DNA from: Streptomyces leeuwenhoekii
GTDB taxonomy: Bacteria > Actinomycetota > Actinomycetes > Streptomycetales > Streptomycetaceae
DNA: 64,000 nt
Direction of reading: 5' to 3'
Assembly (NCBI RefSeq): GCF_001013905.1
Contig: NZ_LN831790.1
Coordinates: 992,001-1,056,000, forward strand
Shown here: piece by piece, positions 1-64,000 of the stretch
Layout: every line of letters starts with the position of its first letter
Numbering within the stretch: the stretch's first letter is position 1
The notes under the pieces: generated by a model
What the model saw: only the letters and a program-made list of their open reading frames with translations
The model's database searches: none
Told to the model about the DNA's origin: nothing
Translations under genes and position numbers: made by a program

Positions 1-366
1 GCCGCGGTTCCCGCCGAACGCGCCGGTTCCGCGGCGGCGATCGCCGAAACCAGCAACGAGATCGGCAACGCCCTCGGCATCGCCCTCCTCGGGTCGCTGG
101 CCGCGGTGTTGTTCAGGCTCCAGGGGCCGGGGCTCGCCGGCACCCTCGGCGAAACGCTCCGCATCCCGGGCCTGGCCCCCGAGGTGATCGGCGACGCCAA
201 GTCCGCCTTCGTCACCGGTCTGCACGCCGCCGCCCTCGCCGCGGCTCTCCTCCACTGCGCGCTGGCCGTCCTGGCGCTGCGCTGGATACCGAGGGAACCG
301 TCCGGTACGGGCGGCACCGGCGCGGAGCCGCTCACCGGGGCCGGCGAAGCAAGCGGCGTGCGCTGA
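1..366 (+). CDS. MFS multidrug transporter, DHA2 family (C-terminal end only)
   Basis: The window opens inside a reading frame with no start. The first residues contain a GSAAAIAETSNEIGNALGIA stretch, characteristic of the late transmembrane helices of QacA/SmvA-type 14-helix drug:proton antiporters. Two hydrophobic helices follow (residues about 22-40 and 68-95), separated by a loop, and a short polar tail. The protein would export small amphipathic drugs across the cytoplasmic membrane. The 5' part lies outside the window, so substrate and regulator cannot be judged. The family call is firm; the specific substrate is unknown. Confidence 0.85.
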   Translation, partial: AAVPAERAGSAAAIAETSNEIGNALGIALLGSLAAVLFRLQGPGLAGTLGETLRIPGLAPEVIGDAKSAFVTGLHAAALAAALLHCALAVLALRWIPREPSGTGGTGAEPLTGAGEASGVR

Positions 367-501
367 ACCCGGCCGGGGACGCGAGCGGCTGCCCGTAGCC
401 GAGGGGCCGTCCGGCACGCTCCGAACGGCCCCTCGAGCGGCGACTGTCACCCGGTTCTCCCCGGGCCGCCGTCCGCTTCCCCGGCTCCGATCGGACGGAT
501 C

Positions 502-891
502 TCAGGCCGCGGCCCGGCGCGCGTACACCTCTATCTCGATCTTCATACGGGGGTCGGCGAGCCCGCACACCAGCATGGTGGCGGCCGGCCGCACCTCCCC
601 GAAGGCGCGGCGCAGCACGGGCCAGCAGGGCTCGAAGTCCTCTCGCTCGGGCAGCAGATACCGCACCCGCACCACATCGGCGAAGGTGCACCCCGCCTCG
701 GCCAGCGCGGCCTCGATGTTGCGCAGGCACTGCGCGGCCTGCTCCACCACGTCGTCCGAGATCGTCATGGTGGCGTAGTCGAACCCGGTCGTCCCGGACA
801 CATGCACCCAATCGCCGTCGACCACGGCGCGGGCGTACCCGATCTGCTCCTCGAAGGTCGAGCCGCTGAGGATGGCGCGTCGTTCTGTCAT
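502..891 (-). CDS. RidA family enamine/imine deaminase-like protein
   Basis: This 129-residue protein has the size and pattern of RidA/YjgF/UK114 proteins: an N-terminal YARAV-DGDWVHVSGTTG strand pair, a central helix with the C-LRNIEAALAEAG pattern, and a C-terminal RPAATMLVCGLADPRMKIEIE block whose arginine corresponds to the substrate-binding Arg of RidA. RidA enzymes hydrolyse reactive enamines and imines from PLP enzymes in the cytosol. I chose the ATG at 891 because the GTG nine bases upstream adds only three residues; neither has a strong ribosome-binding site. It looks monocistronic. Some family members lack deaminase activity, so the precise role is uncertain. Confidence 0.85.
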   Translation of the reverse strand: MTERRAILSGSTFEEQIGYARAVVDGDWVHVSGTTGFDYATMTISDDVVEQAAQCLRNIEAALAEAGCTFADVVRVRYLLPEREDFEPCWPVLRRAFGEVRPAATMLVCGLADPRMKIEIEVYARRAAA

Positions 892-983
892 ACGCGGCAC
901 GCTAAGTGACCAGCATGGCTACGGTCTCATACGGCCGCGGACATGGCCGGATATCGCCCCTGACGCCCCTGGGCGCATCGGCG

Positions 984-1360
984 TCAGCGCGGGCCGTCCC
1001 GCCTCTCCCGCTCGGCCTCGTCCGGCACCTCTCCGACGTGGAACGCCGCTGGTTCCGGGCCGTGCTCGCCGGGCACGACGTGGAACTGCGCTTCTCCTCC
1101 ACGGACGTTCCCGGCGGTGACTTCGACGGTGCCGGGCCCGAGCCCGGGGTCGTCGCGGAGTCCTGGGCGGCCTGGCGCGCAGAAGTCGCCTTCGCGGAAG
1201 CGTTCGTCGTCAAGGCTCCACATCTCGTCGTCGAGGGCCGCGACGCCTGGCGAGGCACGGTCTCCCTGCGCTGGGTACTCCTTCACATGATCGAGGAGTA
1301 CGCCCGCCACAACGGGCACGCCGACCTGATCCGCGAACGGATCGACGGCGCGGTCGGGGT
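984..1360 (+). pseudogene. DinB/DUF664-type (mycothiol-dependent) protein, N-terminally truncated
   Basis: The frame here reads LGLVRHLSDVERRWFRAVLAG, then a long middle and LRWVLLHMIEEYARHNGHAD, which are the two hallmark helices of the DinB/DUF664 four-helix bundle. The histidines RHL and ARHNGHAD would bind the metal. Family members are about 165-175 residues and start with a helix containing FLDWHR; that first roughly 45-residue part is absent here and upstream sequence is unrelated. The open frame also runs past the normal C-terminus (about position 1355) without a stop, into arginine-rich nonsense. The first-helix histidine ligand is therefore missing, and I read this as a decayed gene. 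Confidence 0.6.
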
Positions 1361-1513
1361 GTGGCCCCGGCGGCTGCGCCGGACACGGGCGGGGTGTCGG
1401 CGATGGCGACGAAGCAGGTCGTTCCGCGATACCGGGGGTGTCCCGTGTCCAAGGGCGGGATCTCCATGGTGGTCGCGTCTCGGCGCTCATGCCGCACTGT
1501 GTAGGTTCTGCGC

Positions 1514-1819
1514 ATGATCGCTGAAGAAGCCGTGGAGCTGTTGTTCGATGATGTGTGCCGGACACTGGCCCGCGCGGGGTTCGACATCGCGTCGGTGAAC
1601 GTTGACGAAGGGACGGGACTGAGAGTCCGGCGGGAGCCGGGCGCGGTGATAGTGGGATGGATGCCAGGGCAGGAACTGGACCCCGCTGGGCGGCGGGACG
1701 CGGAGTACGAGGGCATCCGCGGCGCTCTGCGTAAGGCTCTGTGGGAGATCCTCACGCAGGCCGGTTACGCGGTGCGGATCGACCGGCCCAGTGGCGAGGT
1801 GCGAGTGACACCGACCTGA
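1514..1819 (+). CDS. Small conserved-looking hypothetical protein
   Basis: A 101-residue acidic, soluble ORF starting with ATG, of balanced composition (helical N-terminus AVELLFDDVCRTLARAGFD, then alternating strand-like segments ending VRIDRPSGEVRVTP). Its codon use shows the strong GC third-position bias of real Streptomyces genes. No motif lets me assign a family. It overlaps the junk 3' extension of the decayed DinB frame by four bases, which probably means nothing. It has no signal peptide or membrane helix and is probably cytosolic. Function unknown. Confidence 0.6.
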   Translation: MIAEEAVELLFDDVCRTLARAGFDIASVNVDEGTGLRVRREPGAVIVGWMPGQELDPAGRRDAEYEGIRGALRKALWEILTQAGYAVRIDRPSGEVRVTPT

Positions 1820-2029
1820 GCCGGTCCCTCCGGCCTTCGATCTCGGAGCGATCCCCCGAGACCGGGGGCCTGCCCGGCGGTATCCCGGCAGGCCCGCAGC
1901 TCATCAGGCCGGTCACGGCGGCGCGGAACGCCGGAGCGCCGGTCGCACGGGGTTCGGCCGTCGACACCGAGTCCCAGGCATCCGGCGGCCCGCACCACGA
2001 CGGACGCTGTCCCGCTGTACGTCACGTGC

Positions 2030-2341
2030 TCAACAGGTGACCGTTCGGTCGTAGGTGCCGAAGACGCCCTCGTAGATGAACAGCCTGCTCGTCCCGTGCG
2101 CCATCGTGTAGCACGGGCTGTCGCCACCGTTGTTCACGATCACCTTCACCCGCATCGTCCTGCCGCAGTTGTTGGTGAGGTGCACGTCGAAGCCCTCGGG
2201 CGTGCCGGTCACATACCGGCCGATGCACGAAGGCGCGGTACCGGCCGCCGCGGCATGAGCGGCCGGCGCGGAGACGGCGAGGCTGCCGCCGATCACTGCT
2301 GCCGTGACGGCGGCCATGACGAGTTTCCCGCGAGAAGGCAT
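2030..2341 (-). CDS. Secreted tendamistat-like (alpha-amylase-inhibitor fold) protein lacking the WRY triplet
   Basis: This 103-residue protein has a Sec signal peptide (MPSRGK, a hydrophobic core, APAAHAA cleavage region near residue 31) and a mature chain of about 70 residues with exactly four cysteines. The order matches tendamistat-type Streptomyces inhibitors: APSC near the mature N-terminus, NNCGRTMRVKV, PCY and a C-terminal TVTC. The second-to-third cysteine spacing is 17 residues, as I recall for tendamistat. The inhibitory Trp-Arg-Tyr triplet expected between Cys1 and Cys2 is absent (that loop reads GRYVTGTPEGFDV). I chose the ATG at 2341 over one 30 bases upstream because a GGGG-type ribosome site precedes it and the signal peptide then begins properly. 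It is probably extracellular and disulfide-bonded; the target is unknown. Confidence 0.65.
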   Translation of the reverse strand: MPSRGKLVMAAVTAAVIGGSLAVSAPAAHAAAAGTAPSCIGRYVTGTPEGFDVHLTNNCGRTMRVKVIVNNGGDSPCYTMAHGTSRLFIYEGVFGTYDRTVTC

Positions 2342-2705
2342 GAGGTTCCCCCTGAGCCCGACGAGTGACACTTCCCGTTCACGGCTAGCATGCCTGCATG
2401 AGCATGCTATATAGGCTCTTGTGACAAGAAGACCGACATTTATCGGTTATGGCCACGGGATAGCCAAAAGTTCTGCGAATCGCGCTGCCAGATGACCGCC
2501 TTGTCCTTTCGTGGCGGCGGCCCGTCGTGGATACGTCCTGACGGCCACCCTACTGCGCGTCGCTTCACTCCCTTCGCTCGTTCCGCTCCCTCCCCTCCCT
2601 GCGACCGCACGGCAGTGCAGCGGCACACGGGGCTGCCCTTTCATCAGTCAACATCGCGCCCTACGCGACCAGCTGAGCAGTGAAGCCCCCTGCTAGTGTG
2701 ACGCG
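2342..2705. other. Intergenic region, no gene seen
   Basis: This stretch lies between the secreted protein gene and the VOC gene. It contains an AT-richer patch (about 2385-2450) with two copies of AGCATGC and a TATATAG run that may be the promoter of the leftward secreted-protein gene. Short ORFs on both strands here are low-complexity and unsupported. I see no RNA or terminator. Confidence 0.4.
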
Positions 2706-3140
2706 ATGACATCCGTCAAACCGGTCCAAGTCACCTTCGACTGCGCGGATCCCGAGCGCGTCGCTCGTTTCTGGTGCGAGGTGTTGGGCTACGTCGTACC
2801 GCCTCCGCCGGAGGGGTTCGCCACTTGGGACGATTACAACCGCTCGCTGCCGCCTGAGGACCAGGGTTCGTGGTTCGCATGCGTTGATCCCTCAGGTGTG
2901 GGCCCGCGACTGTATTTCCAGCGCGTTCCCGAGGGCAAGGTCGCCAAGAACCGGGTCCATCTCGACGTGCGGGTCGGCACCGGACTCGTGGGTGAGGAGC
3001 GCCTTGCCACGCTCCAGGCCGAATGCGCACGACTGGTCGCGCTCGGGGCGGTATGCGTACAAGTGCTGCTTGCCGATGAGGAAAACGAGTCGTGCATCGT
3101 GATGCAGGACATCGAGGGCAACGAATTCTGTCTCGACTGA
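2706..3140 (+). CDS. VOC family glyoxalase-like protein
   Basis: A 144-residue single-chain vicinal-oxygen-chelate protein. Residues 6-30 give the opening strand and FWCEVLGY helix of the first beta-alpha-beta-beta-beta module. Residues about 80-144 give the second module (NRVHLDVRVG ... IVMQDIEGNEFCLD), the usual Glyoxalase_6 pattern of uncharacterised actinobacterial members. The histidine in NRVHLDV and the glutamate in EGNEFCL are at the positions that bind a divalent metal in active VOC enzymes. Such proteins act as lyases, dioxygenases or drug-binding resistance proteins; nothing nearby fixes the role. No clear ribosome-binding site precedes the ATG. Confidence 0.8.
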   Translation: MTSVKPVQVTFDCADPERVARFWCEVLGYVVPPPPEGFATWDDYNRSLPPEDQGSWFACVDPSGVGPRLYFQRVPEGKVAKNRVHLDVRVGTGLVGEERLATLQAECARLVALGAVCVQVLLADEENESCIVMQDIEGNEFCLD

Positions 3141-3155
3141 GTGCCGGGGCAGTCC

Positions 3156-3635
3156 CTAACGGGCCCACTCTCGCTCGAGAATGGCGTGGACGACGGAGTC
3201 ACGCCATCGCCCTCCTTTGAGAACGTGCTCTCGAATGGTGCCCTCCTCGACCATGCCCGCAGACGCCATGGTCTTCGCCGAGGCCACGTTGAGTGGCGAG
3301 CGCGCTCCCCAGACCCGGTGAAGACCCAAGTCTTCGAAGCCCAGGGCGAGAAGGAGACGGACGGTCTCAAGCCCGTAGCCGGCGCCCCAGGTGTCCGGGC
3401 GCAGCGCGAAACCGAACGTGGCCGCGCGCTGCTGGTGCGGGTCCATAGCGATCCGCCCGGACCCGATCAATTCGCCCGTGCCCCGGTCGACGACCGCGAG
3501 TGCGTACTCCGCGCGAGGTTCGTCGACGGCCGAGACGACGGCCCCAGCCACGAATTGGGCGACTTGGTCACGAGTACGCGGCTCGAACGAGAGCGCCAGG
3601 GCGAGCACGGCCCGCACGGGACCGGTTCGATCAAT
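3156..3635 (-). pseudogene. GNAT N-acetyltransferase (RimJ/RimL type), N-terminus missing
   Basis: The C-terminal about 130 codons encode a good RimJ/RimL-like GNAT core: YALAVVDRGTGELIGSGRI (beta 2-4), then FGFALRPDTWGAGYGLETV, where RPDTWGAGYG is the acetyl-CoA phosphate-binding motif A, and NVASAKTMASAGMVEEG (motif B). The first strand and helix that carry an ERLxLRP motif in relatives are missing. Upstream in this frame the sequence turns into arginine/proline nonsense and a different gene relic. There is no plausible start codon within the domain edge. I read it as a 5'-truncated gene; if translated from an unseen start it would lack strand beta 1. Confidence 0.6.
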
Positions 3636-3783
3636 CTTCGTTGGGCCGCCACAGCCAGCGCAGAGCGTCCGGCAGCAGGACGCCGCCGTGGTTGGGGCTG
3701 TGTCCGCCGTCTCCCAGTCCAGACGCTGCGCCTCGGAGCCTCTGCGGAAAAGGCGGTCGGCCCCCGTCGTGCCGGGCATCTGA
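3631..3783 (-). pseudogene. Esterase-like (alpha/beta hydrolase) C-terminal fragment
   Basis: In the third minus-strand frame, ending at a TGA at 3631-3633, the translation reads GDGGHSPNHGGVLLPDALRWLWRP. A Gly-Gly-His followed by a closing helix LPDALRWLW is typical of the catalytic-histidine end of enterochelin-esterase-like hydrolases. Only this last segment of about 45 codons can be followed; sequence further upstream (3790-3925) is not recognisable. The fragment abuts the truncated GNAT gene, so both ends of a deletion may meet here. Family call is tentative because it rests on one short motif. Confidence 0.4.
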
Positions 3784-3927
3784 AGGCCCCTGTATCTGCC
3801 GCCGATCCGGTCCTGCAGCGCTCGAGGAACTCCCACCTCGCCCGGCCCGCGACCCGGGGTACGTCCCGCAGTCGGCCGGCCTCGCAGCGGCGGTCGCCGA
3901 GGCGTCCTGCCCGCGGCCCGAGGGTGG

Positions 3928-4662
3928 TCAAGTAGCGCTGTCCGAGGTCCTTTCGGGGTTGGTGTGGAGGATCTCGCGGGCCTGGTCCGCCGCGCGGGCG
4001 ATGCTCTCGGAGACGAAGTCGACGAAGCGGGCGATGTTCTCCAGGCGGGCGGCGGCCGGGGTGCCGGGGCCGAGGATGCCGACGCCCTGCCGGGCGACTT
4101 CGCCGAGGTGTGCGGTGGACCGGGCGCCGGCCATCGTGGATTGGTACAGGACGTCGTCGTCGACGACATAGCGTTCGCGGCGCCGCTCGTCGCGTTCCCG
4201 GCGGATGAGGCCCTGACCTTCGAGGAACGTGACAGCTTTCGAGACGGACGCCGGGCTGACCTGGAGGCGCCCGGTCAGTTCGGAGGCGGTGAGGCTGCCG
4301 GAGTCGGTGGTGTAGAGGCTGGCCAGCACCCGGGCCGTCATCTTGGGCAGGCCCGACTGCATGAAGACGGTGGTGAACGTCTCCTCGTACTCGCGTACGG
4401 CCTCGGCATCGCGTCCGTGAGCCTGCGGGGGCGTGTTGGGCTCGCGGGGCGCGGCCTTCTTGCGGCGGTGGGCGCGGCGCTCGGCGGCACGGTGAGCGAG
4501 GTCGGCGCGGTAGGAGGTGGGGCCGCCGTTGCGCATGACCTCGCGCGTGACGGTCGAGGTCGGGCGGTCGAGGCGTCTGGCGATATCCGCGTAGGCGAGG
4601 CCGTCAGCCAGTCCCAGCGCGATCTGCTGGCGTTCCTGCTGGGTGAGTCTGCCTCCCGGCAT
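3928..4662 (-). CDS. GbsR/MarR-type regulator with an IS30-transposase-like N-terminal HTH
   Basis: A 244-residue cytosolic transcription factor with two DNA-binding modules. Residues 4-45 (LTQQERQQIALGLADGLAYA, DIARRLDRPTSTVTREVMRN) are a HTH_38 domain as found at the N-terminus of IS30-family transposases. A charged linker (residues 55-85) leads to a MarR/GbsR winged helix at residues 90-170 (MTARVLASLYTTDSGSLTAS, ELTGRLQVSPASVSKAVTFL, EGQGLIRRERDERRRERYVV). The C-terminal helices would dimerise. The gene stands alone, reading away from an AT-richer region (4690-4860) that may hold its promoter and operator. Known relatives are uncharacterised as far as I recall, so the effector is unknown. 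Confidence 0.8.
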   Translation of the reverse strand: MPGGRLTQQERQQIALGLADGLAYADIARRLDRPTSTVTREVMRNGGPTSYRADLAHRAAERRAHRRKKAAPREPNTPPQAHGRDAEAVREYEETFTTVFMQSGLPKMTARVLASLYTTDSGSLTASELTGRLQVSPASVSKAVTFLEGQGLIRRERDERRRERYVVDDDVLYQSTMAGARSTAHLGEVARQGVGILGPGTPAAARLENIARFVDFVSESIARAADQAREILHTNPERTSDSAT

Positions 4663-5010
4663 GGCGGTCTCCTTCGGTGGCCGTGGTGTTGTACACCATA
4701 GCCTTCACGTCCGATCCATTGCAACGAACAGCCCACCCAGAACGTTGCCTTCAATTCAGAAGCGCTGCAATGATTTACGCCCGCCCGCCTGCACTTATGG
4801 CGAATGTACGCAACGAATGCATTTCCAAGCGAATGAAGGCAACGTAGCGTTTCGGTTGCCAGAAACAACTGCGGGGGCGCTGCCGGCCCGGTCGTCCACG
4901 CGACCACGGCCTACTGCGACATCGGCGTCCGTGGCCGTACGAGGGGACATCCCGCGGCGAGGCCGCCCGTCAGTCGAATCTCGTCACAGTTCTGAGGGAG
5001 CAACACCACC

Positions 5011-5163
5011 ATGTCCCTCACTCTCACCGACCAGGACCGCCCGGAACTGCGGAGGGCCATCGAGGAGATGGTCGAGTTCACCGGCGAGTACTACGACAAC
5101 GGGACGTGCAGGACACGAGCGGAAACGGCGGCACCGTCATCACCCACAACGGCTCGTCAAGGA
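5011..5163 (+). pseudogene. Short ORF start, probably a gene remnant
   Basis: After a GGGAGCAACACCACC leader an ATG opens a plausible acidic protein start (MSLTLTDQDRPELRRAIEEM, then VEFTGEYYDNG). The coding character ends after about 33 codons and the frame continues as arginine-rich nonsense. A shifted frame carries DTSGNGGTVITHNGSS for a short distance, which suggests at least one frameshift. I do not recognise the family. It lies upstream of the integrase-tail-like relic and faces the GbsR-type gene. Confidence 0.25.
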
Positions 5164-5200
5164 GGTGTTCGGCGGCGGGCAGGCGGGACCGAGTCGGCAG

Positions 5201-5254
5201 AGCCACTGGACCCCACACGATCAGAGCCGGTTCGGACGGCTCCGAAACCGCGCC
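5201..5254 (+). pseudogene. Relic resembling the integrase 3' tail next to the tRNA-Pro genes
   Basis: The plus-strand translation SHWTPHDQSRFGRLRNRA resembles the relic tail beside the tRNA-Pro at 21,851 (VPNWSPKRSRAGFGWLRNRP). At DNA level the shared part is an imperfect hairpin around GGTTCGGA-cggc-TCCGAAACC. No tRNA follows here. I interpret it as a detached copy of the tRNA 3'-flank/integrase tail, from visual similarity over about 40 bases only. Confidence 0.35.
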
Positions 5255-5475
5255 TCCAGGGCCGCCGCCGGGTCAAGAGGCCGGATCGCCAGAACCTGAC
5301 GTGGCGTGAGACCGCGGGCTCCGCCCCAGAGTTCTCGGATGGTGTCCTGCCGTTGCCCGGAATCACTATGCCTTTTCAGCGTTGCCGCTCCATGGTGGTG
5401 GGGACGGCCGCGGGGATCCCAGTCGCTCGGTGCTTGGTCCTCGCCCGTGGGTTCCCGGCTTATCAGGGGCGCTCC

Positions 5476-6927
5476 TCAGGGGCCGGTGGGACTCCCTGCC
5501 CACACCGTGGGGGTTCGGCCCGACCAGGGACTTGCCTGTTCGAGTTGTCCGGCGAGGCGGAAGAGGCGGCCTTCGAGTCCGTATCCGGCGGCGAACTGCA
5601 TACCGATCGGGAGCCCCGTCTCGGCGTCGGCCGTCACGGGCACGGACATGGCGGGCACGCCCGCCACGTTGAACGCCATGGTGAACGGTGAGCGGTCGTT
5701 GAGGCAGTCGATCCAGCCGAGGCCGTCCAGTGCCTCTGCGCCCTCGGCATAGGTGCCCAGGGGCACGGGCAGTTCCGGCAGGGTCGGGGTGAGCAGCGTG
5801 TCGTGGGCGTCGAAGCACCGTGCCAGGCTTCGAGCGACCCGGTTCCGGATCGTGAGGGCGGCGACGAACTGGGGGCCGCTGACCCGCCGTCCGTAGTGGT
5901 AGCCCGCAAGAGTGAGCGGCTCGAGGGTGGAGGAGTCGACGGGCCGGTCGAAGGCCGCAGCCAGTTCGTCGACCTGGGCCGTCAGATTCGCCGCCATCAG
6001 ACGGGCGTTGGCCAGGACGAACTCCTCCCAGTCTGCCCCGAGACCGACCTCGGCCTCCTCCACCCGGTGGCCGAGGGATTCGAGCAGACGCACGGTGCGA
6101 GAGAGCGCGTCGGCTACGGGCGGGGTGGTGCGGCGTCCGCCCCACGCCTGGGTGAGGACACCGATCCGCAGCGGGCCTGGGGGCCGGGTGACTTCCTGTG
6201 CGTACGGCCGGGACGGCTGCTGGGCGAAGTAGGGGTCGCCCGGTTCCGGGCCACGGATCTGGTCGAGCAGCGCCGCACTGTCGCGTACCGTGCGGCTGAC
6301 GCTGCCGTGCACGGCCAGGCCGTTGAAGACCTCGTCGACGCCGGGGCCCATCGAGACCCTGCCACGGGTGGGCTTCAGTCCGAAGAGGCCGTTGTAGGCA
6401 GCGGGGATGCGCAGCGAGCCGGCGGCGTCGGTGGCGTGTGCGATCGGGACCACACCGGCAGCGACAGCCGCGCCCGCGCCCCCGCTGGATCCGCCCGCGC
6501 TCCGCTCCAGGTTCCACGGGTTGCGGGTCGCGCCGTACAGCAGTGGTTCCGTCGTGATGCTGTAGGCCATCTCCGGTGTCGCGGTCCGCCCGAACGTCAC
6601 GAGGCCGGCGCGGCGGAAGCGCAGCATCAGGGAGGAGTCGGCTGCGGCGACGTTGCCGAGTGCGAGACGGCTGCCCAGCTCCATCCGCCTCCCGGCCATG
6701 GAGACCGCGATGTCCTTGATCAGGAAAGGGACCCCGGCCAGCGGTGTGCCGCCGGGGCTGGGCGCGTCGTCGGCCGGCCATGTCTCCACGATGGCGTTGA
6801 TCTGCGGATTGACCGCCTGCGCGGCCTCGCGTGCGGCTGTTTCCACCTCGGCGGGGGTCACCTCGCCTTTGGCCACCAGCTCCGCGAGCCCGACCGCGTC
6901 GAAGCTCACGTACTCGGAGATTTTCAC
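5476..6927 (-). CDS. Amidase (amidase-signature family)
   Basis: A 483-residue amidase-signature enzyme that hydrolyses a carboxamide to acid and ammonia. The Ser-cisSer-Lys machinery is visible: Lys in [12 protein letters not shown] (about residue 70), the glycine/serine-rich signature [17 protein letters not shown] (about 140-156), and the nucleophile serine in [21 protein letters not shown]. The C-terminal [19 protein letters not shown] motif completes the fold. I chose the GTG at 6927, which has a GGGAG site in front; an ATG at 6978 lies inside a 36-bp palindrome and would place the operator in the coding region. The divergent TetR gene is the obvious regulator. No export signal, so cytosolic. 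Confidence 0.9.
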
Positions 6928-6949
6928 CGTCACTCCCAGCAGACAGAAC

Positions 6950-6985
6950 GATACCGTTGGGTCTCTAATGAGACCCAACGGTATC
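6950..6985. promoter_or_regulatory. 36-bp perfect palindrome, TetR operator candidate
   Basis: Arms GATACCGTTGGGTCTC (6950-6965) and GAGACCCAACGGTATC (6970-6985) are perfect reverse complements over 16 bp around a 4-base TAAT spacer. The element lies in the short gap between the leftward amidase start and the rightward TetR start, where a self-regulating TetR protein normally binds. It probably overlaps both promoters. Binding by the adjacent TetR is inference. Confidence 0.8.
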
Positions 6986-7054
6986 GCATGGAACGGACTG
7001 GTACCGTAGCGGTGGGTGTGGGGCCCACACCGGACCGGACGTCACGGAGAAGTC

Positions 7055-7693
7055 ATGGCATCGACCGCCAGAAGGCCGAGCAGGGTGGCGAAACTGCCGC
7101 CTCGTGAGCGCATCCTCGATGCGGCGGAAGAGCTCTTCCAGAGCGAGGGGATCCAGCGGGTCAGCGTCCAGGCGATCGCCGAGCGGGCCGAGACCACCAA
7201 AATGGCGATCTACCGGCACTTCGAAACCAAGGACGCGCTGGTCGCCGAGTGGCTGCGGATCGTCGCCGCCGACTACCAGGCGGCCTTCGACCGGGCCGAG
7301 GCCGAACACCCCGGCCGACCCAGGGAGCAGATCCTTGCCCTGGCCCGCTTCATCGCCGAGGGATTGCCGGCGATCTCGCACCGGGGCTGCCCGTTCATCA
7401 ACTCCCTCGCCGAGCTGCCCGACCGCTCCCATCCCGCACGGCAAGTGATCGAGAAGCACAAGGCCCACCAGACCCGCAGGCTGGTCGGCATGTGCGCCGG
7501 GGCCGGGCTGCCCGACCCCGAGCAGGCCGCGGCCGAGATCACCTTCGTGCTCGAAGGCGCGCAGGTCAGCACGCAGAACGGAAGCATCGAGCAGGCGGGG
7601 AATCGGCTGATGAGGACCGTCGAGGGGCTCCTGGATCGGCACCGCTCCCGTTGCGGCAGCCCTGACGGGCCACCACAACGGTCTGCGCGCTGA
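7055..7693 (+). CDS. TetR/AcrR family transcriptional regulator
   Basis: A 212-residue regulator. Residues 16-62 form the TetR DNA-binding domain (ERILDAAEELFQSEGIQRVS, VQAIAERAETTKMAIYRHFE, TKDALVAEWL). The remainder is the variable helical ligand domain, with GCPFINSLAEL in the position seen in many TetR_C proteins. I chose the ATG at 7055, preceded by GGAGA, over a start 39 bases upstream. It is divergent from the amidase across a perfect 36-bp palindrome and probably represses both genes until a ligand (perhaps the amidase substrate) binds. Confidence 0.9.
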   Translation: MASTARRPSRVAKLPPRERILDAAEELFQSEGIQRVSVQAIAERAETTKMAIYRHFETKDALVAEWLRIVAADYQAAFDRAEAEHPGRPREQILALARFIAEGLPAISHRGCPFINSLAELPDRSHPARQVIEKHKAHQTRRLVGMCAGAGLPDPEQAAAEITFVLEGAQVSTQNGSIEQAGNRLMRTVEGLLDRHRSRCGSPDGPPQRSAR

Positions 7694-7957
7694 GCACGGC
7701 AGCCATCGCGGGGCGACGTGGTTGCCAAGCTCGGCTCACTGGACCCAGAACCCTGACCTTTCGGTAGAACTCGACATCGAGTTCACACAGGCGCCCACGC
7801 CGCATGAGCCCCACCGCACCGAGCCGTGGCTCTGAGCCCTGTGCGCGATCTCGCGGGCTTCGCTGCCTGCCCGCGAGTCCGCCTGGCGGTCCGGTCAGCA
7901 GCATCGCCCAGGCCGCTGATGCGTGGCACGTTTCGCTCGTATTCCGTTCCGCCCCGA

Positions 7958-9229
7958 CTACGTCGGCCAGGCACGCGCGGAGTCCTTGCTGGCCGCGACG
8001 ATGGCCGCAGGGGCGGCACCGAAGGCGAGGACGCCGCACAGGACGGCGAGGACCGGGTAGCCGGCCAACGCGACGACGATGCCGGAGGCCAGGCCGCCGG
8101 CGGCGCCCGCGACGGCGATGGCGACGTCGACCAGTCCTTGAACCTTGGCGCGGGTGGCCAGGGGCGTGCTGTTGGTGACGATCGCGGTGCCGGTGACCAG
8201 GCCGAAGTTCCAGCCGACGCCGAGGATGACGAGGGCGAGGGTGATCAGGGTGAGGGAGTGGCCGGGTGCGAGGGCGGCGACTACTCCCGCGGCGAGCAGT
8301 GTGCCGGCCGTCACCACGCTCATGGCGGTGGCGCCGAATCGGTCGACGAGGCGGCCGACCAGTGGAGACGGCAGGTACATGGAGCCCGTGTGCAGGGCGA
8401 TGACCAGGCCGGATGCGACGGTGCCGAAGCCGTGGGCGTGCATGTGGATGGGGGTCATGGTCATCACGGCGACCATGACGAGCTGGCTGAGGACGAGAAC
8501 CACGACGCCGACGAGCAGGCCGGGCCCGGACCGGGAGGGGGAATCCGCGGGTGCGCCCTCGTCCGAGGCCGCGGGCAAGGTGCGGGCGAGCACCAGCGGG
8601 TCCGGTCGCAGCCATACGAGGAGGGTGAGTGCGGCCAGCGTGAACGCGACCGCGGAGAGGAGGAACAAGCCGCTCAGCTCGGGCAGTCGGAGGGCCCTGG
8701 CGAGGTGCCCGGCGGGGGTGGCGAGCAGAGGTCCGGCGATGCCGCCGGCGGCGGTGGCGACGATGACGGTGGAGGTGGCGCGGGCGCGCTGATGGGGTGC
8801 GGCGAGGTCGGCTCCCGCGTACCTGGCCTGGAGGCTGGACGTGGTGCCGGCACCGTAGAGGAACAGGGAGACGAACAGCAGCGCGGGGCTGCCGAGCGCG
8901 TCCGCGACGACGACCCCCGCACCACCCAGGGCGCCGGTGAGATAGCCGGCGGCCAGTCCGGGGCCGCGGCCGAGACGCTGGGAGACGCGTCCGATGACGA
9001 CGGCGGCGCCGGCGGAGCCCGCGGTGAGCAGGGCGATGGGCAGCCCGGACAGCGAGGTGCTGTGGAGCATCTGCCCGGCCAGCACCCCGGCGACGGTGAC
9101 GCCGGCGGCGAGGCCGACACCGCTGAGGATCTGGGAGACGAGCAGCACGGTCAGGGTGCGCTTCTGTACCGCGGATATGGCGAGGGCGGCGGGCGGAGTT
9201 CGAGTGGGGGCGAGGGGTGAGGCGGTCAT
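7958..9229 (-). CDS. MFS transporter (12-helix, DHA1-like)
   Basis: A 423-residue integral membrane protein with about twelve hydrophobic segments in two blocks of six, separated by a polar loop near residues 215-235. Helix 2-3 carries a variant of the MFS motif A (GRVSQRLGRGPGLAAGYLTG), and the second half has GRLVDRFGATAMSVVTAG. It is likely a proton-driven exporter in the cytoplasmic membrane. It is divergent from nothing obvious and lies just downstream (in its own direction) of the reductase-oxygenase operon, separated by a 78-base gap. Substrate unknown. Confidence 0.85.
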   Translation of the reverse strand: MTASPLAPTRTPPAALAISAVQKRTLTVLLVSQILSGVGLAAGVTVAGVLAGQMLHSTSLSGLPIALLTAGSAGAAVVIGRVSQRLGRGPGLAAGYLTGALGGAGVVVADALGSPALLFVSLFLYGAGTTSSLQARYAGADLAAPHQRARATSTVIVATAAGGIAGPLLATPAGHLARALRLPELSGLFLLSAVAFTLAALTLLVWLRPDPLVLARTLPAASDEGAPADSPSRSGPGLLVGVVVLVLSQLVMVAVMTMTPIHMHAHGFGTVASGLVIALHTGSMYLPSPLVGRLVDRFGATAMSVVTAGTLLAAGVVAALAPGHSLTLITLALVILGVGWNFGLVTGTAIVTNSTPLATRAKVQGLVDVAIAVAGAAGGLASGIVVALAGYPVLAVLCGVLAFGAAPAAIVAASKDSARAWPT

Positions 9230-9307
9230 GGGGGCGTGCTTCGTTTCTCCGGTACAGGTCGGGTTGGGGCTCAGCGATGCGGGTGTGGCGTGTGGCCGGG
9301 CAGGCCG

Positions 9308-9855
9308 TCACGCAGCGGTCATTCGGGCGCCGGCCGGGAGGGCATGGGCGAACTGGTCTGTGATTCGAGCCGGTTGACGCCCGGAGTCGTGGTCAAGCGT
9401 CACGGTGCCGTCCGGGGTGACCGTGATGTGCCGGTCCAGGACGAACCACCCTTGGGCGACCTGGGCGCCGAGCGCGGTGAGGACCGGGCGCAGGGAGTAG
9501 TCGAGGGCGAGGATGTGGGCCGGGCTGCCGCCGGTGGCCAGGGGAAGCACCGGTTTCCCGGCGAACGCGTGCTGCGGCAGCAGGTCGAGGAAGGTTTTGA
9601 GCAGGCCGGAGCAGGCGGCCTCGTGGATGGGGGTGGCTACGACGAGCGCGTCGGCCTTGGCGACCAGGCTCATGGCGCGGGCGAGGGACGCGTCGTGGGT
9701 GTCCGCGGTGAGCAGCGTGCCGCGGGCAGGTCGCGCAGGGCGAGTACGTGGGTCTGGTGGCCGCGGGCCCGGAGGGCCGCAGCGGTGTACTCGGTCAGGA
9801 GGGCGGTACGGGACGTCCGGGAGGGGCTGCCGGACAGGGCGAGGACGGTGGCCAC
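9308..9855 (-). pseudogene. NADPH-dependent FMN reductase, single-base frameshift
   Basis: Two overlapping frames together give one flavodoxin-like FMN reductase of about 180 residues (SsuE/MsuE size). The first (from GTG 9855, with a GAGGAG site) reads MATVLALSGSPSRTSRT, the FMN phosphate loop. The second carries ADALVVATPIHEAACSGLLK, LPLATGGSPAHILALDYSLR and the C-terminus. Between them the sequence near 9725 lacks one base: restoring it gives a continuous LPAxTLLTADTHDASLARAMSLVAK. The enzyme would supply FMNH2 to the LLM oxygenase whose gene ends 25 bases upstream. Either the gene is newly dead or the base is a sequence error. Confidence 0.8.
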
Positions 9856-9880
9856 GGGGGCTCCTCGGGGACCCTGGGAA

Positions 9881-11026
9881 TCAGGGGGCTTGGCGGTGAC
9901 GGGGGTCGGCGTTGGCGGGCGGCGGATCGTCCGTCCTGTGTCGGAGCGGGTTGTCGGGCATGCCGTAGGCGTCGGCGATCAGCTCGGTGGAACGCAACCG
10001 GGCCTGGACGGAGTGGCCGACGCTGCCGATCATGAGCTCGTCGGCGCCGGAGTCCCGCTGCACCTGGTTCAGGTGGGCGGTGACCTGCTCGGGGGTGCCG
10101 TGCGGGACGTGGGTCAGCCAGCTGTCGACGGCCTGGCGTTCCTGGGCGTCGTAGGTGTAGGCGTCCACTTCCTCGGGGGACGGCAGCAGGTAGGACTTGC
10201 GCTGGAACATGCGGAGCATGGCGTGCGCGAGGGTGCCGGCCTGGCGGCGGGCCTCGCGCTCGTCGTCGGATGCCGCGACGGTGAAGCTGACCAGCGCGTA
10301 CGGCTCGGCCAGGGCCTCGGACGGAGTGAACCGCTCGCGGTACAGCCGCAGGGCGGCCACGACATCGCGCGGGTTGAAGTGCGCGGCGAAGGCGAACGGC
10401 AGGCCGAGCCGGGCGGCGAGCTGCGCCGAGTAGCCGGACGAGCCGAGCAGCCACACCGGCAGGCGGCCGGTGGGCGGGGTGACGCCGTTGAGCCGGTCCT
10501 GGGCGGGCCCCGGCACGGCGTACACGCGGTCGGCGTAGGGGTGCTCGGCCGGGAAGTCGTCGCCGAGGAAGTGCAGCAGCTCGGCCACCTGCTGGGGGAA
10601 GTCCTCGGCGCCGCTCGCGCCGCGGCGCAGGGCGGCGGCCGTGGCGTGATCGGTGCCCGGGGCGCGGCCCAGGCCCAGGTCGATGCGGCCGGGGGCGAGG
10701 GCGTCCAGCATGCCGAACTGTTCGGCGACGACCAGCGGCGGATGGTTGGGCAGCATGATCCCGCCCGCGCCGAGCCGCAGCCTGCTGGTCTCCGCGGTGA
10801 GCCGGGCCAGCAGGACGGGCGGGCTGGAGGTGGAGACGCCGGGCATGGCGTGGTGCTCGTTCACCCAGTAGCGGGTGAAGCCGCGCCGTTCGGCGAGCCG
10901 GGCGAGTTCGATACTGCCGGCCAGCGCCTCTGCGGCGGTTTGCCCGGTGCCGGTCATGGCGGAGTCCAGTACGGACAAGGGGGCGGGGGCGGAGCCGTGG
11001 CGGGTGCCGCGGATCGGGTCGGTCAT
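9881..11026 (-). CDS. LLM-class flavin-dependent oxidoreductase (MsnO8-like)
   Basis: A 381-residue luciferase-like monooxygenase. N-terminal PLSVLDSAMTGTGQTAAEAL, then GFTRYWVNEHHAMPGVSTSS and LRLGAGGIMLPNHPPLVVAE are the conserved TIM-barrel strands of the MsnO8 branch; APGRIDLGLGRAPGTD and LPVWLLGSSGYSAQLAARLG line the FMN site. It would use FMNH2 and O2 to oxidise a small organic substrate in the cytosol. It sits in a leftward operon between the MBL hydrolase and the FMN reductase, so the reductase is the likely FMNH2 supplier. The true substrate is not deducible. Confidence 0.9.
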   Translation of the reverse strand: MTDPIRGTRHGSAPAPLSVLDSAMTGTGQTAAEALAGSIELARLAERRGFTRYWVNEHHAMPGVSTSSPPVLLARLTAETSRLRLGAGGIMLPNHPPLVVAEQFGMLDALAPGRIDLGLGRAPGTDHATAAALRRGASGAEDFPQQVAELLHFLGDDFPAEHPYADRVYAVPGPAQDRLNGVTPPTGRLPVWLLGSSGYSAQLAARLGLPFAFAAHFNPRDVVAALRLYRERFTPSEALAEPYALVSFTVAASDDEREARRQAGTLAHAMLRMFQRKSYLLPSPEEVDAYTYDAQERQAVDSWLTHVPHGTPEQVTAHLNQVQRDSGADELMIGSVGHSVQARLRSTELIADAYGMPDNPLRHRTDDPPPANADPRHRQAP

Positions 11027-11150
11027 GGTGGTGCGGTCCTTCAGTGGTGCGGGAGGTGCGGGAGGGGCCGGGCGCCGGCCGACAGCCGCGGCGGGTCTCT
11101 GCCGGCCGGCGCCCGGCCGTGTCCGGTCTGCGCGCCCGGCGTGCGTGGGG

Positions 11151-11945
11151 TCAGCCGCGGACGCCGAAGTCGACGCGGTCGGTGAGACCGGCGGTGGCGA
11201 AGGCGGCGACGAGCTCGTCGCGGCCCTCGGTGAAGTGGGCCCAGCTGTCGTAGTGGACGGGGACCACGCGGCGGGCGTCGAGGATCTTCGCGGCCTGGGC
11301 GGCCTGGGCGCTGTCCAGGACGATCACCTCGTTGTCGAAGACTTCGGTGAAGCGGGGCGCTCCGGCGAAGAGGAGGGCCGTGTCGACCGGGGCGAAGCGC
11401 TCGGCGATGTCCCTGACCGCGTCGAGCGAGGCGTTGTCGCCGCTCACGTAGACGGTGGGCAGGCCCTCGCCGGTCAGGACGAACCCGACGACCTCGCCGC
11501 AGATCGGCTCGACCTCCTCGCGCTTGCCGGGTCCGTGGATGGCGGGCACGCCGGTCACGGTGACCGTGCCGGGCCCGCCGTCCCGGCGCTCGAGCTCGAC
11601 CGTCTGCCAGTCGGCGAGGCCGGTGGCCGCCTCCCCGAGACGCTCTCCACCGCCGGGGGTGGTGAGGGTCAGCGGGACGTCGGCGAGCAGGGCCCGGCCG
11701 GAGGTGTCGAGATTGTCGGCGTGCTCGTCGTGCGAGAGCAGGACCACGTCGACGCGGCCGAGATCGGCCGGGCTGCCGGCAGCCGGCGCCGTCTTGGTCA
11801 GCACGGTGGCCGGTGCCTGGTGGTCACCGGGGCCGTCGAAGGTCGGGTCGGTGAGAAACCGCAGGCCACCGTAGTCGAAGAGGGCAGTCGGGCCGCCGAA
11901 GACCCGGACGGGGAACGGGGCGGTCTGCAGGGACGGAGAAGACAC
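11151..11945 (-). CDS. MBL-fold metal-dependent hydrolase (UlaG-like)
   Basis: A 264-residue metallo-beta-lactamase-fold protein. After RVFGGPTALFDYGGLRFLTD the metal motif appears as LLSHDEHADNLD (HxxHxDx variant with Asp/Glu and His), followed by GVPAIHGPG and, near the C-terminus, VVPVHYDSWAHF, which supply further ligands. This is the UlaG/lactonase-like subgroup that hydrolyses small esters, lactones or phosphodiesters. It is the first gene of the leftward operon with the LLM oxygenase and FMN reductase. Two 30-bp operator-like repeats lie directly upstream. Confidence 0.88.
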   Translation of the reverse strand: MSSPSLQTAPFPVRVFGGPTALFDYGGLRFLTDPTFDGPGDHQAPATVLTKTAPAAGSPADLGRVDVVLLSHDEHADNLDTSGRALLADVPLTLTTPGGGERLGEAATGLADWQTVELERRDGGPGTVTVTGVPAIHGPGKREEVEPICGEVVGFVLTGEGLPTVYVSGDNASLDAVRDIAERFAPVDTALLFAGAPRFTEVFDNEVIVLDSAQAAQAAKILDARRVVPVHYDSWAHFTEGRDELVAAFATAGLTDRVDFGVRG

Positions 11946-11956
11946 GAAAGAAGTTC

Positions 11957-12032
11957 CTCACGGATAGATGACGTGTTAACCGTGAGCCGACTGTAGGTGT
12001 GCCTCACGGATAAACGCAACTCTTACCATGAG
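11957..12032. promoter_or_regulatory. Two tandem 30-bp imperfect palindromes, operator candidates
   Basis: Site 1 (11957-11986) begins CTCACGGATA and ends TTAACCGTGAG; site 2 (12003-12032) begins CTCACGGATA and ends TTACCATGAG. Each is an imperfect inverted repeat of CTCACGGWTAA with its complement, and the two are 46 bp apart start to start. They fill the gap between the MBL start and the CGNR regulator. This is a strong candidate control region for both divergent units. Confidence 0.7.
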
Positions 12033-12044
12033 AAGCAAGGGTTC

Positions 12045-12624
12045 GTGACGGACGAAGCCGCCCTGCCGTCGGCACCGGGCGAGGACGAGCACCCCGCCCT
12101 TGCCCTGGCGAACAGCGCAGTCGCACTGCCCGGCGGGCACACGGCCGACCTGCTGGGGACCCCGGCGCAGGCCGAGCAGTGGCTGGCGCGGCGCGATCTC
12201 GCCCCGACCAGCGCCGGTTTGGCGGAGGGGTGCGCGACGCAGCTGCGCTCCTTGCGCGGCCAGGTCAGGTCGCTCCTGGCCTCCCGTGTCGCCGACCAGC
12301 CCCGCCCTGCCCGCCGCCGTCACGGCGATCAACGACGCGATGACCCGCGTCCCCACCGCATCCCTGCTGCTGTGGGACGAGAAGACCGGCCCCTACCGCG
12401 CCGCGCCCCACCCCACCACCGCGATCGTCGAGCACGCCCTGGCGGTCATCGCCGCGACGCCGCCGACCTGCTCACCTCCCCGACACCGCCCGCCTGACCG
12501 CCCGCGCCTCCCTCCCTGCAACCGCTTCCTGCTCAAGCACGTCCGCCGCCAGTGGTGCTCCACCCGCTGCGGCGACCGCGCCCGCGCCGCCCGTGCCTAC
12601 GCCCGCCGCACCGCGACGGACTGA
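12045..12624 (+). pseudogene. CGNR zinc-finger (ABATE-domain) regulator, multiply frameshifted
   Basis: Three frames must be joined to recover one protein of the usual 180-200 residues. The first gives the ABATE-like N-terminus (VALPGGHTADLLGTPAQAEQ, WLARRDLAPTSAGLAEGCAT). The second gives LPAAVTAINDAMTRVPTASL and IVEHALAVIAA. A third gives DAADLLTS. The second frame again gives the CGNR finger CNRFLLKHVRRQWCSTRCGD. Frame changes occur near 12295, 12455 and 12490. The first finger cysteine also seems lost. The gene faces the MBL-LLM-reductase operon and was probably its regulator; it now appears non-functional. Confidence 0.75.
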
Positions 12625-12838
12625 CGGCGTTTCTGGTGCCAGAAAGGCTGCCGAATGAGCGCATGTGAAGAGTCGAATGCCTTGTTGGTGACAACCAGCC
12701 TGCTTCGACGGCTCCACTTCGCCAGCTCACTCGGCTCTGCAGGTGACAACTCCTGAGCTTCGGCTCACTACGGCTGCCACGCACCCGTCGGCGGCCGGAT
12801 ATTCCGTCACCTGTTCCCGCGACGATGGGGGAGGCTCC

Positions 12839-13222
12839 GTGAGCACCCTTGTTCCCCGATCCCGCCGCCGGCGCTTCCCGGAGCCCGGCGCGGCCGCGCC
12901 CCGCCAGCCGCTCGACCGGGCGAAGGTCGGCCGCCGCGCCGTCGGGATGACCGCCGCCGAGGCCGCAGTCGCGCTCGAGGACGCCCGGCTGCAGCCCGGC
13001 CCGACCGCGTGCACGGACGCCATCGGCTCGCTGCCCGCAGCGGTGCGGGCCCTGCTCGCTGCGCTCGCCCGCACCGGCGGCCCGGCCGCCGACGGCGAGC
13101 TGGAGTTCGCCGACCGCCTCGCCCAGGCCGCCCCGGCTGCCACCGACGCGCTCGCCGCCTGGCTCCACCGCGTCCTCGCGCCCGCCGAACCGGTGGAAGC
13201 AGGCGAGGGCGGCGCGCGCTGA
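12839..13222 (+). CDS. Hypothetical protein
   Basis: A 127-residue soluble ORF. The GTG at 12839 has a good GGGGGAGG site seven bases upstream, so I prefer it to the ATG 96 bases earlier. The N-terminus is basic (VPRSRRRRFPEPGAAAPRQP); the rest is an alanine-rich, mostly helical segment ending in LAAWLHRVLAPAEPVEAGEG. Third-position GC bias supports coding. No recognised domain. A broken cysteine-rich gene follows immediately and may have been its operon partner. Confidence 0.55.
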   Translation: MSTLVPRSRRRRFPEPGAAAPRQPLDRAKVGRRAVGMTAAEAAVALEDARLQPGPTACTDAIGSLPAAVRALLAALARTGGPAADGELEFADRLAQAAPAATDALAAWLHRVLAPAEPVEAGEGGAR

Positions 13223-13480
13223 GCGCGGCCGACCAGGTGGTGGCCTCCTGGGTGGGATGACGGGGAGCGGTACCCGTACGAGGACCTGACGGCCGACGGC
13301 CAGGTCCGCGTCGACACGCCGCCGCTCGGGGACCCCTGGTTCGAGGAAGACGACGACCCCGACCACAGCCCGATCTGCTCCTGCCCGCGCTGCCACGGCA
13401 GTTCCGCATGGAGTGCGCCGGCTGCGCCGCCCACGGGCAGTGCACCGGGTCGCACGTCTGGCCCCCGCACCTCGACTGAT
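13223..13480 (+). pseudogene. Remnant of a small CxxC-containing protein
   Basis: A frame from about 13256 encodes DDGERYPYEDLTADGQVRVD, an acidic stretch, then SPICSCPRCHG. After a one-base frame change near 13400 the sequence continues QFRMECAGCAAHGQCTGSHV with WPPHLD and a stop. Joined, the two halves give a small protein with two CxxC pairs, probably a zinc ribbon. The 5' end is also out of frame with the only start-like codon. I do not recognise the family; it appears broken in at least two places. Confidence 0.45.
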
Positions 13481-13563
13481 TGTCCTGTGCCGTTGGACTT
13501 GGACGAGTCGTCACTGAAGTTGGATCGAACGGCTGGGGCGGTGTGGCCGCTGGATCGGCCGGG

Positions 13564-13932
13564 TCAGGCCTCGGGCGTGGTAGGGAGTCGGGCGTCGATC
13601 GCCGCCTCGATGCTGGGATAGGACGGCATGATGGTGCTCAGGCCGGTGAGATCGAGCATTCGGGACAGGCGGTCGGGGACTGCGGCCAGGGTCATGGAGC
13701 CGTTCGCGGCGATCGCGCAGCGCATGATGCCGATCAGGGCGTTGAAGCCGGAGGAGTCGCAGAAGGTGATCCCGGTCAGGTCCAGGATCAGGTGCGGGTG
13801 TCCTTGGGCGATGACGTCCAGTGCCCCTTTGCGCAGGGCGGGAGCGGTCTGTGTGTCGATCTCTCCGCCGACGCAGAGGGCTGCCAGGTGTCCGTCGGTG
13901 TGGGTGGTGGCGAGGGTGAGGTCGTCGGTCAC
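13564..13932 (-). CDS. STAS-domain anti-sigma factor antagonist
   Basis: A 122-residue single STAS domain. The strand-helix order and the motif LILDLTGITFCDSSGFNALI match SpoIIAA/RsbV proteins; a serine of DSSG (about residue 58) is the site phosphorylated by a partner anti-sigma kinase. Dephosphorylated, it would bind the kinase and release a sigma factor. It follows the SpoIIE phosphatase gene on the minus strand by two bases, which implies translational coupling and a phosphatase-substrate pair. The kinase/anti-sigma partner is not in this window. Confidence 0.9.
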   Translation of the reverse strand: MTDDLTLATTHTDGHLAALCVGGEIDTQTAPALRKGALDVIAQGHPHLILDLTGITFCDSSGFNALIGIMRCAIAANGSMTLAAVPDRLSRMLDLTGLSTIMPSYPSIEAAIDARLPTTPEA

Positions 13933-13934
13933 GG

Positions 13935-15383
13935 TCAGTGCTCCTGGTCGGCGTGGGCGGCGCCGGCGACGGGCGTGGCCAGGGTGCGGGCCGTGGATGC
14001 GGCGGCCGTCTGCTCGGTGGCCGGTGCCAGGGGTACGGACAGCGCGAGCAGGGCGATGTCGTCACCAGGTCCGGTGGGCAGGTCGGTGATGAGGGCGATG
14101 GTGTCTTCGATCAGGCGGCCGGCGTCCGGGGTGGTGCGGGGGGTGAGGAAGGCGGCCACGCCTTCCTCACCCAGCATGGTCCCGTCCGGCAGGCGGGCCT
14201 CGGTGAGCCCGTCGGTGTAGAGCAGCAGGCCGTGGCCCGGGGCGAGGTGGAAGGTGTGGGAGGCGAAGTGGGCGCCTTCCAGTGCGCCCACGAGCATGCC
14301 GCCCCTGGGGCGTACCCCGTTCACCGCCATCGCGCCGTCATCCCCGTGCTGTATGTGGAAAACGGGGGGATGGCCTCCCGTGGCCACGGTCACGGTGAAA
14401 CCGCCGCCCGGGGCGGGCTGCAGGGTGCCGAAGACGCAGGTGCAGTACCGGCTGCCCATCGAGGGATCGAGGAGCAGGGCGCTGTTGAGGGCGTCGAGGA
14501 CTTCGGTGGGATCGTCGTGGTGCTGGGCGGCTGCGCGCAGGGTGTAGCGGGTCAGCGAGGTGACGGCGGCGGCTTCGGCTCCCTTGCCGCACACGTCCCC
14601 GAGGAAGAACGCCCAGCGCTGTCCGCCCAGGGAGAAGACGTCGTAGAAGTCACCGCCGACGTCCCGGGGGGAGTCGGTCTGGTAGTGGCAGGCCAGCTCC
14701 AGCCCCGGAACCGGTGGCAGCGCGGGAGGCAACAGGGTGCGCTGGAGGGTGGTGGCGAACGCGGTGATCGCCTCCGTGTCCCGCTCGGCCCGTGCCCGCG
14801 CCGCCTCCTCCGCCTTACGGCGTTCCTGCTCCTCGCGTAGCAGCCGCAGACCCGAAAGCCGCAGCTCCATCGCGTCCAGAACCACCGCGGCCAGGTCGGC
14901 CAGCGTCGCGGTGTCGGCCTCGGTGATCAGACGCGGTTTGGTGTCCAGGATGTTGACCGTGCCCAGCCGGTGACCGTCGGCGGTGATGATCGGCGCCGCC
15001 GCGTAGAACCGCACCCCCAGCGGACCGGTGACCAGCGGATTGGTGCGGGCGGTCGGATCGATACGGGTGTCGGGGATCACCAGCGCGTCATCGCGCAGGA
15101 CCGCCGACCCGCACAGTCCCGGGTCCCGGCCAATCTGCGCGACCCCTTCCAGGCCGTGAATGGCCTTGAACCAGATCCGGTCGGCGTCGACGATCGTCAC
15201 GCTGGCCACGGGGACGTCGAACAGGCGGGCGGCCATCGCCGCGACCCGGTCGAACGCCCCGTCGGGCGGGGTGTCGAGGATGTCGTAGCGGCGTACCGCC
15301 TCCATCCGCGCCGCCTCCACCTCGGCCGGCGGTCCTCGCCTCAGCCGCGGCTCACCTGGCGAAGCCTCGGGGGCACCTGCCAT
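13935..15383 (-). CDS. PP2C-type (SpoIIE/RsbU-like) phosphatase with N-terminal GAF domain
   Basis: A 482-residue cytosolic sensor phosphatase. Residues about 30-180 form a GAF domain (FDRVAAMAARLFDVPVASVT, LCGSAVLRDDALVIPDT, VRFYAAAPIITADGHRLGTV). A coiled-coil linker (about 185-215, EEQERRKAEEAARARAERDT) leads to the PP2C domain at 225-450, with metal motifs DVGGDFYDVF, GDVCGKGAEAA, DGLTEAR and GDDIALLAL all intact. It should dephosphorylate a STAS antagonist, and the coupled downstream STAS gene is the obvious substrate. The GAF ligand or redox cue is unknown. The polar tail after residue 450 is not conserved in type. Confidence 0.92.
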   Translation of the reverse strand: MAGAPEASPGEPRLRRGPPAEVEAARMEAVRRYDILDTPPDGAFDRVAAMAARLFDVPVASVTIVDADRIWFKAIHGLEGVAQIGRDPGLCGSAVLRDDALVIPDTRIDPTARTNPLVTGPLGVRFYAAAPIITADGHRLGTVNILDTKPRLITEADTATLADLAAVVLDAMELRLSGLRLLREEQERRKAEEAARARAERDTEAITAFATTLQRTLLPPALPPVPGLELACHYQTDSPRDVGGDFYDVFSLGGQRWAFFLGDVCGKGAEAAAVTSLTRYTLRAAAQHHDDPTEVLDALNSALLLDPSMGSRYCTCVFGTLQPAPGGGFTVTVATGGHPPVFHIQHGDDGAMAVNGVRPRGGMLVGALEGAHFASHTFHLAPGHGLLLYTDGLTEARLPDGTMLGEEGVAAFLTPRTTPDAGRLIEDTIALITDLPTGPGDDIALLALSVPLAPATEQTAAASTARTLATPVAGAAHADQEH

Positions 15384-15622
15384 CGCTCAGCTCCTGTCTT
15401 CCATGACGGAACCGGTCCCAGCGCCCAGTCCTCGACCACCGACCCTACGGCAGCAGCGAAACCCGCTTCTGCCGCCCGCGCATCAACCACTCATCCACGC
15501 CGTATTTCCACATGAACACGCCGATACCCAGCAATCTCCAAGGCCCTGCTGGTCCGACTTCGGTGGCGATCGGTCCACGTCCGATGTCACAGGACACTGA
15601 TCACCGATGGTGACGGGCGGGG

Positions 15623-15652
15623 TGTCACGGCCCCTGTCACACTGACTGTCAC
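15623..15652. repeat. Three TGTCAC direct repeats at exact 12-bp period
   Basis: TGTCAC occurs at 15623, 15635 and 15647, exactly one 12-bp period apart, with further copies at 15585 and 15717. The array lies in the gene-poor stretch 15,384-15,700 upstream of the broken genes that follow the SpoIIE gene. Phased short repeats of this type can bind a replication, transfer or regulatory protein; no such gene is intact here. Confidence 0.4.
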
Positions 15653-15734
15653 GCTGCCGCTCGGCCGCATGACAGCACGGCAGCCAGGCGTTGGCACCAC
15701 CACGCCCATCACGTTTTGTCACGTGTGCTCTGAC

Positions 15735-15965
15735 ACTGAACATGGACCGATTGCCCGTCACGCCCTCCAGCGGGCCGGACTTCCCGGGCCCGCCATTGCG
15801 TTGATACTGGCTCACCCGAACCCGGGTGCTCGGTTCCACTTCGCGATGAGCGCCAGGGCCGAGGCCGCGCAGCGGGCCCGGCTCGTGGACGACCCCTCCC
15901 CTAAGGTGCGAGCTGCTCTCGCGTACGGACGCGGCTCGCCCGGCGTCGCCCAGCTCGCCGTACGA
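15735..15965 (+). pseudogene. Leucine-rich-repeat-variant (LRV)-like fragment
   Basis: The frame reads HALQRAGLPGPAIALILAHP, NPGARFHFAMSARAEAAQRA and RLVDDPSPKVRAALAYG. The DDPSPKVRAALA pattern resembles the LRV/HEAT-like repeat found in small Streptomyces proteins. The segment has no good start and continues into unrelated sequence. I treat it as a gene fragment. The resemblance is by eye and rests on one repeat unit. Confidence 0.35.
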
Positions 15966-16079
15966 ACCTGGGTCCATGTGGGTCCTGGGTCCAGCTGGGC
16001 CCGGGATCTGTGTCACCGGCGCCGGCCTGTGTCATCACCCCCTGTTGGGGGTGGGTTTCGTCCATAGTGAGAACGGCTA

Positions 16080-16412
16080 CCCCTCGCCGAGTCCGGCGTG
16101 CCGTGGGAGGTCGCCCGCGACTCCCATCTCGCCCGCCTCGCCGACGGGCAGGCCCGTGTCGCCTGAGCACGGTACGCGGCGCTCGCGGGGCATCCTGGTG
16201 GAGCCCGCGCCACCCGGCCGGCGAAGCTCACCGCGTCCGAGACCCACCGCCTGGACGGCGCGGTTGTCGCGATCAGCGTCAACCCCGAGCTCGGCACCAA
16301 GGTGCCCGGTAGCGTGCTGTGCGACTACGTCGAAGAGATCGACGGCGTGCGGGTGATCTACTACGTGACCGCCCTTCGACAGATCACGATCGTGGCGTAC
16401 GTGGAGGCGTAG
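16080..16412 (+). pseudogene. RelE/ParE-like toxin remnant
   Basis: The last about 55 codons before the TAG at 16410 read LDGAVVAISVNPELGTKVPG, SVLCDYVEEIDGVRVIYYV, TALRQITIVAYVEA. A short helix, then antiparallel strands with DGVRVIYYV and a closing hydrophobic strand, is the layout of RelE/ParE-superfamily toxins. The frame has an in-frame TGA near 16164 and no ATG or GTG start upstream of the domain, so the gene is broken. A 17-bp perfect terminator hairpin follows 18 bases later, supporting former expression. No antitoxin is recognised. Confidence 0.4.
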
Positions 16413-16429
16413 GGGCCTCCCGAGCACTG

Positions 16430-16468
16430 AGCAGCGCCCCGGACCACTGGCTGGTCCGGGGCGCTGCT
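16430..16468 (+). terminator. Terminator hairpin, 17-bp perfect stem
   Basis: AGCAGCGCCCCGGACCA (16430-16446) and its exact complement TGGTCCGGGGCGCTGCT (16452-16468) flank a 5-base loop CTGGC. No U-tract follows, as is usual in Streptomyces. It ends the toxin-like remnant. Confidence 0.8.
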
Positions 16469-16665
16469 GCGCCCTGCTGCACGGGTGTGGCGGCGACGTG
16501 GTGGGCGGCGCTGCGCGGGCACCAGGAAGCGATGACACCAAGGCCGGCGACCAGGCGGCCACACTCTGGCAGTCGCCACGACGTTTATGCAGTCGGACAC
16601 GCAAGTGGTCGACGCACCCCGAAGCGAGCTGAGGTGGCTACCTCGACCCCCGCGTCCGCGAATAC

Positions 16666-16711
16666 TTGGCTAGCCACATGATTGCTGTTACGTTGGTTAT
16701 GTGGCCAGCCA
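16666..16711 (+). promoter_or_regulatory. Promoter with overlapping inverted repeat, likely MarR operator
   Basis: A -35-like TTGGCT (16666-16671) and a -10-like TACGTT (16689-16694) are 17 bp apart. Around them TGGCTAGCCACAT (16667-16679) and ATGTGGCCAGCCA (16699-16711) are inverted repeats with one mismatch. The layout is a promoter whose -35 and start region are covered by one repressor. The downstream operon ends in a MarR gene, the likely binder. Confidence 0.6.
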
Positions 16712-16743
16712 CGCTTCGGGTGGCCGCATGGAATGGAGTCATC

Positions 16744-17649
16744 ATGAGAGCAATCGTTTTCGACCAGTTTGGCGGCCCGGACGTGCTGCGCGAGGCGGAC
16801 ATCGATGTCCCACAGCCCGGCCCCGGCCAGGTCCGGGTCCGCGTGAAGGCCGCCGGGCTGAACGCCCTGGACGGCAAGATCCGCGCCGGGATGTTGGAGG
16901 CCGTCCGCCCGACGACCTTCCCCGCCGTCCCCGGTGGCGAGCTCGCCGGCGTGGTGGACGCCCTGGGTGAGGGCGTGAGCGACGTGCAGGTCGGCGATGA
17001 GGTGCTGGGCTGGTCGGACACCGGCTCGTACGCCCAGTACGCGCTGGCCACCGCCGTGGCCCCCAAGCCCTCCGGCCTCGACTGGCAGCACGCGGTCGCG
17101 CTCCCGGTGGCCGGCGAGACGGCCGAGCGGGTCCTGGACCTACTGGGGGTCGCCGCTGGGGAGACCGTGCTGATGCACGGCGCGTCCGGAGCGGTCGGCA
17201 CTGTGGCGGTCCAGCTCGCCACGGCCCGCGGAGCACGCGTGATTGCCACCGCGGGCCCCTCCAACCAGGAATACCTCACCTCGCTCGGCGCCACCGCGAC
17301 CGTGTACGGCGAGGGCCTGGTCGAGCGGGTTCAGGCGCTGGCCCCCGACGGCGTGGACGCGGTGTTCGACCTGGCCGGGAAGGGAGCCCTGGAGGACTCC
17401 ATCACCCTGCGGGGCGGCACCGACCGCATCGTCACCATCGCCGACTTCGGTGCACGGCAGCTGGGTGTCACCTTCTCCCAGGGGCCCCAGGAGCGCTCGA
17501 GCGCCCGCTTGGCCGCCCTGGCCCGGGACGCCGCGGCCGGCAAGCTCGTCACCACCGTCACCGTCTACCCGCTGGACCAGGCGGCCACGGCCCAGCAGGT
17601 CAGCGACGCCGGGCACGTGCGGGGCAAGCTCGTCCTGACCGTCGACTGA
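16744..17649 (+). CDS. NADP-dependent quinone oxidoreductase / MDR family dehydrogenase
   Basis: A 301-residue zinc-free medium-chain dehydrogenase of the quinone-oxidoreductase (zeta-crystallin) type. Residues 1-120 form the GroES-like substrate domain (MRAIVFDQFGGPDVLREADI; VRVKAAGLNALDGKIRAG). The Rossmann domain carries VLMHGASGAVGTVAVQLATA for NADPH. Structural-zinc cysteines are absent. It would reduce quinones or enones by one hydride. I start it at the ATG at 16744, about 30 bases after the palindromic promoter. It is the first gene of an operon with an old yellow enzyme and a MarR regulator, suggesting detoxification of electrophiles. Confidence 0.9.
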   Translation: MRAIVFDQFGGPDVLREADIDVPQPGPGQVRVRVKAAGLNALDGKIRAGMLEAVRPTTFPAVPGGELAGVVDALGEGVSDVQVGDEVLGWSDTGSYAQYALATAVAPKPSGLDWQHAVALPVAGETAERVLDLLGVAAGETVLMHGASGAVGTVAVQLATARGARVIATAGPSNQEYLTSLGATATVYGEGLVERVQALAPDGVDAVFDLAGKGALEDSITLRGGTDRIVTIADFGARQLGVTFSQGPQERSSARLAALARDAAAGKLVTTVTVYPLDQAATAQQVSDAGHVRGKLVLTVD

Positions 17650-17690
17650 GCCCGTCCGCCCAGCCTCCCCACACCTACCCGCTGCCTTAC

Positions 17691-17708
17691 GGTGACCGGC
17701 CGGTCACC
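17691..17708. promoter_or_regulatory. 18-bp perfect palindrome upstream of the ene-reductase gene
   Basis: GGTGACCGGCCGGTCACC is a perfect palindrome with no spacer, 20 bases before the ATG of the old yellow enzyme gene. The position suits an operator for a second promoter inside the operon. It differs from the inverted repeat at 16,667-16,711, so a different protein may bind. Confidence 0.5.
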
Positions 17709-17728
17709 GCCATATCGAAGGGCCCCTC

Positions 17729-18790
17729 ATGCTGGATTCCCTGTGGACGCCGACCACTCTTGGCGGCATGTCTCTGCCGCACCGCCTGGTCATGGCCCCC
17801 ATGACCCGTGACCGCTCCACACCTGAAGGCGTACCGACCGAGCTGAACGCCGAGTACTACGCCCAGCGGGCCTCGCACGCGCTGATCATCACCGAGGGAA
17901 CCCAGCCCTCCGCCGACGGCCAGGGCTACCTCCTGACCCCCGGCATCCACAATGACGAGCAGATCGCCGGGTGGCGCAAGGTCACCGACGCCGTGCACGC
18001 GGCCGACGGCCGGATCGTCATCCAGCTGATGCACACCGGACGCATCGCCCACCCCGACAACACCCCCCACGGGCGCAGGCCGGTCGCCCCTTCGGCGATC
18101 CGGCCGCAGGGCGCGATGTTCACCGCGTCGGGACCCCAGGAGATGCCGACCCCCCGTGCTCTGTCGACGCAGGAGGTCGCGGCGACCGTCGACGACTTCC
18201 GCCGCGCCGCAGCCGCTGCTGTCGCAGCAGGCGCCGACGGCGTGGAGATCCACGGCGCCAACGGCTACCTGGTGCACCAGTTCCTGTCCGACAACACCAA
18301 CCAGCGCACCGATTGCTACGGCGGCTCGATCGAGGGCCGCATCCGCTTCGCCGTCGAGGTCGCCGCCGCGGTGGCCGACGAGATCGGCGCCGAGCGCACC
18401 GGTATCCGTATCTCCCCCGCGAACCCCTACAACGACATCGCCGAGTCCGACACCGCCGAGCTGTATCCGGCGCTCCTGGACGCCCTGCGCCCCCTGGACC
18501 TGGCCTACCTCCACGTGATGCACGCGGGCGACGAGGAGCTGCTGGGCACCCTGCGCGCGCTGTGGCCGACCACGCTGATCCTCAACCGGGGCGGCACCGA
18601 CCTGCCCGCCCGCGCCAAGGACATCGACAACGGCACGGCCGACCTCGTCTCCGTCGGCGCCCTCGCGCTCGCCAACCCCGACCTGGTCGAGAGGCTCCGC
18701 GCCGGCGCGCCGCTGAACACCCCCGACCCGGCGACCTTCTACGGCGGCGGAGCGGCCGGCTACACCGACTACCCCACCTACACCGGCTGA
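17729..18790 (+). CDS. Old yellow enzyme-type alkene reductase
   Basis: A 353-residue FMN-dependent ene-reductase. It opens with the OYE strand LWTPTTLGGMSLPHRLVMAP and MTRDRS. The active-site motif is GVEIHGANGYLVHQFLSDNT (His and Asn bind the carbonyl oxygen of the substrate), followed by NQRTDCYGGSIEGRIRF; the FMN phosphate is held by the C-terminal VSVGALALANPDLVERL. It reduces activated C=C bonds of enones, maleimides or nitro compounds with NADPH in the cytosol. The two flanking genes are a quinone reductase and a MarR regulator, a usual electrophile-response set. Confidence 0.92.
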   Translation: MLDSLWTPTTLGGMSLPHRLVMAPMTRDRSTPEGVPTELNAEYYAQRASHALIITEGTQPSADGQGYLLTPGIHNDEQIAGWRKVTDAVHAADGRIVIQLMHTGRIAHPDNTPHGRRPVAPSAIRPQGAMFTASGPQEMPTPRALSTQEVAATVDDFRRAAAAAVAAGADGVEIHGANGYLVHQFLSDNTNQRTDCYGGSIEGRIRFAVEVAAAVADEIGAERTGIRISPANPYNDIAESDTAELYPALLDALRPLDLAYLHVMHAGDEELLGTLRALWPTTLILNRGGTDLPARAKDIDNGTADLVSVGALALANPDLVERLRAGAPLNTPDPATFYGGGAAGYTDYPTYTG

Positions 18791-18801
18791 GGAACCGAAC
18801 C

Positions 18802-19281
18802 ATGCCCACCCCCGAACCTCGCATCCCCACGACGGCCAGCGGCGGACCGATGAGCTACGCGATCTTCCAACTCGCCCGCGCCCACCGCGCCTACGCCGCC
18901 ACCCTGCTGCGCGACATGGAGCTGCATCCCGGACAGGAACTGCTGCTGATGCACCTTCTTGACCGGGACGGCCAGACCCAGTCCGAGCTGCTCGAATGCC
19001 TCGGTGTGGACCACTCCACCCTCTCCAAGGCGCTACGCCGCATGCAGGACGCCGGCCTGGTCATCCGCGAGCCGGCCGCCCATGACCGACGCGTCATGGT
19101 GGTCCACCTCACCGACAAGGGCCGGGCGATGCGCGAGCCCATCGCAGCCCTGTGGCAGGCCCTGGAGGAGACCTCCGCCCGGAATCTGTCGGAGCAGCAG
19201 GCGCAGTCCTTCGTCGAGACCGCGTACGCCATCACCGAGGCGATCAGCAGCCGCGCGCTGCCGGAAGAAGAGTCCGCGTGA
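18802..19281 (+). CDS. MarR family transcriptional regulator
   Basis: A 159-residue winged-helix protein. Residues 55-110 give the MarR DNA-binding unit: LHPGQELLLMHLLDRDGQTQ, SELLECLGVDHSTLSKALRR, then the wing EPAAHDRRVMVVHLTDKG with its conserved DRR. The last helices form the dimer interface. It begins 11 bases after the ene-reductase stop, so it is in the same operon and probably represses the operon promoter at 16,666-16,711. No cysteine lies at an obvious redox-sensing position near the N-terminus. Confidence 0.9.
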   Translation: MPTPEPRIPTTASGGPMSYAIFQLARAHRAYAATLLRDMELHPGQELLLMHLLDRDGQTQSELLECLGVDHSTLSKALRRMQDAGLVIREPAAHDRRVMVVHLTDKGRAMREPIAALWQALEETSARNLSEQQAQSFVETAYAITEAISSRALPEEESA

Positions 19282-19549
19282 CTCCCCGGTGTGCACCCCA
19301 CGCCCGCGTACGCCACACCACACGTGAAAAGGGACACGCGGACCGGGGTGCACACCGTCCCGCATGCGGCGCGACCACCTCCGGGTCGGCCATATCACCC
19401 ACCCCGTCCCGGCTGCCTTCGCCCACGGCACGTGGCGGCGAGGCGCACCGCGGATCCGCCCCCACGGCCCGCCGCCATGAGTCCTCCGGCGCGCAGACGC
19501 CTTCGTCTGCGGCCACCGCCCGTCAGCCTGATTGGAAAGTGAGACCCCC

Positions 19550-20470
19550 ATGTCTGCCACCGGCCCCACCACCCTCCCGGTCCTCGTCGTCGGGGCGACC
19601 GGCTCCCTGGGGAGCAAGGTCGTCGACGAACTCCTAGAGCGCGGCAAGAGCGTCCGCGCCCTGGTGAGGCCCGCCAGCGACGCCAGCCGGCTCGAAAGCC
19701 GGGGCGTTCAGATCGCCCGCGGTGACATGCTCGACGTCGACTCGCTCGTGGCCGCGATGAACGGCGCCGATGCCGTCATCACCACCGCCGCCGGCTACAC
19801 CCGCGGTGGCAAGAACGCCAACGACATCGACACCATCGGCAACGCCAACCTCGCCGAGGCCGCCCGCCGCACCGGCATCCGGCGGTTCGTCCTGACCAGC
19901 ATCCTTACCAGCGACCAGACGCCCCAAGTCCCGCACTTCTGGCACAAGAAGCTCGCCGAGGACAAACTCGAACAGCTCGGCGTCCCGTTCGTCGCCCTGC
20001 GGCCGGGAGCGTTCCTCGACCAGGTCGCGAGCATGACGGGCGACCCGCTCGACAAGGGCCGCATGGTGTGGATCGGCAAACCCACCGTCCCGCTGACCTT
20101 CGTCCTCACCTCCGACCTCGCGGCGTACCTGGCAGCCGCCGTCGACATCGACACCGGGGCCGGTGAGCGGATCGACATCGGTTGGGACCGTCCGGTCAGC
20201 ATGCGAGAGGTGGCCGACGTGATGGGCCGCCGGGCCGGAAAGAAGATCAAGGTGTTGGCCGTCCCGTCCGCCGTCGCCCGCACCGCGGGAGCCGTCACCG
20301 GCCGCTTCATGCCTCTGATCAAGGACCTGGCCGCGATGTTCCACTGGTTCGAGACCGGCCGCTACGTCGCCGACCCCCACCGCCAGGAGCAGGTGTTCGG
20401 GCCCGTACCCACGGCCGAGGAAACCCTCGCCCGGTACACCGACGAGTTGCGCACCGCACAGCACCGCTGA
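19550..20470 (+). CDS. NAD(P)-binding NmrA-like / SDR-type oxidoreductase
   Basis: A 306-residue atypical short-chain dehydrogenase. The N-terminal LPVLVVGATGSLGSKVVDEL has the GxxGxxG dinucleotide loop, followed by RALVRPASDASRLESRGVQI and DAVITTAAGYTRGGKNANDI. No YxxxK catalytic pair is evident; ILTSDQTPQVPHFWHKKLAE takes its place, as in NmrA/HSCARG-like proteins. It may reduce a small substrate or sense NADP(H) levels. A GTGAG site and ATG at 19550 give the start. It is followed by a strong terminator, so it is probably a single-gene unit. Confidence 0.85.
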   Translation: MSATGPTTLPVLVVGATGSLGSKVVDELLERGKSVRALVRPASDASRLESRGVQIARGDMLDVDSLVAAMNGADAVITTAAGYTRGGKNANDIDTIGNANLAEAARRTGIRRFVLTSILTSDQTPQVPHFWHKKLAEDKLEQLGVPFVALRPGAFLDQVASMTGDPLDKGRMVWIGKPTVPLTFVLTSDLAAYLAAAVDIDTGAGERIDIGWDRPVSMREVADVMGRRAGKKIKVLAVPSAVARTAGAVTGRFMPLIKDLAAMFHWFETGRYVADPHRQEQVFGPVPTAEETLARYTDELRTAQHR

Positions 20471-20612
20471 CGGGCCGCGTCCCAACCCTCGCCGCCCGGC
20501 GGCTTCACCAGGACGCCCCCGGGCCCATCCCTCCCGGCCGAACCACTCCAGACCGATTCCGGCTGAGCCGAACAGCTGACGGGGCGGGCGCTCAGGGCTG
20601 CGCGTCCGGGAG

Positions 20613-20643
20613 GGGGGACACCTGGTGAAGCCAGGTGTCCCCC
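20613..20643 (+). terminator. Terminator hairpin, 13-bp perfect stem
   Basis: GGGGGACACCTGG (20613-20625) and CCAGGTGTCCCCC (20631-20643) pair perfectly around TGAAG, about 140 bases after the NmrA-like gene. Confidence 0.75.
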
Positions 20644-20823
20644 ATTGACAACCGGATGTCCGCACCCGACTGGGCGATTCGCCGGATTTCGGCAGAGGAT
20701 CGAGAGGTGCTGCGGCGACCACTTCGCCGCGGGCCGCAGCGGGGCGACCCCGCAGGGCCGTACCCGACAGGTAAGGAACCGGCATGGACAACGTGCACCG
20801 TCGCAGGTGCCGCCTCCGCGACG

Positions 20824-21170
20824 ATGCGAGCGGTCGTCGTCTACCAGCCCGGCGGCGTGGATGCCCTTCAGGTCACCACGGCGCGATGCCGAGCCGCAGC
20901 CCGGATGGGTGCGCATCAAGGTGAAGGGGTTCGGGGCCGGAATCCGAGGTCACCACCCAAGGGTCGAGTCGGGACCCGGGGTCACCTACCCGCGGATCCC
21001 CGGCATGGAGGGCGGCGGTGTGATCGACCAGGCCGACGAGGACAGCGGGCTGCGCCCGGGCCAGCAGGTGGCGACCGTGATGGGCGGCATGGGCCGGTCC
21101 TTCGACGGCTCGTACGCGCAGTACGTGACCGTCCCCGCGGGGCGGGTCATCCCGTTCGAGATCGATCTTG
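20824..21170 (+). pseudogene. Quinone oxidoreductase (MDR) N-terminal fragment
   Basis: The start MRAVVVYQPGGVDALQVTT is in one frame; after a frame change near 20880 the sequence continues EPQPGWVRIKVKGFG, PGVTYPRIPGMEGGGVIDQA, LRPGQQVATVMGGMGRSFDG and SYAQYVTVPAGRVIPF. These are consecutive blocks of the GroES-like domain of a zinc-free alcohol dehydrogenase. The Rossmann domain is entirely absent: the sequence passes straight into the leader of the NTF2-like gene. The gene has therefore lost its C-terminal two thirds and is frameshifted. Confidence 0.7.
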
Positions 21171-21208
21171 AGCAGGCTGGCGGCGGCAAGCACGAAAAGG
21201 AGACTGTC

Positions 21209-21640
21209 ATGGGCGTCAACAAGGACGAAATCAGCAAGACCATCATCGAGCTGGAGAAGTCGTTCAACGAGCGGTGGAGCGTCGGCGACAACCGCGGCTA
21301 CCTCGATGCGTTCGCCGACGAGGTCAGCTATTTCGACCCGATTCTCAAGAACATCGTGGTCGGCCGGGACAAGGTCATCGCATGGATCGACTCCATCTAC
21401 TCCAACCCGCACATCGTGCGCAGCGAGTACCTCAACCCCCAGGTTCACGTCAGCGACGAAGGTGACTTCGCTGTCCTGGCGTACAACCTGAACACCTACG
21501 TTCTCGACGACAACGGCAAGGAGAAGCAGCTGCGCGCCTGGAACGCCACCCACGGTTACCGGCTCATCGACAACCAGTGGCGCATCGCGCACTCCAACTG
21601 GGCGTTCTCCCAGACCGTGACGGAAGAGATCGCGTCCTGA
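21209..21640 (+). CDS. SnoaL/NTF2-like family protein (DUF4440-type)
   Basis: A 143-residue cone-shaped NTF2-like fold: long N-terminal helices (ISKTIIELEKSFNERWSVGD, NRGYLDAFADEVSYFDP), then strands with VVGRDKVIAWIDSIYSNP and DFAVLAYNLNTYVLDDNG, ending in WRIAHSNWAFSQTV. Family members are small isomerases, hydrolases or ligand-binding proteins of the cytosol. The AAGGAG site seven bases before the ATG is one of the best in the region, so it is translated on its own although the frame is open upstream through the dehydrogenase relic. Specific role unknown. Confidence 0.8.
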   Translation: MGVNKDEISKTIIELEKSFNERWSVGDNRGYLDAFADEVSYFDPILKNIVVGRDKVIAWIDSIYSNPHIVRSEYLNPQVHVSDEGDFAVLAYNLNTYVLDDNGKEKQLRAWNATHGYRLIDNQWRIAHSNWAFSQTVTEEIAS

Positions 21641-21647
21641 CCGGTGG

Positions 21648-21833
21648 ATCAAGGCCGGGCAGCGGGGCGCCTCCCCGCAGTTCGAAGCGGTCCTGGAAGC
21701 CATGGTCCGCGCCCCCGCTCGCTCCCGAGCCAAATCGTCATCACCCGCTGACACCGGTCAAGGAGCACCGGTCCCCAACTGGTCCCCAAAACGATCAAGG
21801 GCCGGTTTCGGATGGCTCCGAAACCGGCCCTGA
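21648..21833 (+). pseudogene. Putative integrase 3'-tail relic beside tRNA-Pro
   Basis: A frame reading to a TGA at 21831-21833 encodes QFEAVLEAMVRAPARSRAKS, then GQGAPVPNWSPKRSRAGFGW and LRNRP. Related tails occur at 5201, 50024 and 52143, the last directly behind recognisable tyrosine-recombinase motifs. The frame ends 17 bases before the 3' end of the tRNA-Pro gene, where a tRNA-integrating element would leave the end of its integrase. The body of the integrase is gone. Confidence 0.5.
21799..21830 (-). terminator. Terminator hairpin downstream of tRNA-Pro copy 1
   Basis: GGGCCGGTTTCGGA (21799-21812) pairs perfectly over 14 bp with TCCGAAACCGGCCC (21817-21830) around TGGC. On the minus strand it lies 20 bases after the tRNA 3' end. 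Confidence 0.8.
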
Positions 21834-21850
21834 TGTGCGACTTCGCAAAG

Positions 21851-21924
<74 letters not shown>

Positions 21925-22274
21925 ATGCGTCTCCCGCGCGGTGAACCGCGTGATCAACGCAGGTCAAAGCCTACCTCATGCGGATGACCTGCCGGTACGG
22001 CGCTGGCCGCGCCCCCCTCCGGAGCGGCCGGCACCGTACGGCGGCCGGTGACGGCCGTCAGGCGGACGGTGCGGGTCGCGGCGGTGCCACCCCGGCCGCC
22101 CGGCGCTGTCCGTGCGGCCGCGCCCCGCCTTCGGCGCGACCGGCAGGCCCCGTGCGGCCCGTTCCGCGGCCACGGCGGCGCCGTCCGCAGCCGACCGCCT
22201 CCGGCCGGCGGGCCGCCTGCGGCGCCGACGGGGCACCCACGCGGCCCGTCCGGTGATCGCATCGCGAGACGGTC
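21925..22274. other. Intergenic, no gene seen
   Basis: Very GC-rich sequence between the tRNA and the BASS transporter gene. Short ORFs on both strands are arginine/proline-rich and unsupported. The part nearest the tRNA (to about 21,975) resembles the upstream flank of the second tRNA copy and should hold its promoter. Confidence 0.5.
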
Positions 22275-23270
22275 TTGCGTCACGCCCCTGACCAGGCGTT
22301 ACCTCGCACGGTGCGAACCGAACAAGTCGAACACCGTGGCACCGACGGCTCCGGCGACCGCTCCGCGCGGCGCGCTGTCACCGTCTTCCCCATCCTCGTC
22401 CTCGCGGCCGGCGTCCTGGGGCTGCTGCTGCCGGGCAGCTTCTCCGGCGGGAGCGAGGCCGTGCCGTACCTGCTCGGTGTCGTGATGTTCTGCATGGGCG
22501 TCACCATGACCCCGCAGGACTTCCGCCACGTCGCCGCGCGGCCCTGGGCGGTGGCCCTCGGGCTGGTCGCGCACTACGTCATCATGCCTGGTCTGGGCTG
22601 GGCCGTCGCCCATCTGCTCCAGCTCCCCCCGCAGCTCGCCGCCGGGGTGATCCTCGTCGGCTGCGCCCCCAGCGGCACCGCCTCCAACGTGGTGACGTAT
22701 CTGGCGCGCGGTGACGTCGCCCTGTCCGTCTCCGTGGCCACCGTCTCCACGCTTCTCGCGCCGCTGGTCACCCCGCCGCTGACGCTGCTGCTGGCCGGTG
22801 AGTACCTCCCGGTCGACGCCGGTTCGATGGTCACCGACATCCTCAAGACGGTGCTGCTGCCGGTGTTCGCGGGTCTCGCCGTACGGCTCCTCGCGGGCCG
22901 GTGGGTGCAGCGGGCGCTGCCGGTGCTGCCCTGGCTGTCCGCGCTGACGATCGCCGTGATCGTGGCCGTGGTGGTGGCGGGCAGCGCCGACGCCATCAAG
23001 TCGGCCGCCGGGCTGGTCTTCGTCGCCGTGGTGCTGCACAACGGTCTGGGCCTGGCGCTCGGGTACGGCGCGGGGCGGATCGCCCGGCTCGGCGAACCGG
23101 CGAGCCGGGCCATGGCGTTCGAGGTGGGCATGCAGAACTCCGGGCTCGCGGCCTCGCTGGCCACCGCCCACTTCAGCCCGCTGGCGGCGCTGCCCGCCGC
23201 GGTGTTCTCCGTCTGGCACAACATCTCCGGCGCTCTGACGGCCGCCTGGCTGTCGCGCCGGGGGCGCTGA
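22275..23270 (+). CDS. BASS-family (bile acid:sodium symporter-like) transporter
   Basis: A ten-helix membrane protein of about 330 residues. VTVFPILVLAAGVLGLLLPG opens it; PYLLGVVMFCMGVTMTPQDF and GVILVGCAPSGTASNVVTYL are the hallmark BASS segments (the latter is one of the crossed, broken helices with the Na+/substrate site), and AMAFEVGMQNSGLAASLA is the other crossover. Members import organic acids such as pyruvate, pantothenate or glucosinolate-type compounds with sodium. The start is unclear: the TTG used here has no good ribosome site and a GTG at 22311 is an alternative. It is convergent with an aromatic-acid MFS gene across a terminator. Confidence 0.88.
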   Translation: MRHAPDQALPRTVRTEQVEHRGTDGSGDRSARRAVTVFPILVLAAGVLGLLLPGSFSGGSEAVPYLLGVVMFCMGVTMTPQDFRHVAARPWAVALGLVAHYVIMPGLGWAVAHLLQLPPQLAAGVILVGCAPSGTASNVVTYLARGDVALSVSVATVSTLLAPLVTPPLTLLLAGEYLPVDAGSMVTDILKTVLLPVFAGLAVRLLAGRWVQRALPVLPWLSALTIAVIVAVVVAGSADAIKSAAGLVFVAVVLHNGLGLALGYGAGRIARLGEPASRAMAFEVGMQNSGLAASLATAHFSPLAALPAAVFSVWHNISGALTAAWLSRRGR

Positions 23271-23303
23271 CGGGACGCGCGGGACCGGATGCGTCCGGCC
23301 GGC

Positions 23304-23338
23304 GTCACTGCCCCGCCCCGCCCGGGCGGGGCGGTGAC
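23304..23338. terminator. Bidirectional GC hairpin between convergent transporter genes
   Basis: GTCACTGCCCCGCCC and GGGCGGGGCGGTGAC form a long near-perfect stem between the BASS stop (23270) and the MFS stop (23357). The symmetry would serve both convergent genes. Confidence 0.7.
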
Positions 23339-23356
23339 GGCGCTCGGGTGCCGCGC

Positions 23357-24709
23357 TCAGTGGGCCCCGAGCAGCTTTCCTTCCGGCGAGCCGGCGGCCG
23401 GCCGCTTCGCGCCGCGCAGTGCGGCGATGCCGATGAAGACCGTCGACGACACTCCGGCGAGAGCGAAGGCGGTGAAGCCCCAGTCGCCCTTGTCCGCGGC
23501 GAGCAACTGACCGCCCAGCCACGGGCCGAACACGGCGCCGAAGCGGCCCATCCCGGAGGTCCAGCCCACTGCGGTGGCGCGGTGGGCGGGGGCGGAGCGG
23601 ATCGACACGGTCGCGTAGATCATGGTCTGGGCGCTGTTGAGGAACACACCGGTGAGGAAGACGACGGTGAAGGTCAGCGTCAGCGGCATGCGGACGCTGA
23701 GCAGGAACACTCCGGCGGCGGTCAGCGCGAACCAGATCGCCGAGATGAGCGGGGCGCCGGTGGGGGTCCCCCCGCGCGAGCGAAGCCGAGCGTGGGGGAG
23801 GTCGGAGGCGCGGCCGGCGACGAGCATGCCGACGATGCCGCCGAGGTTGAACAGGACGACGAAGGTCAGCGCGGAGCCGAGCTCGTAACCCTCGCTGCGC
23901 ATGAGGGTCGGCAGCCAGGTGGCGACGCCGTAGACGAGCAGCAGGCCACCGAAGGAGGCCAGCCAGTACAGCACCGTCTGGATCCACGCCCCGCCGCGGA
24001 ACAGGTCGAGCAGGTCGCCGCCGGCGGGGCGGCCGGACGGGGCGGCGGGCGGTTCGACGTCGAAGCGGGCGGCCAGCGCCCGGGCCTGCTCGGTGCGGCC
24101 CCGGGCGACCAGGAAGCTCAGCGACTCGGGCAGGGCCTTGGCGAGGACGGGCACGAAGAGCAGCGGGACGACGCAGACCCAGAACGCGGCGCGCCAGCCG
24201 TAGGGTTCGACGACCCACAGGGCCACGTAGGCGGAGAGGATGCCGCCCGCGTGGTGGGCGGTCATCAGCAGGCCGATGGTGAGGGCGCCGCGGCCGCGCG
24301 GGGCATAGTCGGAGACCATGCTGATCGCGGTGGGCAGCAGGCCGCCGAGTCCGATGCCGGCCAGGGTCCGGCCGAGGCCGAAGACGGCGACGCCGTTCGC
24401 GACCGCGCACAGCCCCGAGGCGAGCGAGAAGAGGGCGACGCAGGCGATCATCAGCTTCTTGCGCCCGATCCGGTCGGCGACCGTCCCCGCGGCCAGCGCG
24501 CCGACCAGCATGCCGAAGGTGGCGTAGGAGCCGAGGTCGCCGGCCTGGCCCGGGGTGATCCCGAGGGCCTTCTGCTCCAGCATGTGAGGCAGTACCGAGC
24601 CGTAGACGAACATGTCCAGGCCGTCGAAGAGCACGGCGGTCCAGCACAGGAGGACGACCAGAACGGCCAGTCTGCTGCCACGGGCGACCGGGGCGGGGGA
24701 GGAGGACAT
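23357..24709 (-). CDS. Aromatic acid:H+ symporter (AAHS) MFS transporter
   Basis: A 450-residue, 12-helix MFS protein. Helix 1 contains the AAHS signature FDGLDMFVYG (DGxD), followed by motif A GTVADRIGRKKLMIA in the 2-3 loop and PRGRGALTIGLLMTAHHAGG in helix 4-5, as in PcaK/BenK/GalT-type importers of hydroxybenzoates. It is expressed leftward from a region with a TTGT-ACAAT motif shared with the gntR promoter, so it probably belongs to the gal-like regulon. An interspersed palindrome is inserted in frame after GRASD, adding about 14 residues to a loop without breaking the frame. Confidence 0.9.
   Translation of the reverse strand: MSSSPAPVARGSRLAVLVVLLCWTAVLFDGLDMFVYGSVLPHMLEQKALGITPGQAGDLGSYATFGMLVGALAAGTVADRIGRKKLMIACVALFSLASGLCAVANGVAVFGLGRTLAGIGLGGLLPTAISMVSDYAPRGRGALTIGLLMTAHHAGGILSAYVALWVVEPYGWRAAFWVCVVPLLFVPVLAKALPESLSFLVARGRTEQARALAARFDVEPPAAPSGRPAGGDLLDLFRGGAWIQTVLYWLASFGGLLLVYGVATWLPTLMRSEGYELGSALTFVVLFNLGGIVGMLVAGRASDLPHARLRSRGGTPTGAPLISAIWFALTAAGVFLLSVRMPLTLTFTVVFLTGVFLNSAQTMIYATVSIRSAPAHRATAVGWTSGMGRFGAVFGPWLGGQLLAADKGDWGFTAFALAGVSSTVFIGIAALRGAKRPAAGSPEGKLLGAH
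23762..23801. repeat. Streptomyces interspersed GC palindrome inside a coding sequence
   Basis: The element runs GGGGGTCCCCCCGCGCGAGC and then GAAGCCGAGCGTGGGGGAGG, a hairpin-forming repeat whose sequence I recognise as common between genes in many Streptomyces genomes. Here it is in the AAHS transporter gene, encoding roughly LPHARLRSRGGTP in a cytoplasmic loop where relatives pass directly from SD to a short GAPL segment. It does not interrupt the frame. Confidence 0.75.
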
Positions 24710-25025
24710 CGTTGTTTTCCTCTCGTCCAGGAGGCGTTCCCTGGAGGGGATCAGGTCGGGGTCCCCGGCTCGGCGAGCGGGTGCCGGGAGCTCGGGGGGA
24801 GACCGGGCCCGTGCGGCTCGTGCGGCTCGTGCGGCTCGGCCCGGTGATGCGCTAGACGCTAGGGACCCGCCCCAATCCAGTCAACAGTTTTGTCAACAAT
24901 CTCATCGACAATCGAGACAGGTGGGCACATGTGCCCCTCCCCCGCGCCGGGGCACGCGTCCGCGTGCACGAAGGGGCGGGCGGCGCACGGGCGTGCGCGG
25001 CCCACCCCGCTGTTTCCGGCTGTCG
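24710..25025. promoter_or_regulatory. Intergenic with GntR-type operator candidate
   Basis: This gap lies between the AAHS transporter start and the 3' end of the dioxygenase gene. An AT-rich patch at 24,880-24,916 contains TTTTGTCAACAATCTC (24888-24903) and a second ACAATC half-site. It shares the TTGTNNACAATCT pattern with the gntR upstream region (29,503-29,516), suggesting common control. The rest is GC-rich filler with a tandem GTGCGGCTC repeat at about 24,811-24,840. Confidence 0.55.
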
Positions 25026-25976
25026 TCAGGCCACCGGTGGCGTGCCGTGGGTGTGGAAGGACTCGATGGTCCTCAGGCCCCACGCCTGGCCCTTGGCGCG
25101 CTCGGCCTCGGTCCAGGTGATCAGCGGCCAGTCGGGGGCCAGCACCAGCCGGGTGAGCGGGTTGCACAGCTCGATGCGGTTGCCGCCCGGCTCGTAGACG
25201 TACAGGAAGAAGGTCTGCTGGATGGCGTGCTTGTGCGGGCCGGTCTCGATGAACACACCGGTGTCGATGGCGAGGTCGGCGGCGCGCAGGATGTCCTCGC
25301 GGGTGTCGGCCGCGAAGGCGATGTGGTGCAGGCGGCCCGAGGAGCCGGTCCAGTCCTCGGTGTAGACGACGTCGTAGGACTTGTCGGTGAACGTCAGCCA
25401 GCGGGCGGCGATCCTCCCGCTGTCCAGCCGGATCTGCTCGGTCGGCCGGGCGCCCAGGAGGTGTTCCTGGAACTCGGCGTTGGCGAGCACGTCGGCGGCG
25501 AGGAAGTTGACGTGGTCCAGACGGCGCACTCCCACGCCCCGGTTGGGTTTGGCCTGCGGCTGGTTCTTCAGCGCGGGCCGCAGTTCGTCGGGTGCCCGGT
25601 AGTGCTCGCTCTCCCAGTACAGGGCGTGCTCGTGACCGTCGGGGTCGGTGGTGACGTAGAGCTTGCCGATGCCCGGCTCGTCCTCGACCCACCGGCCCGC
25701 GCGGCCCGCCTCCTCCAGGGCCGCCACGCGGCGCTGGAGGGCCTCCTCGCTGGAGGTGCGCAGGGCGAGCCGGCCCAGGCCGGGTTCGGCGCGGGCGGTG
25801 AGCACCAGGCTGTGGTGCTCGTAGTCGTCGTAGGTGCGCAGGTGGACGCTGTCGCCCTGGCTGCCGTTGACGGTCAGGCCCAGGTAGTCGGTGAAGAAGG
25901 CGACCGACGCGTCCAGGTCGGGCGTGAACAACTGGGCGTGGCCGATGTGGGCGATGTCACCGAGTGGCGGAGTCAT
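25026..25976 (-). CDS. Type I extradiol (catechol 2,3-dioxygenase-like) ring-cleavage dioxygenase
   Basis: A 316-residue two-module VOC dioxygenase. The active module shows all non-haem iron ligands of XylE-type enzymes: His155 in LDHVNFLAADV, the His217/His218 pair in RLHHIAFAAD, and Glu269 in GGNRIELCNP, with Tyr261 before it. The N-terminal module (HIGHAQLFTPDLDASVAFFT) is structural. It would cleave a catecholic ring next to the diol using Fe(II) and O2. It is the last gene of the galB-galC-galD-like operon, overlapping galD by 20 bases, which predicts a carboxylated catechol (gallate or protocatechuate) or a downstream triol as substrate. Typical gallate dioxygenases belong to a different family. 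Confidence 0.88.
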   Translation of the reverse strand: MTPPLGDIAHIGHAQLFTPDLDASVAFFTDYLGLTVNGSQGDSVHLRTYDDYEHHSLVLTARAEPGLGRLALRTSSEEALQRRVAALEEAGRAGRWVEDEPGIGKLYVTTDPDGHEHALYWESEHYRAPDELRPALKNQPQAKPNRGVGVRRLDHVNFLAADVLANAEFQEHLLGARPTEQIRLDSGRIAARWLTFTDKSYDVVYTEDWTGSSGRLHHIAFAADTREDILRAADLAIDTGVFIETGPHKHAIQQTFFLYVYEPGGNRIELCNPLTRLVLAPDWPLITWTEAERAKGQAWGLRTIESFHTHGTPPVA

Positions 25977-27084
25977 CGTTGTCTCCAGAGGGTTGTGCGG
26001 GGGTCGGCGCCGTCCCGGCCGACCGGGGGAAGACGGTGCCGTCGAAGATCTTCCGTGCGGTGCGCACGACGGCGGTGCGGCGCACGGTGGGCGGGGTGTC
26101 GCCGGGTCCGGGGTCGACGGAGGTCTCCACCTCCAGGAACCCGGTGGGGTGTTCGACGCGGACGCGGTCGCCGGGTGCGGGGAGCCGGGCGATCCCCTCC
26201 CCCACCCCTCGGGGGACGAGCAGCCCGGCCGCCACGCTCGCGGCTCCCAGGACGCCGATGGAGGTGTGGCAGCGCACCGGGATGAAGGTGCGGGTGGTGA
26301 CCGCGCCGCCGTGCCGGGGCGGCGCGAGCAGGCTGAGTTTGGGGACGGTGGCGTGCTCGACGTCGCCGAGGCCCATCAGCCGGCCGGCCTCCAGGCGGAT
26401 CTCCCGCAGGCGGTCGGCCAGGGCCGTGTCCTCCTCAAGGTCCCGGGGGTCCTCGTAGCCGGTGACCTTCAGGGACCGGGCGGGGATCAGCACGGTCGGC
26501 ATCCCGTTGTCGACGCAGGTCACCTCCGTCCCGGCGGCGGTGTCCCGGGCCCTTCCGGTGGGCAGCAGGGGTCCGCTGCCGGGCGGGAACTCGATGACGA
26601 CCGCGGCGGCCGTGCCCGGCACGCCCGATATCTCCGCGGAGCCGGTGTAGTCGACGCGTCCGCCGGGGGTGGGGAAGGTCGCGACGGCGAGTTCCCCGGT
26701 GTTGCGCATGCGGATGCGTACGGAGGTCTCGCCGTCCCCGGCGGCCACCAGTCCGCGTTCGACGGCGAAGGGGCCGACCCCGGCGAGGATGTTTCCGCAG
26801 TTCTGGCGGTCGGTCACCTCCGGCCGCTCGAGGCCGACTTGCAGGAAGAGGTAGTCGACATCGGCCTCGGGGTCGGCCGAGGCGGAGACCACCGCGACCT
26901 TGCTGGTCAGCGGGTGGGCCCCGCCCAGGCCGTCGATCTGGCGCGGGTCGGGGCTGCCCATGATCCGCAGCAGCAGCCCGTCGCGGGCGGCCGGGTCGGC
27001 GGGCAGGTCCCCGGCCAGGAAGTAGGCGCCCTTGGAGGTGCCGCCGCGCATGAGCATGCAGCGCACCTCCGCGGGCCCGGTCAC
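25957..27084 (-). CDS. galD: 4-Oxalomesaconate tautomerase-like PrpF-family protein
   Basis: A 375-residue diaminopimelate-epimerase-fold enzyme of the PrpF/GalD family. It opens MTGPAEVRCMLMRGGTSKGA, the typical PrpF start, and has the paired active-site regions DRQNCGNILAGVGPFAVERG and VRCHTSIGVLGAASVAAG, each with one cysteine. GalD interconverts tautomers of 4-oxalomesaconate after ring cleavage of gallate. The genes for the hydratase and aldolase of the same pathway overlap or adjoin it, which supports GalD rather than PrpF (methylaconitate isomerase). It starts within the stop codon of the aldolase gene (ATGA overlap). Confidence 0.85.
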   Translation of the reverse strand: MTGPAEVRCMLMRGGTSKGAYFLAGDLPADPAARDGLLLRIMGSPDPRQIDGLGGAHPLTSKVAVVSASADPEADVDYLFLQVGLERPEVTDRQNCGNILAGVGPFAVERGLVAAGDGETSVRIRMRNTGELAVATFPTPGGRVDYTGSAEISGVPGTAAAVVIEFPPGSGPLLPTGRARDTAAGTEVTCVDNGMPTVLIPARSLKVTGYEDPRDLEEDTALADRLREIRLEAGRLMGLGDVEHATVPKLSLLAPPRHGGAVTTRTFIPVRCHTSIGVLGAASVAAGLLVPRGVGEGIARLPAPGDRVRVEHPTGFLEVETSVDPGPGDTPPTVRRTAVVRTARKIFDGTVFPRSAGTAPTPAQPSGDNDDSATR

Positions 27085-27791
27085 GGCCGCTCCCCGTCGC
27101 GGGTGTACGTCTCCCAGGTCTGGTACGTCACGCCCAGCTCCGCGAGCTTCTCGCGCAGCCCGTAGCGGTCCAGGCCCAGTTGGCCCTCGAGGAAGGCGGC
27201 GCGGGTGGCGGCCTCCTTGCGCTCGCGGGCCTCGGACGCCTCGGCGGCCTGCCGGGCCCGCTCGCGGGGGACGACCACCACGCCGTCGTCGTCGGCGAGG
27301 ACGACGTCACCGGGGCGGACGACCTGTCCGCCGATCACCACGGGGACGTTGACCGAGCCGCCGGTGGCCTTGACGGTGCCCTGCGCCGACACGGCGGCCG
27401 ACCAGACCGGGAAGCCCATGGCGCGCAGTTCGGCGGTGTCCCGGACGCCCGCGTCGATGACCAGTCCGCGCACGCCGCGCTGCTGGAGGGCGGTGGCGAA
27501 CAGCTCGCCGAACATGCCGTCGGTGGAGGGCGAGGTGGTGGTGACGACCAGGATGTCACCCTCGCCGCACTGCTCGACGGCGGCGTGGATCATGAGGTTG
27601 TCGCCGGGCCAGGACAGCACGGTCACCGCGGTGCCCGCGATCCGCGTGTCCTGCTGGACGGGGCGCAGCCGGCTGCCGAGCAGTCCGGTGCGGCCCATCG
27701 CCTCGTGCACGGTGGCGACGCCGTACCCGGCGAGCGCCTCGACGTCCTTCGGGTCGGCCTTCGGGGGCCCGGTGACGATCACGCCGCTCAT
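27081..27791 (-). CDS. galC: 4-Carboxy-4-hydroxy-2-oxoadipate aldolase/oxaloacetate decarboxylase (RraA-like)
   Basis: A 236-residue RraA-fold class II pyruvate aldolase. GYGVATVHEAMGRTGLLGSR, GDNLMIHAAVEQCGEGDILV and the active-site block VIDAGVRDTAELRAMGFPVW (Arg-Asp for pyruvate and metal binding), then GDVVLADDDGVVVVPRE, match LigK/GalC. It would split 4-carboxy-4-hydroxy-2-oxoadipate into pyruvate and oxaloacetate. The C-terminal extension ending TWETYTRDGERP is characteristic of the aldolase rather than the RNase E inhibitor. It overlaps its neighbours by four bases on both sides, giving tight translational coupling. Confidence 0.88.
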   Translation of the reverse strand: MSGVIVTGPPKADPKDVEALAGYGVATVHEAMGRTGLLGSRLRPVQQDTRIAGTAVTVLSWPGDNLMIHAAVEQCGEGDILVVTTTSPSTDGMFGELFATALQQRGVRGLVIDAGVRDTAELRAMGFPVWSAAVSAQGTVKATGGSVNVPVVIGGQVVRPGDVVLADDDGVVVVPRERARQAAEASEARERKEAATRAAFLEGQLGLDRYGLREKLAELGVTYQTWETYTRDGERP

Positions 27792-28579
27792 GCCAGCTCC
27801 TTGGCGACCTGCGGGTAGGGACGCATGTACGCCTCGGCCATGGTCTTGTGCGGCAGGCCCAGGTTGGGTCCGGCGTTGCGCTTGAGCTGGACGCCGCGGC
27901 GCACGGCGAGGTCGGTGTAGTAGTCCCACAGGTGCTGCTGGGCGGCGAGGCACTCCATCGCCTTGCGCTTGGTCTCCCACACCTCGGTGATGTCGAGCAG
28001 CACCTCGGGCCTGAAGCCGCTCATCTCGGGCTGGTGCGGCTCGAAGTAGAAGACGGGCGGGGCGCCGATGATCTCGCCGGGGCCGGGGTAGCCGATGGCC
28101 TGGGCGAGGACCCGGGCCTCCAGGGCCATGCGGTTGGCGGCCGGGTGGTCGCCGTTGTACGGATCCTCGGTGGGGTGGGTGAGCACCACGTCGGGCTGGG
28201 TCTCGCGGTAGACGGCGACGAGCCGGTCGGTCAGCTCGGCGGTGGGGATCAGCGGGTAGTCGCCCGCGTCGAAGAAGCGGACCTCGGCGCCCAGCGTGGC
28301 GGCGGCCTTCTCGGCCTCCTCCCGGCGGATCGCCTTGATCTCCTCCAGCTTCCTGCCCTCCCGCCAGGCCCTGGCGGACTCGCCGCGCTCGCCGAAGGTC
28401 AGGCACGCGATGGTCACCTTCTCCCCGCGCGCCGCGGCCAGGGCGATGGCTCCGCCCGCCCGCCACACGAAGTCCCCCGCGTGCGCGGTGACCACGAGGG
28501 TGGACCGCGGGGGTGTCGGGGGTTCCGCCTGGTCGAGCGAGGCCGAGGGCCCGGGAGCGGGCGCGTTGCCGTACGTCAT
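27788..28579 (-). CDS. galB: 4-Oxalomesaconate hydratase (PIG-L/LmbE fold)
   Basis: A 263-residue zinc enzyme. The PIG-L metal motif AHPDD is replaced by VVTAHAGDFVWRAGGAIALA, close to the form I recall for GalB hydratases. The second metal region is VLTHPTEDPYNGDHPAANRM. GalB adds water to 4-oxalomesaconate to give 4-carboxy-4-hydroxy-2-oxoadipate. I chose the ATG at 28579, preceded by AAGGAG, over a longer frame of low-complexity sequence. It is the first gene of the operon galB-galC-galD-dioxygenase, with ATGA overlap to galC, and lies downstream of the gntR gene on the same strand. Confidence 0.9.
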   Translation of the reverse strand: MTYGNAPAPGPSASLDQAEPPTPPRSTLVVTAHAGDFVWRAGGAIALAAARGEKVTIACLTFGERGESARAWREGRKLEEIKAIRREEAEKAAATLGAEVRFFDAGDYPLIPTAELTDRLVAVYRETQPDVVLTHPTEDPYNGDHPAANRMALEARVLAQAIGYPGPGEIIGAPPVFYFEPHQPEMSGFRPEVLLDITEVWETKRKAMECLAAQQHLWDYYTDLAVRRGVQLKRNAGPNLGLPHKTMAEAYMRPYPQVAKELA

Positions 28580-28801
28580 GCTCAGATCTCCTTGAGGGGA
28601 CAGGTCGGCGCCCACCTCCTGCGCGATCGGGGCACACGGCACACCGCTTGGGTGCGCGGGCCGCGCTCGTGGGTCCCGGCCGTACGGGCCCTGGCGCGGG
28701 CCGTCGGGGCGGGCCGCTCGCGCGGCGCACCGGCTCCGTGGCACGGGGCGCGTCGGTCCGGTGGCATCCGTGCACCGGGCCGGCCCCGCCGGTACGCCGG
28801 C

Positions 28802-29452
28802 TCAGTCGCGCAGCGCCTCGATCACGCAGGTGAGGTGGGCGCGGACGGCCGCTTCGGCCGCCTGCGGGTCCCTGGCCCTGATCGCCTCGATCATGGCCAG
28901 GTGCTCGTTCAGGGATTGCTGGGGACGCCCGGGGCGCAGCGCCAACTGGAAGCGGTGGCGCACCAGTTGGGCGTTGAGCCGTTCCAGCAGCTCCACGGCC
29001 GTCCGCTGGCCGGAGAACTCCCGGATCCGGGTGTGCAGTTCGTGGTTGAGGTCGGAGTAGGTCAACGGCTCGCCGCCGGCCACCGCCTTGCCCATCGCCT
29101 CGCCCAGTGCGGTCAGTTCGTCCAGTTGCTCGTCGCTGGCCGCGACGGCCGCCTTGGCCGCGCACAGCCCTTCGAGGACCATGCGGCACTCGGTGATGGC
29201 GACCGCTTCCTCCACGGTCACCACCCGCACCCGCGAGCCGCGGTTGCGGATCCGCTCGACCAGACCCTGCGCCTCCAGATCGATCAGCGCGGCCCGGATG
29301 CTGGCCCGTGTCACACCGAACTGCTCGGCGAGCTCGTTCTCCACCAGCCGCTGGGCCGGCGCCATCTCGCCGCGCAGGATCGCCTGCCGCAACTGCGCGA
29401 GCGCATGCTGCTTGGCCTGCTCTCCGGTGCTCGGACGGGCTTGTTCCGGCAT
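28802..29452 (-). CDS. GntR family (FadR subfamily) regulator of the gal-like operon
   Basis: A 216-residue repressor. Residues 12-75 are the GntR winged helix (ALAQLRQAILRGEMAPAQRL, VENELAEQFGVTRASIRAAL, IDLEAQGLVERIRNRGSRVR). Residues 85-210 form the all-helical FCD ligand domain; Asp/His residues in TYSDLNHELHTRIREFSG and SLNEHLAMIEAIRARD fit the metal/carboxylate site. A GGGAGG site precedes the ATG at 29452. It lies immediately before galB on the same strand with a 220-base gap. The operator motif upstream recurs at the AAHS transporter promoter. A pathway acid is the likely inducer. Confidence 0.9.
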   Translation of the reverse strand: MPEQARPSTGEQAKQHALAQLRQAILRGEMAPAQRLVENELAEQFGVTRASIRAALIDLEAQGLVERIRNRGSRVRVVTVEEAVAITECRMVLEGLCAAKAAVAASDEQLDELTALGEAMGKAVAGGEPLTYSDLNHELHTRIREFSGQRTAVELLERLNAQLVRHRFQLALRPGRPQQSLNEHLAMIEAIRARDPQAAEAAVRAHLTCVIEALRD

Positions 29453-29502
29453 TCGTGCCCTCCCTGAGTGAGTGCCTGTCGAACGTAAATCTAGCCAAAC
29501 AA

Positions 29503-29516
29503 GATTGTCAACAATT
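29503..29516. promoter_or_regulatory. GntR operator candidate upstream of gntR
   Basis: GATTGTCAACAATT contains the inverted repeat ATTGT-CA-ACAAT (29504-29515), a FadR-type half-site arrangement in an AT-rich island between gntR and the divergent GNAT gene. Read on the minus strand it gives TTGTNNACAATCT, also present near 24,890. Confidence 0.6.
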
Positions 29517-29625
29517 TTGTTCGCCAAAATGCTTCCGCTCGCACCGGAGCGGACGGCGCTCGCCGCGCCGCCCGTGAGAAGATCACCCGGCGGTCCGCAC
29601 CCGTCGGACGACATGGAGGGCGATC

Positions 29626-30186
29626 ATGTACGCGATATCCCTGGGGGACGACGGTGCGGAGCTGCGCCCGCTGGAACCGTGGCGGGCCGAGGAGTTCCTG
29701 GCCCACATCGACCGGGGACGGGAGTACATCGGGCAGTACATCGCGCTGCCGGACGCCGTCACCGACCTCGAGTCCAGCCGCGCCTACCTCCGGTCGTACG
29801 CGGAGAAGGCGGCGGCCGGCACCGGGCGGATCGACGGCATCTGGACGGGCGGCGAACTCGTCGGCGGGGTGCTGTTCCGGACGATGGATCCGGGGCAGGG
29901 CACGGCGGAGGCGGGCTGCTGGCTGGAGCCGTCGGCGGTGGGCCGGGGGCTGGTGACGCGGGCGGCGCGCGCCCTCATCGACTGGGCCGTGCGGGAGCGG
30001 GGCGTCCACCGCGTGGAGTGGCAGGCGGCGGCGGCGAACCAGGCGAGCATCGCCGTGGCCCGGCGGCTCGGGATGCGCAAGGACGGCGTGCTGCGGGAGA
30101 GCTACCTGTACCGGGGCAAGCGGCACGACATCGAGATCTGGTCGGTGCTCGCCCCCGAATGGCGGGCGGCCGGGCACGGCTCCTGA
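29626..30186 (+). CDS. GNAT N-acetyltransferase, RimJ/RimL type
   Basis: A 186-residue acetyltransferase. AELRPLEPWRAEEFLAHIDR is the N-terminal strand-helix; GIWTGGELVGGVLF and AEAGCWLEPSAVGRGLVTRA contain the acetyl-CoA motif A (a GRGLVT variant of Q/RxxGxG/A), and NQASIAVARRLGMRKDGVLR is motif B, typical of enzymes acetylating N-terminal amino groups of proteins or small amines. GAGGGCGATC precedes the ATG. It is divergent from gntR but the link to the gal-like pathway is not obvious. Substrate unknown. Confidence 0.88.
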   Translation: MYAISLGDDGAELRPLEPWRAEEFLAHIDRGREYIGQYIALPDAVTDLESSRAYLRSYAEKAAAGTGRIDGIWTGGELVGGVLFRTMDPGQGTAEAGCWLEPSAVGRGLVTRAARALIDWAVRERGVHRVEWQAAAANQASIAVARRLGMRKDGVLRESYLYRGKRHDIEIWSVLAPEWRAAGHGS

Positions 30187-30329
30187 CGGCCGGCCCTCGC
30201 GCCCGCGGCACCCCCGCGCGCCGGGGACGTCCGCATGGGGGTCCCGGGGCCGTTCCCCGTTGACTCGGCGGCCGGGCCGCGCCCAGGGTGGGCGGGATGG
30301 CAGGTGAACCGGTCCGAAGGTGGGCTCTC

Positions 30330-31490
30330 ATGGTGGAAGCGCTCGGTGTCGCCGTCGTCGGGTTCGGCTGGATGGGCCGGGTGCACACCCGGGCCTACGC
30401 CCGGGTCCGGCACCACTACCCGCTGCTGCCCCTGCGCCCGGAGCTGGTGACCGTCGCCGAGGAGGTGCCGGAGCGGGCCGAGGAGGCCGCCGCGCAGTTC
30501 GGGTTCGCCTCGGCCACCCGCGACTGGCGTGAGGTGGCCGCCGATCCGCGGGTGCGGGCGGTCAGCGTCACCGCCCCGAACTTCCTGCACCGCGAGATCG
30601 GCGTGGCGATGGCCGAGGCCGGAAAGCACCTGTGGGTCGAGAAGCCGGTGGGCCTGACCGCGCGGGACGCCCGCGCGGTGGCCGACGCGGCCGCGCGGGC
30701 CGGCGTCCAGGGCGCCGTCGGCTTCAACTACCGGTCCGCGCCCGCGGTCGAGACGGCCCGGGAGCTCGTCGCGGCCGGGGAGATCGGCGCCGTGACGCAT
30801 GTGCGCATCCGCCTGTTCAGCGACTACGCCGCCCATCCGGAGTCCGCCCTGTCCTGGCGGTACGAGCGTGAGCGCGGCGGCAGCGGGGTGCTCGGCGACC
30901 TGGCCTCGCACGGCGCCGACCTGGCCCGGTTCCTGATCGGCCCCATCACGGCCGTGACCGCCGACACGGCCGTCTTCGTGCCCGAGCGGGCGCGCCCGGC
31001 CGCGGCCACCGCCGGCCACGCCCGGGCCCCGGGCGGTGCGCCCGGCCGGGTCGAGAACGAGGACTACGTCGGCTGCCTGCTCCGCTTCGCCTGCGGCGCG
31101 CGCGGCGTGCTGGAGGCCAGCCGGGTCGCGGTCGGCGAGCAGAACAGCTACGGCTTCGAGGTGCACGGCACCCGGGGCGCGGTGTCCTGGGACTTCCGCC
31201 GGATGAACGAACTGGGCGTCTGCCGCGGCACCGCCTACCAGGACCAGCCGGTCAGCACGGTCTTCGCCGGCCCCGCGGACGGCGAGTTCGCCGCCTTCCA
31301 GCCGGGTGCCGCCAACGCCATGGGCTACGACGACCTGAAGGTCATCGAGGCGTACCGCTTTCTGCGCTCCGTGGCGGAGGGGACCCCGCACGGGGCGACG
31401 CTGCGGGACGCCGTGCGCAGCGCGGTCGTGCTGGAGGCCATGGCGCGGTCGGCGCGGCACGGCACCTGGGTCACCGTGGAGGAGCCGTAG
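30330..31490 (+). CDS. Gfo/Idh/MocA family NAD(P)-dependent dehydrogenase
   Basis: A 386-residue oxidoreductase. The Rossmann strand LGVAVVGFGWMGRVHTRAYA carries GxGxxG; GKHLWVEKPVGLTARDARAV has the EKP motif with the catalytic lysine; GGSGVLGDLASHGADLARFL contributes the Asp/His pair. Such enzymes oxidise ring or chain polyols such as myo-inositol. Its position beside iolE-, iolB- and iolD-like genes supports an inositol or inosose dehydrogenase. A CHMS dehydrogenase (LigC type, same superfamily) in the aromatic pathway is an alternative. The start at 30330 avoids an upstream low-complexity extension. Confidence 0.88.
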   Translation: MVEALGVAVVGFGWMGRVHTRAYARVRHHYPLLPLRPELVTVAEEVPERAEEAAAQFGFASATRDWREVAADPRVRAVSVTAPNFLHREIGVAMAEAGKHLWVEKPVGLTARDARAVADAAARAGVQGAVGFNYRSAPAVETARELVAAGEIGAVTHVRIRLFSDYAAHPESALSWRYERERGGSGVLGDLASHGADLARFLIGPITAVTADTAVFVPERARPAAATAGHARAPGGAPGRVENEDYVGCLLRFACGARGVLEASRVAVGEQNSYGFEVHGTRGAVSWDFRRMNELGVCRGTAYQDQPVSTVFAGPADGEFAAFQPGAANAMGYDDLKVIEAYRFLRSVAEGTPHGATLRDAVRSAVVLEAMARSARHGTWVTVEEP

Positions 31491-31553
31491 GCGTGGTGCG
31501 CCCGTCCGTGCGCGGTCCCGCCGGGGCGGGGCCTCGCCGGCGCGCGGCGGCGG

Positions 31554-31967
31554 TCAGGCCGCCGGTTCGGTGATGTCGACCATCCAGGGGGTGCCGAAGC
31601 GGTCGGTGCACATGCCGAAGACGTCGCCCCACATCTGCCGCTCCAGCGGCACGGCCACCGCGCCGCCGGCCGACAGCCTCTCCCAGTAGCCGCGCAGTGC
31701 GGCGGCGTCGTCGCCGCTGAGGCTGACCGAGAAGGCGCCGCCCGGTGTGTGCGCGGTGCCGGGCGGGGCGTCGGCGCCCATCAGGGTGAGGCCGCCGGGG
31801 GCTTCCAGCATGCCGTGCATGATCTTGTCGGCGTCCGGGGTGTCCGGCTGCCCGAACTCCCCGTAGGTGCTGAGCGTCAGGGTGCCGCCGAAGACGTCCC
31901 GGTAGAACTCCATCGCCTCCCGGGCGTCGCCGTCGAAGCTGAGGTACGGATTGAGGCGCACGGCCAT
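31554..31967 (-). CDS. VOC/PhnB-like protein
   Basis: A 137-residue member of the PhnB branch of VOC proteins: LNPYLSFDGDAREAMEFYRD, VFGGTLTLSTYGEFGQ, KIMHGMLEAPGGLTLMGAD and the closing WGDVFGMCTDRFGTPWMVDI are the standard sequence of blocks. These proteins are often annotated as 3-demethylubiquinone methyltransferase-like but lack that activity; most are uncharacterised. It is transcribed against its neighbour dehydrogenase and not clearly part of either the inositol or aromatic unit. Confidence 0.85.
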   Translation of the reverse strand: MAVRLNPYLSFDGDAREAMEFYRDVFGGTLTLSTYGEFGQPDTPDADKIMHGMLEAPGGLTLMGADAPPGTAHTPGGAFSVSLSGDDAAALRGYWERLSAGGAVAVPLERQMWGDVFGMCTDRFGTPWMVDITEPAA

Positions 31968-32081
31968 GACAACCTCCCGTGACGGGACGAAGGGTCGGTG
32001 CTGTGCACGTTAGCGCCAGGCGCCGGTGACGGCCTGTCGAGCGGGGGTGGCAAGGCGGTTCCGGGCGCGCCGGCCGGTTCC

Positions 32082-32984
32082 TCAGGCGCCGCAGGAGCGC
32101 AGGAACCTGCGGGTGCGCACCGCGATGGGCAGGGGCTTGTCCGGCGGGCAGGGATACATGTCCTGCTCGACGATGGCGAAGAGGTCGACGCCCAGGTTCT
32201 GCGCGGCGGTCAGCACCGGGGCCAGGTCCGGCACCCCGGAGGGCGGTTCGCACATCACCCCGCGGCGCACGGCCGGCCCGAACGGGATGCCCTGGGCGCG
32301 CACCTCGGCGAGGATCTCGGGGTCGACCTGTTTGAGGTGCAGATAGCCGATGCGTTCGCCGTAGGTCTCGATCAGCTTGACGCTGTCGCCGCCGCAGTAG
32401 GCGTAGTGGCCGGTGTCCAGGCAGAGCCGGACCAGGCCGGGGTCGGTGGAGTCGAGGAAGCGTTCGACGTGCTCCTCGGTGTCCAGGTGGGTGTCGGCGT
32501 GCGGGTGGACGACGATGTCCAGGCCGTAGCTCTCCCTGACCCGGTGGCCGAGCCGCTCCATGCCCCGGGTCAGATGGGCCCACTGCTCACGCGTCAGCTC
32601 CGGCGGCTCCAGGAGTTCGGCGGTCTTGTCGTCGCGCCAGAAGGACGGGATGACGACGAGGTGCTCCGCGCCCATCGCCTGGGTGAGGGCCGCGACCCGG
32701 GCGACCTGCTCCCAGGTGCCGTCCCAGACGGCCGGGCCGCGGTGCAGCCCGGTGAAGACGGTGCCCGCCGACACCCGCAGGCCGCGCCGGCTCACCTCGT
32801 CGCCGAGCCGGGCGGGATCGGTCGGGAGGTAGCCGTACGGGCCGAGCTCGATCCAGGCGTAGCCGGCTTCGGCGACCTCGTCGAGGAAGCGGTCCCAGGG
32901 CACCTGCCGGGGGTCGTCGGGGAACCAGACGCCCCAGGAGTCGGGGGCGGAGCCGACGCGGATGCGGTCGAGGGCTGCGGGCAT
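32082..32984 (-). CDS. TIM-barrel sugar isomerase/epimerase (IolE/IolI-like)
   Basis: A 300-residue xylose-isomerase-like barrel. The start IRVGSAPDSWGVWFPDDPRQ is the form seen in inosose dehydratases/isomerases of actinobacterial inositol clusters. Metal-binding residues are spread as IELGPYGY, VHPHADTHLDTEEHV, CLDTGHYAYCGGD and YLHLKQVDP. It would dehydrate or isomerise inosose in myo-inositol breakdown. I start it at the ATG at 32984; the longer frame is low-complexity. It is transcribed leftward from the divergent promoter region at 33,264-33,326, opposite the aldolase-iolB-iolD operon. Confidence 0.85.
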   Translation of the reverse strand: MPAALDRIRVGSAPDSWGVWFPDDPRQVPWDRFLDEVAEAGYAWIELGPYGYLPTDPARLGDEVSRRGLRVSAGTVFTGLHRGPAVWDGTWEQVARVAALTQAMGAEHLVVIPSFWRDDKTAELLEPPELTREQWAHLTRGMERLGHRVRESYGLDIVVHPHADTHLDTEEHVERFLDSTDPGLVRLCLDTGHYAYCGGDSVKLIETYGERIGYLHLKQVDPEILAEVRAQGIPFGPAVRRGVMCEPPSGVPDLAPVLTAAQNLGVDLFAIVEQDMYPCPPDKPLPIAVRTRRFLRSCGA

Positions 32985-33263
32985 CTCAGGGCCTTTCTTC
33001 CAGCGGGGCGGGCGGGGCGCGGCCGGCTTCCGCTCGTGCCCGGAGGGCGGTTCGGCGGCCTCGGTGCCGCCGGTCCCGCCCCGTTCGTGCCTGAGGGCGG
33101 CGAGTTCGGCGCCGCCCGCCATGTGGTGGGTCAGTTCGTCGAGGGTGATCGCACCCCGGTGTGACGGGAGACGGGTCCCCGGGGGCCCGCCGGACGGCCC
33201 CCGGCGCGGTGGCCCCCGGGAACGGCTGGTGCGCTGGGTGGATACAAGTCCTCGGCGCGCCCA

Positions 33264-33326
33264 CTGTCAATAGTTTGTCCAGACATGGTTCTCGAAAGTC
33301 CGAATGTAAGTACAAACTATTGACAG
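33264..33326. promoter_or_regulatory. Divergent promoter region with a perfect 15-bp inverted repeat
   Basis: CTGTCAATAGTTTGT (33264-33278) and ACAAACTATTGACAG (33312-33326) are exact inverted repeats separated by 33 bp. Each arm ends in an outward-facing TTGACA -35 element; rightward, TACACC lies 17 bp further (33343-33348). The region separates the iolE-like gene from the aldolase-iolB-iolD operon. A repressor binding both arms could loop or block both promoters. Confidence 0.75.
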
Positions 33327-33391
33327 CGCCGCCGGTGCGGCCTACACCTGGGAGGCGGCAGGCCCCGCCCAGCCCGTGAGGAGCGTCGCGC

Positions 33392-33676
33392 ATGGCCCCG
33401 TCAGCCCCGCCCGTCGGCCCCGCGGCGCCGGGCCGCGACGGAGTCCATGCCTACCCCGTCCGGTTCCCGCGTATCCACGGCGAGGGAACGGACGGAGGAA
33501 TGCCCCCGGCGCGCGGCCCGCGCCCCGCGCTCCTGGCGGGAAGAACCCCTCGGCGCGCCAACGGCGGCCCCGCCACCCGCCGCCCCGCCCGCTCCCCGGT
33601 CCGCACCGGCCGGTGCGGACCGCCCGCCGCTCCGCGCCGCCGACGTGAGCCCCTCACCGAACGGAGCCTGTCGTGA
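33392..33676 (+). CDS. Doubtful 94-residue ORF coupled to the aldolase gene
   Basis: An ATG with a GAGGAG site eight bases upstream opens a 94-codon frame whose TGA overlaps the GTG of the next gene (GTGA). That arrangement suggests translational coupling. Against it, the product is arginine/proline/alanine-rich with no pattern, and the next gene has its own GGAG site. It may be an untranslated leader that happens to be open. Listed because it fills a 345-base gap after a strong promoter. Confidence 0.3.
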   Translation: MAPSAPPVGPAAPGRDGVHAYPVRFPRIHGEGTDGGMPPARGPRPALLAGRTPRRANGGPATRRPARSPVRTGRCGPPAAPRRRREPLTERSLS

Positions 33677-34560
33677 GCATCAGCATCCCCGACCTCACCA
33701 CGGTCAGAGCCCGGTACCCGGAGGCGATCGCCGAAGCGGCCTGGCGCCGGGCGCGGCGCCCGCTGATCGGCGACGAGGGGCGCCTGATGATCGTGGCCGC
33801 GGACCATCCCGCGCGCGGCGCCCTCCGCGTCGGCGACCGGCGCCTGGCCATGGCCAACCGCACCGATCTGCTGGAGCGCCTGTGCACCGCGCTGTCGCGC
33901 CCCGGTGTCGACGGGGTGCTGGCCACCGCGGACGTCCTGGAGGACCTGCTGCTGCTCGGCGTCCTGGACGGCAAGGTCGTCATGGGCTCGATGAACCGCG
34001 GCGGCCTGGCGGGCGCCGCCTTCGAGATGGACGACCGCTTCACCGGCCACCGCGCCGAGGACATCGCCCGGCTCCGTTTCGACGCGGGCAAGCTGCTGCT
34101 GCGCATCGACTACGACGACCCCGGCTCGCTGGCCACCCTGGAGTCCGCCGCCCGCGCCGTCGACGCGATGGCCGCCCGCCGGCTGCCGGTGTTCGTCGAG
34201 CCCTTCCTGTGCCGCAGGATCGAGGGCCGGGTCCGCACCGACCTGTCCGCCGAGGCCGTCACCCGCTCCATCGCCATCGCCTCGGGCCTCGGCGGCACCT
34301 CCGCCTACACCTGGCTGAAGCTGCCGGTCACCCGCGACCCCGACGACATGGCGGAGGTCCTGGAGACCTCCACGCTGCCCGCCGTCCTGCTGGGCGGTGA
34401 CGTCGGCGGCGCGGACGGCGACCAGGAGGGCGCCTACGAGCGCTGGCGCAAGGCCCTGCGGCTGCCCACCGTACGCGGCCTGGTCGCCGGCCGCTCGCTG
34501 CTCTACCCGGCCGGAGGCACTGTGGAAGAGGCGGTCGACACGGCCGTCGGCCTGCTGTGA
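33673..34560 (+). CDS. Cgl0159-type (beta/alpha)8 aldolase of inositol catabolism
   Basis: A 295-residue TIM barrel related to class I aldolases. LMIVAADHPARGALRVGDRR is the signature start of the barrel; LLRIDYDDPGSLATLESAAR, LPVFVEPFLCRRIEGRVR and SAYTWLKLPVTRDPDDM give later strands, where the lysine of WLKLP is the likely Schiff-base residue. Proteins of this type sit in actinobacterial iol operons and are thought to cleave the 6-phospho-5-dehydro-2-deoxygluconate intermediate (IolJ role). GTG start with GGAG site. First recognised gene of the rightward operon. Confidence 0.82.
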   Translation: MSISIPDLTTVRARYPEAIAEAAWRRARRPLIGDEGRLMIVAADHPARGALRVGDRRLAMANRTDLLERLCTALSRPGVDGVLATADVLEDLLLLGVLDGKVVMGSMNRGGLAGAAFEMDDRFTGHRAEDIARLRFDAGKLLLRIDYDDPGSLATLESAARAVDAMAARRLPVFVEPFLCRRIEGRVRTDLSAEAVTRSIAIASGLGGTSAYTWLKLPVTRDPDDMAEVLETSTLPAVLLGGDVGGADGDQEGAYERWRKALRLPTVRGLVAGRSLLYPAGGTVEEAVDTAVGLL

Positions 34561-34610
34561 CCCCCCCCCCGCGCAGCGACGGACCAGCCCGCCGCGACCA
34601 GGAGGCACCG

Positions 34611-35510
34611 ATGACCAGCCCGTACCACCTTCCCGCCGGCCGGGCGGCCACCGGCCCGTACGCCGTGGACATCAGCCCCGAGACGGCCGGCTGGGGCTAC
34701 TGCGGCCTGCGCGTCCTGGACCTGCCGCCCGGCGGCACGCACACCTTCGCCACCGGCGAGAGCGAGTGGCTCGTCCTGCCGCTGAGCGGCGGCTGCACCG
34801 TCACCGCCTCCGACGACTTCGGCCATGACACCTTCGAACTCACCGGCCGCGCCGATGTGTTCAGCGCCGTCAGCGACTTCGCCTACGTCCCGCGCGACGC
34901 CCGCGCCACGATCGGCTCCCCCGGCGGCGGGCGGTTCGCGCTCGCCGGCGCCCGCTGCACCCGCCGCCTGCCCACCCGCTACGGCCCGGCCTCCCGGGTC
35001 CCCGTGGAGCTGCGCGGCACCGGCAACTGCTCCCGCCAGGTCAACAACTTCGGCGCGGCGGACGTCTTCGCCTGCGACCGGCTGATCGCGGTGGAGGTGA
35101 TCACCCCGGGCGGCAACTGGTCGTCGTTCCCGCCGCACAAGCACGACGAGCACCGGCCCGGCGAGGAGTCCGTCCTGGAGGAGATCTACTACTTCGAGTT
35201 CGCCGGCCACGAGGGCGTCCCCGGCCTCGGCTACCAGCGGGTGTCGCCGTCCGGGCGGGGCCGGGGCACGGACGTCCTGGCCGAGGTGCGCGCCGGGGAC
35301 GCCGTGCTGATACCCGACGGCTGGCACGGGCCGTCGATGGCGGTGCCCGGCCACGACATGTACTACCTCAACGTCATGGCGGGCCCGGACCCCGAGCGTG
35401 CCTGGCTGATCCGCGACCACCCCGACCACGCCTGGATCCGCGCCACCTGGCCGGACCTGCCGGTCGACCCCCGCCTGCCCCTCTACACCGCACCCGAGAG
35501 GCCCGCATGA
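34611..35510 (+). CDS. iolB: 5-Deoxy-glucuronate isomerase
   Basis: A 299-residue bicupin. The metal site in the second cupin is clear: GGNWSSFPPHKHDEHRPGEE (HKHDE) followed by EEIYYFEF, and VLIPDGWHGPSMAVPGHDMY closes the barrel; these match IolB of Bacillus and Streptomyces. The enzyme isomerises 5-deoxy-D-glucuronate to 5-dehydro-2-deoxy-gluconate in myo-inositol degradation. It starts at the ATG at 34611 after CAGGAGG. Its last codons overlap the iolD start (ATGA), so the two are translationally coupled. Confidence 0.95.
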   Translation: MTSPYHLPAGRAATGPYAVDISPETAGWGYCGLRVLDLPPGGTHTFATGESEWLVLPLSGGCTVTASDDFGHDTFELTGRADVFSAVSDFAYVPRDARATIGSPGGGRFALAGARCTRRLPTRYGPASRVPVELRGTGNCSRQVNNFGAADVFACDRLIAVEVITPGGNWSSFPPHKHDEHRPGEESVLEEIYYFEFAGHEGVPGLGYQRVSPSGRGRGTDVLAEVRAGDAVLIPDGWHGPSMAVPGHDMYYLNVMAGPDPERAWLIRDHPDHAWIRATWPDLPVDPRLPLYTAPERPA

Positions 35511-37378
35511 GCGCTCCCACCCGCCGACTGACCACCGCCCAGGCCCTGGTGCGGTTCCTGTCCGCCCAGTACACCGAGCGGGACGGCGTACGCCACCGCC
35601 AGATCGCCGGCGTCTGGGGCATCTTCGGCCACGGCAACGTGGCCGGGATCGGGCAGGCGCTCGTCGAGCACGGCGAGGCGATGCCGTACCACCAGGGCCG
35701 CAACGAGCAGGCGATGGTGCACGCGGCCGTCGGCCACGCCCGCCACCTCGACCGCCTGTCCGCGCAGGCCGTGACGACGTCCATCGGCCCGGGCGCCACC
35801 AACCTCGTCACCGGCGCCGCCCTCGCCACCATCAACCGGCTGCCGGTCCTGCTGCTGCCCGGCGACGCCTTCGCCGCCCGCCCCTGCGATCCGCTGCTCC
35901 AGCAGCTCGAGCACCCGACCGAGGCGGACGTGTCGGTCAACGACACCCTGCGCCCGGTCTCCCGCTTCTTCGACCGGATCACCCGTCCCGAGGCCCTGAT
36001 CCCCGCCGCGCTGAACGCCATGCGGGTGCTCGCCGACCCCGCGGAGACCGGCGCCGTCACCCTCGCACTCCCCCAGGACGTGCAGACCGAGGCGTACGAC
36101 TGGCCGGAGCGGTTCTTCGCCGAGCGCGTCTGGCCGGTCCGGCGGCCCGCGCCCGACCCGGCGGAGCTGGCCGGGGCCGTGCGGGCGGTCCGGGCCGCGC
36201 GGCGCCCGCTGATCGTCGCGGGCGGCGGTGTCCACCACAGCCGGGCCGAGGACGCGTTGAAGGCGCTGGCCGACGCCACCGGCATCCCGGTCGCCGTCAC
36301 CCAGGCCGGCAAGGGCGCGCTGCGCCACGACCACCCCGCCGACCTCGGCGGCATCGGGCACACCGGCACCGCCGTCAGCGACGACCTGGCCCGCACCGCG
36401 GACCTGGTGATCGGCGTCGGCACCCGCTTCACCGACTTCACCACCGCCTCCGGCACCCTCTTCCAGCACCCGGAGGTCCGCTTCCTCAACCTCAACATCA
36501 CCGCCTTCGACGCCCACAAGCTCGCCGCGCGCACCCTGGTCTGCGACGCGCGGGCGGGGCTCACGGCGCTGGCCGGCGCGCTCGCCGGCCACCGGGTGGA
36601 GCCGTCCTACGAGGCCGAGTACCGCGCCGGCAAGGAACGCTGGGAGCGGGTGGTCGAGGCCGCCTTCCACGCCGCCGACGACACCGCCGTGCCGACGCAG
36701 ACCCAGGTGCTGGGCGCGCTGGACGCGGTCGTGGGCGAGGAGGACGTGGTGATCAACGCGGCCGGTTCGCTCCCCGGCGACCTGCACAAGCTGTGGCGGG
36801 CCCGGTCCCGGCGCCAGTACCACCTGGAGTACGGCTACTCCTGCATGGGCTACGAGATCCCGGCCGCGCTCGGCGTCCAGCAGGCCGCCCCCGGCACGCC
36901 CGTGTGGGCGCTGGTGGGCGACGGCACCTACCTGATGATGCCGACGGAGATCGTCACCGCCGTGCAGGAGAACCTGCCGGTGAAACTGGTCCTGGTCCAG
37001 AACCACGGCTACGCCTCCATCGGCGGCCTGTCGGAGGCGGTCGGCGCGGAGCGGTTCGGCACGGCCTACCGCCACCGCGCCGCCGACGGCACCTTCACCG
37101 GCCCCCCGCTCCCCGTCGACCTCGCCGCCAACGCCGCCAGCCTCGGCATGGAGGTGCTGCGCGCCAAGACCGTGCGGGAGCTGCGCGAGGCACTGGCCGC
37201 GGCGCGCGCCGCCGACCGTCCCACCTGCGTCTACGTGGAGACCGACCCCGCGCCGACCGCTCCCGGGGCGCAGGCGTGGTGGGACGTGCCGGTCGCCGAG
37301 GTGTCCGGCCGGGAAGCCGCCGCGGCCGCGCGCGCACGCTACGAGGAGCAGGCCGCCACCCGCCGCCGCCATCTGTGA
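35507..37378 (+). CDS. iolD: 3D-(3,5/4)-trihydroxycyclohexane-1,2-dione hydrolase (ThDP-dependent)
   Basis: A 623-residue thiamine-diphosphate enzyme with the usual three domains. The catalytic glutamate is Glu67 in YHQGRNEQAMVHAAVGHA. The central domain includes RRPLIVAGGGVHHSRAEDAL. The ThDP/Mg motif is WALVGDGTYLMMPTEIVTAV ending QNHGYAS (GDG...N). It hydrolytically opens the trihydroxycyclohexanedione ring to 5-deoxy-glucuronate, substrate of the coupled IolB. Length fits IolD (about 620-640). Genes iolC, iolA and a clear iolG are not in the window, so the pathway is split. Confidence 0.95.
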   Translation: MSAPTRRLTTAQALVRFLSAQYTERDGVRHRQIAGVWGIFGHGNVAGIGQALVEHGEAMPYHQGRNEQAMVHAAVGHARHLDRLSAQAVTTSIGPGATNLVTGAALATINRLPVLLLPGDAFAARPCDPLLQQLEHPTEADVSVNDTLRPVSRFFDRITRPEALIPAALNAMRVLADPAETGAVTLALPQDVQTEAYDWPERFFAERVWPVRRPAPDPAELAGAVRAVRAARRPLIVAGGGVHHSRAEDALKALADATGIPVAVTQAGKGALRHDHPADLGGIGHTGTAVSDDLARTADLVIGVGTRFTDFTTASGTLFQHPEVRFLNLNITAFDAHKLAARTLVCDARAGLTALAGALAGHRVEPSYEAEYRAGKERWERVVEAAFHAADDTAVPTQTQVLGALDAVVGEEDVVINAAGSLPGDLHKLWRARSRRQYHLEYGYSCMGYEIPAALGVQQAAPGTPVWALVGDGTYLMMPTEIVTAVQENLPVKLVLVQNHGYASIGGLSEAVGAERFGTAYRHRAADGTFTGPPLPVDLAANAASLGMEVLRAKTVRELREALAAARAADRPTCVYVETDPAPTAPGAQAWWDVPVAEVSGREAAAAARARYEEQAATRRRHL

Positions 37379-37406
37379 GCGGCCTCCCACCCGCCGGCCT
37401 GCCCGG

Positions 37407-38303
37407 TCAGCGCACCCGGCTCCCGGCCTCCGGCGTGGTGCGCGGCGACACCGCGGCGCGCGCGAACTCCAGGGTCGCGGCGAAGACGCGCGCCACGTCC
37501 TCCTCGGCCGCCCCGATCCAGAGGTGGTCGGCCCCGGGGACGGGACGGAAGTCCGCCTCGGCGCCCGCCGCCCGGAGCGCCGCGGCCAGGGCCCGGCCCT
37601 GGGTGACGGGTATGACCGTGTCCCGCGTGCCGTGCAGGATCAGGAAGGGCGGCGCGTCGGCGGTGACGCGGGCGACGGGGCTGGCGGCCCGGGCCCGCTC
37701 GGGGGCGTCGGCGGCCGGGGCCCCGATCAGCGCCGCCTCCGGGGTGCGCGGCGGCGCGGCGGTGAGGTCGGCGGCGCCGTACCAGACGACGCAGCCGCTC
37801 ACCGCCGGGCCCGCGGTGAGGGCGAGCAGGGCGGCGAGGTGCCCGCCCGCCGACTCGCCCCAGGTGACCACGCGGTCGGCGGCCAAGCCCAGTTCGGCGG
37901 CGCGGACGCGCAGCCAGCCCAGCATCTCGGTGAGGTCGTCCAGCGGGGCGGGGAAGACGGCCTCACCGCTGAGCCGGTAGTCGGGGCAGACGACGGCGAA
38001 CCCGGCCCGGGCCAGGCGGGCGAAGGGCCCCGGGCGCCAGGCGCGCAGGCGTGGTCCCGCGTCGTCGCGCAGCCCGGTGCGCCAGGCACCGCCGTGGACG
38101 AAGACGAGCACGGGCAGCGGGCCGCCGGCCGGCTCCTCGGGCAGCCACAGGTCGAGCTCCAGGGGACGGCTGCCGTCGCGGACGGCGTAGGGGACGGCCC
38201 GCAGCAGCCGTATCCCCTCGGCGGGGCGGGCGGCGGGCGGCAGCGGAAGGACCGCGGGGTCGGGCGGGGCGAGGAACGCGGCGAGGTCGGGGTGCGGGGG
38301 CAC
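37407..38303 (-). CDS. Alpha/beta hydrolase, HSL/esterase-lipase type
   Basis: A 298-residue cytosolic esterase. LPVLVFVHGGAWRTGLRDDA is the oxyanion-hole HGG motif, RVVTWGESAGGHLAALLALT the GxSxG nucleophile, FLILHGTRDTVIPVTQGRAL the acid and VPGADHLWIGAAEED the histidine. All four elements are intact. It is transcribed leftward after the amidohydrolase gene with a 71-base gap, and both lie behind the quercetinase gene. An aryl-ester or depside hydrolase for the quercetinase product is plausible but not shown by sequence. Confidence 0.87.
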   Translation of the reverse strand: MPPHPDLAAFLAPPDPAVLPLPPAARPAEGIRLLRAVPYAVRDGSRPLELDLWLPEEPAGGPLPVLVFVHGGAWRTGLRDDAGPRLRAWRPGPFARLARAGFAVVCPDYRLSGEAVFPAPLDDLTEMLGWLRVRAAELGLAADRVVTWGESAGGHLAALLALTAGPAVSGCVVWYGAADLTAAPPRTPEAALIGAPAADAPERARAASPVARVTADAPPFLILHGTRDTVIPVTQGRALAAALRAAGAEADFRPVPGADHLWIGAAEEDVARVFAATLEFARAAVSPRTTPEAGSRVR

Positions 38304-38374
38304 GAAGGCTCCTCGGGAGTCGGGGGCGCGGATCGGGGCTCGGGGTTCCGGGCTCGGGGTTCCGGGGCCGGGGC

Positions 38375-39349
38375 TCAGCGGGCGAGGCGGCGGGGCAGCA
38401 GCCGGCGGGCGTTGGCCGTGGTCAGGGACTGCCAGCTCGCGCCCTCCACCGGGACGGGGGCGGCGGTGACGGAGGCGATGTGGGCGTCGACACCGTGCTC
38501 CGGGGTCCAGCAGTAGTCGCTGCCGTACAGCAGCCGCTCGGGGCCGACGAGACCGAGCAGGGCGGGCACCTGACGCGGGAAGGCGGGGCCGGCCATGTCG
38601 TAGTGCAGGCGGCGCAGTTGCTCCACCGCGTCGGGGGCGGTGGCTCCCTCCTGGGCCAGGAAGAGCTTCATGAAGCCGTTGAGGCGGTCGGCGAGCACCG
38701 GCAGGGCGCCGCCGCAGTGCGGGACGATGACCTCCAGGCCCGGATGGCGTTCGAGGGTGCCCGCCATGAGCAGGTCGGTGACGGTGCGGGCGGTGTCGAA
38801 GACGAACTCGACCATCGGGCGCGGCCGTCCGAGGGCCGACCGCTCCCAGCAGACGGGCGAGGTCGGGTGCAGGAAGACCACGGCGCGGCGGCGGCCGAGT
38901 TCGGCGAGGACGGGCTCCAGGCGCTCGTCGCCCAGGTACACGCCGTGGGTGTTGGTCTCCAGCACCACGCCGTCCGCGCCCAGTTCGTCGAAGGCGTACG
39001 CGATCTCCGTCAGGGCGCCGTCCACGTCGGGCAGCGGGAGCGAGGCGAAGAAGCCGAAGCGGCCGGGGTGGTCGGCGGCGACGCGGGCGGCGTCCTCGTT
39101 CACCTCGCGGGCCAGGCGCCGGGCCGCGGCGTCGTCGCCGAAGTGCACGCCGGGCGAGGAGACGGACAGGAACGAGGTGCCGATGCCGTTGCGGTCCATC
39201 AGCTCCAGATGGGCCGCGGCGGACCAGCCGGGCCAGGCCGGCATGCCGTCCGGCAGCTCATGGCCGGCGGCCCGCGCCTGCCGGACGTAGGAGTCGGTGA
39301 CGAAGTGGGCGTGGACGTCGACGAAGCCGGGGGTCTCGGGCACGGTCAT
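38375..39349 (-). CDS. Amidohydrolase-2 family protein (ACMSD/resorcylate-decarboxylase-like)
   Basis: A 324-residue TIM-barrel metalloenzyme. The HxH metal pair is GFVDVHAHFV (His13, His15); further ligands are the His of EVIVPHCGGALPVLADRLN and the Asp of RLLYGSDYCWTPE. LHYDMAGPAFPRQVPALLGL is the usual pre-SD segment of the decarboxylase subgroup. Members decarboxylate aromatic or muconate carboxylic acids (ACMSD, gamma-resorcylate and methylsalicylate decarboxylases). Beside a quercetinase the likely substrate is a trihydroxybenzoate, inferred from context only. LigI-type lactonases are an alternative in the same superfamily. Confidence 0.83.
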   Translation of the reverse strand: MTVPETPGFVDVHAHFVTDSYVRQARAAGHELPDGMPAWPGWSAAAHLELMDRNGIGTSFLSVSSPGVHFGDDAAARRLAREVNEDAARVAADHPGRFGFFASLPLPDVDGALTEIAYAFDELGADGVVLETNTHGVYLGDERLEPVLAELGRRRAVVFLHPTSPVCWERSALGRPRPMVEFVFDTARTVTDLLMAGTLERHPGLEVIVPHCGGALPVLADRLNGFMKLFLAQEGATAPDAVEQLRRLHYDMAGPAFPRQVPALLGLVGPERLLYGSDYCWTPEHGVDAHIASVTAAPVPVEGASWQSLTTANARRLLPRRLAR

Positions 39350-39433
39350 GGGGTTCCTTCCTCGGGGGGCGTGGGGTCCGCGTCGGTGGCCGGGCGACGG
39401 CCCGGCCGGGCGGCCGGGTGGCGGCGCGCCGGT

Positions 39434-39459
39434 GGGGGCCCTGCCAGGGCAGGGCCCCC
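39434..39459 (-). terminator. GC hairpin downstream of the quercetinase gene
   Basis: GGGGGCCCTGCC (39434-39445) and GGCAGGGCCCCC (39448-39459) pair perfectly. It sits 17 bases after the queD stop and may separate queD from the amidohydrolase gene or attenuate read-through. Confidence 0.65.
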
Positions 39460-39475
39460 GGGGGACGGCACCGGA

Positions 39476-40030
39476 TCAGCTCTGCGTGCGCCACTGGTGG
39501 TCGGGCAGGAAGGTCACGTCGTACTGCTGCGGCACGGTGGCGAACTTCTGCGGCGCGGGCACGTACGGCTGCCGCGGCAGGCCGAGCTCCTCGGTGGCGG
39601 TGCCGAGGGTCTCGAAGAACCGCTCGAAGGTGCCGCCGGGACCGGCGGCGACGCCGACGACCTGGCTGTGGTGGCGCTCGATGCGGTAGGCGTGCGGGCA
39701 GTTCTTCGGTACGAAGCCGAAGTCGCCGGAGGTCAGCAGCTTCTCCTGCTGCTCGCCCTCCAGGTCCTCCACGAACAGCCGGACGGCGCCCTGGGTGACG
39801 TAGAAGACCTCGTACGTGTTCGGGTGGGAATGGGCGGGGATGATGTTGCCCTTGGGGCCCTCGACGGTGAAGAAGTTGAAGCTGTTCTCGGTCTGCGGGC
39901 CGCCCGCGTAGACGGTCACCAGGTCGGTGAAGAGGTGGGCGCGGTCTCCCATCCCCTTGTCGATGAAGTACGGCTTGCCAGGTTCGGCGGGGATGTGGGA
40001 GTGGGGGCGCCGGGCGAATTCGATGGTCAT
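39476..40030 (-). CDS. queD: Quercetin 2,4-dioxygenase-like monocupin
   Basis: A 184-residue single cupin, the size of Streptomyces quercetinase. Metal ligands are His67, His69 and Glu74 in IIPAHSHPNTYEVFYVTQG and His113 in GDFGFVPKNCPHAYRIE, the three-His-one-Glu set of nickel/cobalt quercetinases. Known enzymes of this type oxidatively open the heterocyclic ring of flavonols, releasing CO and a depside. The N-terminal RPHSHIPAEPGKPYFIDKGM also fits that family. The gene is divergent from a MarR gene across two 15-bp palindromes, indicating substrate-induced expression. A related cupin with another substrate cannot be excluded. Confidence 0.8.
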   Translation of the reverse strand: MTIEFARRPHSHIPAEPGKPYFIDKGMGDRAHLFTDLVTVYAGGPQTENSFNFFTVEGPKGNIIPAHSHPNTYEVFYVTQGAVRLFVEDLEGEQQEKLLTSGDFGFVPKNCPHAYRIERHHSQVVGVAAGPGGTFERFFETLGTATEELGLPRQPYVPAPQKFATVPQQYDVTFLPDHQWRTQS

Positions 40031-40054
40031 GGGGGGCCTCCGACGGATCGCGAT

Positions 40055-40095
40055 GTCAGGTAGCCTGACTTTTGATGGTTGTCAGGCTACCTGAC
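40055..40095. promoter_or_regulatory. Two 15-bp palindromes forming a larger inverted repeat (MarR operator)
   Basis: GTCAGGTAGCCTGAC (40055-40069) and GTCAGGCTACCTGAC (40081-40095) are exact inverted copies around an 11-bp AT-rich spacer, and each arm is itself GTCAGG-N3-CCTGAC. The array lies just upstream of queD and 94 bp before marR. Two MarR dimers could bind side by side, one helical face apart (26 bp between centres). Confidence 0.8.
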
Positions 40096-40188
40096 GATCA
40101 AGGGAAGGCAACCCCCTCGGCCGGAACCGGAGCCGACGGGCCGGTCAGGAGCCCGCCCGTATGCTCGTGACCCGAGGAACGAGGAGCC

Positions 40189-40632
40189 ATGACCGAACCC
40201 GCATCCAACCTGCCCCTGCTGCTGGCCGGCGCCAAGCGCTGGTTCGACGACGCGCTGACGGCCAGCATGCGGGCGGCCGGCGAGCAGCCGCTGACCAGCG
40301 CCCAGGGCCAGGTCTTCGCCTTTGTGGACCCGGAGGGCACCACGGTCGCCGAGCTGGCGCGCCGCCTCGGCGTCACCCGGCAGACGGCGCACCAGGCCGT
40401 GCACGGCCTGCTCACCCTCGGCCTGCTGGAGCAGGTCCCGGACCCCGCCTCGGCCCGCAACCGCCTGATACGCATCACGGCGGAGGGCGCCCGGGTCCAC
40501 CGCCGCGCCCAGGCCACCCTCACCGTCATCGAGGGCGCCCTCGCCGACCGCATCGGCAAGGAGGCCGCCGCCGCCCTGCGCCACGCGCTGACGCTGCCGC
40601 GCGGGGAGCCGCCGGTGGTGGAGGCCCCCTGA
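40189..40632 (+). CDS. MarR family regulator, divergent from queD
   Basis: A 147-residue winged-helix regulator. The HTH spans residues about 35-80 (PLTSAQGQVFAFVDPEGTTV, AELARRLGVTRQTAHQAVHG, LLTLGLLEQV), followed by the wing ASARNRLIRITAEG. A GAGGAG site precedes the ATG. MarR proteins often sense phenolics; the double palindrome between it and queD is the likely operator, so flavonols or their products are candidate ligands. The wing lacks the usual DRR triplet (reads SARNR), so the call rests on overall layout. Confidence 0.85.
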   Translation: MTEPASNLPLLLAGAKRWFDDALTASMRAAGEQPLTSAQGQVFAFVDPEGTTVAELARRLGVTRQTAHQAVHGLLTLGLLEQVPDPASARNRLIRITAEGARVHRRAQATLTVIEGALADRIGKEAAAALRHALTLPRGEPPVVEAP

Positions 40633-40689
40633 GCGGGCCGCACCTGCCGCGCCCGCCGGACGGCCGCCCGCGCGGCGTGACCGCTCGAT

Positions 40690-41503
40690 GGTGCCGCTGA
40701 CGACGAAGTGCGCCCTGGCGCACCTCATCGTGCCCGACAGGCGGCGCTGCGCCGGGGTGAACAGCGGCTCGGCCGCCGGGTCCTCGAAGAGGTACGGGAG
40801 GTCGCCCGCGTGGAAGGCGCCGAAGTCGAACGCGCCCGGCAGCGGCAGGAACACGGGCGCGTCGCGGTCGGCGAACTCGTACGCGTACACCGGGACGTAT
40901 CGCGCGAGGGCGTCGTCGGGTATCCCGGCATGTCCGGGCCCATGGCGCGGGCCGGCATGTCCGTCATGGCCTCGCCGCTGGCCATGACGCCCCGGTGGAA
41001 CAGGCCCTTGGACGCGGGTGACGTCAGGTGCGCGGCGATGGCGGACGCGCCGAAGGAGACCCCGGCGACGGTGACGTTGCCGGGGTCGCCGCGAAGGCCC
41101 TCGCGTTCTTGCGCACCCAGGACAGGGCGGCCCACTGGCCCTGCAAACCGAAGGTGCCGGCCCCGTCGAGGCCCGGCAGGGCCAGGCCGTCGAAGGCGCC
41201 GAGACGGTAGTTGGGGGTGACCACCACCAGGTCCCGGCCGGCCAGGCGGCGCCCGTCGAAGAGGGAGCCGCCGCCCACGGCGCCGTCCCCGTGGATCCAC
41301 ACGAGCACGGGCAGACCCCGCCGCCGGTCCGCGACCGGCGGGGCCGTGACGTTCAGGACCGGGCAGTTCTCCTCCGTGCTGGAGATCGGCGCGTACGGGG
41401 AGGGCACCTGCGGGCACAGCGGCCCCGGCTCGGTGGCGTCCCTGACCCCCTTCCGTCCGGCCGGGCACGGGGGGCGCGGCATGTCCCTGTGTCCGAACGG
41501 CAC
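40690..41503 (-). pseudogene. Type-B carboxylesterase, frameshifted and internally deleted
   Basis: Three minus-strand frames assemble into one carboxylesterase. The N-terminal frame has LPVLVWIHGDGAVGGGSLFD (oxyanion hole) and LVVVTPNYRLGAFDGLALPG. After a frame change near 41,090 comes GDPGNVTVAGVSFGASAIAA with the nucleophile GxSxG, to GVMASGEAMTDMP. After another break near 40,910 comes VYAYEFADRDAPVFLPLPGA and GDLPYLFEDPAAEPLFTPAQ from the C-terminal third. The segment between the last two parts (acidic residue region) is missing. The total is about 270 codons against about 500 normally. It probably acted with queD's neighbours once, or is an unrelated relic. Confidence 0.75.
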
Positions 41504-41505
41504 GC

Positions 41506-42714
41506 CTAGCGCGCTTCACCGGCCTCCGTCGCCGGGACCGGCCGCCGCCGGAGCAGGTAGACCCCCGCGGCCGACACCAGCAGGGCCATGCACGCGATGA
41601 ACACGAGCCCGGCGCCCTCCAGGCCGATCGGTCCCACCAGCAGCCCCACGCCGATGACCGGCAGCGAGATGCCCGTGTAGGCGACCACGAACAGCGCCGA
41701 GATCACTGCCGCGCGCCGGTCCGCCGAGGACGCCTCGGCCACCACCGACACCGCCCCGCGGAACGCCAGCCCCTGCCCGCACCCGCCGACGATCGCGCTG
41801 AGCACCACCAGCGGCAGCAGATCCCACCACAGCGCGCCCGCCAGCAGCGCGAGACCGGCCAGGAGCGCGGCGCAGCCCAGGGGCAGCGAACGGCTCAGGC
41901 CGACCCGGCCCACGGCCAGTTGCCCGGCGGTCGAGGCGAAGAAAGCCAGCGCGACGACCAGTCCGCTCACCGCGCGGTTGTGCACGTCCAGGGACTGGGC
42001 GAGGAAGGACGGGCTGACCGACGTGAAGACCCCGAACAGGGCGAACCCGACGAAGGAGGCGGTCGCCGCCGGTCCGAAGACCGCCCGCACCCGCGTGGGC
42101 AGGCCGGGGCGCCGCGGCCGTACCGCGCTCAGCGGCCGCCGCCGCGGCACGGTCTCCGCGAGCCCCAGCAGGACCAGAACCGAGCAGGCCACGAGGACGA
42201 GATGAACGCCGAACGGCAGGTACAGGGGCCCGTCGGCGTACTGGGCGAGCACCCCGGCGAGCAGCGGGCCGCAGCCCAGCCCGCCCATGTTGGCGGCGGT
42301 CGCCACGAAGGTGGCCCGCGAGTCGCCCCCGGGCGGGGCCGACTCCATCACGTACGCCGTGGCCGCCCCGGTGAACAGGCCGGCGGACAGACCCGACAGC
42401 AGCCGTCCCGCGTACAGCCAGCCCAGCGCGGTGGCGCAGAGGAAGCAGATGGCGCTCGCGGCCGCGAAGCCCAGGCCCCACCACAGCACCGGTCGCCTGC
42501 CCACAACGTCCGAGGCGTCTCCGGCCAGCAGCAGCATCCCGATGACCCCGACGGCGTAGACGGCGTAGACGACGGTCACCGTCAGCTCGGAGAAACCGAA
42601 CTTCTCCTGGTAGAGGCCGTACAGGGGAGTCGGCAGCGTGGTGCCGGCCATGCACACGGCGAACACCGCTCCGCCGAGCAGGCACGGGCGCCAGCCCCGA
42701 AGGTGACCGTCCAT
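41506..42714 (-). CDS. MFS transporter
   Basis: A 402-residue 12-helix transporter. GTTLPTPLYGLYQEKFGFSE begins the protein; LLLAGDASDVVGRRPVLWWG is motif A and LSGLSAGLFTGAATAYVMES the helix-5 motif of drug exporters; loops between helices 6 and 7 are basic (ETVPRRRPLSAVRPRRPGLP). It is probably an exporter driven by protons. I begin at the ATG at 42714; the frame stays open far upstream through GC-rich sequence but is then arginine-rich. It lies directly upstream (leftward) of the broken carboxylesterase with two bases between frames, so the two may have formed an operon. Confidence 0.85.
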   Translation of the reverse strand: MDGHLRGWRPCLLGGAVFAVCMAGTTLPTPLYGLYQEKFGFSELTVTVVYAVYAVGVIGMLLLAGDASDVVGRRPVLWWGLGFAAASAICFLCATALGWLYAGRLLSGLSAGLFTGAATAYVMESAPPGGDSRATFVATAANMGGLGCGPLLAGVLAQYADGPLYLPFGVHLVLVACSVLVLLGLAETVPRRRPLSAVRPRRPGLPTRVRAVFGPAATASFVGFALFGVFTSVSPSFLAQSLDVHNRAVSGLVVALAFFASTAGQLAVGRVGLSRSLPLGCAALLAGLALLAGALWWDLLPLVVLSAIVGGCGQGLAFRGAVSVVAEASSADRRAAVISALFVVAYTGISLPVIGVGLLVGPIGLEGAGLVFIACMALLVSAAGVYLLRRRPVPATEAGEAR

Positions 42715-43088
42715 GGGCTGAACGGTAACCGCGCCCGCCGCGGCACGCGGCCCGGCCGCCGCCGGATGCCGCAACGCGGCCGCGCCCGGTCCACGGCCGG
42801 ACCGGCGGTGGTCGCGGGCCGAGACCCGGGGAAGACCGGTGGGTGTCCGCGGCCCCGCCGAGGGGAGCGCCGCCCACGCCCCTGCCGACCGCCGGGCGCC
42901 GTCCTGGCGACGGCCCTGACCAGGCCCTTCGGTCGCCCCCCCCGGGCCGTCGAGCGCCTGGGCGGGCGGCCGCCGGGCCGGTGGCGGCGCCGGGACCGCG
43001 AGGGCCCGCGGCCATACGCCGGGGCCGGCGATCGGCGCCCCCGCGCGCCCGGGAGGCGGGCCCCGGGCCGCCGACGCACAGTGAGAGC
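42715..43088. other. Intergenic, no gene seen
   Basis: A GC-rich gap between the divergent MFS gene and the SIR2-like relic. Both strands are open in several frames only because of base composition; products are Arg/Pro/Gly-rich. No hairpin, repeat or promoter stands out. Confidence 0.4.
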
Positions 43089-44016
43089 GTGACGGACCAC
43101 GACAGGCCGGGTGCGGCTGCGGCCGTGCGCGGGCTCGATCCCGTGGTCTCGCTGGCCATGGGTGTCCAGGCCGGGCCCGGGGTGTACGCGCTGCTGCTCG
43201 GCGCGGGTATGTCGCGGGATGCCGGGGTGCCCACGGGGTGGGAGGTCGTCGCGGATCTGGTGCGCCGGGCCGCCGTCGCGTGCGGCGCGGACGAGGAACT
43301 CGCCGCCGTCGATCCGGAGTCCTGGTGGGCCCGTCACGGGGACGGCGGGCCGCTCGGCTACTCCGGCCCTGCTGGAGGCGCTGGGTGACACCCCCGCCGC
43401 CCGGCACACGCGGCTGCGCGGCTACTTCGAGCCCGACGAGCCCGACGAGAACGGCCGGCAGGAAGGGCTCGAGCGGCCGGGGGCGGCGCACCGGGCGGTG
43501 GCCCGGCTGGTGGCGCGCGGGTGGATACGGGTGGTGCTGACCACCGACTTCGACCGTCTCCTCGAGCAGGCGCTGGCGGCGGCGGGGGGGGCAGCTCTGC
43601 GGCTGGTCCGCCCAGTGGGACCACGCGCTGGTCTCCTGTTTCGAACGCCGCGCCACGCGCCGCTGTCCCGTGTTCTGGTGCGCGCCGCTCGGTCCGCGGG
43701 GTCGGGCCGCCGAACTCGTCGCCCGGCACGGCGCGGTGGTGATCCGGGGCTGAGCGCCCAGGAGTTCTTCCCCGGTCTGCTGGCCCGGGTCGAGGCCCCG
43801 GAGCACCTGACGGAGCCCGCGCCGACCCGTGAGCTGTCCGTGGCCCGCCTCAAGCGGGCGCTGCCCGACCCGGTGCGCCGCATCGAACTGCACGAGCTGG
43901 TGGACGGCGAGGCGGTGCGGGTGGTGGAACGCCTCTCGGACGGCGACCGGTATCCGCCCGGCGGGCCGGCCTCGACCGCGGGCGTACCGGAAGCGGCTGG
44001 AGCGGTAGTTCGCTGA
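43089..44016 (+). pseudogene. SIR2-like (defence-type NADase) protein, decayed
   Basis: Four frame segments give consecutive parts of a standalone SIR2-like protein. First, VYALLLGAGMSRDAGVPTGW with EVVADLVRRAA (the NAD-binding GAGxS loop). Then LEALGDTPAARHTRLRGYFE and AHRAVARLVARGWIRVVLTT, DFDRLLEQAL. Then CGWSAQWDHALVSCFERR. Last, LSAQEFFPGLLARVEAPEHL and DPVRRIELHELVDGEAVRVV. Frame changes fall near 43,370, 43,590 and 43,755. About 60 residues between LLEQALAAAG and CGWSAQWD, including the catalytic KLHG histidine region, are missing. Such proteins deplete NAD on phage infection; this copy cannot work. Confidence 0.75.
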
Positions 44017-44113
44017 CGCCGAGACCGCGCAGGTGCATCGCCGCGATCAGCGCGTCGACGTCGGTGGTGAACGTATGGCCGATGCTGCATCCCTCGAAGC
44101 CGGCGAAGGGCTT

Positions 44114-44380
44114 TCAGCGCCGGGATCGGGGCCGCGGCCCGTCACGGCCCTCGTCCGGCCCTTCTCCGGTGAGCCGCGTGTCCAGGCGGTAGACGACGGT
44201 GACGTCCTCGTAGTCCCGGCCGGGGACGACCTTCCCGGGCAGGCGGGTCCGGTCGCTGCGGCTCGTCGACTCCCGCGCACCCGTGCCGGGGAAGCGGACC
44301 TCCGTGCGGGGTTCCTCGGCGAAGCGCAGGCGCCGGGCGCGGACCACCGACCGGAACGACACGTCTCCCGCCGGGCTCAC
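44114..44380 (-). CDS. Small conserved-looking hypothetical protein
   Basis: An 88-residue basic soluble ORF starting at a GTG (44380). The core VSFRSVVRARRLRFAEEPRT, EVRFPGTGARESTSRSDRTR and GRDYEDVTVVYRLDTRL alternates strands and turns like a small beta-rich domain; I have an impression of similar short Streptomyces proteins but cannot name a family. It lies downstream of the repeat protein gene on the same strand with a 69-base gap, so the two may be co-transcribed. Confidence 0.5.
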   Translation of the reverse strand: MSPAGDVSFRSVVRARRLRFAEEPRTEVRFPGTGARESTSRSDRTRLPGKVVPGRDYEDVTVVYRLDTRLTGEGPDEGRDGPRPRSRR

Positions 44381-44449
44381 CGCCCCGGCGCCGCCGTCTC
44401 CGGTACGCGGGCTGCGGCCGGCGTCGTCCGGCGCCGTGAACCCCGTCCT

Positions 44450-45520
44450 TCAGGGCGGTTCCTCCCCTTCCGCCGCGGCCCGCCGAAGCCGCGGCGGCAG
44501 CGTCCGGCCCCCGGCTTGCCGGGCGGCTCTCCGCGCGGCTGCCTGGGTACGGCGTACGGTGCGGGCGGCCCGGGACCGTACGGTGCCGACGGGCGGGGCA
44601 GGGGGTACGGCGCCGGCCACCGGGCCCACGGCGTCCGCGGGAGCGGCCTCCGCCCCGGCCGCGACGTCCGCGATGTCCGTCCCCGCGACCTCCGGGACGC
44701 CCCCGTGGGCCCCCTCCCCCACCGTGTCCCCCACCGTCTCCGTCACGCCCGCCGCGGTGTCGCCGAGCCGCCCGCCCGTCCGTCCGACGACCGCGCCCGC
44801 CTCCCCGCCGACATCGCCCACCGCGCGCCCGGCGGCTCCCCCCACGTCCCGGACGGCCACGCCGGCTCCCTGGCCGACGTCCTCCGCCACCGCGCCCACC
44901 CCACGCCCGACGTCCCGCACCGCGCCGCCCGCCCCGACACCCACGTCACGCACGGCGCTTCCCGCACCCCGGCCGACGTCCTGGACGGCCCTCCCGGCGC
45001 CCGTGCCCAGCTCGCCCAAGGCGGAGCGGGCGCCGCCGCCGACGTCCCGCACGGCGGACCCGAGCCCCCGCGCCAGCTCACGCAGCAGCTCGGGGTTGCG
45101 GTCGAGCGTCGTGAGCACCCGGTCGATGATCGTCGTGACATTGTCGAGGCGCACCCTGAGCTGGGCCTGCGCCTCCACCCCCGAGATTCCCAGGTGCACC
45201 CGCCCGAGGAGGACGTCGGCGCCCACGTTGAGCTTCAGCAGATCCAGCACCTCGGCCTGCAAGGAAACGTGTGCCCGCAGGTTCTCGACGTCCAGATCGA
45301 TCTCGTCGACCCTCAGCAGGGGTACGTCGAGGAAGACGTCCGGGCTCCCGTCCGGGGTGGCGACGGCGACCCCGGGGCCCACCGAGTAGGGCTCCGGCTC
45401 CTGGCCGTACGGCTCGGGCTCGGTGTACTCGCCGATGTCCTCGTCGGCGTCCTCGACCCCGCCGTCGTACGGGTCGCGCCCCTCGGAGGACGCCGCGCCG
45501 TTCTCGGCCCTGTCGGACAT
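44450..45520 (-). CDS. Protein with 11-residue G/A-DVG repeats (amphipathic-repeat protein)
   Basis: A 356-residue protein of unusual make-up. Residues 1-45 are acidic and disordered (EDADEDIGEYTEPEPYGQEP). Residues 50-135 form a conserved-looking domain (FLDVPLLRVDEIDLDVENLR, AHVSLQAEVLDLLKLNVGAD, VLLGRVHLGISGVEAQAQLR). From about 145 to 260 an 11-residue repeat recurs at least nine times in the form GxGAGxAVxDV (for example GAGRAVQDVGR, GAGSAVRDVGV, GAGGAVRDVGR, GAGVAVRDVGG). The C-terminus is basic. A GGGGAGG site supports the ATG at 45520. Undecad repeats form long amphipathic helices in LEA-like and lipid-associated proteins; function here is unknown. Confidence 0.7.
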   Translation of the reverse strand: MSDRAENGAASSEGRDPYDGGVEDADEDIGEYTEPEPYGQEPEPYSVGPGVAVATPDGSPDVFLDVPLLRVDEIDLDVENLRAHVSLQAEVLDLLKLNVGADVLLGRVHLGISGVEAQAQLRVRLDNVTTIIDRVLTTLDRNPELLRELARGLGSAVRDVGGGARSALGELGTGAGRAVQDVGRGAGSAVRDVGVGAGGAVRDVGRGVGAVAEDVGQGAGVAVRDVGGAAGRAVGDVGGEAGAVVGRTGGRLGDTAAGVTETVGDTVGEGAHGGVPEVAGTDIADVAAGAEAAPADAVGPVAGAVPPAPPVGTVRSRAARTVRRTQAAARRAARQAGGRTLPPRLRRAAAEGEEPP

Positions 45521-45609
45521 CACCGGACCTCCCCGCTCGCGGACATTTCACCCATTTTGTCCGACCGTGGTCCGCACTGCCCACCCGGCGCCGACCGACG
45601 AGGCAGGAT

Positions 45610-46050
45610 CTAGCCGATCCGTTCGGCCAGCGCGACGATGATTCCCGCGGGACCGCGCAGGTTGCAGAGTCGGTAGATGTTCTCGTACTGCGCCACCTCG
45701 CCGAGGAGTTCGGCGCCATGGTGGCGCAGACGGGTGATCGTGTCGTCGATGTCGTCGACGGCGAACATGACACGGTGCAGGCCCAGGGTGTTGGGCGGCG
45801 GGTCGACCGGTCCGGCAGTGAGTGCCGCGGGGGTGTGGAACTTCGTCAGCTCCAGCTTGCCGTGGCCGTCCGGGGTGCGCATCATCGCGATGGCGCTGCG
45901 CACCCCGTCGAGGCCGACGGTCCGGTCCGCCCAGACTCCCTCGATCTGCGCTTCGCCTTCCAGCTCCATGCCGAGCTCGGTGAAGAAGGCGATGGCGGCC
46001 TCCAGGTCGTCGACGACGACGGCTACGTTGTCCATCCGCTGGATCGCCAT
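45610..46050 (-). CDS. VOC family protein (glyoxalase/bleomycin-resistance fold)
   Basis: A 146-residue VOC protein. MDNVAVVVDDLEAAIAFFTE, LGMELEGEAQIEGVWADRTV, LELTKFHTP and TLGLHRVMFAVDDIDDTITR followed by RLCNLRGPAGIIVALAERIG give both beta-alpha-beta-beta-beta units. Potential metal ligands are the His of GLHRVMF and the Glu of ALAERIG. An AAGGAG site lies before the ATG at 46050; the longer frame upstream is not coding-like. It is followed upstream by a strong hairpin that separates it from the GH43 gene. Substrate unknown. Confidence 0.88.
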   Translation of the reverse strand: MAIQRMDNVAVVVDDLEAAIAFFTELGMELEGEAQIEGVWADRTVGLDGVRSAIAMMRTPDGHGKLELTKFHTPAALTAGPVDPPPNTLGLHRVMFAVDDIDDTITRLRHHGAELLGEVAQYENIYRLCNLRGPAGIIVALAERIG

Positions 46051-46138
46051 GGGGTGCTCCTTCTTCACCGGCAGTCCGTTCCGGCTACTGGTACCCCTGG
46101 GACGGAGCCGGTGCCGCATTTTCGACATCCCGGATGCC

Positions 46139-46174
46139 GGCGCCCCGCCGATGCCGGTCCATCGGCGGGGCGCC
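46139..46174 (-). terminator. Terminator hairpin after the GH43 gene
   Basis: GGCGCCCCGCCGATG (46139-46153) and CATCGGCGGGGCGCC (46160-46174) pair perfectly over 15 bp around CCGGTC, about 110 bases past the GH43 stop on the minus strand. Confidence 0.75.
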
Positions 46175-46286
46175 TCGGTGAGGGGTCGGGCTGTCAGCGG
46201 GTCCGGTCCGCTCCCACCGGTTCATGGCCTCGCGGTACGGACGGGTTCGGTTGGTGGTGCGAGGACCAGCGAGGGCCAGGATCGGA

Positions 46287-47936
46287 TCAGGGCACGGACA
46301 GCTCGAACCGTGTGACGCGGACCGCGCCGCCCAGTGCCTTCGTGGCGTGGTTGAAGAGGGCGAATCGGTAGCCCATGAAGAACCGCCAGTCGTTGCCCAT
46401 CGAGAAGGCGGGTCCGAGACGGATGAAGTTCGTGCCGTCGGTGCTGTAGGAGAAGACCCCGGGGCGTGCCGCGCCGGGGCGGATGTCCGCGCTCGCACGC
46501 AGCCAGACGCGCGTGCCGGAGACGGGCGCGCTCGCGAGCTCGGTACCGGTGCCGGTGGTGTTCCAGTTGCCGTCCATGGTCAGCCCGCCGACCATCACCA
46601 GCCGGGTCACGCCGCCTTCGCGGCGGAGACCGATCCACGCGGAGGAGTCGCGCAACAGCGCGAGTCCGGCCCGGTCACCGTCGCGCATCGCGGAGTGGTC
46701 GAGCTGGACGGTGGCGGTGGAGGTGGGGCCCTGGATGCGGTGCGTGAGGGTGTTGCGCGCCCAGTACAGGTCGTGGGTGACGGTCGCGGTCCGCAGGGTC
46801 AGTCCGTTGCCGACCGACCACTTGGTGTTGTCCGGGTTGTGGTTCCACTCCCAGCGCGGCTTGAGGGTGGTGCCCTCGAACGTGTCGGCGCCGATCATCG
46901 GGGTGACCTGGCGGGGCGGAGCGGGCACGACCGGGCTGGGATACGAGACGCCCCACGCGCCGTCCACCAGTTGCACGACGGGCCAGCCGTCCGGCGTCCA
47001 GGTGACCGGCGCCAGGGAGGGCACCCGGCCGCCGGGGTAGGCGTCGACGAAGGCCAGGTAGTACCAGGCACCGCTCTGTGTCTGCACCAGTCCGCCCTGG
47101 TGCGGGACACCACCGCCGGGGATCGGGCCGCGCAGGTCGAGCAGCACCTGACGCATCGTGTACGGGCCGAACGGGCCGCTCGACGACTTCAGGATGTACT
47201 GGCCGTTGGCGGGGCGGGTCAGGAAGATGTAGTACTGCCCGTTGATCTTGTAGAAGCGGGCGCCCTCCAGGGTGCCGACGCTCGGCGGTGTGGTGAAGAC
47301 CTGCTGCGTGCGGACCTGGCTGCGGCCGTCGGGTGAGAGCTGGGCCACGCTGATGGTGGTGTTCCCGTACGCCACGTACAGGGAGTCGTCGCTGTCGACG
47401 AGCAGCCCGGCGTCGTAGTAGGGGGCGCTGATCGTCGTCAGCCTGTTCCACGGCCCCTCCACCGCGGTGGCGGTGTAGACGTACGTCCGGGCGAAGTCGA
47501 TCTGGCCGAGCCAGTAGAAGGTCCTGTTGCTCGGCCGGTAGGCCAGTGACGACGCCCAGATCCCTCGGACATACCCACGGGCGCCGTTCAGGTCGTACTT
47601 GGCGCCGAAGTCCAGGACGGGCACCGAGTGACCGGCGATCTCCCAGTTCACCAGGTCGTACGAGCGCAGGACAGGTGCGCCCGGCGAGTAGTGCATCGTC
47701 GAGGCCGAGGCGTAGTAGGTGCCGCCGACACGGATGACGTCGATGTCGGCGAAGTCCTGCCAGATCACCGGGTTCGCATATGCGCCGGAGGACGCCGCGT
47801 AAGCCCATCCCGCGGTGTGAGCGGAGGCGGTGGCGGAGGTGGAGGCCCCGGCCAGAGGCAGGAAGGCACCGGCGACCAGTCCCGTGCCGGTCGCCAGCGC
47901 ATGACGACGAGAGAATCTATGTTCGGTACATGACAT
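46287..47936 (-). CDS. Secreted family 43-type glycoside hydrolase
   Basis: A 549-residue exported enzyme. The N-terminus has a twin-arginine-like signal (RFSRRHALATGTGLVAGAFL, cleavage near ASA). A five-bladed propeller follows: YANPVIWQDFADIDVIRVGG supplies the first catalytic Asp region, YYASASTMHYSPGAPVLRSY the early blade, SAPYYDAGLLVDSDDSLYVA the pKa-modulating Asp, and VGTLEGARFYKINGQYYIFL the catalytic Glu. From about residue 350 a jelly-roll (DTFEGTTLKPRWEWNHNPDN, through GVFSYSTDGTNFIRLGPAF) resembles the beta-xylosidase C-terminal domain. It should act on arabinoxylan or galactan outside the cell. It is divergent from the GH27 gene and shares a promoter motif with it. Confidence 0.88.
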   Translation of the reverse strand: MSCTEHRFSRRHALATGTGLVAGAFLPLAGASTSATASAHTAGWAYAASSGAYANPVIWQDFADIDVIRVGGTYYASASTMHYSPGAPVLRSYDLVNWEIAGHSVPVLDFGAKYDLNGARGYVRGIWASSLAYRPSNRTFYWLGQIDFARTYVYTATAVEGPWNRLTTISAPYYDAGLLVDSDDSLYVAYGNTTISVAQLSPDGRSQVRTQQVFTTPPSVGTLEGARFYKINGQYYIFLTRPANGQYILKSSSGPFGPYTMRQVLLDLRGPIPGGGVPHQGGLVQTQSGAWYYLAFVDAYPGGRVPSLAPVTWTPDGWPVVQLVDGAWGVSYPSPVVPAPPRQVTPMIGADTFEGTTLKPRWEWNHNPDNTKWSVGNGLTLRTATVTHDLYWARNTLTHRIQGPTSTATVQLDHSAMRDGDRAGLALLRDSSAWIGLRREGGVTRLVMVGGLTMDGNWNTTGTGTELASAPVSGTRVWLRASADIRPGAARPGVFSYSTDGTNFIRLGPAFSMGNDWRFFMGYRFALFNHATKALGGAVRVTRFELSVP

Positions 47937-48312
47937 ATCAATGAGCGACGTTCCCCTTCTGCGGCCTGGCCGCCCGAGATGGGCGTTGCCTGGAGGTGCT
48001 TTTCGGGTGAAGCGACTCCGTTCGAAATACCGAATAACAGTCGACACGTCGAGCACCCTGGACTATAGGAGACCGGGGCGCCCAGTCAATGCCCTCCACA
48101 AGATTCGCCGTGCAATGCGAAACATTCGATGGGGGCGGAGGGGCGACCCTTCGCCCCGGGCGCGAACGAGGCACGCTTGGCGCGTTTCAGGGAGCACCGA
48201 CAGAGTGAGTCTCCGTCGGCGTTGACATGTCCGCGCGCCTCTCTACGATGTGCGACACCTCAAGTTTCCGAACGTAGGCCGAAATTTCGAACGTCCCTCG
48301 AAGGAGCATGTG
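47937..48312. promoter_or_regulatory. Divergent control region with a shared CGTTCGAAAT motif
   Basis: Between the GH43 and GH27 starts, CGTTCGAAAT occurs on the plus strand at 48019-48028 and, as its complement, at 48284-48293, so each gene has one copy at about 80 or 20 bases from its start, facing inward. The second copy extends to the palindrome CGAAATTTCG. A common regulator of both glycosidases is likely. The GH27 start has AAGGAG at 48301-48306. Confidence 0.6.
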
Positions 48313-49959
48313 GTGCCCACACGATCAGGCAGAAGACTGCTCCACCTTCTCGCGGCCGCCGTGCTGACGATCACCGCGTCGGTGACGGCGTCCGCCCACT
48401 CCACCGCCTCGGCCGCGCCGGGCAGCCCGGCGCTCGTTCCGCCGCTGGGCTGGAACAGCTGGAACAGCTTCGGGTGCGGCGTGACCGAGGCCCAGGTCCG
48501 CCAGGCCGCCGACGCGATGGTGTCCTCGGGCATGCGGGAGGCCGGCTATCGGTACGTGGTGGTCGACGACTGCTGGTTCGACCCGCAGCGCGATGCGGCG
48601 GGCAACCTGCGGGCCAATGCGGCCAAGTTCCCGAGCGGGATGAAGGCGCTCGGGGACTACATCCACAGCAAGGGGCTGAAGTTCGGTATCTACCAGGCGC
48701 CGGGCGAGCGCACCTGCGCGCAGGCCGTGGGCAGCTACCCGGGGTCCACGGGCAGCAGGGGCCACGAGGCCCAGGACGCCGCGACGTTCGCCTCGTGGGG
48801 CGTCGACTACCTCAAGTACGACTGGTGTTCCTCCAGCGGTACCCGGGACGAGCAGGTCGCACGGTTCACGCTGATGCGCGACGCCCTGCGCGCCACCGGA
48901 CGGCCGATCGTCTACAGCATCAACCCCAACAGCCTGCACCCCATCACCGGCGCCACGTACAACTGGGGCGAGGTCGCCGACCTGTGGCGGACGACGGAGG
49001 ACCTGCTCGACGTCTGGCAGAACGGCAACACCAACAGCTATCCGATGGGTGTCGGCAACGTGCTGGACATCACCGCGCCGCTGGCGGCGCAGTCGGGCCC
49101 GGGACACTGGAACGACCCCGACATGCTCGTCGTCGGCCGTCCCGGCCTGTCACTGACGGAGTCCCGCTCGCACTTCGCCCTGTGGGCGCTGCTGGGCGCC
49201 CCGCTCATGGCGGGCAACGACATCCGCACCATGTCCGCCGACGTCAGCGCCGTTCTGCGCAACCCACGTCTGCTGGCGGTGAACCAGGATCCGCTGGGCG
49301 CGGGCGGCCGCAGGGTGCGCGACGACGGCGGCACCGAGGTGTTCGCCAAGCCCCTGTCCGACGGCTCGGTCGCGGTGGGCCTGTTCAACCGGGGAGACAC
49401 CACCGCGACGATCACCACCACGCCCGCACAGGTCGGCCTGTCCGGCGGGCCGTTCACCCTTACGGACCTGTGGACCGGCGGCACGTCGAGCACGTCCGGG
49501 CAGATCTCGGCGAGCGTTCCCGCGCACGGCGTGGCCGTCTACCGGGTGACCGGTGGCAGCCCGCTGGCCGCCACCACCTCCCGGCTGCGCGGCACCGCGT
49601 CCAGCCGCTGCATGGACGTGGACAACGCGCGTACCTCCGCCGGGGCCACGGTACTGATCTGGGACTGTCACACGGCCGCCAACCAGTTGTGGACCACCTG
49701 GGCCGGAGGCGAGATCCGGGTCTACGGAAACATGTGCCTGGACGCCTACGACCAGGGCACCACCAACGGCACCCGAGTCATCACCTGGCCCTGCAACGGC
49801 CAGAACAACCAGAAGTGGACCATCGGCTCCGACGGGACGATCCGCAACGTCCACGCCGGACTGTGCCTCGACGCCGACCGGGCCGGCACCGCCAACGGAA
49901 CCCCGCTGGTCCTGTGGACCTGCAACGGCCAGGCCGGCCAGAAGTGGACCCGCGCCTAG
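48313..49959 (+). CDS. Secreted GH27 alpha-galactosidase with CBM13 domain
   Basis: A 548-residue exported glycosidase. After a Sec signal (RRLLHLLAAAVLTITASVTA, cleavage near ASAA) comes the GH27 barrel: LGWNSWNSFGCGVTE, YVVVDDCWFDPQRD, the nucleophile Asp170 in VDYLKYDWCS, and the acid/base region GHWNDPDMLVVG (266-270). An antiparallel C-domain follows (about 320-410). A ricin-type CBM13 begins near 420 with three QxW repeats (NQLW, NQKW, GQKW). It releases terminal alpha-galactose; some Streptomyces relatives with the same layout are beta-L-arabinopyranosidases. GTG start chosen for its AAGGAG site. Confidence 0.93.
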   Translation: MPTRSGRRLLHLLAAAVLTITASVTASAHSTASAAPGSPALVPPLGWNSWNSFGCGVTEAQVRQAADAMVSSGMREAGYRYVVVDDCWFDPQRDAAGNLRANAAKFPSGMKALGDYIHSKGLKFGIYQAPGERTCAQAVGSYPGSTGSRGHEAQDAATFASWGVDYLKYDWCSSSGTRDEQVARFTLMRDALRATGRPIVYSINPNSLHPITGATYNWGEVADLWRTTEDLLDVWQNGNTNSYPMGVGNVLDITAPLAAQSGPGHWNDPDMLVVGRPGLSLTESRSHFALWALLGAPLMAGNDIRTMSADVSAVLRNPRLLAVNQDPLGAGGRRVRDDGGTEVFAKPLSDGSVAVGLFNRGDTTATITTTPAQVGLSGGPFTLTDLWTGGTSSTSGQISASVPAHGVAVYRVTGGSPLAATTSRLRGTASSRCMDVDNARTSAGATVLIWDCHTAANQLWTTWAGGEIRVYGNMCLDAYDQGTTNGTRVITWPCNGQNNQKWTIGSDGTIRNVHAGLCLDADRAGTANGTPLVLWTCNGQAGQKWTRA

Positions 49960-50456
49960 GGACCGCCGCCCGCGGGCCAAAGCCCACCCCGGAGCCGACG
50001 TCCACCGGAACCGTCAGGTGCGGCCATGACGCCGGTCAAGCAGCGCCGGTCCCCAACTGGTCCCGGAATCGACCCGGGACCGGGGCCGGTGCCCCGGTAG
50101 CCGCCCTCGGCGATCACCATGGGGTTGACCCGACGGCGGCCTTCACGGGAGCTCTGACGCCGTGATCACGCCGGCCACAACCCGATCATCTCACCCCTGG
50201 CCAGCAGTTGCGGGACACCCTTGACGACGCCGGACCCGACCGGGCAGGCACCCGAGGCGCTCGGCCCCGGGTGATCACCCGACCGCGTTTCACCTGTCGG
50301 TGCCGAACAGGGCGAGGAGCTGGGAATGGTCTCACCGTACGCGATAAGGTCCGCGCCGGTCGGCACGGCCAAGGGCTCGGACCGGCTTCGGGCACGGAGC
50401 GGCTGAGCCGCCGTACCCCGAGAGCCGGCGGGCGGCGACGGGGGGCACCGGTCAGG
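49960..50456. other. Gene-poor stretch with an integrase-tail relic
   Basis: At 50,024-50,090 the sequence (translated DAGQAAPVPNWSRNRPGTG) closely repeats the DTGQGAPVPNWSPKRSR tail beside the first tRNA-Pro, with GGTCCCCAACTGGTCCC shared at DNA level. No tRNA follows. The remainder to 50,456 has only short low-quality ORFs. I see no intact gene or strong hairpin. Confidence 0.45.
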
Positions 50457-50918
50457 TCAGAAGTAGCTCTTGTCCCAGTCGCCTGTGACGAGCGCCCGTA
50501 CCGCGCTGCCGAACCCACTCGCGACCCTTTGGAATCCGGCGTCGCCGTACAACAGGATGTCCCCGTTCTCCGCGAGGAGCACGGCTTCCTCGGTGTCGAA
50601 CGCGGTGCCGACCAAGGAAACGGGGAAGCCGAGACGCTTGGTGAGGACGGCCAGGGTCCGGGGGGTGGCGTGCGTTGATTCGAGGGCACGCTCGACCGAT
50701 GTGGTGAGTTCGTGCGTCCACTCCCCCGATGTCCAAGCCACAGTCAGTTCGCCATAGACGGCGAGGAACTGCCGGAGCTGGGCGGTGACCTCGTACCCGT
50801 CCTCTGTGTACCGACGGCATGCGTCGTCGAGGTCCAGAGGCTGGACCTGGAGGTCGGCGGTCTCCGGCAACGCGATCCGGATCTCCTGGATCGCCCGCCG
50901 GTCGGAGCTGTCGTTCAT
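50457..50918 (-). CDS. SUKH-3 family immunity protein (orphan)
   Basis: A 153-residue protein. The region VTAQLRQFLAVYGELTVAWT and, later, LAVLTKRLGFPVSLVGTAFD, TEEAVLLAENGDILLYGDAG, FQRVASGFGSAVRALVTGDW matches the SUKH-3 pattern (a first helix-strand unit, then the G-PV-G segment, the acidic LLAENGDILLYGD turn and a C-terminal helix). SUKH proteins usually neutralise a cognate nuclease toxin encoded just upstream. No toxin gene is recognisable here, and upstream lie only relics. A second possible ATG at 51002 would add 28 residues and has a GGGGGAG motif; I prefer the shorter form. Confidence 0.72.
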   Translation of the reverse strand: MNDSSDRRAIQEIRIALPETADLQVQPLDLDDACRRYTEDGYEVTAQLRQFLAVYGELTVAWTSGEWTHELTTSVERALESTHATPRTLAVLTKRLGFPVSLVGTAFDTEEAVLLAENGDILLYGDAGFQRVASGFGSAVRALVTGDWDKSYF

Positions 50919-51339
50919 CCGGTCAGTACCTCTCCCCCGAAGCCGGGTATCCGCCCGGTCGTAGGCATCCAGGTCCATGTATCCCGGCAGGGTGACGCCC
51001 ATGATCTCCCCCGTGCGTGTCGTCTCCCGCCTGACACGGTATCTGTTCACCGGAGCCAGGTGCCGGACAAGCAGATGAGGGAGCAGGTGCGACGGGGAGC
51101 CTGCGCGCTCACTGCCGCCTCTGCCCGCGCCGAGGGCCGCCCCCGACGGTCCTCCCGCACTGGCCGTCCCAGCACACGGGAAGTGGCGCGTGGTCCAAGG
51201 AGTTGAGGTTGTGCAAGACCCGGACCAGCCCTTCGACGCGGTCGTCGTCGGCTCCAGCCAGCACGGGCCTTGCCCCCTGCTCTTGAGAACACGAGACACT
51301 GGATTCTGAGGATCTGAGAACGGACATATCGTGGTCAGG

Positions 51340-51785
51340 AATATCCGCTGCGATTCAAGGCGGACGCGGTCGCGCTGTACGAGTCGCGACGTGAGGTAAC
51401 GATCCGGCAGGTCACTGCCGTTCGGGGATCAACCTCGACACCCTCCGGAATCGGGTCCGGGCAGCCGGTACGAGCCGGCCCCGGGGACGCCTGGCGGAGG
51501 CGCCCGTCGAGCCTACGCCGCTGCAGGCAGAGAACGCCGCTCTGCGCAAGCAGGTTCACAGGCTGGAGGAGGACGCGAAATCCCCGCAAGGCGGCGAAGT
51601 ATTTCGCTGGGGAGACGCGCTGTGAACCGCCTCCAGTTCGTCGCCGACCACCAGCGCCGCTACGGCGTGCAGCGGCTGTGCGCCCTTCTCGGCGTCGCCC
51701 GCGCCAGCTTCTACTGCTGGCGTCGGACGGCCGCGGGCCGGGTTGCCCGGCTGGAGGCCGATGCACGTCTCGCCGTCCGGCCGCC
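51340..51785 (+). mobile_element. IS3-family transposase fragment (orfA and start of orfB), degenerate
   Basis: Frame pieces read YPLRFKADAVALYESRREVT, INLDTLRNRVRAAGTSRPRG, ENAALRKQVHRLEEDAKS (orfA HTH and leucine-zipper tail) and then VADHQRRYGVQRLCALLGVA, RASFYCWRRTAAGRVARLEA (orfB start). Several frame shifts separate them and the DDE domain is missing; the sequence breaks off at about 51,785 into an integrase relic. No terminal inverted repeats were found. It is a dead insertion sequence remnant. Confidence 0.75.
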
Positions 51786-52194
51786 GACCCGATCGTCCGC
51801 TTGTTCACCGGGCCTCGGGGCGGCCGTGTTTCCACCGCGGTCCTGCGCGACGTCACCCACGGGCACGACATCGTCACCGAGCTCGGCTACAAGCACGTGC
51901 GCCGCCATGACCTCCGGCACACAGGACTCACCCGGATCGCCGATGCCGGGGTCCAGGTGCAGTGCACGTCATGTGCAAGATCCCTGGGCACGGCTCACCG
52001 ACTCCCCCAGAGGTACCTACACCCCGATGTGCACGAGATCACCGCTGCGGGCGCCGCTCTCCCGGCACACCTCAGCACACTGCGCGCACCGCGCTCCCTG
52101 CCCAGCCGATCGTGGTCGCCTGCTGGCGCGGGCATGGGGCCTGGTCTGCAACTGCTCCCCGGAACGATCAAGGGGTCGATTCAGATCCCTCTGA
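51785..52194 (+). pseudogene. Tyrosine recombinase (integrase) C-terminal remnant next to tRNA-Pro
   Basis: The frame first encodes PIVRLFTGPRGGRVSTAVLR, TELGYKHVRRHDLRHTGLTR, IADAGVQVQ. LRHTGLT is the HxLRH box of tyrosine recombinases. After a frame change, KIPGHGSPT and then, in the first frame, RYLHPDVHEITAAGAALPAH correspond to the LGH and tyrosine (RYLH) regions. A tail CNCSPERSRGRFRSL follows and stops 29 bases before the tRNA 3' end. The N-terminal two thirds are missing, apparently replaced by the IS3 fragment. This marks a former tRNA-Pro-integrating element. Confidence 0.78.
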
Positions 52195-52204
52195 AACGAC
52201 CCCT
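52171..52204 (-). terminator. Terminator hairpin downstream of tRNA-Pro copy 2
   Basis: AGGGGTCGATTCAGA (52171-52185) and TCTGAAACGACCCCT (52190-52204) pair over 15 bp with one mismatch around TCCC, 19 bases past the tRNA 3' end; same position as the hairpin of copy 1 but different sequence. Confidence 0.75.
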
Positions 52205-52223
52205 GATCTGCGACTCTCACGAG

Positions 52224-52297
<74 letters not shown>

Positions 52298-52418
52298 GTG
52301 CGCTGTCACGCGGTGGCCCGCGTGATCGCGCGGACAGAACTTTACCGCACACCCCCGGCAGGGTCGAAAGGGGACCCGGGCGGGACCGGACGGGGCGCCC
52401 GCGCGGGACAATCGCACC

Positions 52419-52937
52419 ATGGGCAGCACATCCTCAGGACGGCCGGTGGGCGCGCGGGACCGGGACAGCGAAGGGCGGGCGCGCAACGCCCGGCCGCGGG
52501 ACGGGCTCGGGCGGCCGCTGCCCTACGGGGCGGACGGCGTGGCCCGGCAGCCCGAGGGGGTCGTACGGCCCCCGGAGGACACCGTCGCCGAAGCGCAGCG
52601 GCTGCTGGACGCGGGCAGGCCGTTCCACGCGCACGAGGTGTTCGAGGACGCCTGGAAGTCGCGGCCCGCGCAGGAGCGGGAGCTGTGGCGGGGGCTAGCC
52701 CAGCTCGCGGTGGGGCTCACCCACGCGGCCCGCGGGAACGCCACGGGCGGCGGCCGGCTGCTGCGGCGCGGCGCCGGGGCTGTGACGCAGTGGGCCTCCT
52801 CGGCCGGCGGACGGCAGCGGCCGTACGGGATGGATCTCCCGCGTGTCGTGGCCTGGGCGCGGGAGCTGGCGGACGAGGTGGAACGGGACGGCCGGGCCGT
52901 GGACCCGGGCGCGCGGGCGCCGCGGCTGCGGGGCTGA
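52419..52937 (+). CDS. DUF309 domain-containing protein
   Basis: A 172-residue protein. Residues 1-45 are polar and variable. Residues 50-135 carry the DUF309 helical bundle with its signature AGRPFHAHEVFEDAWKSRPA, ERELWRGLAQLAVGLTHAAR and GNATGGGRLLRRGAGA. The His, Glu and Trp of HAHEVFEDAW are the conserved residues of the family, whose function is unknown (small, cytosolic). It is transcribed away from the tRNA, 121 bases downstream on the other strand, and precedes the cobF remnant. Confidence 0.85.
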   Translation: MGSTSSGRPVGARDRDSEGRARNARPRDGLGRPLPYGADGVARQPEGVVRPPEDTVAEAQRLLDAGRPFHAHEVFEDAWKSRPAQERELWRGLAQLAVGLTHAARGNATGGGRLLRRGAGAVTQWASSAGGRQRPYGMDLPRVVAWARELADEVERDGRAVDPGARAPRLRG

Positions 52938-53034
52938 GGGGACCCCGGGCGGCCGGGACACCGCCGTTCGGCGCGGCCGGCGCCAGGCAGGGCACGGCGC
53001 CGGCGCTGCCGGTGGCGTGCGGCAGACTCGGGGC

Positions 53035-53806
53035 GTGCGCAGGTTCAGGTGATCGGTATCGGCGCGGGCGACCCCGGCCAGCTCACCCTGCAGGCGGTCG
53101 GGGCGATGCGGAGCACGGACGTGTTCTTCCTCCTGGACAAGGGGGAGGCGAAGGCGGAGCTCGTGCGGCTGCGCCGGGACCTGCTGGAGACGCACCTGCC
53201 GCAGGGGACGTACCGCGTCGTCGGGCGCGCGACCCGGAGCGGGACCGGGTGGCGGGTGGTGCCGCCTACTCCCCCGCCGTCGGTGACTGGCGCAGCGCCC
53301 GCGCCGAGGTCTACGAGCGGCTGATCGCCGAGGAGCTCGGTGAGGACGACAGCGGCGCCTTCCTGGTGTGGGGGGATCCCGCGCTGTACGACAGCACGCT
53401 CGGGATCCTCCAGGAGGTGCTGGAGCGGGGCATGGTGGCGTTCGAGTACGACGTGGTGCCCGGCATCAGCAGTGTCTCCGCGCTGGCCGCCCGGCACCGG
53501 ACGGGGCTGAACCGGGTGGCCCGGCCGGTGCAGATCACCACCGGCCGGCGGCTCGCGGAGGGCATCCCCGAGGGCGTGGACGACGTCGTGGTCGTGCTCG
53601 ACGCCCATCAGGTCTTCCGGTGGTGCGCGGCGGAGGACGCCGACATCTACTGGGGCGCCTACCTGGGCACCCCGGACGAGATCCTCGTGTCGGGTCCGGT
53701 CGCCGAGGCCGCGCCCCGTATCGAGCGGCTGCGCGCCGAGGCCCGCGAGCGCAAGGGCTGGATCATGGACACGTATCTGCTCCGCCGTCGCGCCGGGGAG
53801 CGGTAG
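53035..53806 (+). pseudogene. cobF: Precorrin-6A synthase (deacetylating), frameshifted
   Basis: Two frames make one about 255-residue SAM methyltransferase. The first gives VIGIGAGDPGQLTLQAVGAM, RSTDVFFLLDKGEAKAELVR and THLPQGTYRVV. The second gives RDPERDRVAGGAAYSPAVGD, LVWGDPALYDSTLGILQEVL, VVPGISSVSALAARHRTGLN and the C-terminus, all typical CobF. One base is missing near 53,226. The expected start GTGCGCAGG...CAGGTGATC at 53035 is also one base out of frame near 53,042. CobF methylates C1 of the corrin ring with loss of the C20 fragment in cobalamin synthesis. Either the gene is dead or two bases are sequence errors. Confidence 0.85.
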
Positions 53807-53872
53807 GAGGGGTGGCACTCGGGCGGACCGGTCCCGCATGCGCGGCCGGTGCGGCGATGTGATCGTGACCGT

Positions 53873-55984
53873 GTGACCGTCGCCGAGGAGAAGCAGCTGC
53901 CCGCCGCCGCCCAGCCTCCCGTGCTGGACCGACGCCGCCGCAACGTCGTCTTCGTCACGATCATGCTGGGCATGCTGCTCGCGGCCCTGGACCAGACGAT
54001 CGTCGGCACGGCCCTGCCGACCATCGTCTCGGACCTGGGCGGGGCCGCGCACATGTCGTGGGTGGTCACCTCGTACCTGCTCGCGGAGACCGTCGCGACG
54101 GTGCTGGTCGGCAAGTTCGGCGACCTCTTCGGCCGCAAGGTGGTCTTCCAGGTCTCGGCGGTCGTCTTCGTCATGGGGTCGTCCCTGTGCGGTCTGGCCA
54201 CCGACATGTCGCTGCTGATCGCCTGGCGGGCGATGCAGGGCATCGGGGCGGGCGGCCTGATGGTGACCTCGATGGCGCTGATCGCGGACGTCATCCCGCT
54301 CCGGGAGCGCGGCAAGTACCAGGGCGCGATCGGCGCGGTGTTCGGGGTGTCCACGGTCATCGGGCCGCTGCTCGGCGGGCTGTTCACCGACCATCTGTCC
54401 TGGCGGTGGGCGTTCTACGTCAACGTGCCGATCGCGATCGTGGTCGTGGCCGCCGCGGCGCGCACCATCCCGGTGGTGAAGTCGGTCTCCCGCCCGGTCA
54501 TCGACTACCTGGGCATCGCCCTCGTCACCATCGGTGCCAGCGCGCTGATCCTGGCGACGAGCTGGGGCGGCAACGAGTACGCGTGGGACTCCTGGGTGAT
54601 CATCGGCCTGTTCGCGCTGGGGCTGGTCGCGCTGGCGCTGTTCTGCCGGGCCGAGACCCGGGCGGCCGAGCCGATGCTGCCGATGCGGCTGTTCGCCAAC
54701 CCGGTGTTCACGGTCTGCTCGGTCCTCAGCTTCATCGTCGGTTTCGCGATGCTCGGCGCGATGACCTATCTGCCCAGCTACCTCCAGTACGTCGACGGTG
54801 ACTCGGCGACGATCTCGGGGGTGCGCACGCTGCCGATGGTGGCCGGACTGCTGATCGCGTCGATCTTCAGCGGCACCGTGGTGAGCAGGACCGGCAGATA
54901 CCGGCTCTTCCCGATCCTCGGCTCCCTGGTGATGGTGGCCGGCCTGTATCTGATGTCCCTGATGGGGCCGGCCACCGGCGCCTGGCTGGAGTCGCTGTAC
55001 ATGTTCGTGCTCGGCACCGGCATCGGCCTGTGCATGCAGGTGCTGACGATCGCCGTGCAGAACACCGTCGTCTACGCCGACCTCGGCACCGCCACCTCCG
55101 GTGTCACCTTCTTCCGCACCCTGGGCAGTTCCTTCGGCACCGCCGTCTTCGGCACGATCTACGCCAACGCGCTCACCCTCAACTTGCGGGACGGGATCGC
55201 GTCCGCCGCGGCCACGGGCGCGGCGGATCCGGCCGCGATCGGACGGGCGGCGACCAGTCCGGAGGGGGTGCACCGGCTGCCGCCGGACGCGGCGGTCCCG
55301 GTCATCGGGGCGTACGCGGACACCATCCAGACCGTGTTCCTGTGGACCGTACCGGTCGCGGCCCTGGGGTTCGTCGTCGCGCTGTTCCTCAAGCAGGTGC
55401 GGTTGCGCGACAGCGCACGGATGGGCTCCACGGACATGGGCGAGGGCTTCGCCTCTCCGCACGACGCCAACGCCCAGCGGGTGCTGGAAGCCGCCGTCGG
55501 CAAGATCATCGGCAGTACGGACCTGGACACCGCGCGCCGGATCGTCACCGGCTCCGACACCCGGCTGGACGTCGCCGGGGCCTGGGCGGTGATGCAGGTG
55601 GAGCTGTTCACGCGGCTGGTCGGCCATGCCAGCCTCGGCCTGATCGCGGCCCGCCGCCGTATGCCGCCGGAGGTGCTGCTGCCGGTCTTCGACCGCATGG
55701 TCGACGAGGGCTATCTGACCCGCGACGACTCCCTGCTGTCGCACACCGCGGCGGGCGCCCGTGAGGCCGGCGTCATCGGCCGGGCCTGGGCCACCTGGCT
55801 GGAGGACCGGGTGGAGCAGGACATCGGCCGGCCCTCGGACACGGAGCTGCGCGCCGCGGTGGACACGATCGCCAAGCGGCTGGTGGTGGAGGACCTGAGC
55901 AGCGGCCTGCCGGACGGGACGCGGCAGCCGGTGGCGAGCGCGGCCCCGCTGACGGGAGCGCCGGCGGCCGGCGCGGGCCGCTGA
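53873..55984 (+). CDS. DHA2 family MFS drug efflux transporter with C-terminal cytoplasmic domain
   Basis: A 703-residue exporter. The first about 500 residues contain 14 membrane helices with DHA2 motifs: [20 protein letters not shown] (helix 1), [20 protein letters not shown] (motif A) and [20 protein letters not shown] (motif C). After the last helix ([20 protein letters not shown]) comes a polar tail of about 190 residues that looks folded, with helices [15 protein letters not shown], a [20 protein letters not shown] helix and a wing-like [20 protein letters not shown]. Typical DHA2 proteins stop near 500. The start is uncertain (no good ribosome site). Confidence 0.9.
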
Positions 55985-56045
55985 CAGGTGCGCGGGCCGC
56001 TGACGGGTGCGGGAGTGCGGCGTGCCGCCGCCCCCGGCGGCGCGG

Positions 56046-56819
56046 TCAGGGCAGCAGCAGTCGCACACCGCCCACCACGGTCGCGGCGATGACCAGTCGC
56101 TCGAACAGCCGCTGGTCGATGCGGTCCACGGCCCACTTGCCCAGCAGCGCACCGGGTACGACGAAGAGCACCAGGACGGCGTCGAGGACCAGCGAGTGCC
56201 GGTCGATCAGTCCGAGCCCGGCGCTGAAGGGCAGTTTGGAGACGTTGACGATCAGGAAGAAGAAGGCGGACGTGCCGAGGAAGCCCAGCTTGCGGAAGCC
56301 CGCGGACAGCAGGTACAGCGACATCACCGGGCCGCCCGCGTTGGCGACCATGGTGGTGAAGCCGCCGAGGACCCCGTACGAGCGGGCCTTGATCCGGCCC
56401 GCCCGGGTGGTGACCGGCTCCGGTTCCCCCCGCCCGTCGGCCTGCCGCCGCCGCCACACCGTCACCGCCGCCATCAGCAGCAGGATCGCCCCGATCGAGG
56501 TGCGCACCAGCGCGTCGTCGGCCCGCATCAGGAAGACGGTGCCGGCGACGACGCCCGCCGCGACCGCCGGGAACAGCCGCCACAGCGTCGGCCAGTGGGC
56601 GTGCCGCCGGTAGGTGAGGACGGCCAGTACGTCGCCGGCGATCAGCACCGGCAGCAGGACGCCGGTGGAGGCGCGGGCCGGCAGCACCGCGGCGAAGAGA
56701 GCGAGGCTGACCGTGTTGGCCCCGCTGACGGCGGTCTTGGAGAAGCCGACGAGCAGGGCCGCGAAGGCGAGCGCCGCGAACTCCCAGCCGGTGAGGTGCC
56801 AGAGTGTCATCGTGTCCAT
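56046..56819 (-). CDS. TauE/SafE family sulfite/sulfoacetate exporter-like protein
   Basis: A 257-residue membrane protein of about eight helices in two repeats. The N-terminal repeat begins GWEFAALAFAALLVGFSKTA (with the helix-1 FSKTA motif), and the second repeat has GVLGGFTTMVANAGGPVMSL, the hallmark TxxxNxGGP segment. Members move sulfite, sulfonates or small organic anions. I chose the ATG at 56819; the longer frame adds a non-membrane arginine-rich stretch. It is convergent with the DHA2 pump gene. The substrate is unknown. Confidence 0.88.
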   Translation of the reverse strand: MDTMTLWHLTGWEFAALAFAALLVGFSKTAVSGANTVSLALFAAVLPARASTGVLLPVLIAGDVLAVLTYRRHAHWPTLWRLFPAVAAGVVAGTVFLMRADDALVRTSIGAILLLMAAVTVWRRRQADGRGEPEPVTTRAGRIKARSYGVLGGFTTMVANAGGPVMSLYLLSAGFRKLGFLGTSAFFFLIVNVSKLPFSAGLGLIDRHSLVLDAVLVLFVVPGALLGKWAVDRIDQRLFERLVIAATVVGGVRLLLP

Positions 56820-56949
56820 GCGGAGACCGATGCTATGCCCGGCAGTGATCACCGGTAAGGACCGTCTCGCCAGGTGGCGGTGGCGCACGGCGGCCGGGGG
56901 CCGTCGGAGGCCGCGCCCGGCCGCCTGGGGGCCGGGCGCCGCCCGGTCG

Positions 56950-58461
56950 CTACCGGGCCGCGTACCGCACCCGCAGCTCCCGCTTGAGCACCTTCATGCT
57001 CGGGCCGAGCGGCAGCGCGTCGGTGAACTCCACGCGGCGCGGGTACTTGTGCCTGCCCAGGTGCTCCCGGGACCACTCGGTGATCTCGGCGGCCTCCGGG
57101 GCGGTGCCCGGGGCGGGGACGACGACAGCGCAGATCTCCTCGCCGTGCAGGTCGTCGGGGAGGCCGATGACGGCGACCTGCGCGACGCCGGGGTGTCGCA
57201 TCAGCACCTCCTCGACCTCACGCGGGTAGACGTTGTAGCCGCCGCGGATGATGACGTCCTTCTTGCGGTCGACGATCCGGAGGAACCCCTCGTCGTCCTT
57301 GGTGCCGAGGTCCCCGGTGCGGAACCAGCCGTCGACGAGCGCCTCGGCGGTGGCCTCCGGCCGGCCGAGGTAGCCGGAGAAGACGTTGTGGCCGCGGACG
57401 ACGACCTCGCCCAGCTCGCCGGGGGGCAGCAGCTCGATGCGGGCCTCGGCGTCGGCGCGGGCGATCTCCACGTCGACGCCCCAGAGCGGGTGGCCGATGG
57501 TGCCGGGCTTCGCCCCGAAGACCGGCTGGTTGACGGCGGCGGCCGGGGAGGTCTCCGACAGCCCGTACCCTTCGTAGACCGTGGCCCCGAAGGCGGCCTC
57601 GAACCGCTCCAGCACGGCCACCGGCAGCGAGGCCCCGCCGGAGATGCACACCCGCAGCTCGGGCAGCGCGTCGGCCCCGGCCGCGGCGGCGGCCAGCGCG
57701 ACGAACATGGTGGGCACCCCGTGGAAGGTGTTGACCTTCTCCTTCACCATCAGCTCGATCGCGCGCGCCGCGTCGAAGCGCGGCAGCAGCACCAGCGTGG
57801 CGCCCGCGCGCCAGGTGGAGTTCATGGAGACGGTCTGGCCGAAGGCGTGGAACAGCGGCAGGGCGCCCAGCGCGATGTCGTCGGGCCGGATGTCGTTGGC
57901 GTCGAAGGCGTTGACCGTCGCGTTCATCACCAGGTTGAAGTGGCTGAGCACGGCGCCTTTGGGGACGCCGGTGGTGCCGCTGGTGTAGAAGACGACGGCC
58001 GGGTCGTCGGCCTCGCGGGTGACGTACGACGGCAGCGGCTCGGCGTCCGCGGCGAGCTTGCCGAACTCCTCACCCAGGAGCAGGGTCCGTATCCCCGCGG
58101 CCCGGGCGGCGGCCGCACCGGTCTGCGCCTGTGCCGGGTGGCACAGCAGCAGCGTGGCCCCGCTGTCCGTCAGGACGTGCTCGACCTCCGTCTGCGACAG
58201 CAGCAGATGGACCGGCACGACCACCCCGCCGGCCGCGGCGATCGCGTAGTACGCCTGCGGGAAGTCGGCGGTGTTCGGCGCCATCAGCGCGATCCGGTCC
58301 CCCGGCCGCACCCCCAGGCCGGCGAGGGCCCCGGCCTGGGCCAGCGCCCGCTGCCACACCTCGGCGAAGGTCAGGCGCAGGTCGCCCTCGACCAGCGCCT
58401 CCTTGGCGGGACGGCGCCGGGCGTTCTCGGCGAGGACGGCGGCGACGGAAAGGGTTGCCAT
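56950..58461 (-). CDS. Fatty-acid (acyl-)CoA ligase, AMP-binding family
   Basis: A 503-residue adenylating enzyme. VVFYTSGTTGVPKGAVLSHF is the AMP/P-loop motif, GATVYEGYGLSETSPAAAVN the A5 motif, GWFRTGDLGTKDDEGFLRIV the hinge, and DRKKDVIIRGGYNVYPREVE the A8 motif; the catalytic lysine lies in LPLGPSMKVLKRELR. It activates a carboxylic acid as acyl-AMP then acyl-CoA. The ATG at 58461 fits the family start (VAAVLAENARRRPAKEALVE). It lies 106 bases behind the thiolase gene, same strand, so both probably serve fatty-acid or aromatic-acid beta-oxidation. Confidence 0.92.
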   Translation of the reverse strand: MATLSVAAVLAENARRRPAKEALVEGDLRLTFAEVWQRALAQAGALAGLGVRPGDRIALMAPNTADFPQAYYAIAAAGGVVVPVHLLLSQTEVEHVLTDSGATLLLCHPAQAQTGAAAARAAGIRTLLLGEEFGKLAADAEPLPSYVTREADDPAVVFYTSGTTGVPKGAVLSHFNLVMNATVNAFDANDIRPDDIALGALPLFHAFGQTVSMNSTWRAGATLVLLPRFDAARAIELMVKEKVNTFHGVPTMFVALAAAAAGADALPELRVCISGGASLPVAVLERFEAAFGATVYEGYGLSETSPAAAVNQPVFGAKPGTIGHPLWGVDVEIARADAEARIELLPPGELGEVVVRGHNVFSGYLGRPEATAEALVDGWFRTGDLGTKDDEGFLRIVDRKKDVIIRGGYNVYPREVEEVLMRHPGVAQVAVIGLPDDLHGEEICAVVVPAPGTAPEAAEITEWSREHLGRHKYPRRVEFTDALPLGPSMKVLKRELRVRYAAR

Positions 58462-58567
58462 GGGGTGTTGCTCCGTTCCTTGCTGCGGCTCTGCAGGGGA
58501 GTGTGCGGGGGTGCTGCTCGGGTGTCGCGGACGTCCGCGGATCACGCGGGTCCTTCCGCGGCAGGCC

Positions 58568-59755
<1,188 letters not shown>

Positions 59756-59917
59756 CGGGACTCCTGACCGTCGGCGCTCGGTCGCCGGGCGGCGCGCCGC
59801 CGCCGGACCGACCTCGCAAGAGCTTTAATTAGCACTGCTAGTTTTGGACTATAGACCGCCGGGGCGCTCCCTGGGAAGATCCTCCGGAAACCTTCGCCGA
59901 CGGAGCTGGAGGAGCCC

Positions 59918-60727
59918 ATGGCCGACGCCCGCGAGCACGTCCTGACGGGGACCCGGGGCCGGATCACCGCCCGCGAGTGGCCCCGCCCCGACCCACGCTA
60001 CGTGGCACTGCTGGTCCACGGGTACGGCGAGCACATCGGACGGTACGAGGAGGTCGCCGGCGTCCTGACCGGGCACGGCGCCGCCGTCTTCGGCCCCGAT
60101 CACATCGGTCACGGCAGGTCGGCGGGCGAGCGGGTGAGGATCGAGGACTTCGAGGACGTGGTCACCGACGTGGACGCCGTGGCGGACCTCGCCCGCGCCG
60201 CCCACCCCGGCCTGCCCGTCGTCCTGATCGGCCACTCCATGGGCGGTCTGATCGCCGCCCGCTACGCCCAGCGCCACCGGGAGCGCCTGGCCGCGCTGGT
60301 GCTGTCCGGGCCGGTCATCGGCGACTGGGAGCTGCCCCGGCGGCTGCTCGCCCTGGAGGAGATCCCCGACACCCCGATCAACCCGGCCGCGCTCTCCCGG
60401 GACCCCGCGGTCGGCGCGGCGTACGCGGCCGACCCGCTGGTGTGGCACGGCCCGATGAAGCGGCCGACGCTGCTGGCCTTCGTACGGACGCTGGCGGCCG
60501 TGTCCGAGGGCGGCGACGTCGGCCGGCTGCCGCTGCTGTGGCTGCACGGCGACGACGACCGGCTGGTGCCGCTGCCCGGCAGCCGGCCCGGCGTCGAGCG
60601 GATCAGCGGCGGCGCCCTGACCGAGCGGATCTACCCGGGAGCGCGGCACGAGGTCTTCCAGGAGACGAACCGGGCGGAGGTGTTCGCGGACCTCACCCGC
60701 TTCCTGGACGGCGTCCTCGGCCGCTGA
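59918..60727 (+). CDS. Alpha/beta hydrolase, monoacylglycerol-lipase-like
   Basis: A 269-residue serine hydrolase. PRYVALLVHGYGEHIGRYEE is the HGxGEH block of the monoglyceride-lipase branch; VVLIGHSMGGLIAARYAQRH holds the nucleophile; LLWLHGDDDRLVPLPGSRPG the acid; YPGARHEVFQETNRAEVFAD the histidine. A cap domain fits between residues 130 and 200. It would free fatty acids from monoacylglycerols in the cytosol, in keeping with the divergent thiolase and ligase genes. Start at the ATG at 59918 after GGAGGAG. Confidence 0.92.
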   Translation: MADAREHVLTGTRGRITAREWPRPDPRYVALLVHGYGEHIGRYEEVAGVLTGHGAAVFGPDHIGHGRSAGERVRIEDFEDVVTDVDAVADLARAAHPGLPVVLIGHSMGGLIAARYAQRHRERLAALVLSGPVIGDWELPRRLLALEEIPDTPINPAALSRDPAVGAAYAADPLVWHGPMKRPTLLAFVRTLAAVSEGGDVGRLPLLWLHGDDDRLVPLPGSRPGVERISGGALTERIYPGARHEVFQETNRAEVFADLTRFLDGVLGR

Positions 60728-60778
60728 CGGCACCCGCACGGTTGTTTGCCGGCGGGCGCCCGGGGCACCCGCGTCGGC

Positions 60779-61048
60779 ATGGAGTGGTTGCGCCGCGCCG
60801 CATGTGCGGATGAAGACCCCGAACTGTTCTTCCCCGTGGGCACGACCGGACCGGCGGTGCGGGACGTCGCCGCCGCCAAGAAGGTGTGTGCCCGCTGCCC
60901 GGTGTCCGCCGAGTGCCTGGAGTTCGCCCTGGGCTGCGGCCGGACGCCGGGCGTGTGGGGAGGCACCTGCGAGGAGGAACGCGTCGCACTGCTCCGTACC
61001 ACGGAACACCCCATCAGAGACGACGCCGCAAGGAGCACCACCGTATGA
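60779..61048 (+). CDS. WhiB-family iron-sulfur transcription factor
   Basis: An 89-residue WhiB-like protein with the four invariant cysteines Cys9, Cys37, Cys40 and Cys46 (RRAACADEDPELFFPVG, KKVCARCPVSAEC) that hold a [4Fe-4S] cluster, the GVWGGT turn and a basic-acidic tail. Such proteins bind sigma factor HrdB and regulate development or redox stress. The ATG at 60779 gives the typical EWLRRAACADEDP start. Its TGA overlaps the dps ATG, so the two are translationally coupled; it may control the following stress genes. Confidence 0.93.
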   Translation: MEWLRRAACADEDPELFFPVGTTGPAVRDVAAAKKVCARCPVSAECLEFALGCGRTPGVWGGTCEEERVALLRTTEHPIRDDAARSTTV

Positions 61049-61527
61049 CTGTCGTGAAGAGCACGATTCCCGAGTCCGCCCGCCGTCCGGTCGGCGACGC
61101 CCTCCAGGGCACGCTCGTGGATCTTCTCGGGCTCTCCCTGATCGCCAAGCAGGTGCACTGGAACGTCGTGGGACCGCGGTTCCGCTCGATCCATCTCCAG
61201 CTCGACGAGGTCGTGTCGGCGACCCGGTCGTTCGCCGACACCGTCGCGGAACGTTCCGCGGCGCTCGGCATCCCGGCCGACGGCCGGCCGGAGACCATCG
61301 CGTCGGCGTTCACGCTGCCCGGCCCCAAGGACGGCTGGGTGCGCGACAGTGACGTCGTCCAGTTGATGGTCGAGGCCCTGGAAGCCGCGATCGGGCGCCT
61401 GCGCGAGCGGATCGCGGCCACCGAGGAGCCCGACCCGGTCACCCAGGACCTGCTGATCGCCGTCACCGCCGAACTGGAGAAGCAGCGCTGGATGTTCGAC
61501 GCCGAGAACTGGCCCAAGGAGGGCTGA
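61045..61527 (+). CDS. dps: Dps-type DNA-protecting ferritin-like protein
   Basis: A 160-residue four-helix-bundle mini-ferritin. Ferroxidase residues sit in KQVHWNVVGPRFRSIHLQLD and EV (His, His, Asp, Glu), with the usual Trp after the first His. It oxidises Fe2+ with peroxide and binds DNA as a dodecamer, protecting it. It starts with ATG inside the whiB stop codon (ATGA). Residues of the N-terminal tail (VVKSTIPESARRP) are short and basic and may bind DNA. A DUF3140 gene follows 64 bases later. Confidence 0.93.
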   Translation: MTVVKSTIPESARRPVGDALQGTLVDLLGLSLIAKQVHWNVVGPRFRSIHLQLDEVVSATRSFADTVAERSAALGIPADGRPETIASAFTLPGPKDGWVRDSDVVQLMVEALEAAIGRLRERIAATEEPDPVTQDLLIAVTAELEKQRWMFDAENWPKEG

Positions 61528-61591
61528 ACGACCGAGCCGCTCCCCTGACCGGGGCAGCACGTCCGCACACAGCACGACCGAAGGGGCACCC

Positions 61592-61924
61592 ATGGCCGAC
61601 GCCCTCGAACCGGACACGCTGTGGGAGGACTTCCACCGCGTGGTGAACATGACCTCGGCGGAGCTCGCGGCCTGGCTGCGGGTCCGGGACGCCGACGAGC
61701 AGACGGAGCCGCTGCCCGAGGACGCGGGCACACCCACCGCGCGGCACGTCCTCGCGATCCTGCAGAAACGACGCACCGACCTCACCGGGGACGACGTGCG
61801 CGTGATGCGGAAGGTCGTGGACACCGTCACCGCCCAGACGGACCTGGAGAACGAGCCCGAGGCCGAGGACACCCGCCGCCGGCACCGGCTGATGACCCTC
61901 GGGCACGACCCGCTGAAGGCGTGA
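61592..61924 (+). CDS. DUF3140 domain-containing protein
   Basis: A 110-residue soluble protein that is one DUF3140 domain: LWEDFHRVVNMTSAELAAWL, a middle HVLAILQKRRTDLTGDDVRV and a C-terminal RRRHRLMTLGHDPLKA. The AWLRVRDADEQ and RRxHxLMxxGHDPLK positions are the family-conserved ones. The protein is thought to be DNA-binding and linked to stress in related genomes; no direct evidence here. AAGGGG before the ATG. Downstream is an HhH-domain gene with a two-base gap, so both are probably coupled. Confidence 0.85.
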   Translation: MADALEPDTLWEDFHRVVNMTSAELAAWLRVRDADEQTEPLPEDAGTPTARHVLAILQKRRTDLTGDDVRVMRKVVDTVTAQTDLENEPEAEDTRRRHRLMTLGHDPLKA

Positions 61925-61925
61925 G

Positions 61926-62573
61926 GTGAACCGCGACGAGCGCGTCCTGCGCGCACTCGTCGACGCCCACGGGCGGACGTACGCCGAGGAGGCGGGAATC
62001 CGGCTGCGGGACACCCCGCAGCCGCTGTACCGGCTGCTGGTCCTGGCCCAGCTGCTCAGTGCCCGCATCCGCGGTTCGGTCGCCGTGGCCACCGCCCGTG
62101 CCCTGCACGAGGCGGGGCTGCGCGACCCGCGCCGCATGGGCGGCACCGGTCGGCAGCGGCGGGTGGACGCGCTGGGCCGCGGCGGCTACCGGCGCTACGA
62201 CGAGCGCACCGCCAGCCAGCTCACCGAGGCGGCCGGGCTGCTGACCGAGCGGTGGGGCGGGGACCTGCGCCGGCTGCGGCAGGAAGCCGACGGCGAGGCC
62301 ACCGCGCTGCGTCGGCTGCTCCAGGAGTTCCCCGGCGTGGGTCCGACCGGCGCGGACATCTTCCTGCGCGAGGCGCAGCGGGTCTGGCCGGAGGTGGCGC
62401 CGTACCTGGACCGCAAGGCCTTGCAGGGCGCGGACCGGCTCGGTCTGCCGCAGGATCCGGACCGGCTGGTGGAGCTCGCCGGAGAGACCGAACCGGCGGT
62501 CCTGGCCGCCGCGTTGGTGCGCGCGGCGGTGGACAGGGACGTGGTGCGGGACTGCCTCGACCGGGCCGGCTGA
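61926..62573 (+). CDS. HhH-GPD endonuclease III-like protein without the usual catalytic lysine
   Basis: A 215-residue helical protein with the HhH-GPD fold. LYRLLVLAQLLSARIRGSVA is the first helix block, LLQEFPGVGPTGADIFLREA the hairpin-helix-hairpin, and RVWPEVAPYLDRKALQGADR the GPD-loop region with the aspartate. In endonuclease III the hairpin reads GVGRKTA with the catalytic Lys; here Pro-Thr takes that place, so bifunctional lyase activity is unlikely, and no C-terminal four-cysteine iron-sulfur loop is present. It could be a monofunctional glycosylase or DNA-binding remnant. GTG start. Confidence 0.78.
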   Translation: MNRDERVLRALVDAHGRTYAEEAGIRLRDTPQPLYRLLVLAQLLSARIRGSVAVATARALHEAGLRDPRRMGGTGRQRRVDALGRGGYRRYDERTASQLTEAAGLLTERWGGDLRRLRQEADGEATALRRLLQEFPGVGPTGADIFLREAQRVWPEVAPYLDRKALQGADRLGLPQDPDRLVELAGETEPAVLAAALVRAAVDRDVVRDCLDRAG

Positions 62574-62725
62574 CCCTCCCGCGCCCGGCCGGGTCTCCCG
62601 CGCCCGGCCGGGCCTCCCCGGCCCGGCGGCGTCTTCCCGGACGACGACCGAATGGCGTGGTACGGATCACAGTTGTCCCGGAGCGCCACCCAGGCAGCCG
62701 GAAGCCCTGAAAGTATGATCAAGCG

Positions 62726-63262
62726 ATGTCTGACATGACCGAAACCACGCCCGGCTGGCTGACGACCGACGAACTGGAAGCGGCGCGCGCCCGCATGCCG
62801 ATCCTCTACGTCGAGGCCGTGCCGGTGCGCGTGGACGACAGCGGTGAAGTCACCAGTGTCGGCCTGCTGCTGCGCATCGGGCCCGACGGAACGGTCAGCC
62901 GGACCCTGGTCTCCGGCCGGGTGCTGCACCACGAGCGGGTCCGCGACGCCCTCCTGCGCCATCTGGAGAAGGACCTCGGCCCGGTGGCACTGCCCCGCGT
63001 GCCGACCTCGCTCCAGCCGTTCACGGTCGCGGAGTACTTCCCCACCCAGGGCGTCACCCCGTTCCACGACCCCCGCCAGCACGCGGTGTCGCTCGCCTAC
63101 GTCGTGCCGGTCGCCGGTGACTGCCGCCCCCGGCAGGACGCGCTCGATCTGGTCTGGTTCAGTCCGCAGGAGGCCCTGTCCCCGGCGGTGCAGAGCGAGA
63201 TGCCGGGCGGCCACGGGGTGCTGCTGAAGCAGGCGCTGGCGCATGTGGGCTGCGTGATCTGA
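62726..63262 (+). CDS. NUDIX-like protein (DUF4916 family)
   Basis: A 178-residue protein with an N-terminal PGWLTTDELEAARARMPILY, VEAVPVRVDDSGEVTSVGLL strand block, and a central GRVLHHERVRDALLRHLEKD LG in the place of the Nudix helix. The exact Nudix box GX5EX7REUXEEXGU is not conserved (no REXXEE), as in the DUF4916 subgroup of Nudix-fold proteins in actinomycetes. The C-terminus (LDLVWFSPQEALSPAVQSEM) follows. It may bind or hydrolyse a nucleoside-diphosphate-linked compound. Monocistronic. Function unproven. Confidence 0.8.
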   Translation: MSDMTETTPGWLTTDELEAARARMPILYVEAVPVRVDDSGEVTSVGLLLRIGPDGTVSRTLVSGRVLHHERVRDALLRHLEKDLGPVALPRVPTSLQPFTVAEYFPTQGVTPFHDPRQHAVSLAYVVPVAGDCRPRQDALDLVWFSPQEALSPAVQSEMPGGHGVLLKQALAHVGCVI

Positions 63263-63366
63263 CCCGCCCTCGCGGTCCGGTGGGCAGCCGCGCCACGCGA
63301 GCGGCGTGGGCGGCGGCCCACCGGCGGCCCACCGGCCCGCGCCGGGGCCGCGCGCCCGGCACCGCG

Positions 63367-63777
63367 TCAGCGGCGCGGCGACGCTCCGCACGGGACCCGG
63401 ACCGGCGCGCCCGCCCTGGGCCGTCCGGCCGGGAACAGACGGTAGGAGCCCGGCAGGTCCCGTACCTCCGCAGAGAGGACCACCCCGTCCGCGCCGCCCG
63501 CCGGCAGGTGCTTCGCCACCACGGCCAGGATGCTCTCGGACAGATACCCCTTCAGCGCCTCGGGCCGTCCCGGCATCAGACCGACCTCCACGTGCACGAA
63601 GCCCCTCCGGTCGCCCCCTCCGTCGCCGACGTAGCTCTCGGCCGGGCGGAAGAACGTCTTGCACACACCCGCCGACCCTGTGACCTCCAGTACGAGCGGG
63701 TGCAGCTCCCGCACGAGAGCCGCGCGGTCGAGGACGTCGGCCAGCCGGGAAGAGTAGTCGATGGTGAGGTGCGGCAT
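63367..63777 (-). CDS. 5-Carboxymethyl-2-hydroxymuconate isomerase-like tautomerase
   Basis: A 136-residue protein of the CHMI/HpaF tautomerase family. It begins M-P, leaving Pro1 as the catalytic base, then HLTIDYSSRLADVLDRAALV, and has the family pattern FFRPAESYVGDGGGDRRGFV and HVEVGLMPGRPEALKGYLSE. CHMI converts 5-carboxymethyl-2-hydroxymuconate in homoprotocatechuate breakdown. The start ATG at 63777 is chosen because Pro1 must follow the initiator. No other hpa genes are in the window, so the role in that pathway is uncertain; the C-terminal tail after residue 118 is polar and unusual. Confidence 0.85.
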   Translation of the reverse strand: MPHLTIDYSSRLADVLDRAALVRELHPLVLEVTGSAGVCKTFFRPAESYVGDGGGDRRGFVHVEVGLMPGRPEALKGYLSESILAVVAKHLPAGGADGVVLSAEVRDLPGSYRLFPAGRPRAGAPVRVPCGASPRR

Positions 63778-64000
63778 GAGGGACCTTTCGCGCGCCCTGG
63801 TTTCTCCAGGCAACTATTTTCCCCCTGCCGCCGGCCGCGCCACCGGCGGGCCCCCCGAGGCGGCCTGGGCGCGAGCGACCCCCATCGGCGGGCCCGTCTC
63901 GGAGGCGACCCGGGGCCCGGCCCTCCGCCGGGGACCGGTCCGCGCCACCGGTCCGGTGGTCCCGCCCGCGCGCACGGGCCCGGCCCGCTCCCCCGCCACG
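63778..64000. other. Window end, no gene called
   Basis: GC-rich sequence with one open frame on the minus strand (63,814-63,999) that is Ala/Gly/Pro/Arg-rich and runs off the window. It could be the tail of a longer gene outside, but its composition gives no support. Confidence 0.3.

What the first reader, a model, noticed from the sequence alone, without database searches (positions are those of the whole stretch)
37407..40632. Candidate flavonol-degradation unit: quercetinase, decarboxylase-like amidohydrolase and esterase under one MarR
A monocupin with the three-His-one-Glu site and size of Streptomyces quercetinase is followed in the same direction by an ACMSD/resorcylate-decarboxylase-like amidohydrolase and an HSL-type esterase. 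Quercetinase gives a depside; an esterase could split it to protocatechuate and 2,4,6-trihydroxybenzoate, and the amidohydrolase could decarboxylate the latter to phloroglucinol. Seen: gene order, motifs and palindromic control region. Known: quercetinase chemistry. Inferred: the two later steps. I do not know of a described queD operon of this composition.
Basis: partly seen in the sequence, partly recalled or inferred. Interest (0 to 1): 0.72.

Follow-up and report, generated by a model that had tools for sequence, protein, structure and literature searches.

The report
Flavonol-breakdown gene cassette in Streptomyces
A soil bacterium carries a small switch-controlled gene set that probably opens plant flavonols such as quercetin and splits the product in two; comparison with relatives suggests that the set is the front end of a breakdown pathway rather than a lone detoxifying enzyme.

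Summary
A Streptomyces-type quercetinase (QueD), an Amidohydro_2 protein (AHY) and a BD-FAE-type esterase (EST) lie in one direction, with a divergent MarR and a double palindrome. From recall, amidohydrolase and carboxylesterase genes after queD were reported for strain FLA in 2007 and read as 'not a catabolic cluster'; that paper could not be opened.

Comparison argues against that reading (80 queD loci). Where called, the order is queD, AHY, EST. EST is found in 47 of 70 testable loci, AHY in 21; 20 of the 21 also have EST. All 53 loci with a MarR homologue carry GTCAGGNNNCCTGAC (at most one mismatch) before queD; all 16 with an AraC-type gene lack it.

In four relatives queD lies within 10 kb of phloroglucinol-pathway-like genes; the three of these without AHY carry a gamma-resorcylate-decarboxylase-like gene.

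New: two tiny DUF1427/XapX genes follow queD in 23 of 80 loci.

Limits: the window lacks the XapX pair, has a hairpin there, and its genome has no detected phloroglucinol ring-opening genes, so phloroglucinol may be a dead end here.

The parts
39476..40030 (-). queD: monocupin quercetin 2,4-dioxygenase, 184 aa, metal ligands H67, H69, E74, H113
   Evidence: single match in the genome
38375..39349 (-). AHY: Amidohydro_2 (ACMSD/gamma-resorcylate/isoorotate decarboxylase-like), proposed 2,4,6-trihydroxybenzoate decarboxylase; H13, H15, H161, H211, D278
37407..38303 (-). EST: BD-FAE-type alpha/beta hydrolase, proposed depside hydrolase; HGGAW at 70, GESAGG at 149, GADHLW at 257
40189..40632 (+). 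MarR-family regulator, divergent from queD
   Evidence: conserved beside queD
40055..40069 (.). operator copy 1, GTCAGGTAGCCTGAC
40081..40095 (.). operator copy 2, GTCAGGCTACCTGAC, reverse complement of copy 1
39434..39459 (-). hairpin with an 11-bp perfect stem and 4-nt loop between queD and AHY; possible terminator or attenuator, no T-run; the 23 relatives checked have stems of at most 9 bp there

Best explanation
This is a MarR-controlled flavonol-degradation unit. QueD opens the C ring of quercetin-type flavonols to CO and a depside. EST hydrolyses the depside to protocatechuate and 2,4,6-trihydroxybenzoate. AHY decarboxylates 2,4,6-trihydroxybenzoate to phloroglucinol. MarR represses the unit by binding GTCAGGNNNCCTGAC between queD and marR and is released by a flavonol or a product. 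Shown here by sequence: the families, the conserved order, and the operator tied to MarR. Established elsewhere: QueD chemistry and quercetin induction in strain FLA (PMC4416304, passages). Inferred: the substrates of EST and AHY, MarR binding and its inducer. In this genome protocatechuate can probably enter the pca pathway (a pcaH homologue is present); phloroglucinol is probably excreted or used by an unknown route.
Against: No activity or expression data. 20 of 70 loci have queD with neither AHY nor EST, so queD can act alone. DPGC has no match in the own genome and TAL one weak match, E 9e-4. DPGC is rare in the genus, 2 of 392. The AHY family also exists without queD: 11 of 295 genomes hold a 70-73% relative and no queD. 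A strong hairpin lies between queD and AHY. [quoted passage not shown] The 80 loci are the best 80 of 131, mostly Streptomyces, and not independent. The queD-linked AHYs group with only moderate support (75/90).
Confidence: 0.6

Rival explanations
1. Detoxification only: the unit destroys antibacterial flavonols; EST and AHY merely finish clearing the product, and no carbon is gained from the A ring. The chemistry may be the same; the physiological role differs.
For: [quoted passage not shown] 20 of 70 loci keep queD without EST or AHY. The own genome lacks a detected phloroglucinol ring-opening route. AHY is decayed in L016, L051 and L055.
Against: queD lies beside ring-opening phloroglucinol-pathway-like genes in four relatives; an AHY step is not needed for detoxification alone; pcaH is present for the B ring.
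Confidence: 0.3
2. Different division of labour: EST acts before QueD, on acylated or ester-bound flavonols, or AHY acts on the depside itself, by decarboxylation or hydrolysis, instead of on free 2,4,6-trihydroxybenzoate.
For: BD-FAE esterases as a family act on plant ester-linked phenolics (family name, activity recalled). The same fold also houses the hydrolase LigY (its activity recalled).
Against: EST follows queD without AHY in 26 loci, AHY without EST in 1, which fits EST acting second and AHY third. Known decarboxylases outrank LigY and LigJ in the fold comparison. A gamma-RSD-like gene is present in the phloroglucinol-linked loci that lack AHY.
Confidence: 0.2
3. AHY and EST belong to an unrelated route and only sit beside queD by inherited synteny.
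For: AHY relatives at 57-73% identity lie away from queD in the 18 stretches fetched. The window has a hairpin between queD and AHY.
Against: Same order in many different flanking contexts; 8 of 8 close AHY orthologues lie within 0.71 kb of queD; the queD-linked AHYs fall on one side of a branch, though with moderate support, 75/90.
Confidence: 0.06

Closest known systems
queD locus of Streptomyces sp. FLA (Merkens et al. 2007; recalled, paper not held)
   Same: Monocupin nickel quercetinase; amidohydrolase and carboxylesterase genes reported downstream (recalled). The proxy locus L055 (S. eurythermus) has a QueD identical to FLA's at 183 of 186 positions, the operator before queD and a MarR after EST.
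   Different: In the window MarR is divergent and next to queD, the operator is doubled, and AHY is intact, whereas L055's AHY is decayed. The state of FLA's own AHY was not seen.
Reductive phloroglucinol pathway cluster of Clostridium scatologenes (PMC10470551: abstract, sections 7, 12, 13 and passages)
   Same: Relatives L009, L019, L037 and L064 carry the same families beside queD: SDR, cyclase, 3-hydroxyacyl-CoA-dehydrogenase-like, BKACE; L009, L037 and L064 also an MFS transporter.
   Different: Reported there in anaerobes and various other bacteria; Streptomyces occurs in that text only in a reference title; no quercetinase link in the parts read; DPGC and TAL not found in the window genome.
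Gamma-resorcylate / isoorotate / ACMSD decarboxylases (Amidohydro_2)
   Same: AHY fold; HxH, a His aligned with IDCase H195 and an Asp aligned with D323.
   Different: AHY is 19-27% identical to the characterised decarboxylases listed; substrate untested; no NCBIfam hit at E 0.001.
Bacillus subtilis QdoI/YxaG bicupin quercetinase
   Same: Flavonol dioxygenase cupin; matches window QueD, E 1e-36 to 2e-35.
   Different: Bicupin; its regulators are LmrA and QdoR of the TetR family (recalled), not MarR.

Membership tests
Streptomyces monocupin quercetinase (QueD) | Single cupin of about 186 aa, homologous over its full length to FLA QueD | tested here: met
   residues 1-183 aligned, E 8e-101; 79% identity to L055 QueD, which is 183 of 186 identical to 5fli
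Streptomyces monocupin quercetinase (QueD) | 3His/1Glu metal site | tested here: met
   H67, H69, E74, H113 read directly; the FLA glutamate is E76 (PMC4416304, passages)
Streptomyces monocupin quercetinase (QueD) | 2,4-dioxygenolysis of quercetin with CO release | not testable with these tools
   needs an assay
Amidohydro_2 aromatic decarboxylases | Amidohydrolase fold of this subgroup | tested here: met
Amidohydro_2 aromatic decarboxylases | Metal-site His and catalytic Asp | tested here: met
   H161, H211 and D278 invariant in 25 sequences; H13-x-H15 present in the window; aligned to IDCase; roles of the residues recalled
Amidohydro_2 aromatic decarboxylases | Decarboxylation of a hydroxybenzoate | not testable with these tools
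   needs an assay
BD-FAE esterase | PF20434 over its cut-off, nucleophile and oxyanion motifs | tested here: met
   147 bits against 26.8; S151 in GESAG, H260 and HGG 70-72 invariant in 20 sequences
BD-FAE esterase | Hydrolysis of an aryl ester or depside | not testable with these tools
   needs an assay
MarR-operator control of queD | Conserved operator that tracks the MarR gene | tested here: met
   53 of 53 MarR loci, 9 of 27 without; 16 of 16 loci with the AraC-type cluster lack it
MarR-operator control of queD | Binding and release by a flavonol | not testable with these tools
   needs EMSA and a reporter
Reductive phloroglucinol pathway (window genome) | DPGC and TAL present | tested here: not met
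   no DPGC match; TAL only a 30% match over residues 17-99 at E 9e-4
queD cassette with XapX pair (window) | Two DUF1427 genes after queD | tested here: not met
   no PF07235 match in G000; tblastn of the L001 protein on the window found nothing below E 2; queD-AHY gap is 126 nt

The most novel reading that the evidence does not exclude
The window holds a reduced form of a modular flavonol-mineralising system of aerobic actinomycetes: QueD, a dedicated pair of XapX/DUF1427 micro-membrane proteins (a flavonol or phenolate transporter, the first function for that family), a depside esterase, an interchangeable trihydroxybenzoate decarboxylase (AHY or a gamma-RSD type), and in some strains the reductive, classically anaerobic phloroglucinol pathway to acetoacetate, with the queD part switched by a dedicated MarR.
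Probability: 0.35. Interest if true: 0.8.

Novelty: new variant of a known kind. Interest (0 to 1): 0.6.

Why it matters
It turns an old reading (quercetinase not in a catabolic cluster, recalled; regulatory mechanism elusive, PMC4416304 passages) into directly testable claims: a 15-bp operator, a named regulator, and two enzyme steps with stated substrates and products. It also proposes how the A ring of flavonols could be consumed by aerobic soil bacteria, and gives a lead for DUF1427/XapX, flagged in 2005 as a plant-association domain of unknown function (PMC554113, passages).

Tried and rejected
Rejected: 'L054 shows the XapX pair under its own MarR operator'. On reading the DNA the XapX-like pieces follow a remnant of a second queD copy, so it is no independent regulon. 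Rejected: a wider MarR regulon in the own genome; with up to one mismatch there are 20 sites against 17 for the reversed control, and the third exact site lies inside a small secreted-protein ORF (chaplin-like by eye). The 17 one-mismatch sites were not examined one by one. Rejected: the gamma-RSD-like gene as generally queD-linked; relatives at 46-62% identity occur in 24 of 295 genomes, and the queD/phloroglucinol-linked type (76% or more to L009) in none of the 295. Rejected: using the 11 genomes with a 70-73% AHY as support; they lack queD and have other neighbours. The XapX protein had no match in plasmids. Sigma-70-type promoters: none found, uninformative for this GC content.

Literature: searches (all 10 allowed) of the held open library. 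In the listings (one search listed none) no title or shown start of an abstract describes a queD-amidohydrolase-esterase operon or a queD-phloroglucinol link. I opened parts of only four papers (PMC4416304, PMC554113 and PMC6479552: passages; PMC10470551: abstract, sections 7, 12, 13 and passages), so this is weak evidence of absence, and subscription papers are not held.

Weak points of method: genes in loci were called by my own codon-score script. EST/AHY/regulator counts use tblastn at 45% identity (AraC 40%); 'full' means 80% of the query covered, not proven intact, and EST of L020, L064 and L075 is covered in two frames. 10 of 80 loci with under 3.5 kb downstream were left out of the EST/AHY counts and 2 more out of the regulator count. 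The 76% cut for AHY orthologues was set after seeing the hits. Genome searches score a capped number of candidates (7 for AHY and the gamma-RSD type), so weaker relatives may be missed. The AraC family was checked for one of the 16 loci (L012). Contexts are joined by two shared gene clusters, so short loci count as contexts of their own. Fisher tests (AHY with EST P 0.0014; operator with MarR P 1e-11) ignore relatedness. My first count of 'pairs' counted domain hits; one search recounts them as separate places.
Full report
WHAT IS THERE. QueD (39476-40030, -) is a full-length relative of the crystallised Streptomyces sp. FLA quercetinase (5fli/5flh, E 8e-101) with the 3His/1Glu site at H67, H69, E74 and H113. 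AHY (38375-39349, -) is Amidohydro_2. EST (37407-38303, -) is best described as BD-FAE, not strictly HSL. MarR (40189-40632, +) is divergent. The genome, 8.1 Mb, has one queD match. Between queD and marR lie two 15-nt sites, 40055-40069 and 40081-40095, exact reverse complements of each other.

PRIOR KNOWLEDGE. From recall only: Merkens et al. 2007 (Arch Microbiol 187:475) named an amidohydrolase and a carboxylesterase downstream of queD in strain FLA and concluded that queD is not part of a catabolic cluster. The paper is not held; its reference is listed in PMC4416304. [quoted passage not shown] So the composition is probably not new; its meaning is open.

CONSERVATION. 131 related stretches were found in the genome collection and the best 80 kept (L001-L080; mostly Streptomyces, with a few Nonomuraea, Actinomadura, Kitasatospora and Kineosporia). 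Of 70 loci with at least 3.5 kb after queD, EST is full (80% covered) in 47 and partial in 1, AHY full in 21 and partial in 2; 20 have both full, 26 EST without AHY, 1 AHY without EST (L019), 20 neither. Three of the 47 EST are covered in two frames. Order and strand are the same wherever the genes were called. By shared flanking genes the 81 loci, window included, fall into 48 contexts; AHY occurs in 12, EST in 29, both in one locus in 11. This overcounts, because 19 of the 80 loci have under 8 kb on one side. The iol genes beside the window unit recur at L001, L003, L004 and L006.

AHY IS TIED TO queD AT HIGH IDENTITY. In an even draw of 295 genomes of the genus, QueD (E 1e-60 or better) is in 40 and AHY relatives (E 1e-60 or better) in 48. 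The 8 genomes with AHY at 76% or more all have it within 0.71 kb of queD. The next 11, at 70-73%, have no queD and lie in other surroundings. A tree of 43 proteins puts the 23 queD-linked AHYs on one side of a branch, support 75/90, so moderately.

REGULATION. The motif GTCAGGNNNCCTGAC lies within 250 nt upstream of queD in 53 of 53 loci with a MarR homologue (44 divergent upstream, 9 downstream; 50 exact, 3 with one mismatch) and in 9 of 27 without one; 5 of those 9 (L025, L026, L051, L053, L054) end within 1.3 kb after queD. A gene cluster that is AraC-type in L012 (HTH_18) occurs beside queD in 16 loci, and all 16 lack the motif. Of 68 loci with enough sequence, 47 have MarR, 15 the AraC type, 6 neither, none both. 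The own genome has three exact motifs: two here, one inside a small secreted-protein ORF; sites with up to one mismatch are little more frequent than in the control (20 against 17) and were not examined singly. This points to a regulator dedicated to queD. L055 (S. eurythermus), whose QueD differs from FLA's at 3 of 186 positions, has MarR after EST and the motif before queD, which suggests where FLA's missing regulator may lie; FLA itself was not examined.

LINK TO PHLOROGLUCINOL. Within 10 kb of queD in L009, L019, L037 and L064 lie an SDR, a 3-hydroxyacyl-CoA-dehydrogenase-like protein, a PF04199 cyclase, a small cupin, a BKACE and an IclR regulator. These enzyme families are those of the C. 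scatologenes phloroglucinol pathway reconstituted in vitro (PGR, TfD, DPGC, TAL; PMC10470551: abstract, sections 7, 12, 13 and passages). The SDR's only solved relatives at E 1e-40 are 5g4k/5g4l, which I recall to be phloroglucinol reductase; the listing names them only as SDR oxidoreductase. L009, L037 and L064 add an aromatic-acid-type MFS and an amidohydrolase whose best solved match is gamma-resorcylate decarboxylase 3s4t/4qro, E 3e-81. L069, cut by its contig end, shows the IclR, MFS and decarboxylase only. All four loci with this decarboxylase lack AHY in the stretch held; L019 has AHY and lacks the decarboxylase. So of 5 genomes in which the cyclase gene was seen, 4 have the gamma-RSD type without AHY beside queD and 1 has AHY without it. 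The cyclase is rare: 1 of 295 and 2 of 392 (overlapping draws). Both of those genomes have queD, G006 at 3.8 kb; G006 is not independent of L019. I take this as the best, still indirect, support for phloroglucinol as the product.

XapX PAIR. 25 of 80 loci have DUF1427/XapX-like genes after queD; 23 have two separate good places, the first starting within about 55 nt of the end of queD, and L002 and L067 have one. In L001 they are 48 and 77 aa with overlapping stop and start. 15 of the 20 AHY+EST loci are among the 23. In 295 genomes PF07235 matches 12 at E 0.001 and passes its cut-off in 9; in 6 of these two copies lie directly beside queD; the other 3, and the 3 below the cut-off, have no queD hit. 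The one other place among the 80 loci, in L054, follows a queD remnant. PMC554113 (2005, passages) lists DUF1427 as a domain of unknown function in plant-associated bacteria. A transporter role is my conjecture from size, hydrophobicity and place.

THE WINDOW ITSELF. It lacks the XapX pair; the 126-nt gap holds a hairpin with an 11-bp perfect stem, z -2.6 for the gap; 23 relatives have stems of at most 9 bp in the first 150 nt after queD. DPGC has no match in the genome, and TAL only a weak one (the DPGC query does match other genomes). A pcaH homologue passes its family cut-off at C3:1397568. The likely outcome here is protocatechuate to the pca route and phloroglucinol as an end product; both are inferred.

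VERDICT. Interest comes from the comparative findings more than from the window alone.

Noticed in passing
window 23357-28495 (-), regulator 28802-29614 (-): Aromatic ring-cleavage cluster: PcaK-type transporter, an extradiol dioxygenase just under the catechol 2,3-dioxygenase cut-off (316 against 320 bits), 4-oxalomesaconate tautomerase, 4-carboxy-4-hydroxy-2-oxoadipate aldolase, a PIG-L/BshB1-like protein (perhaps a GalB-like hydratase) and a GntR-type regulator (some names by eye). Looks like a gallate-type pathway with an unusual dioxygenase; myricetin would give gallate. Its genes at 26002-28495 had no counterpart among called genes near queD in the 80 loci.
   Followed up: partly
L001:10563-10939 and 24 other queD loci: DUF1427/XapX micro-membrane protein genes directly after queD, two in 23 loci, one in 2.
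   Followed up: partly
L055:10594-11394, L016:10626-10944, L051:10614-10910: AHY copies after queD are decayed (pieces in different frames or with a large gap), suggesting repeated loss.
   Followed up: partly
L054:8940-9520: Remnant of a second queD copy followed by XapX-like pieces, next to a full-length queD.
   Followed up: partly
window 40725-41503 (-): Pieces of a carboxylesterase-like gene spread over different frames beside marR, seen by eye; looks decayed.
   Followed up: no
window 33673-37378 (+): Inositol catabolism genes: Cgl0159-like protein, iolB, iolD.
   Followed up: no
L098-L108, around 8-10 kb: Sister AHY group (70-73%) in 11 large genomes without queD, in 10 of 11 beside an antiporter-like, a dehydrogenase-like and a carboxymuconolactone-decarboxylase-like protein (names of the neighbours by eye).
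   Followed up: no
L013, L017, L020, L028, L034, L035: first 150 nt after queD: A recurring 8-9 bp hairpin, GGTGCGGG...CCCGCACC, in AraC-type loci; it overlaps the XapX-coding stretch, so it may be only coding sequence.
   Followed up: no
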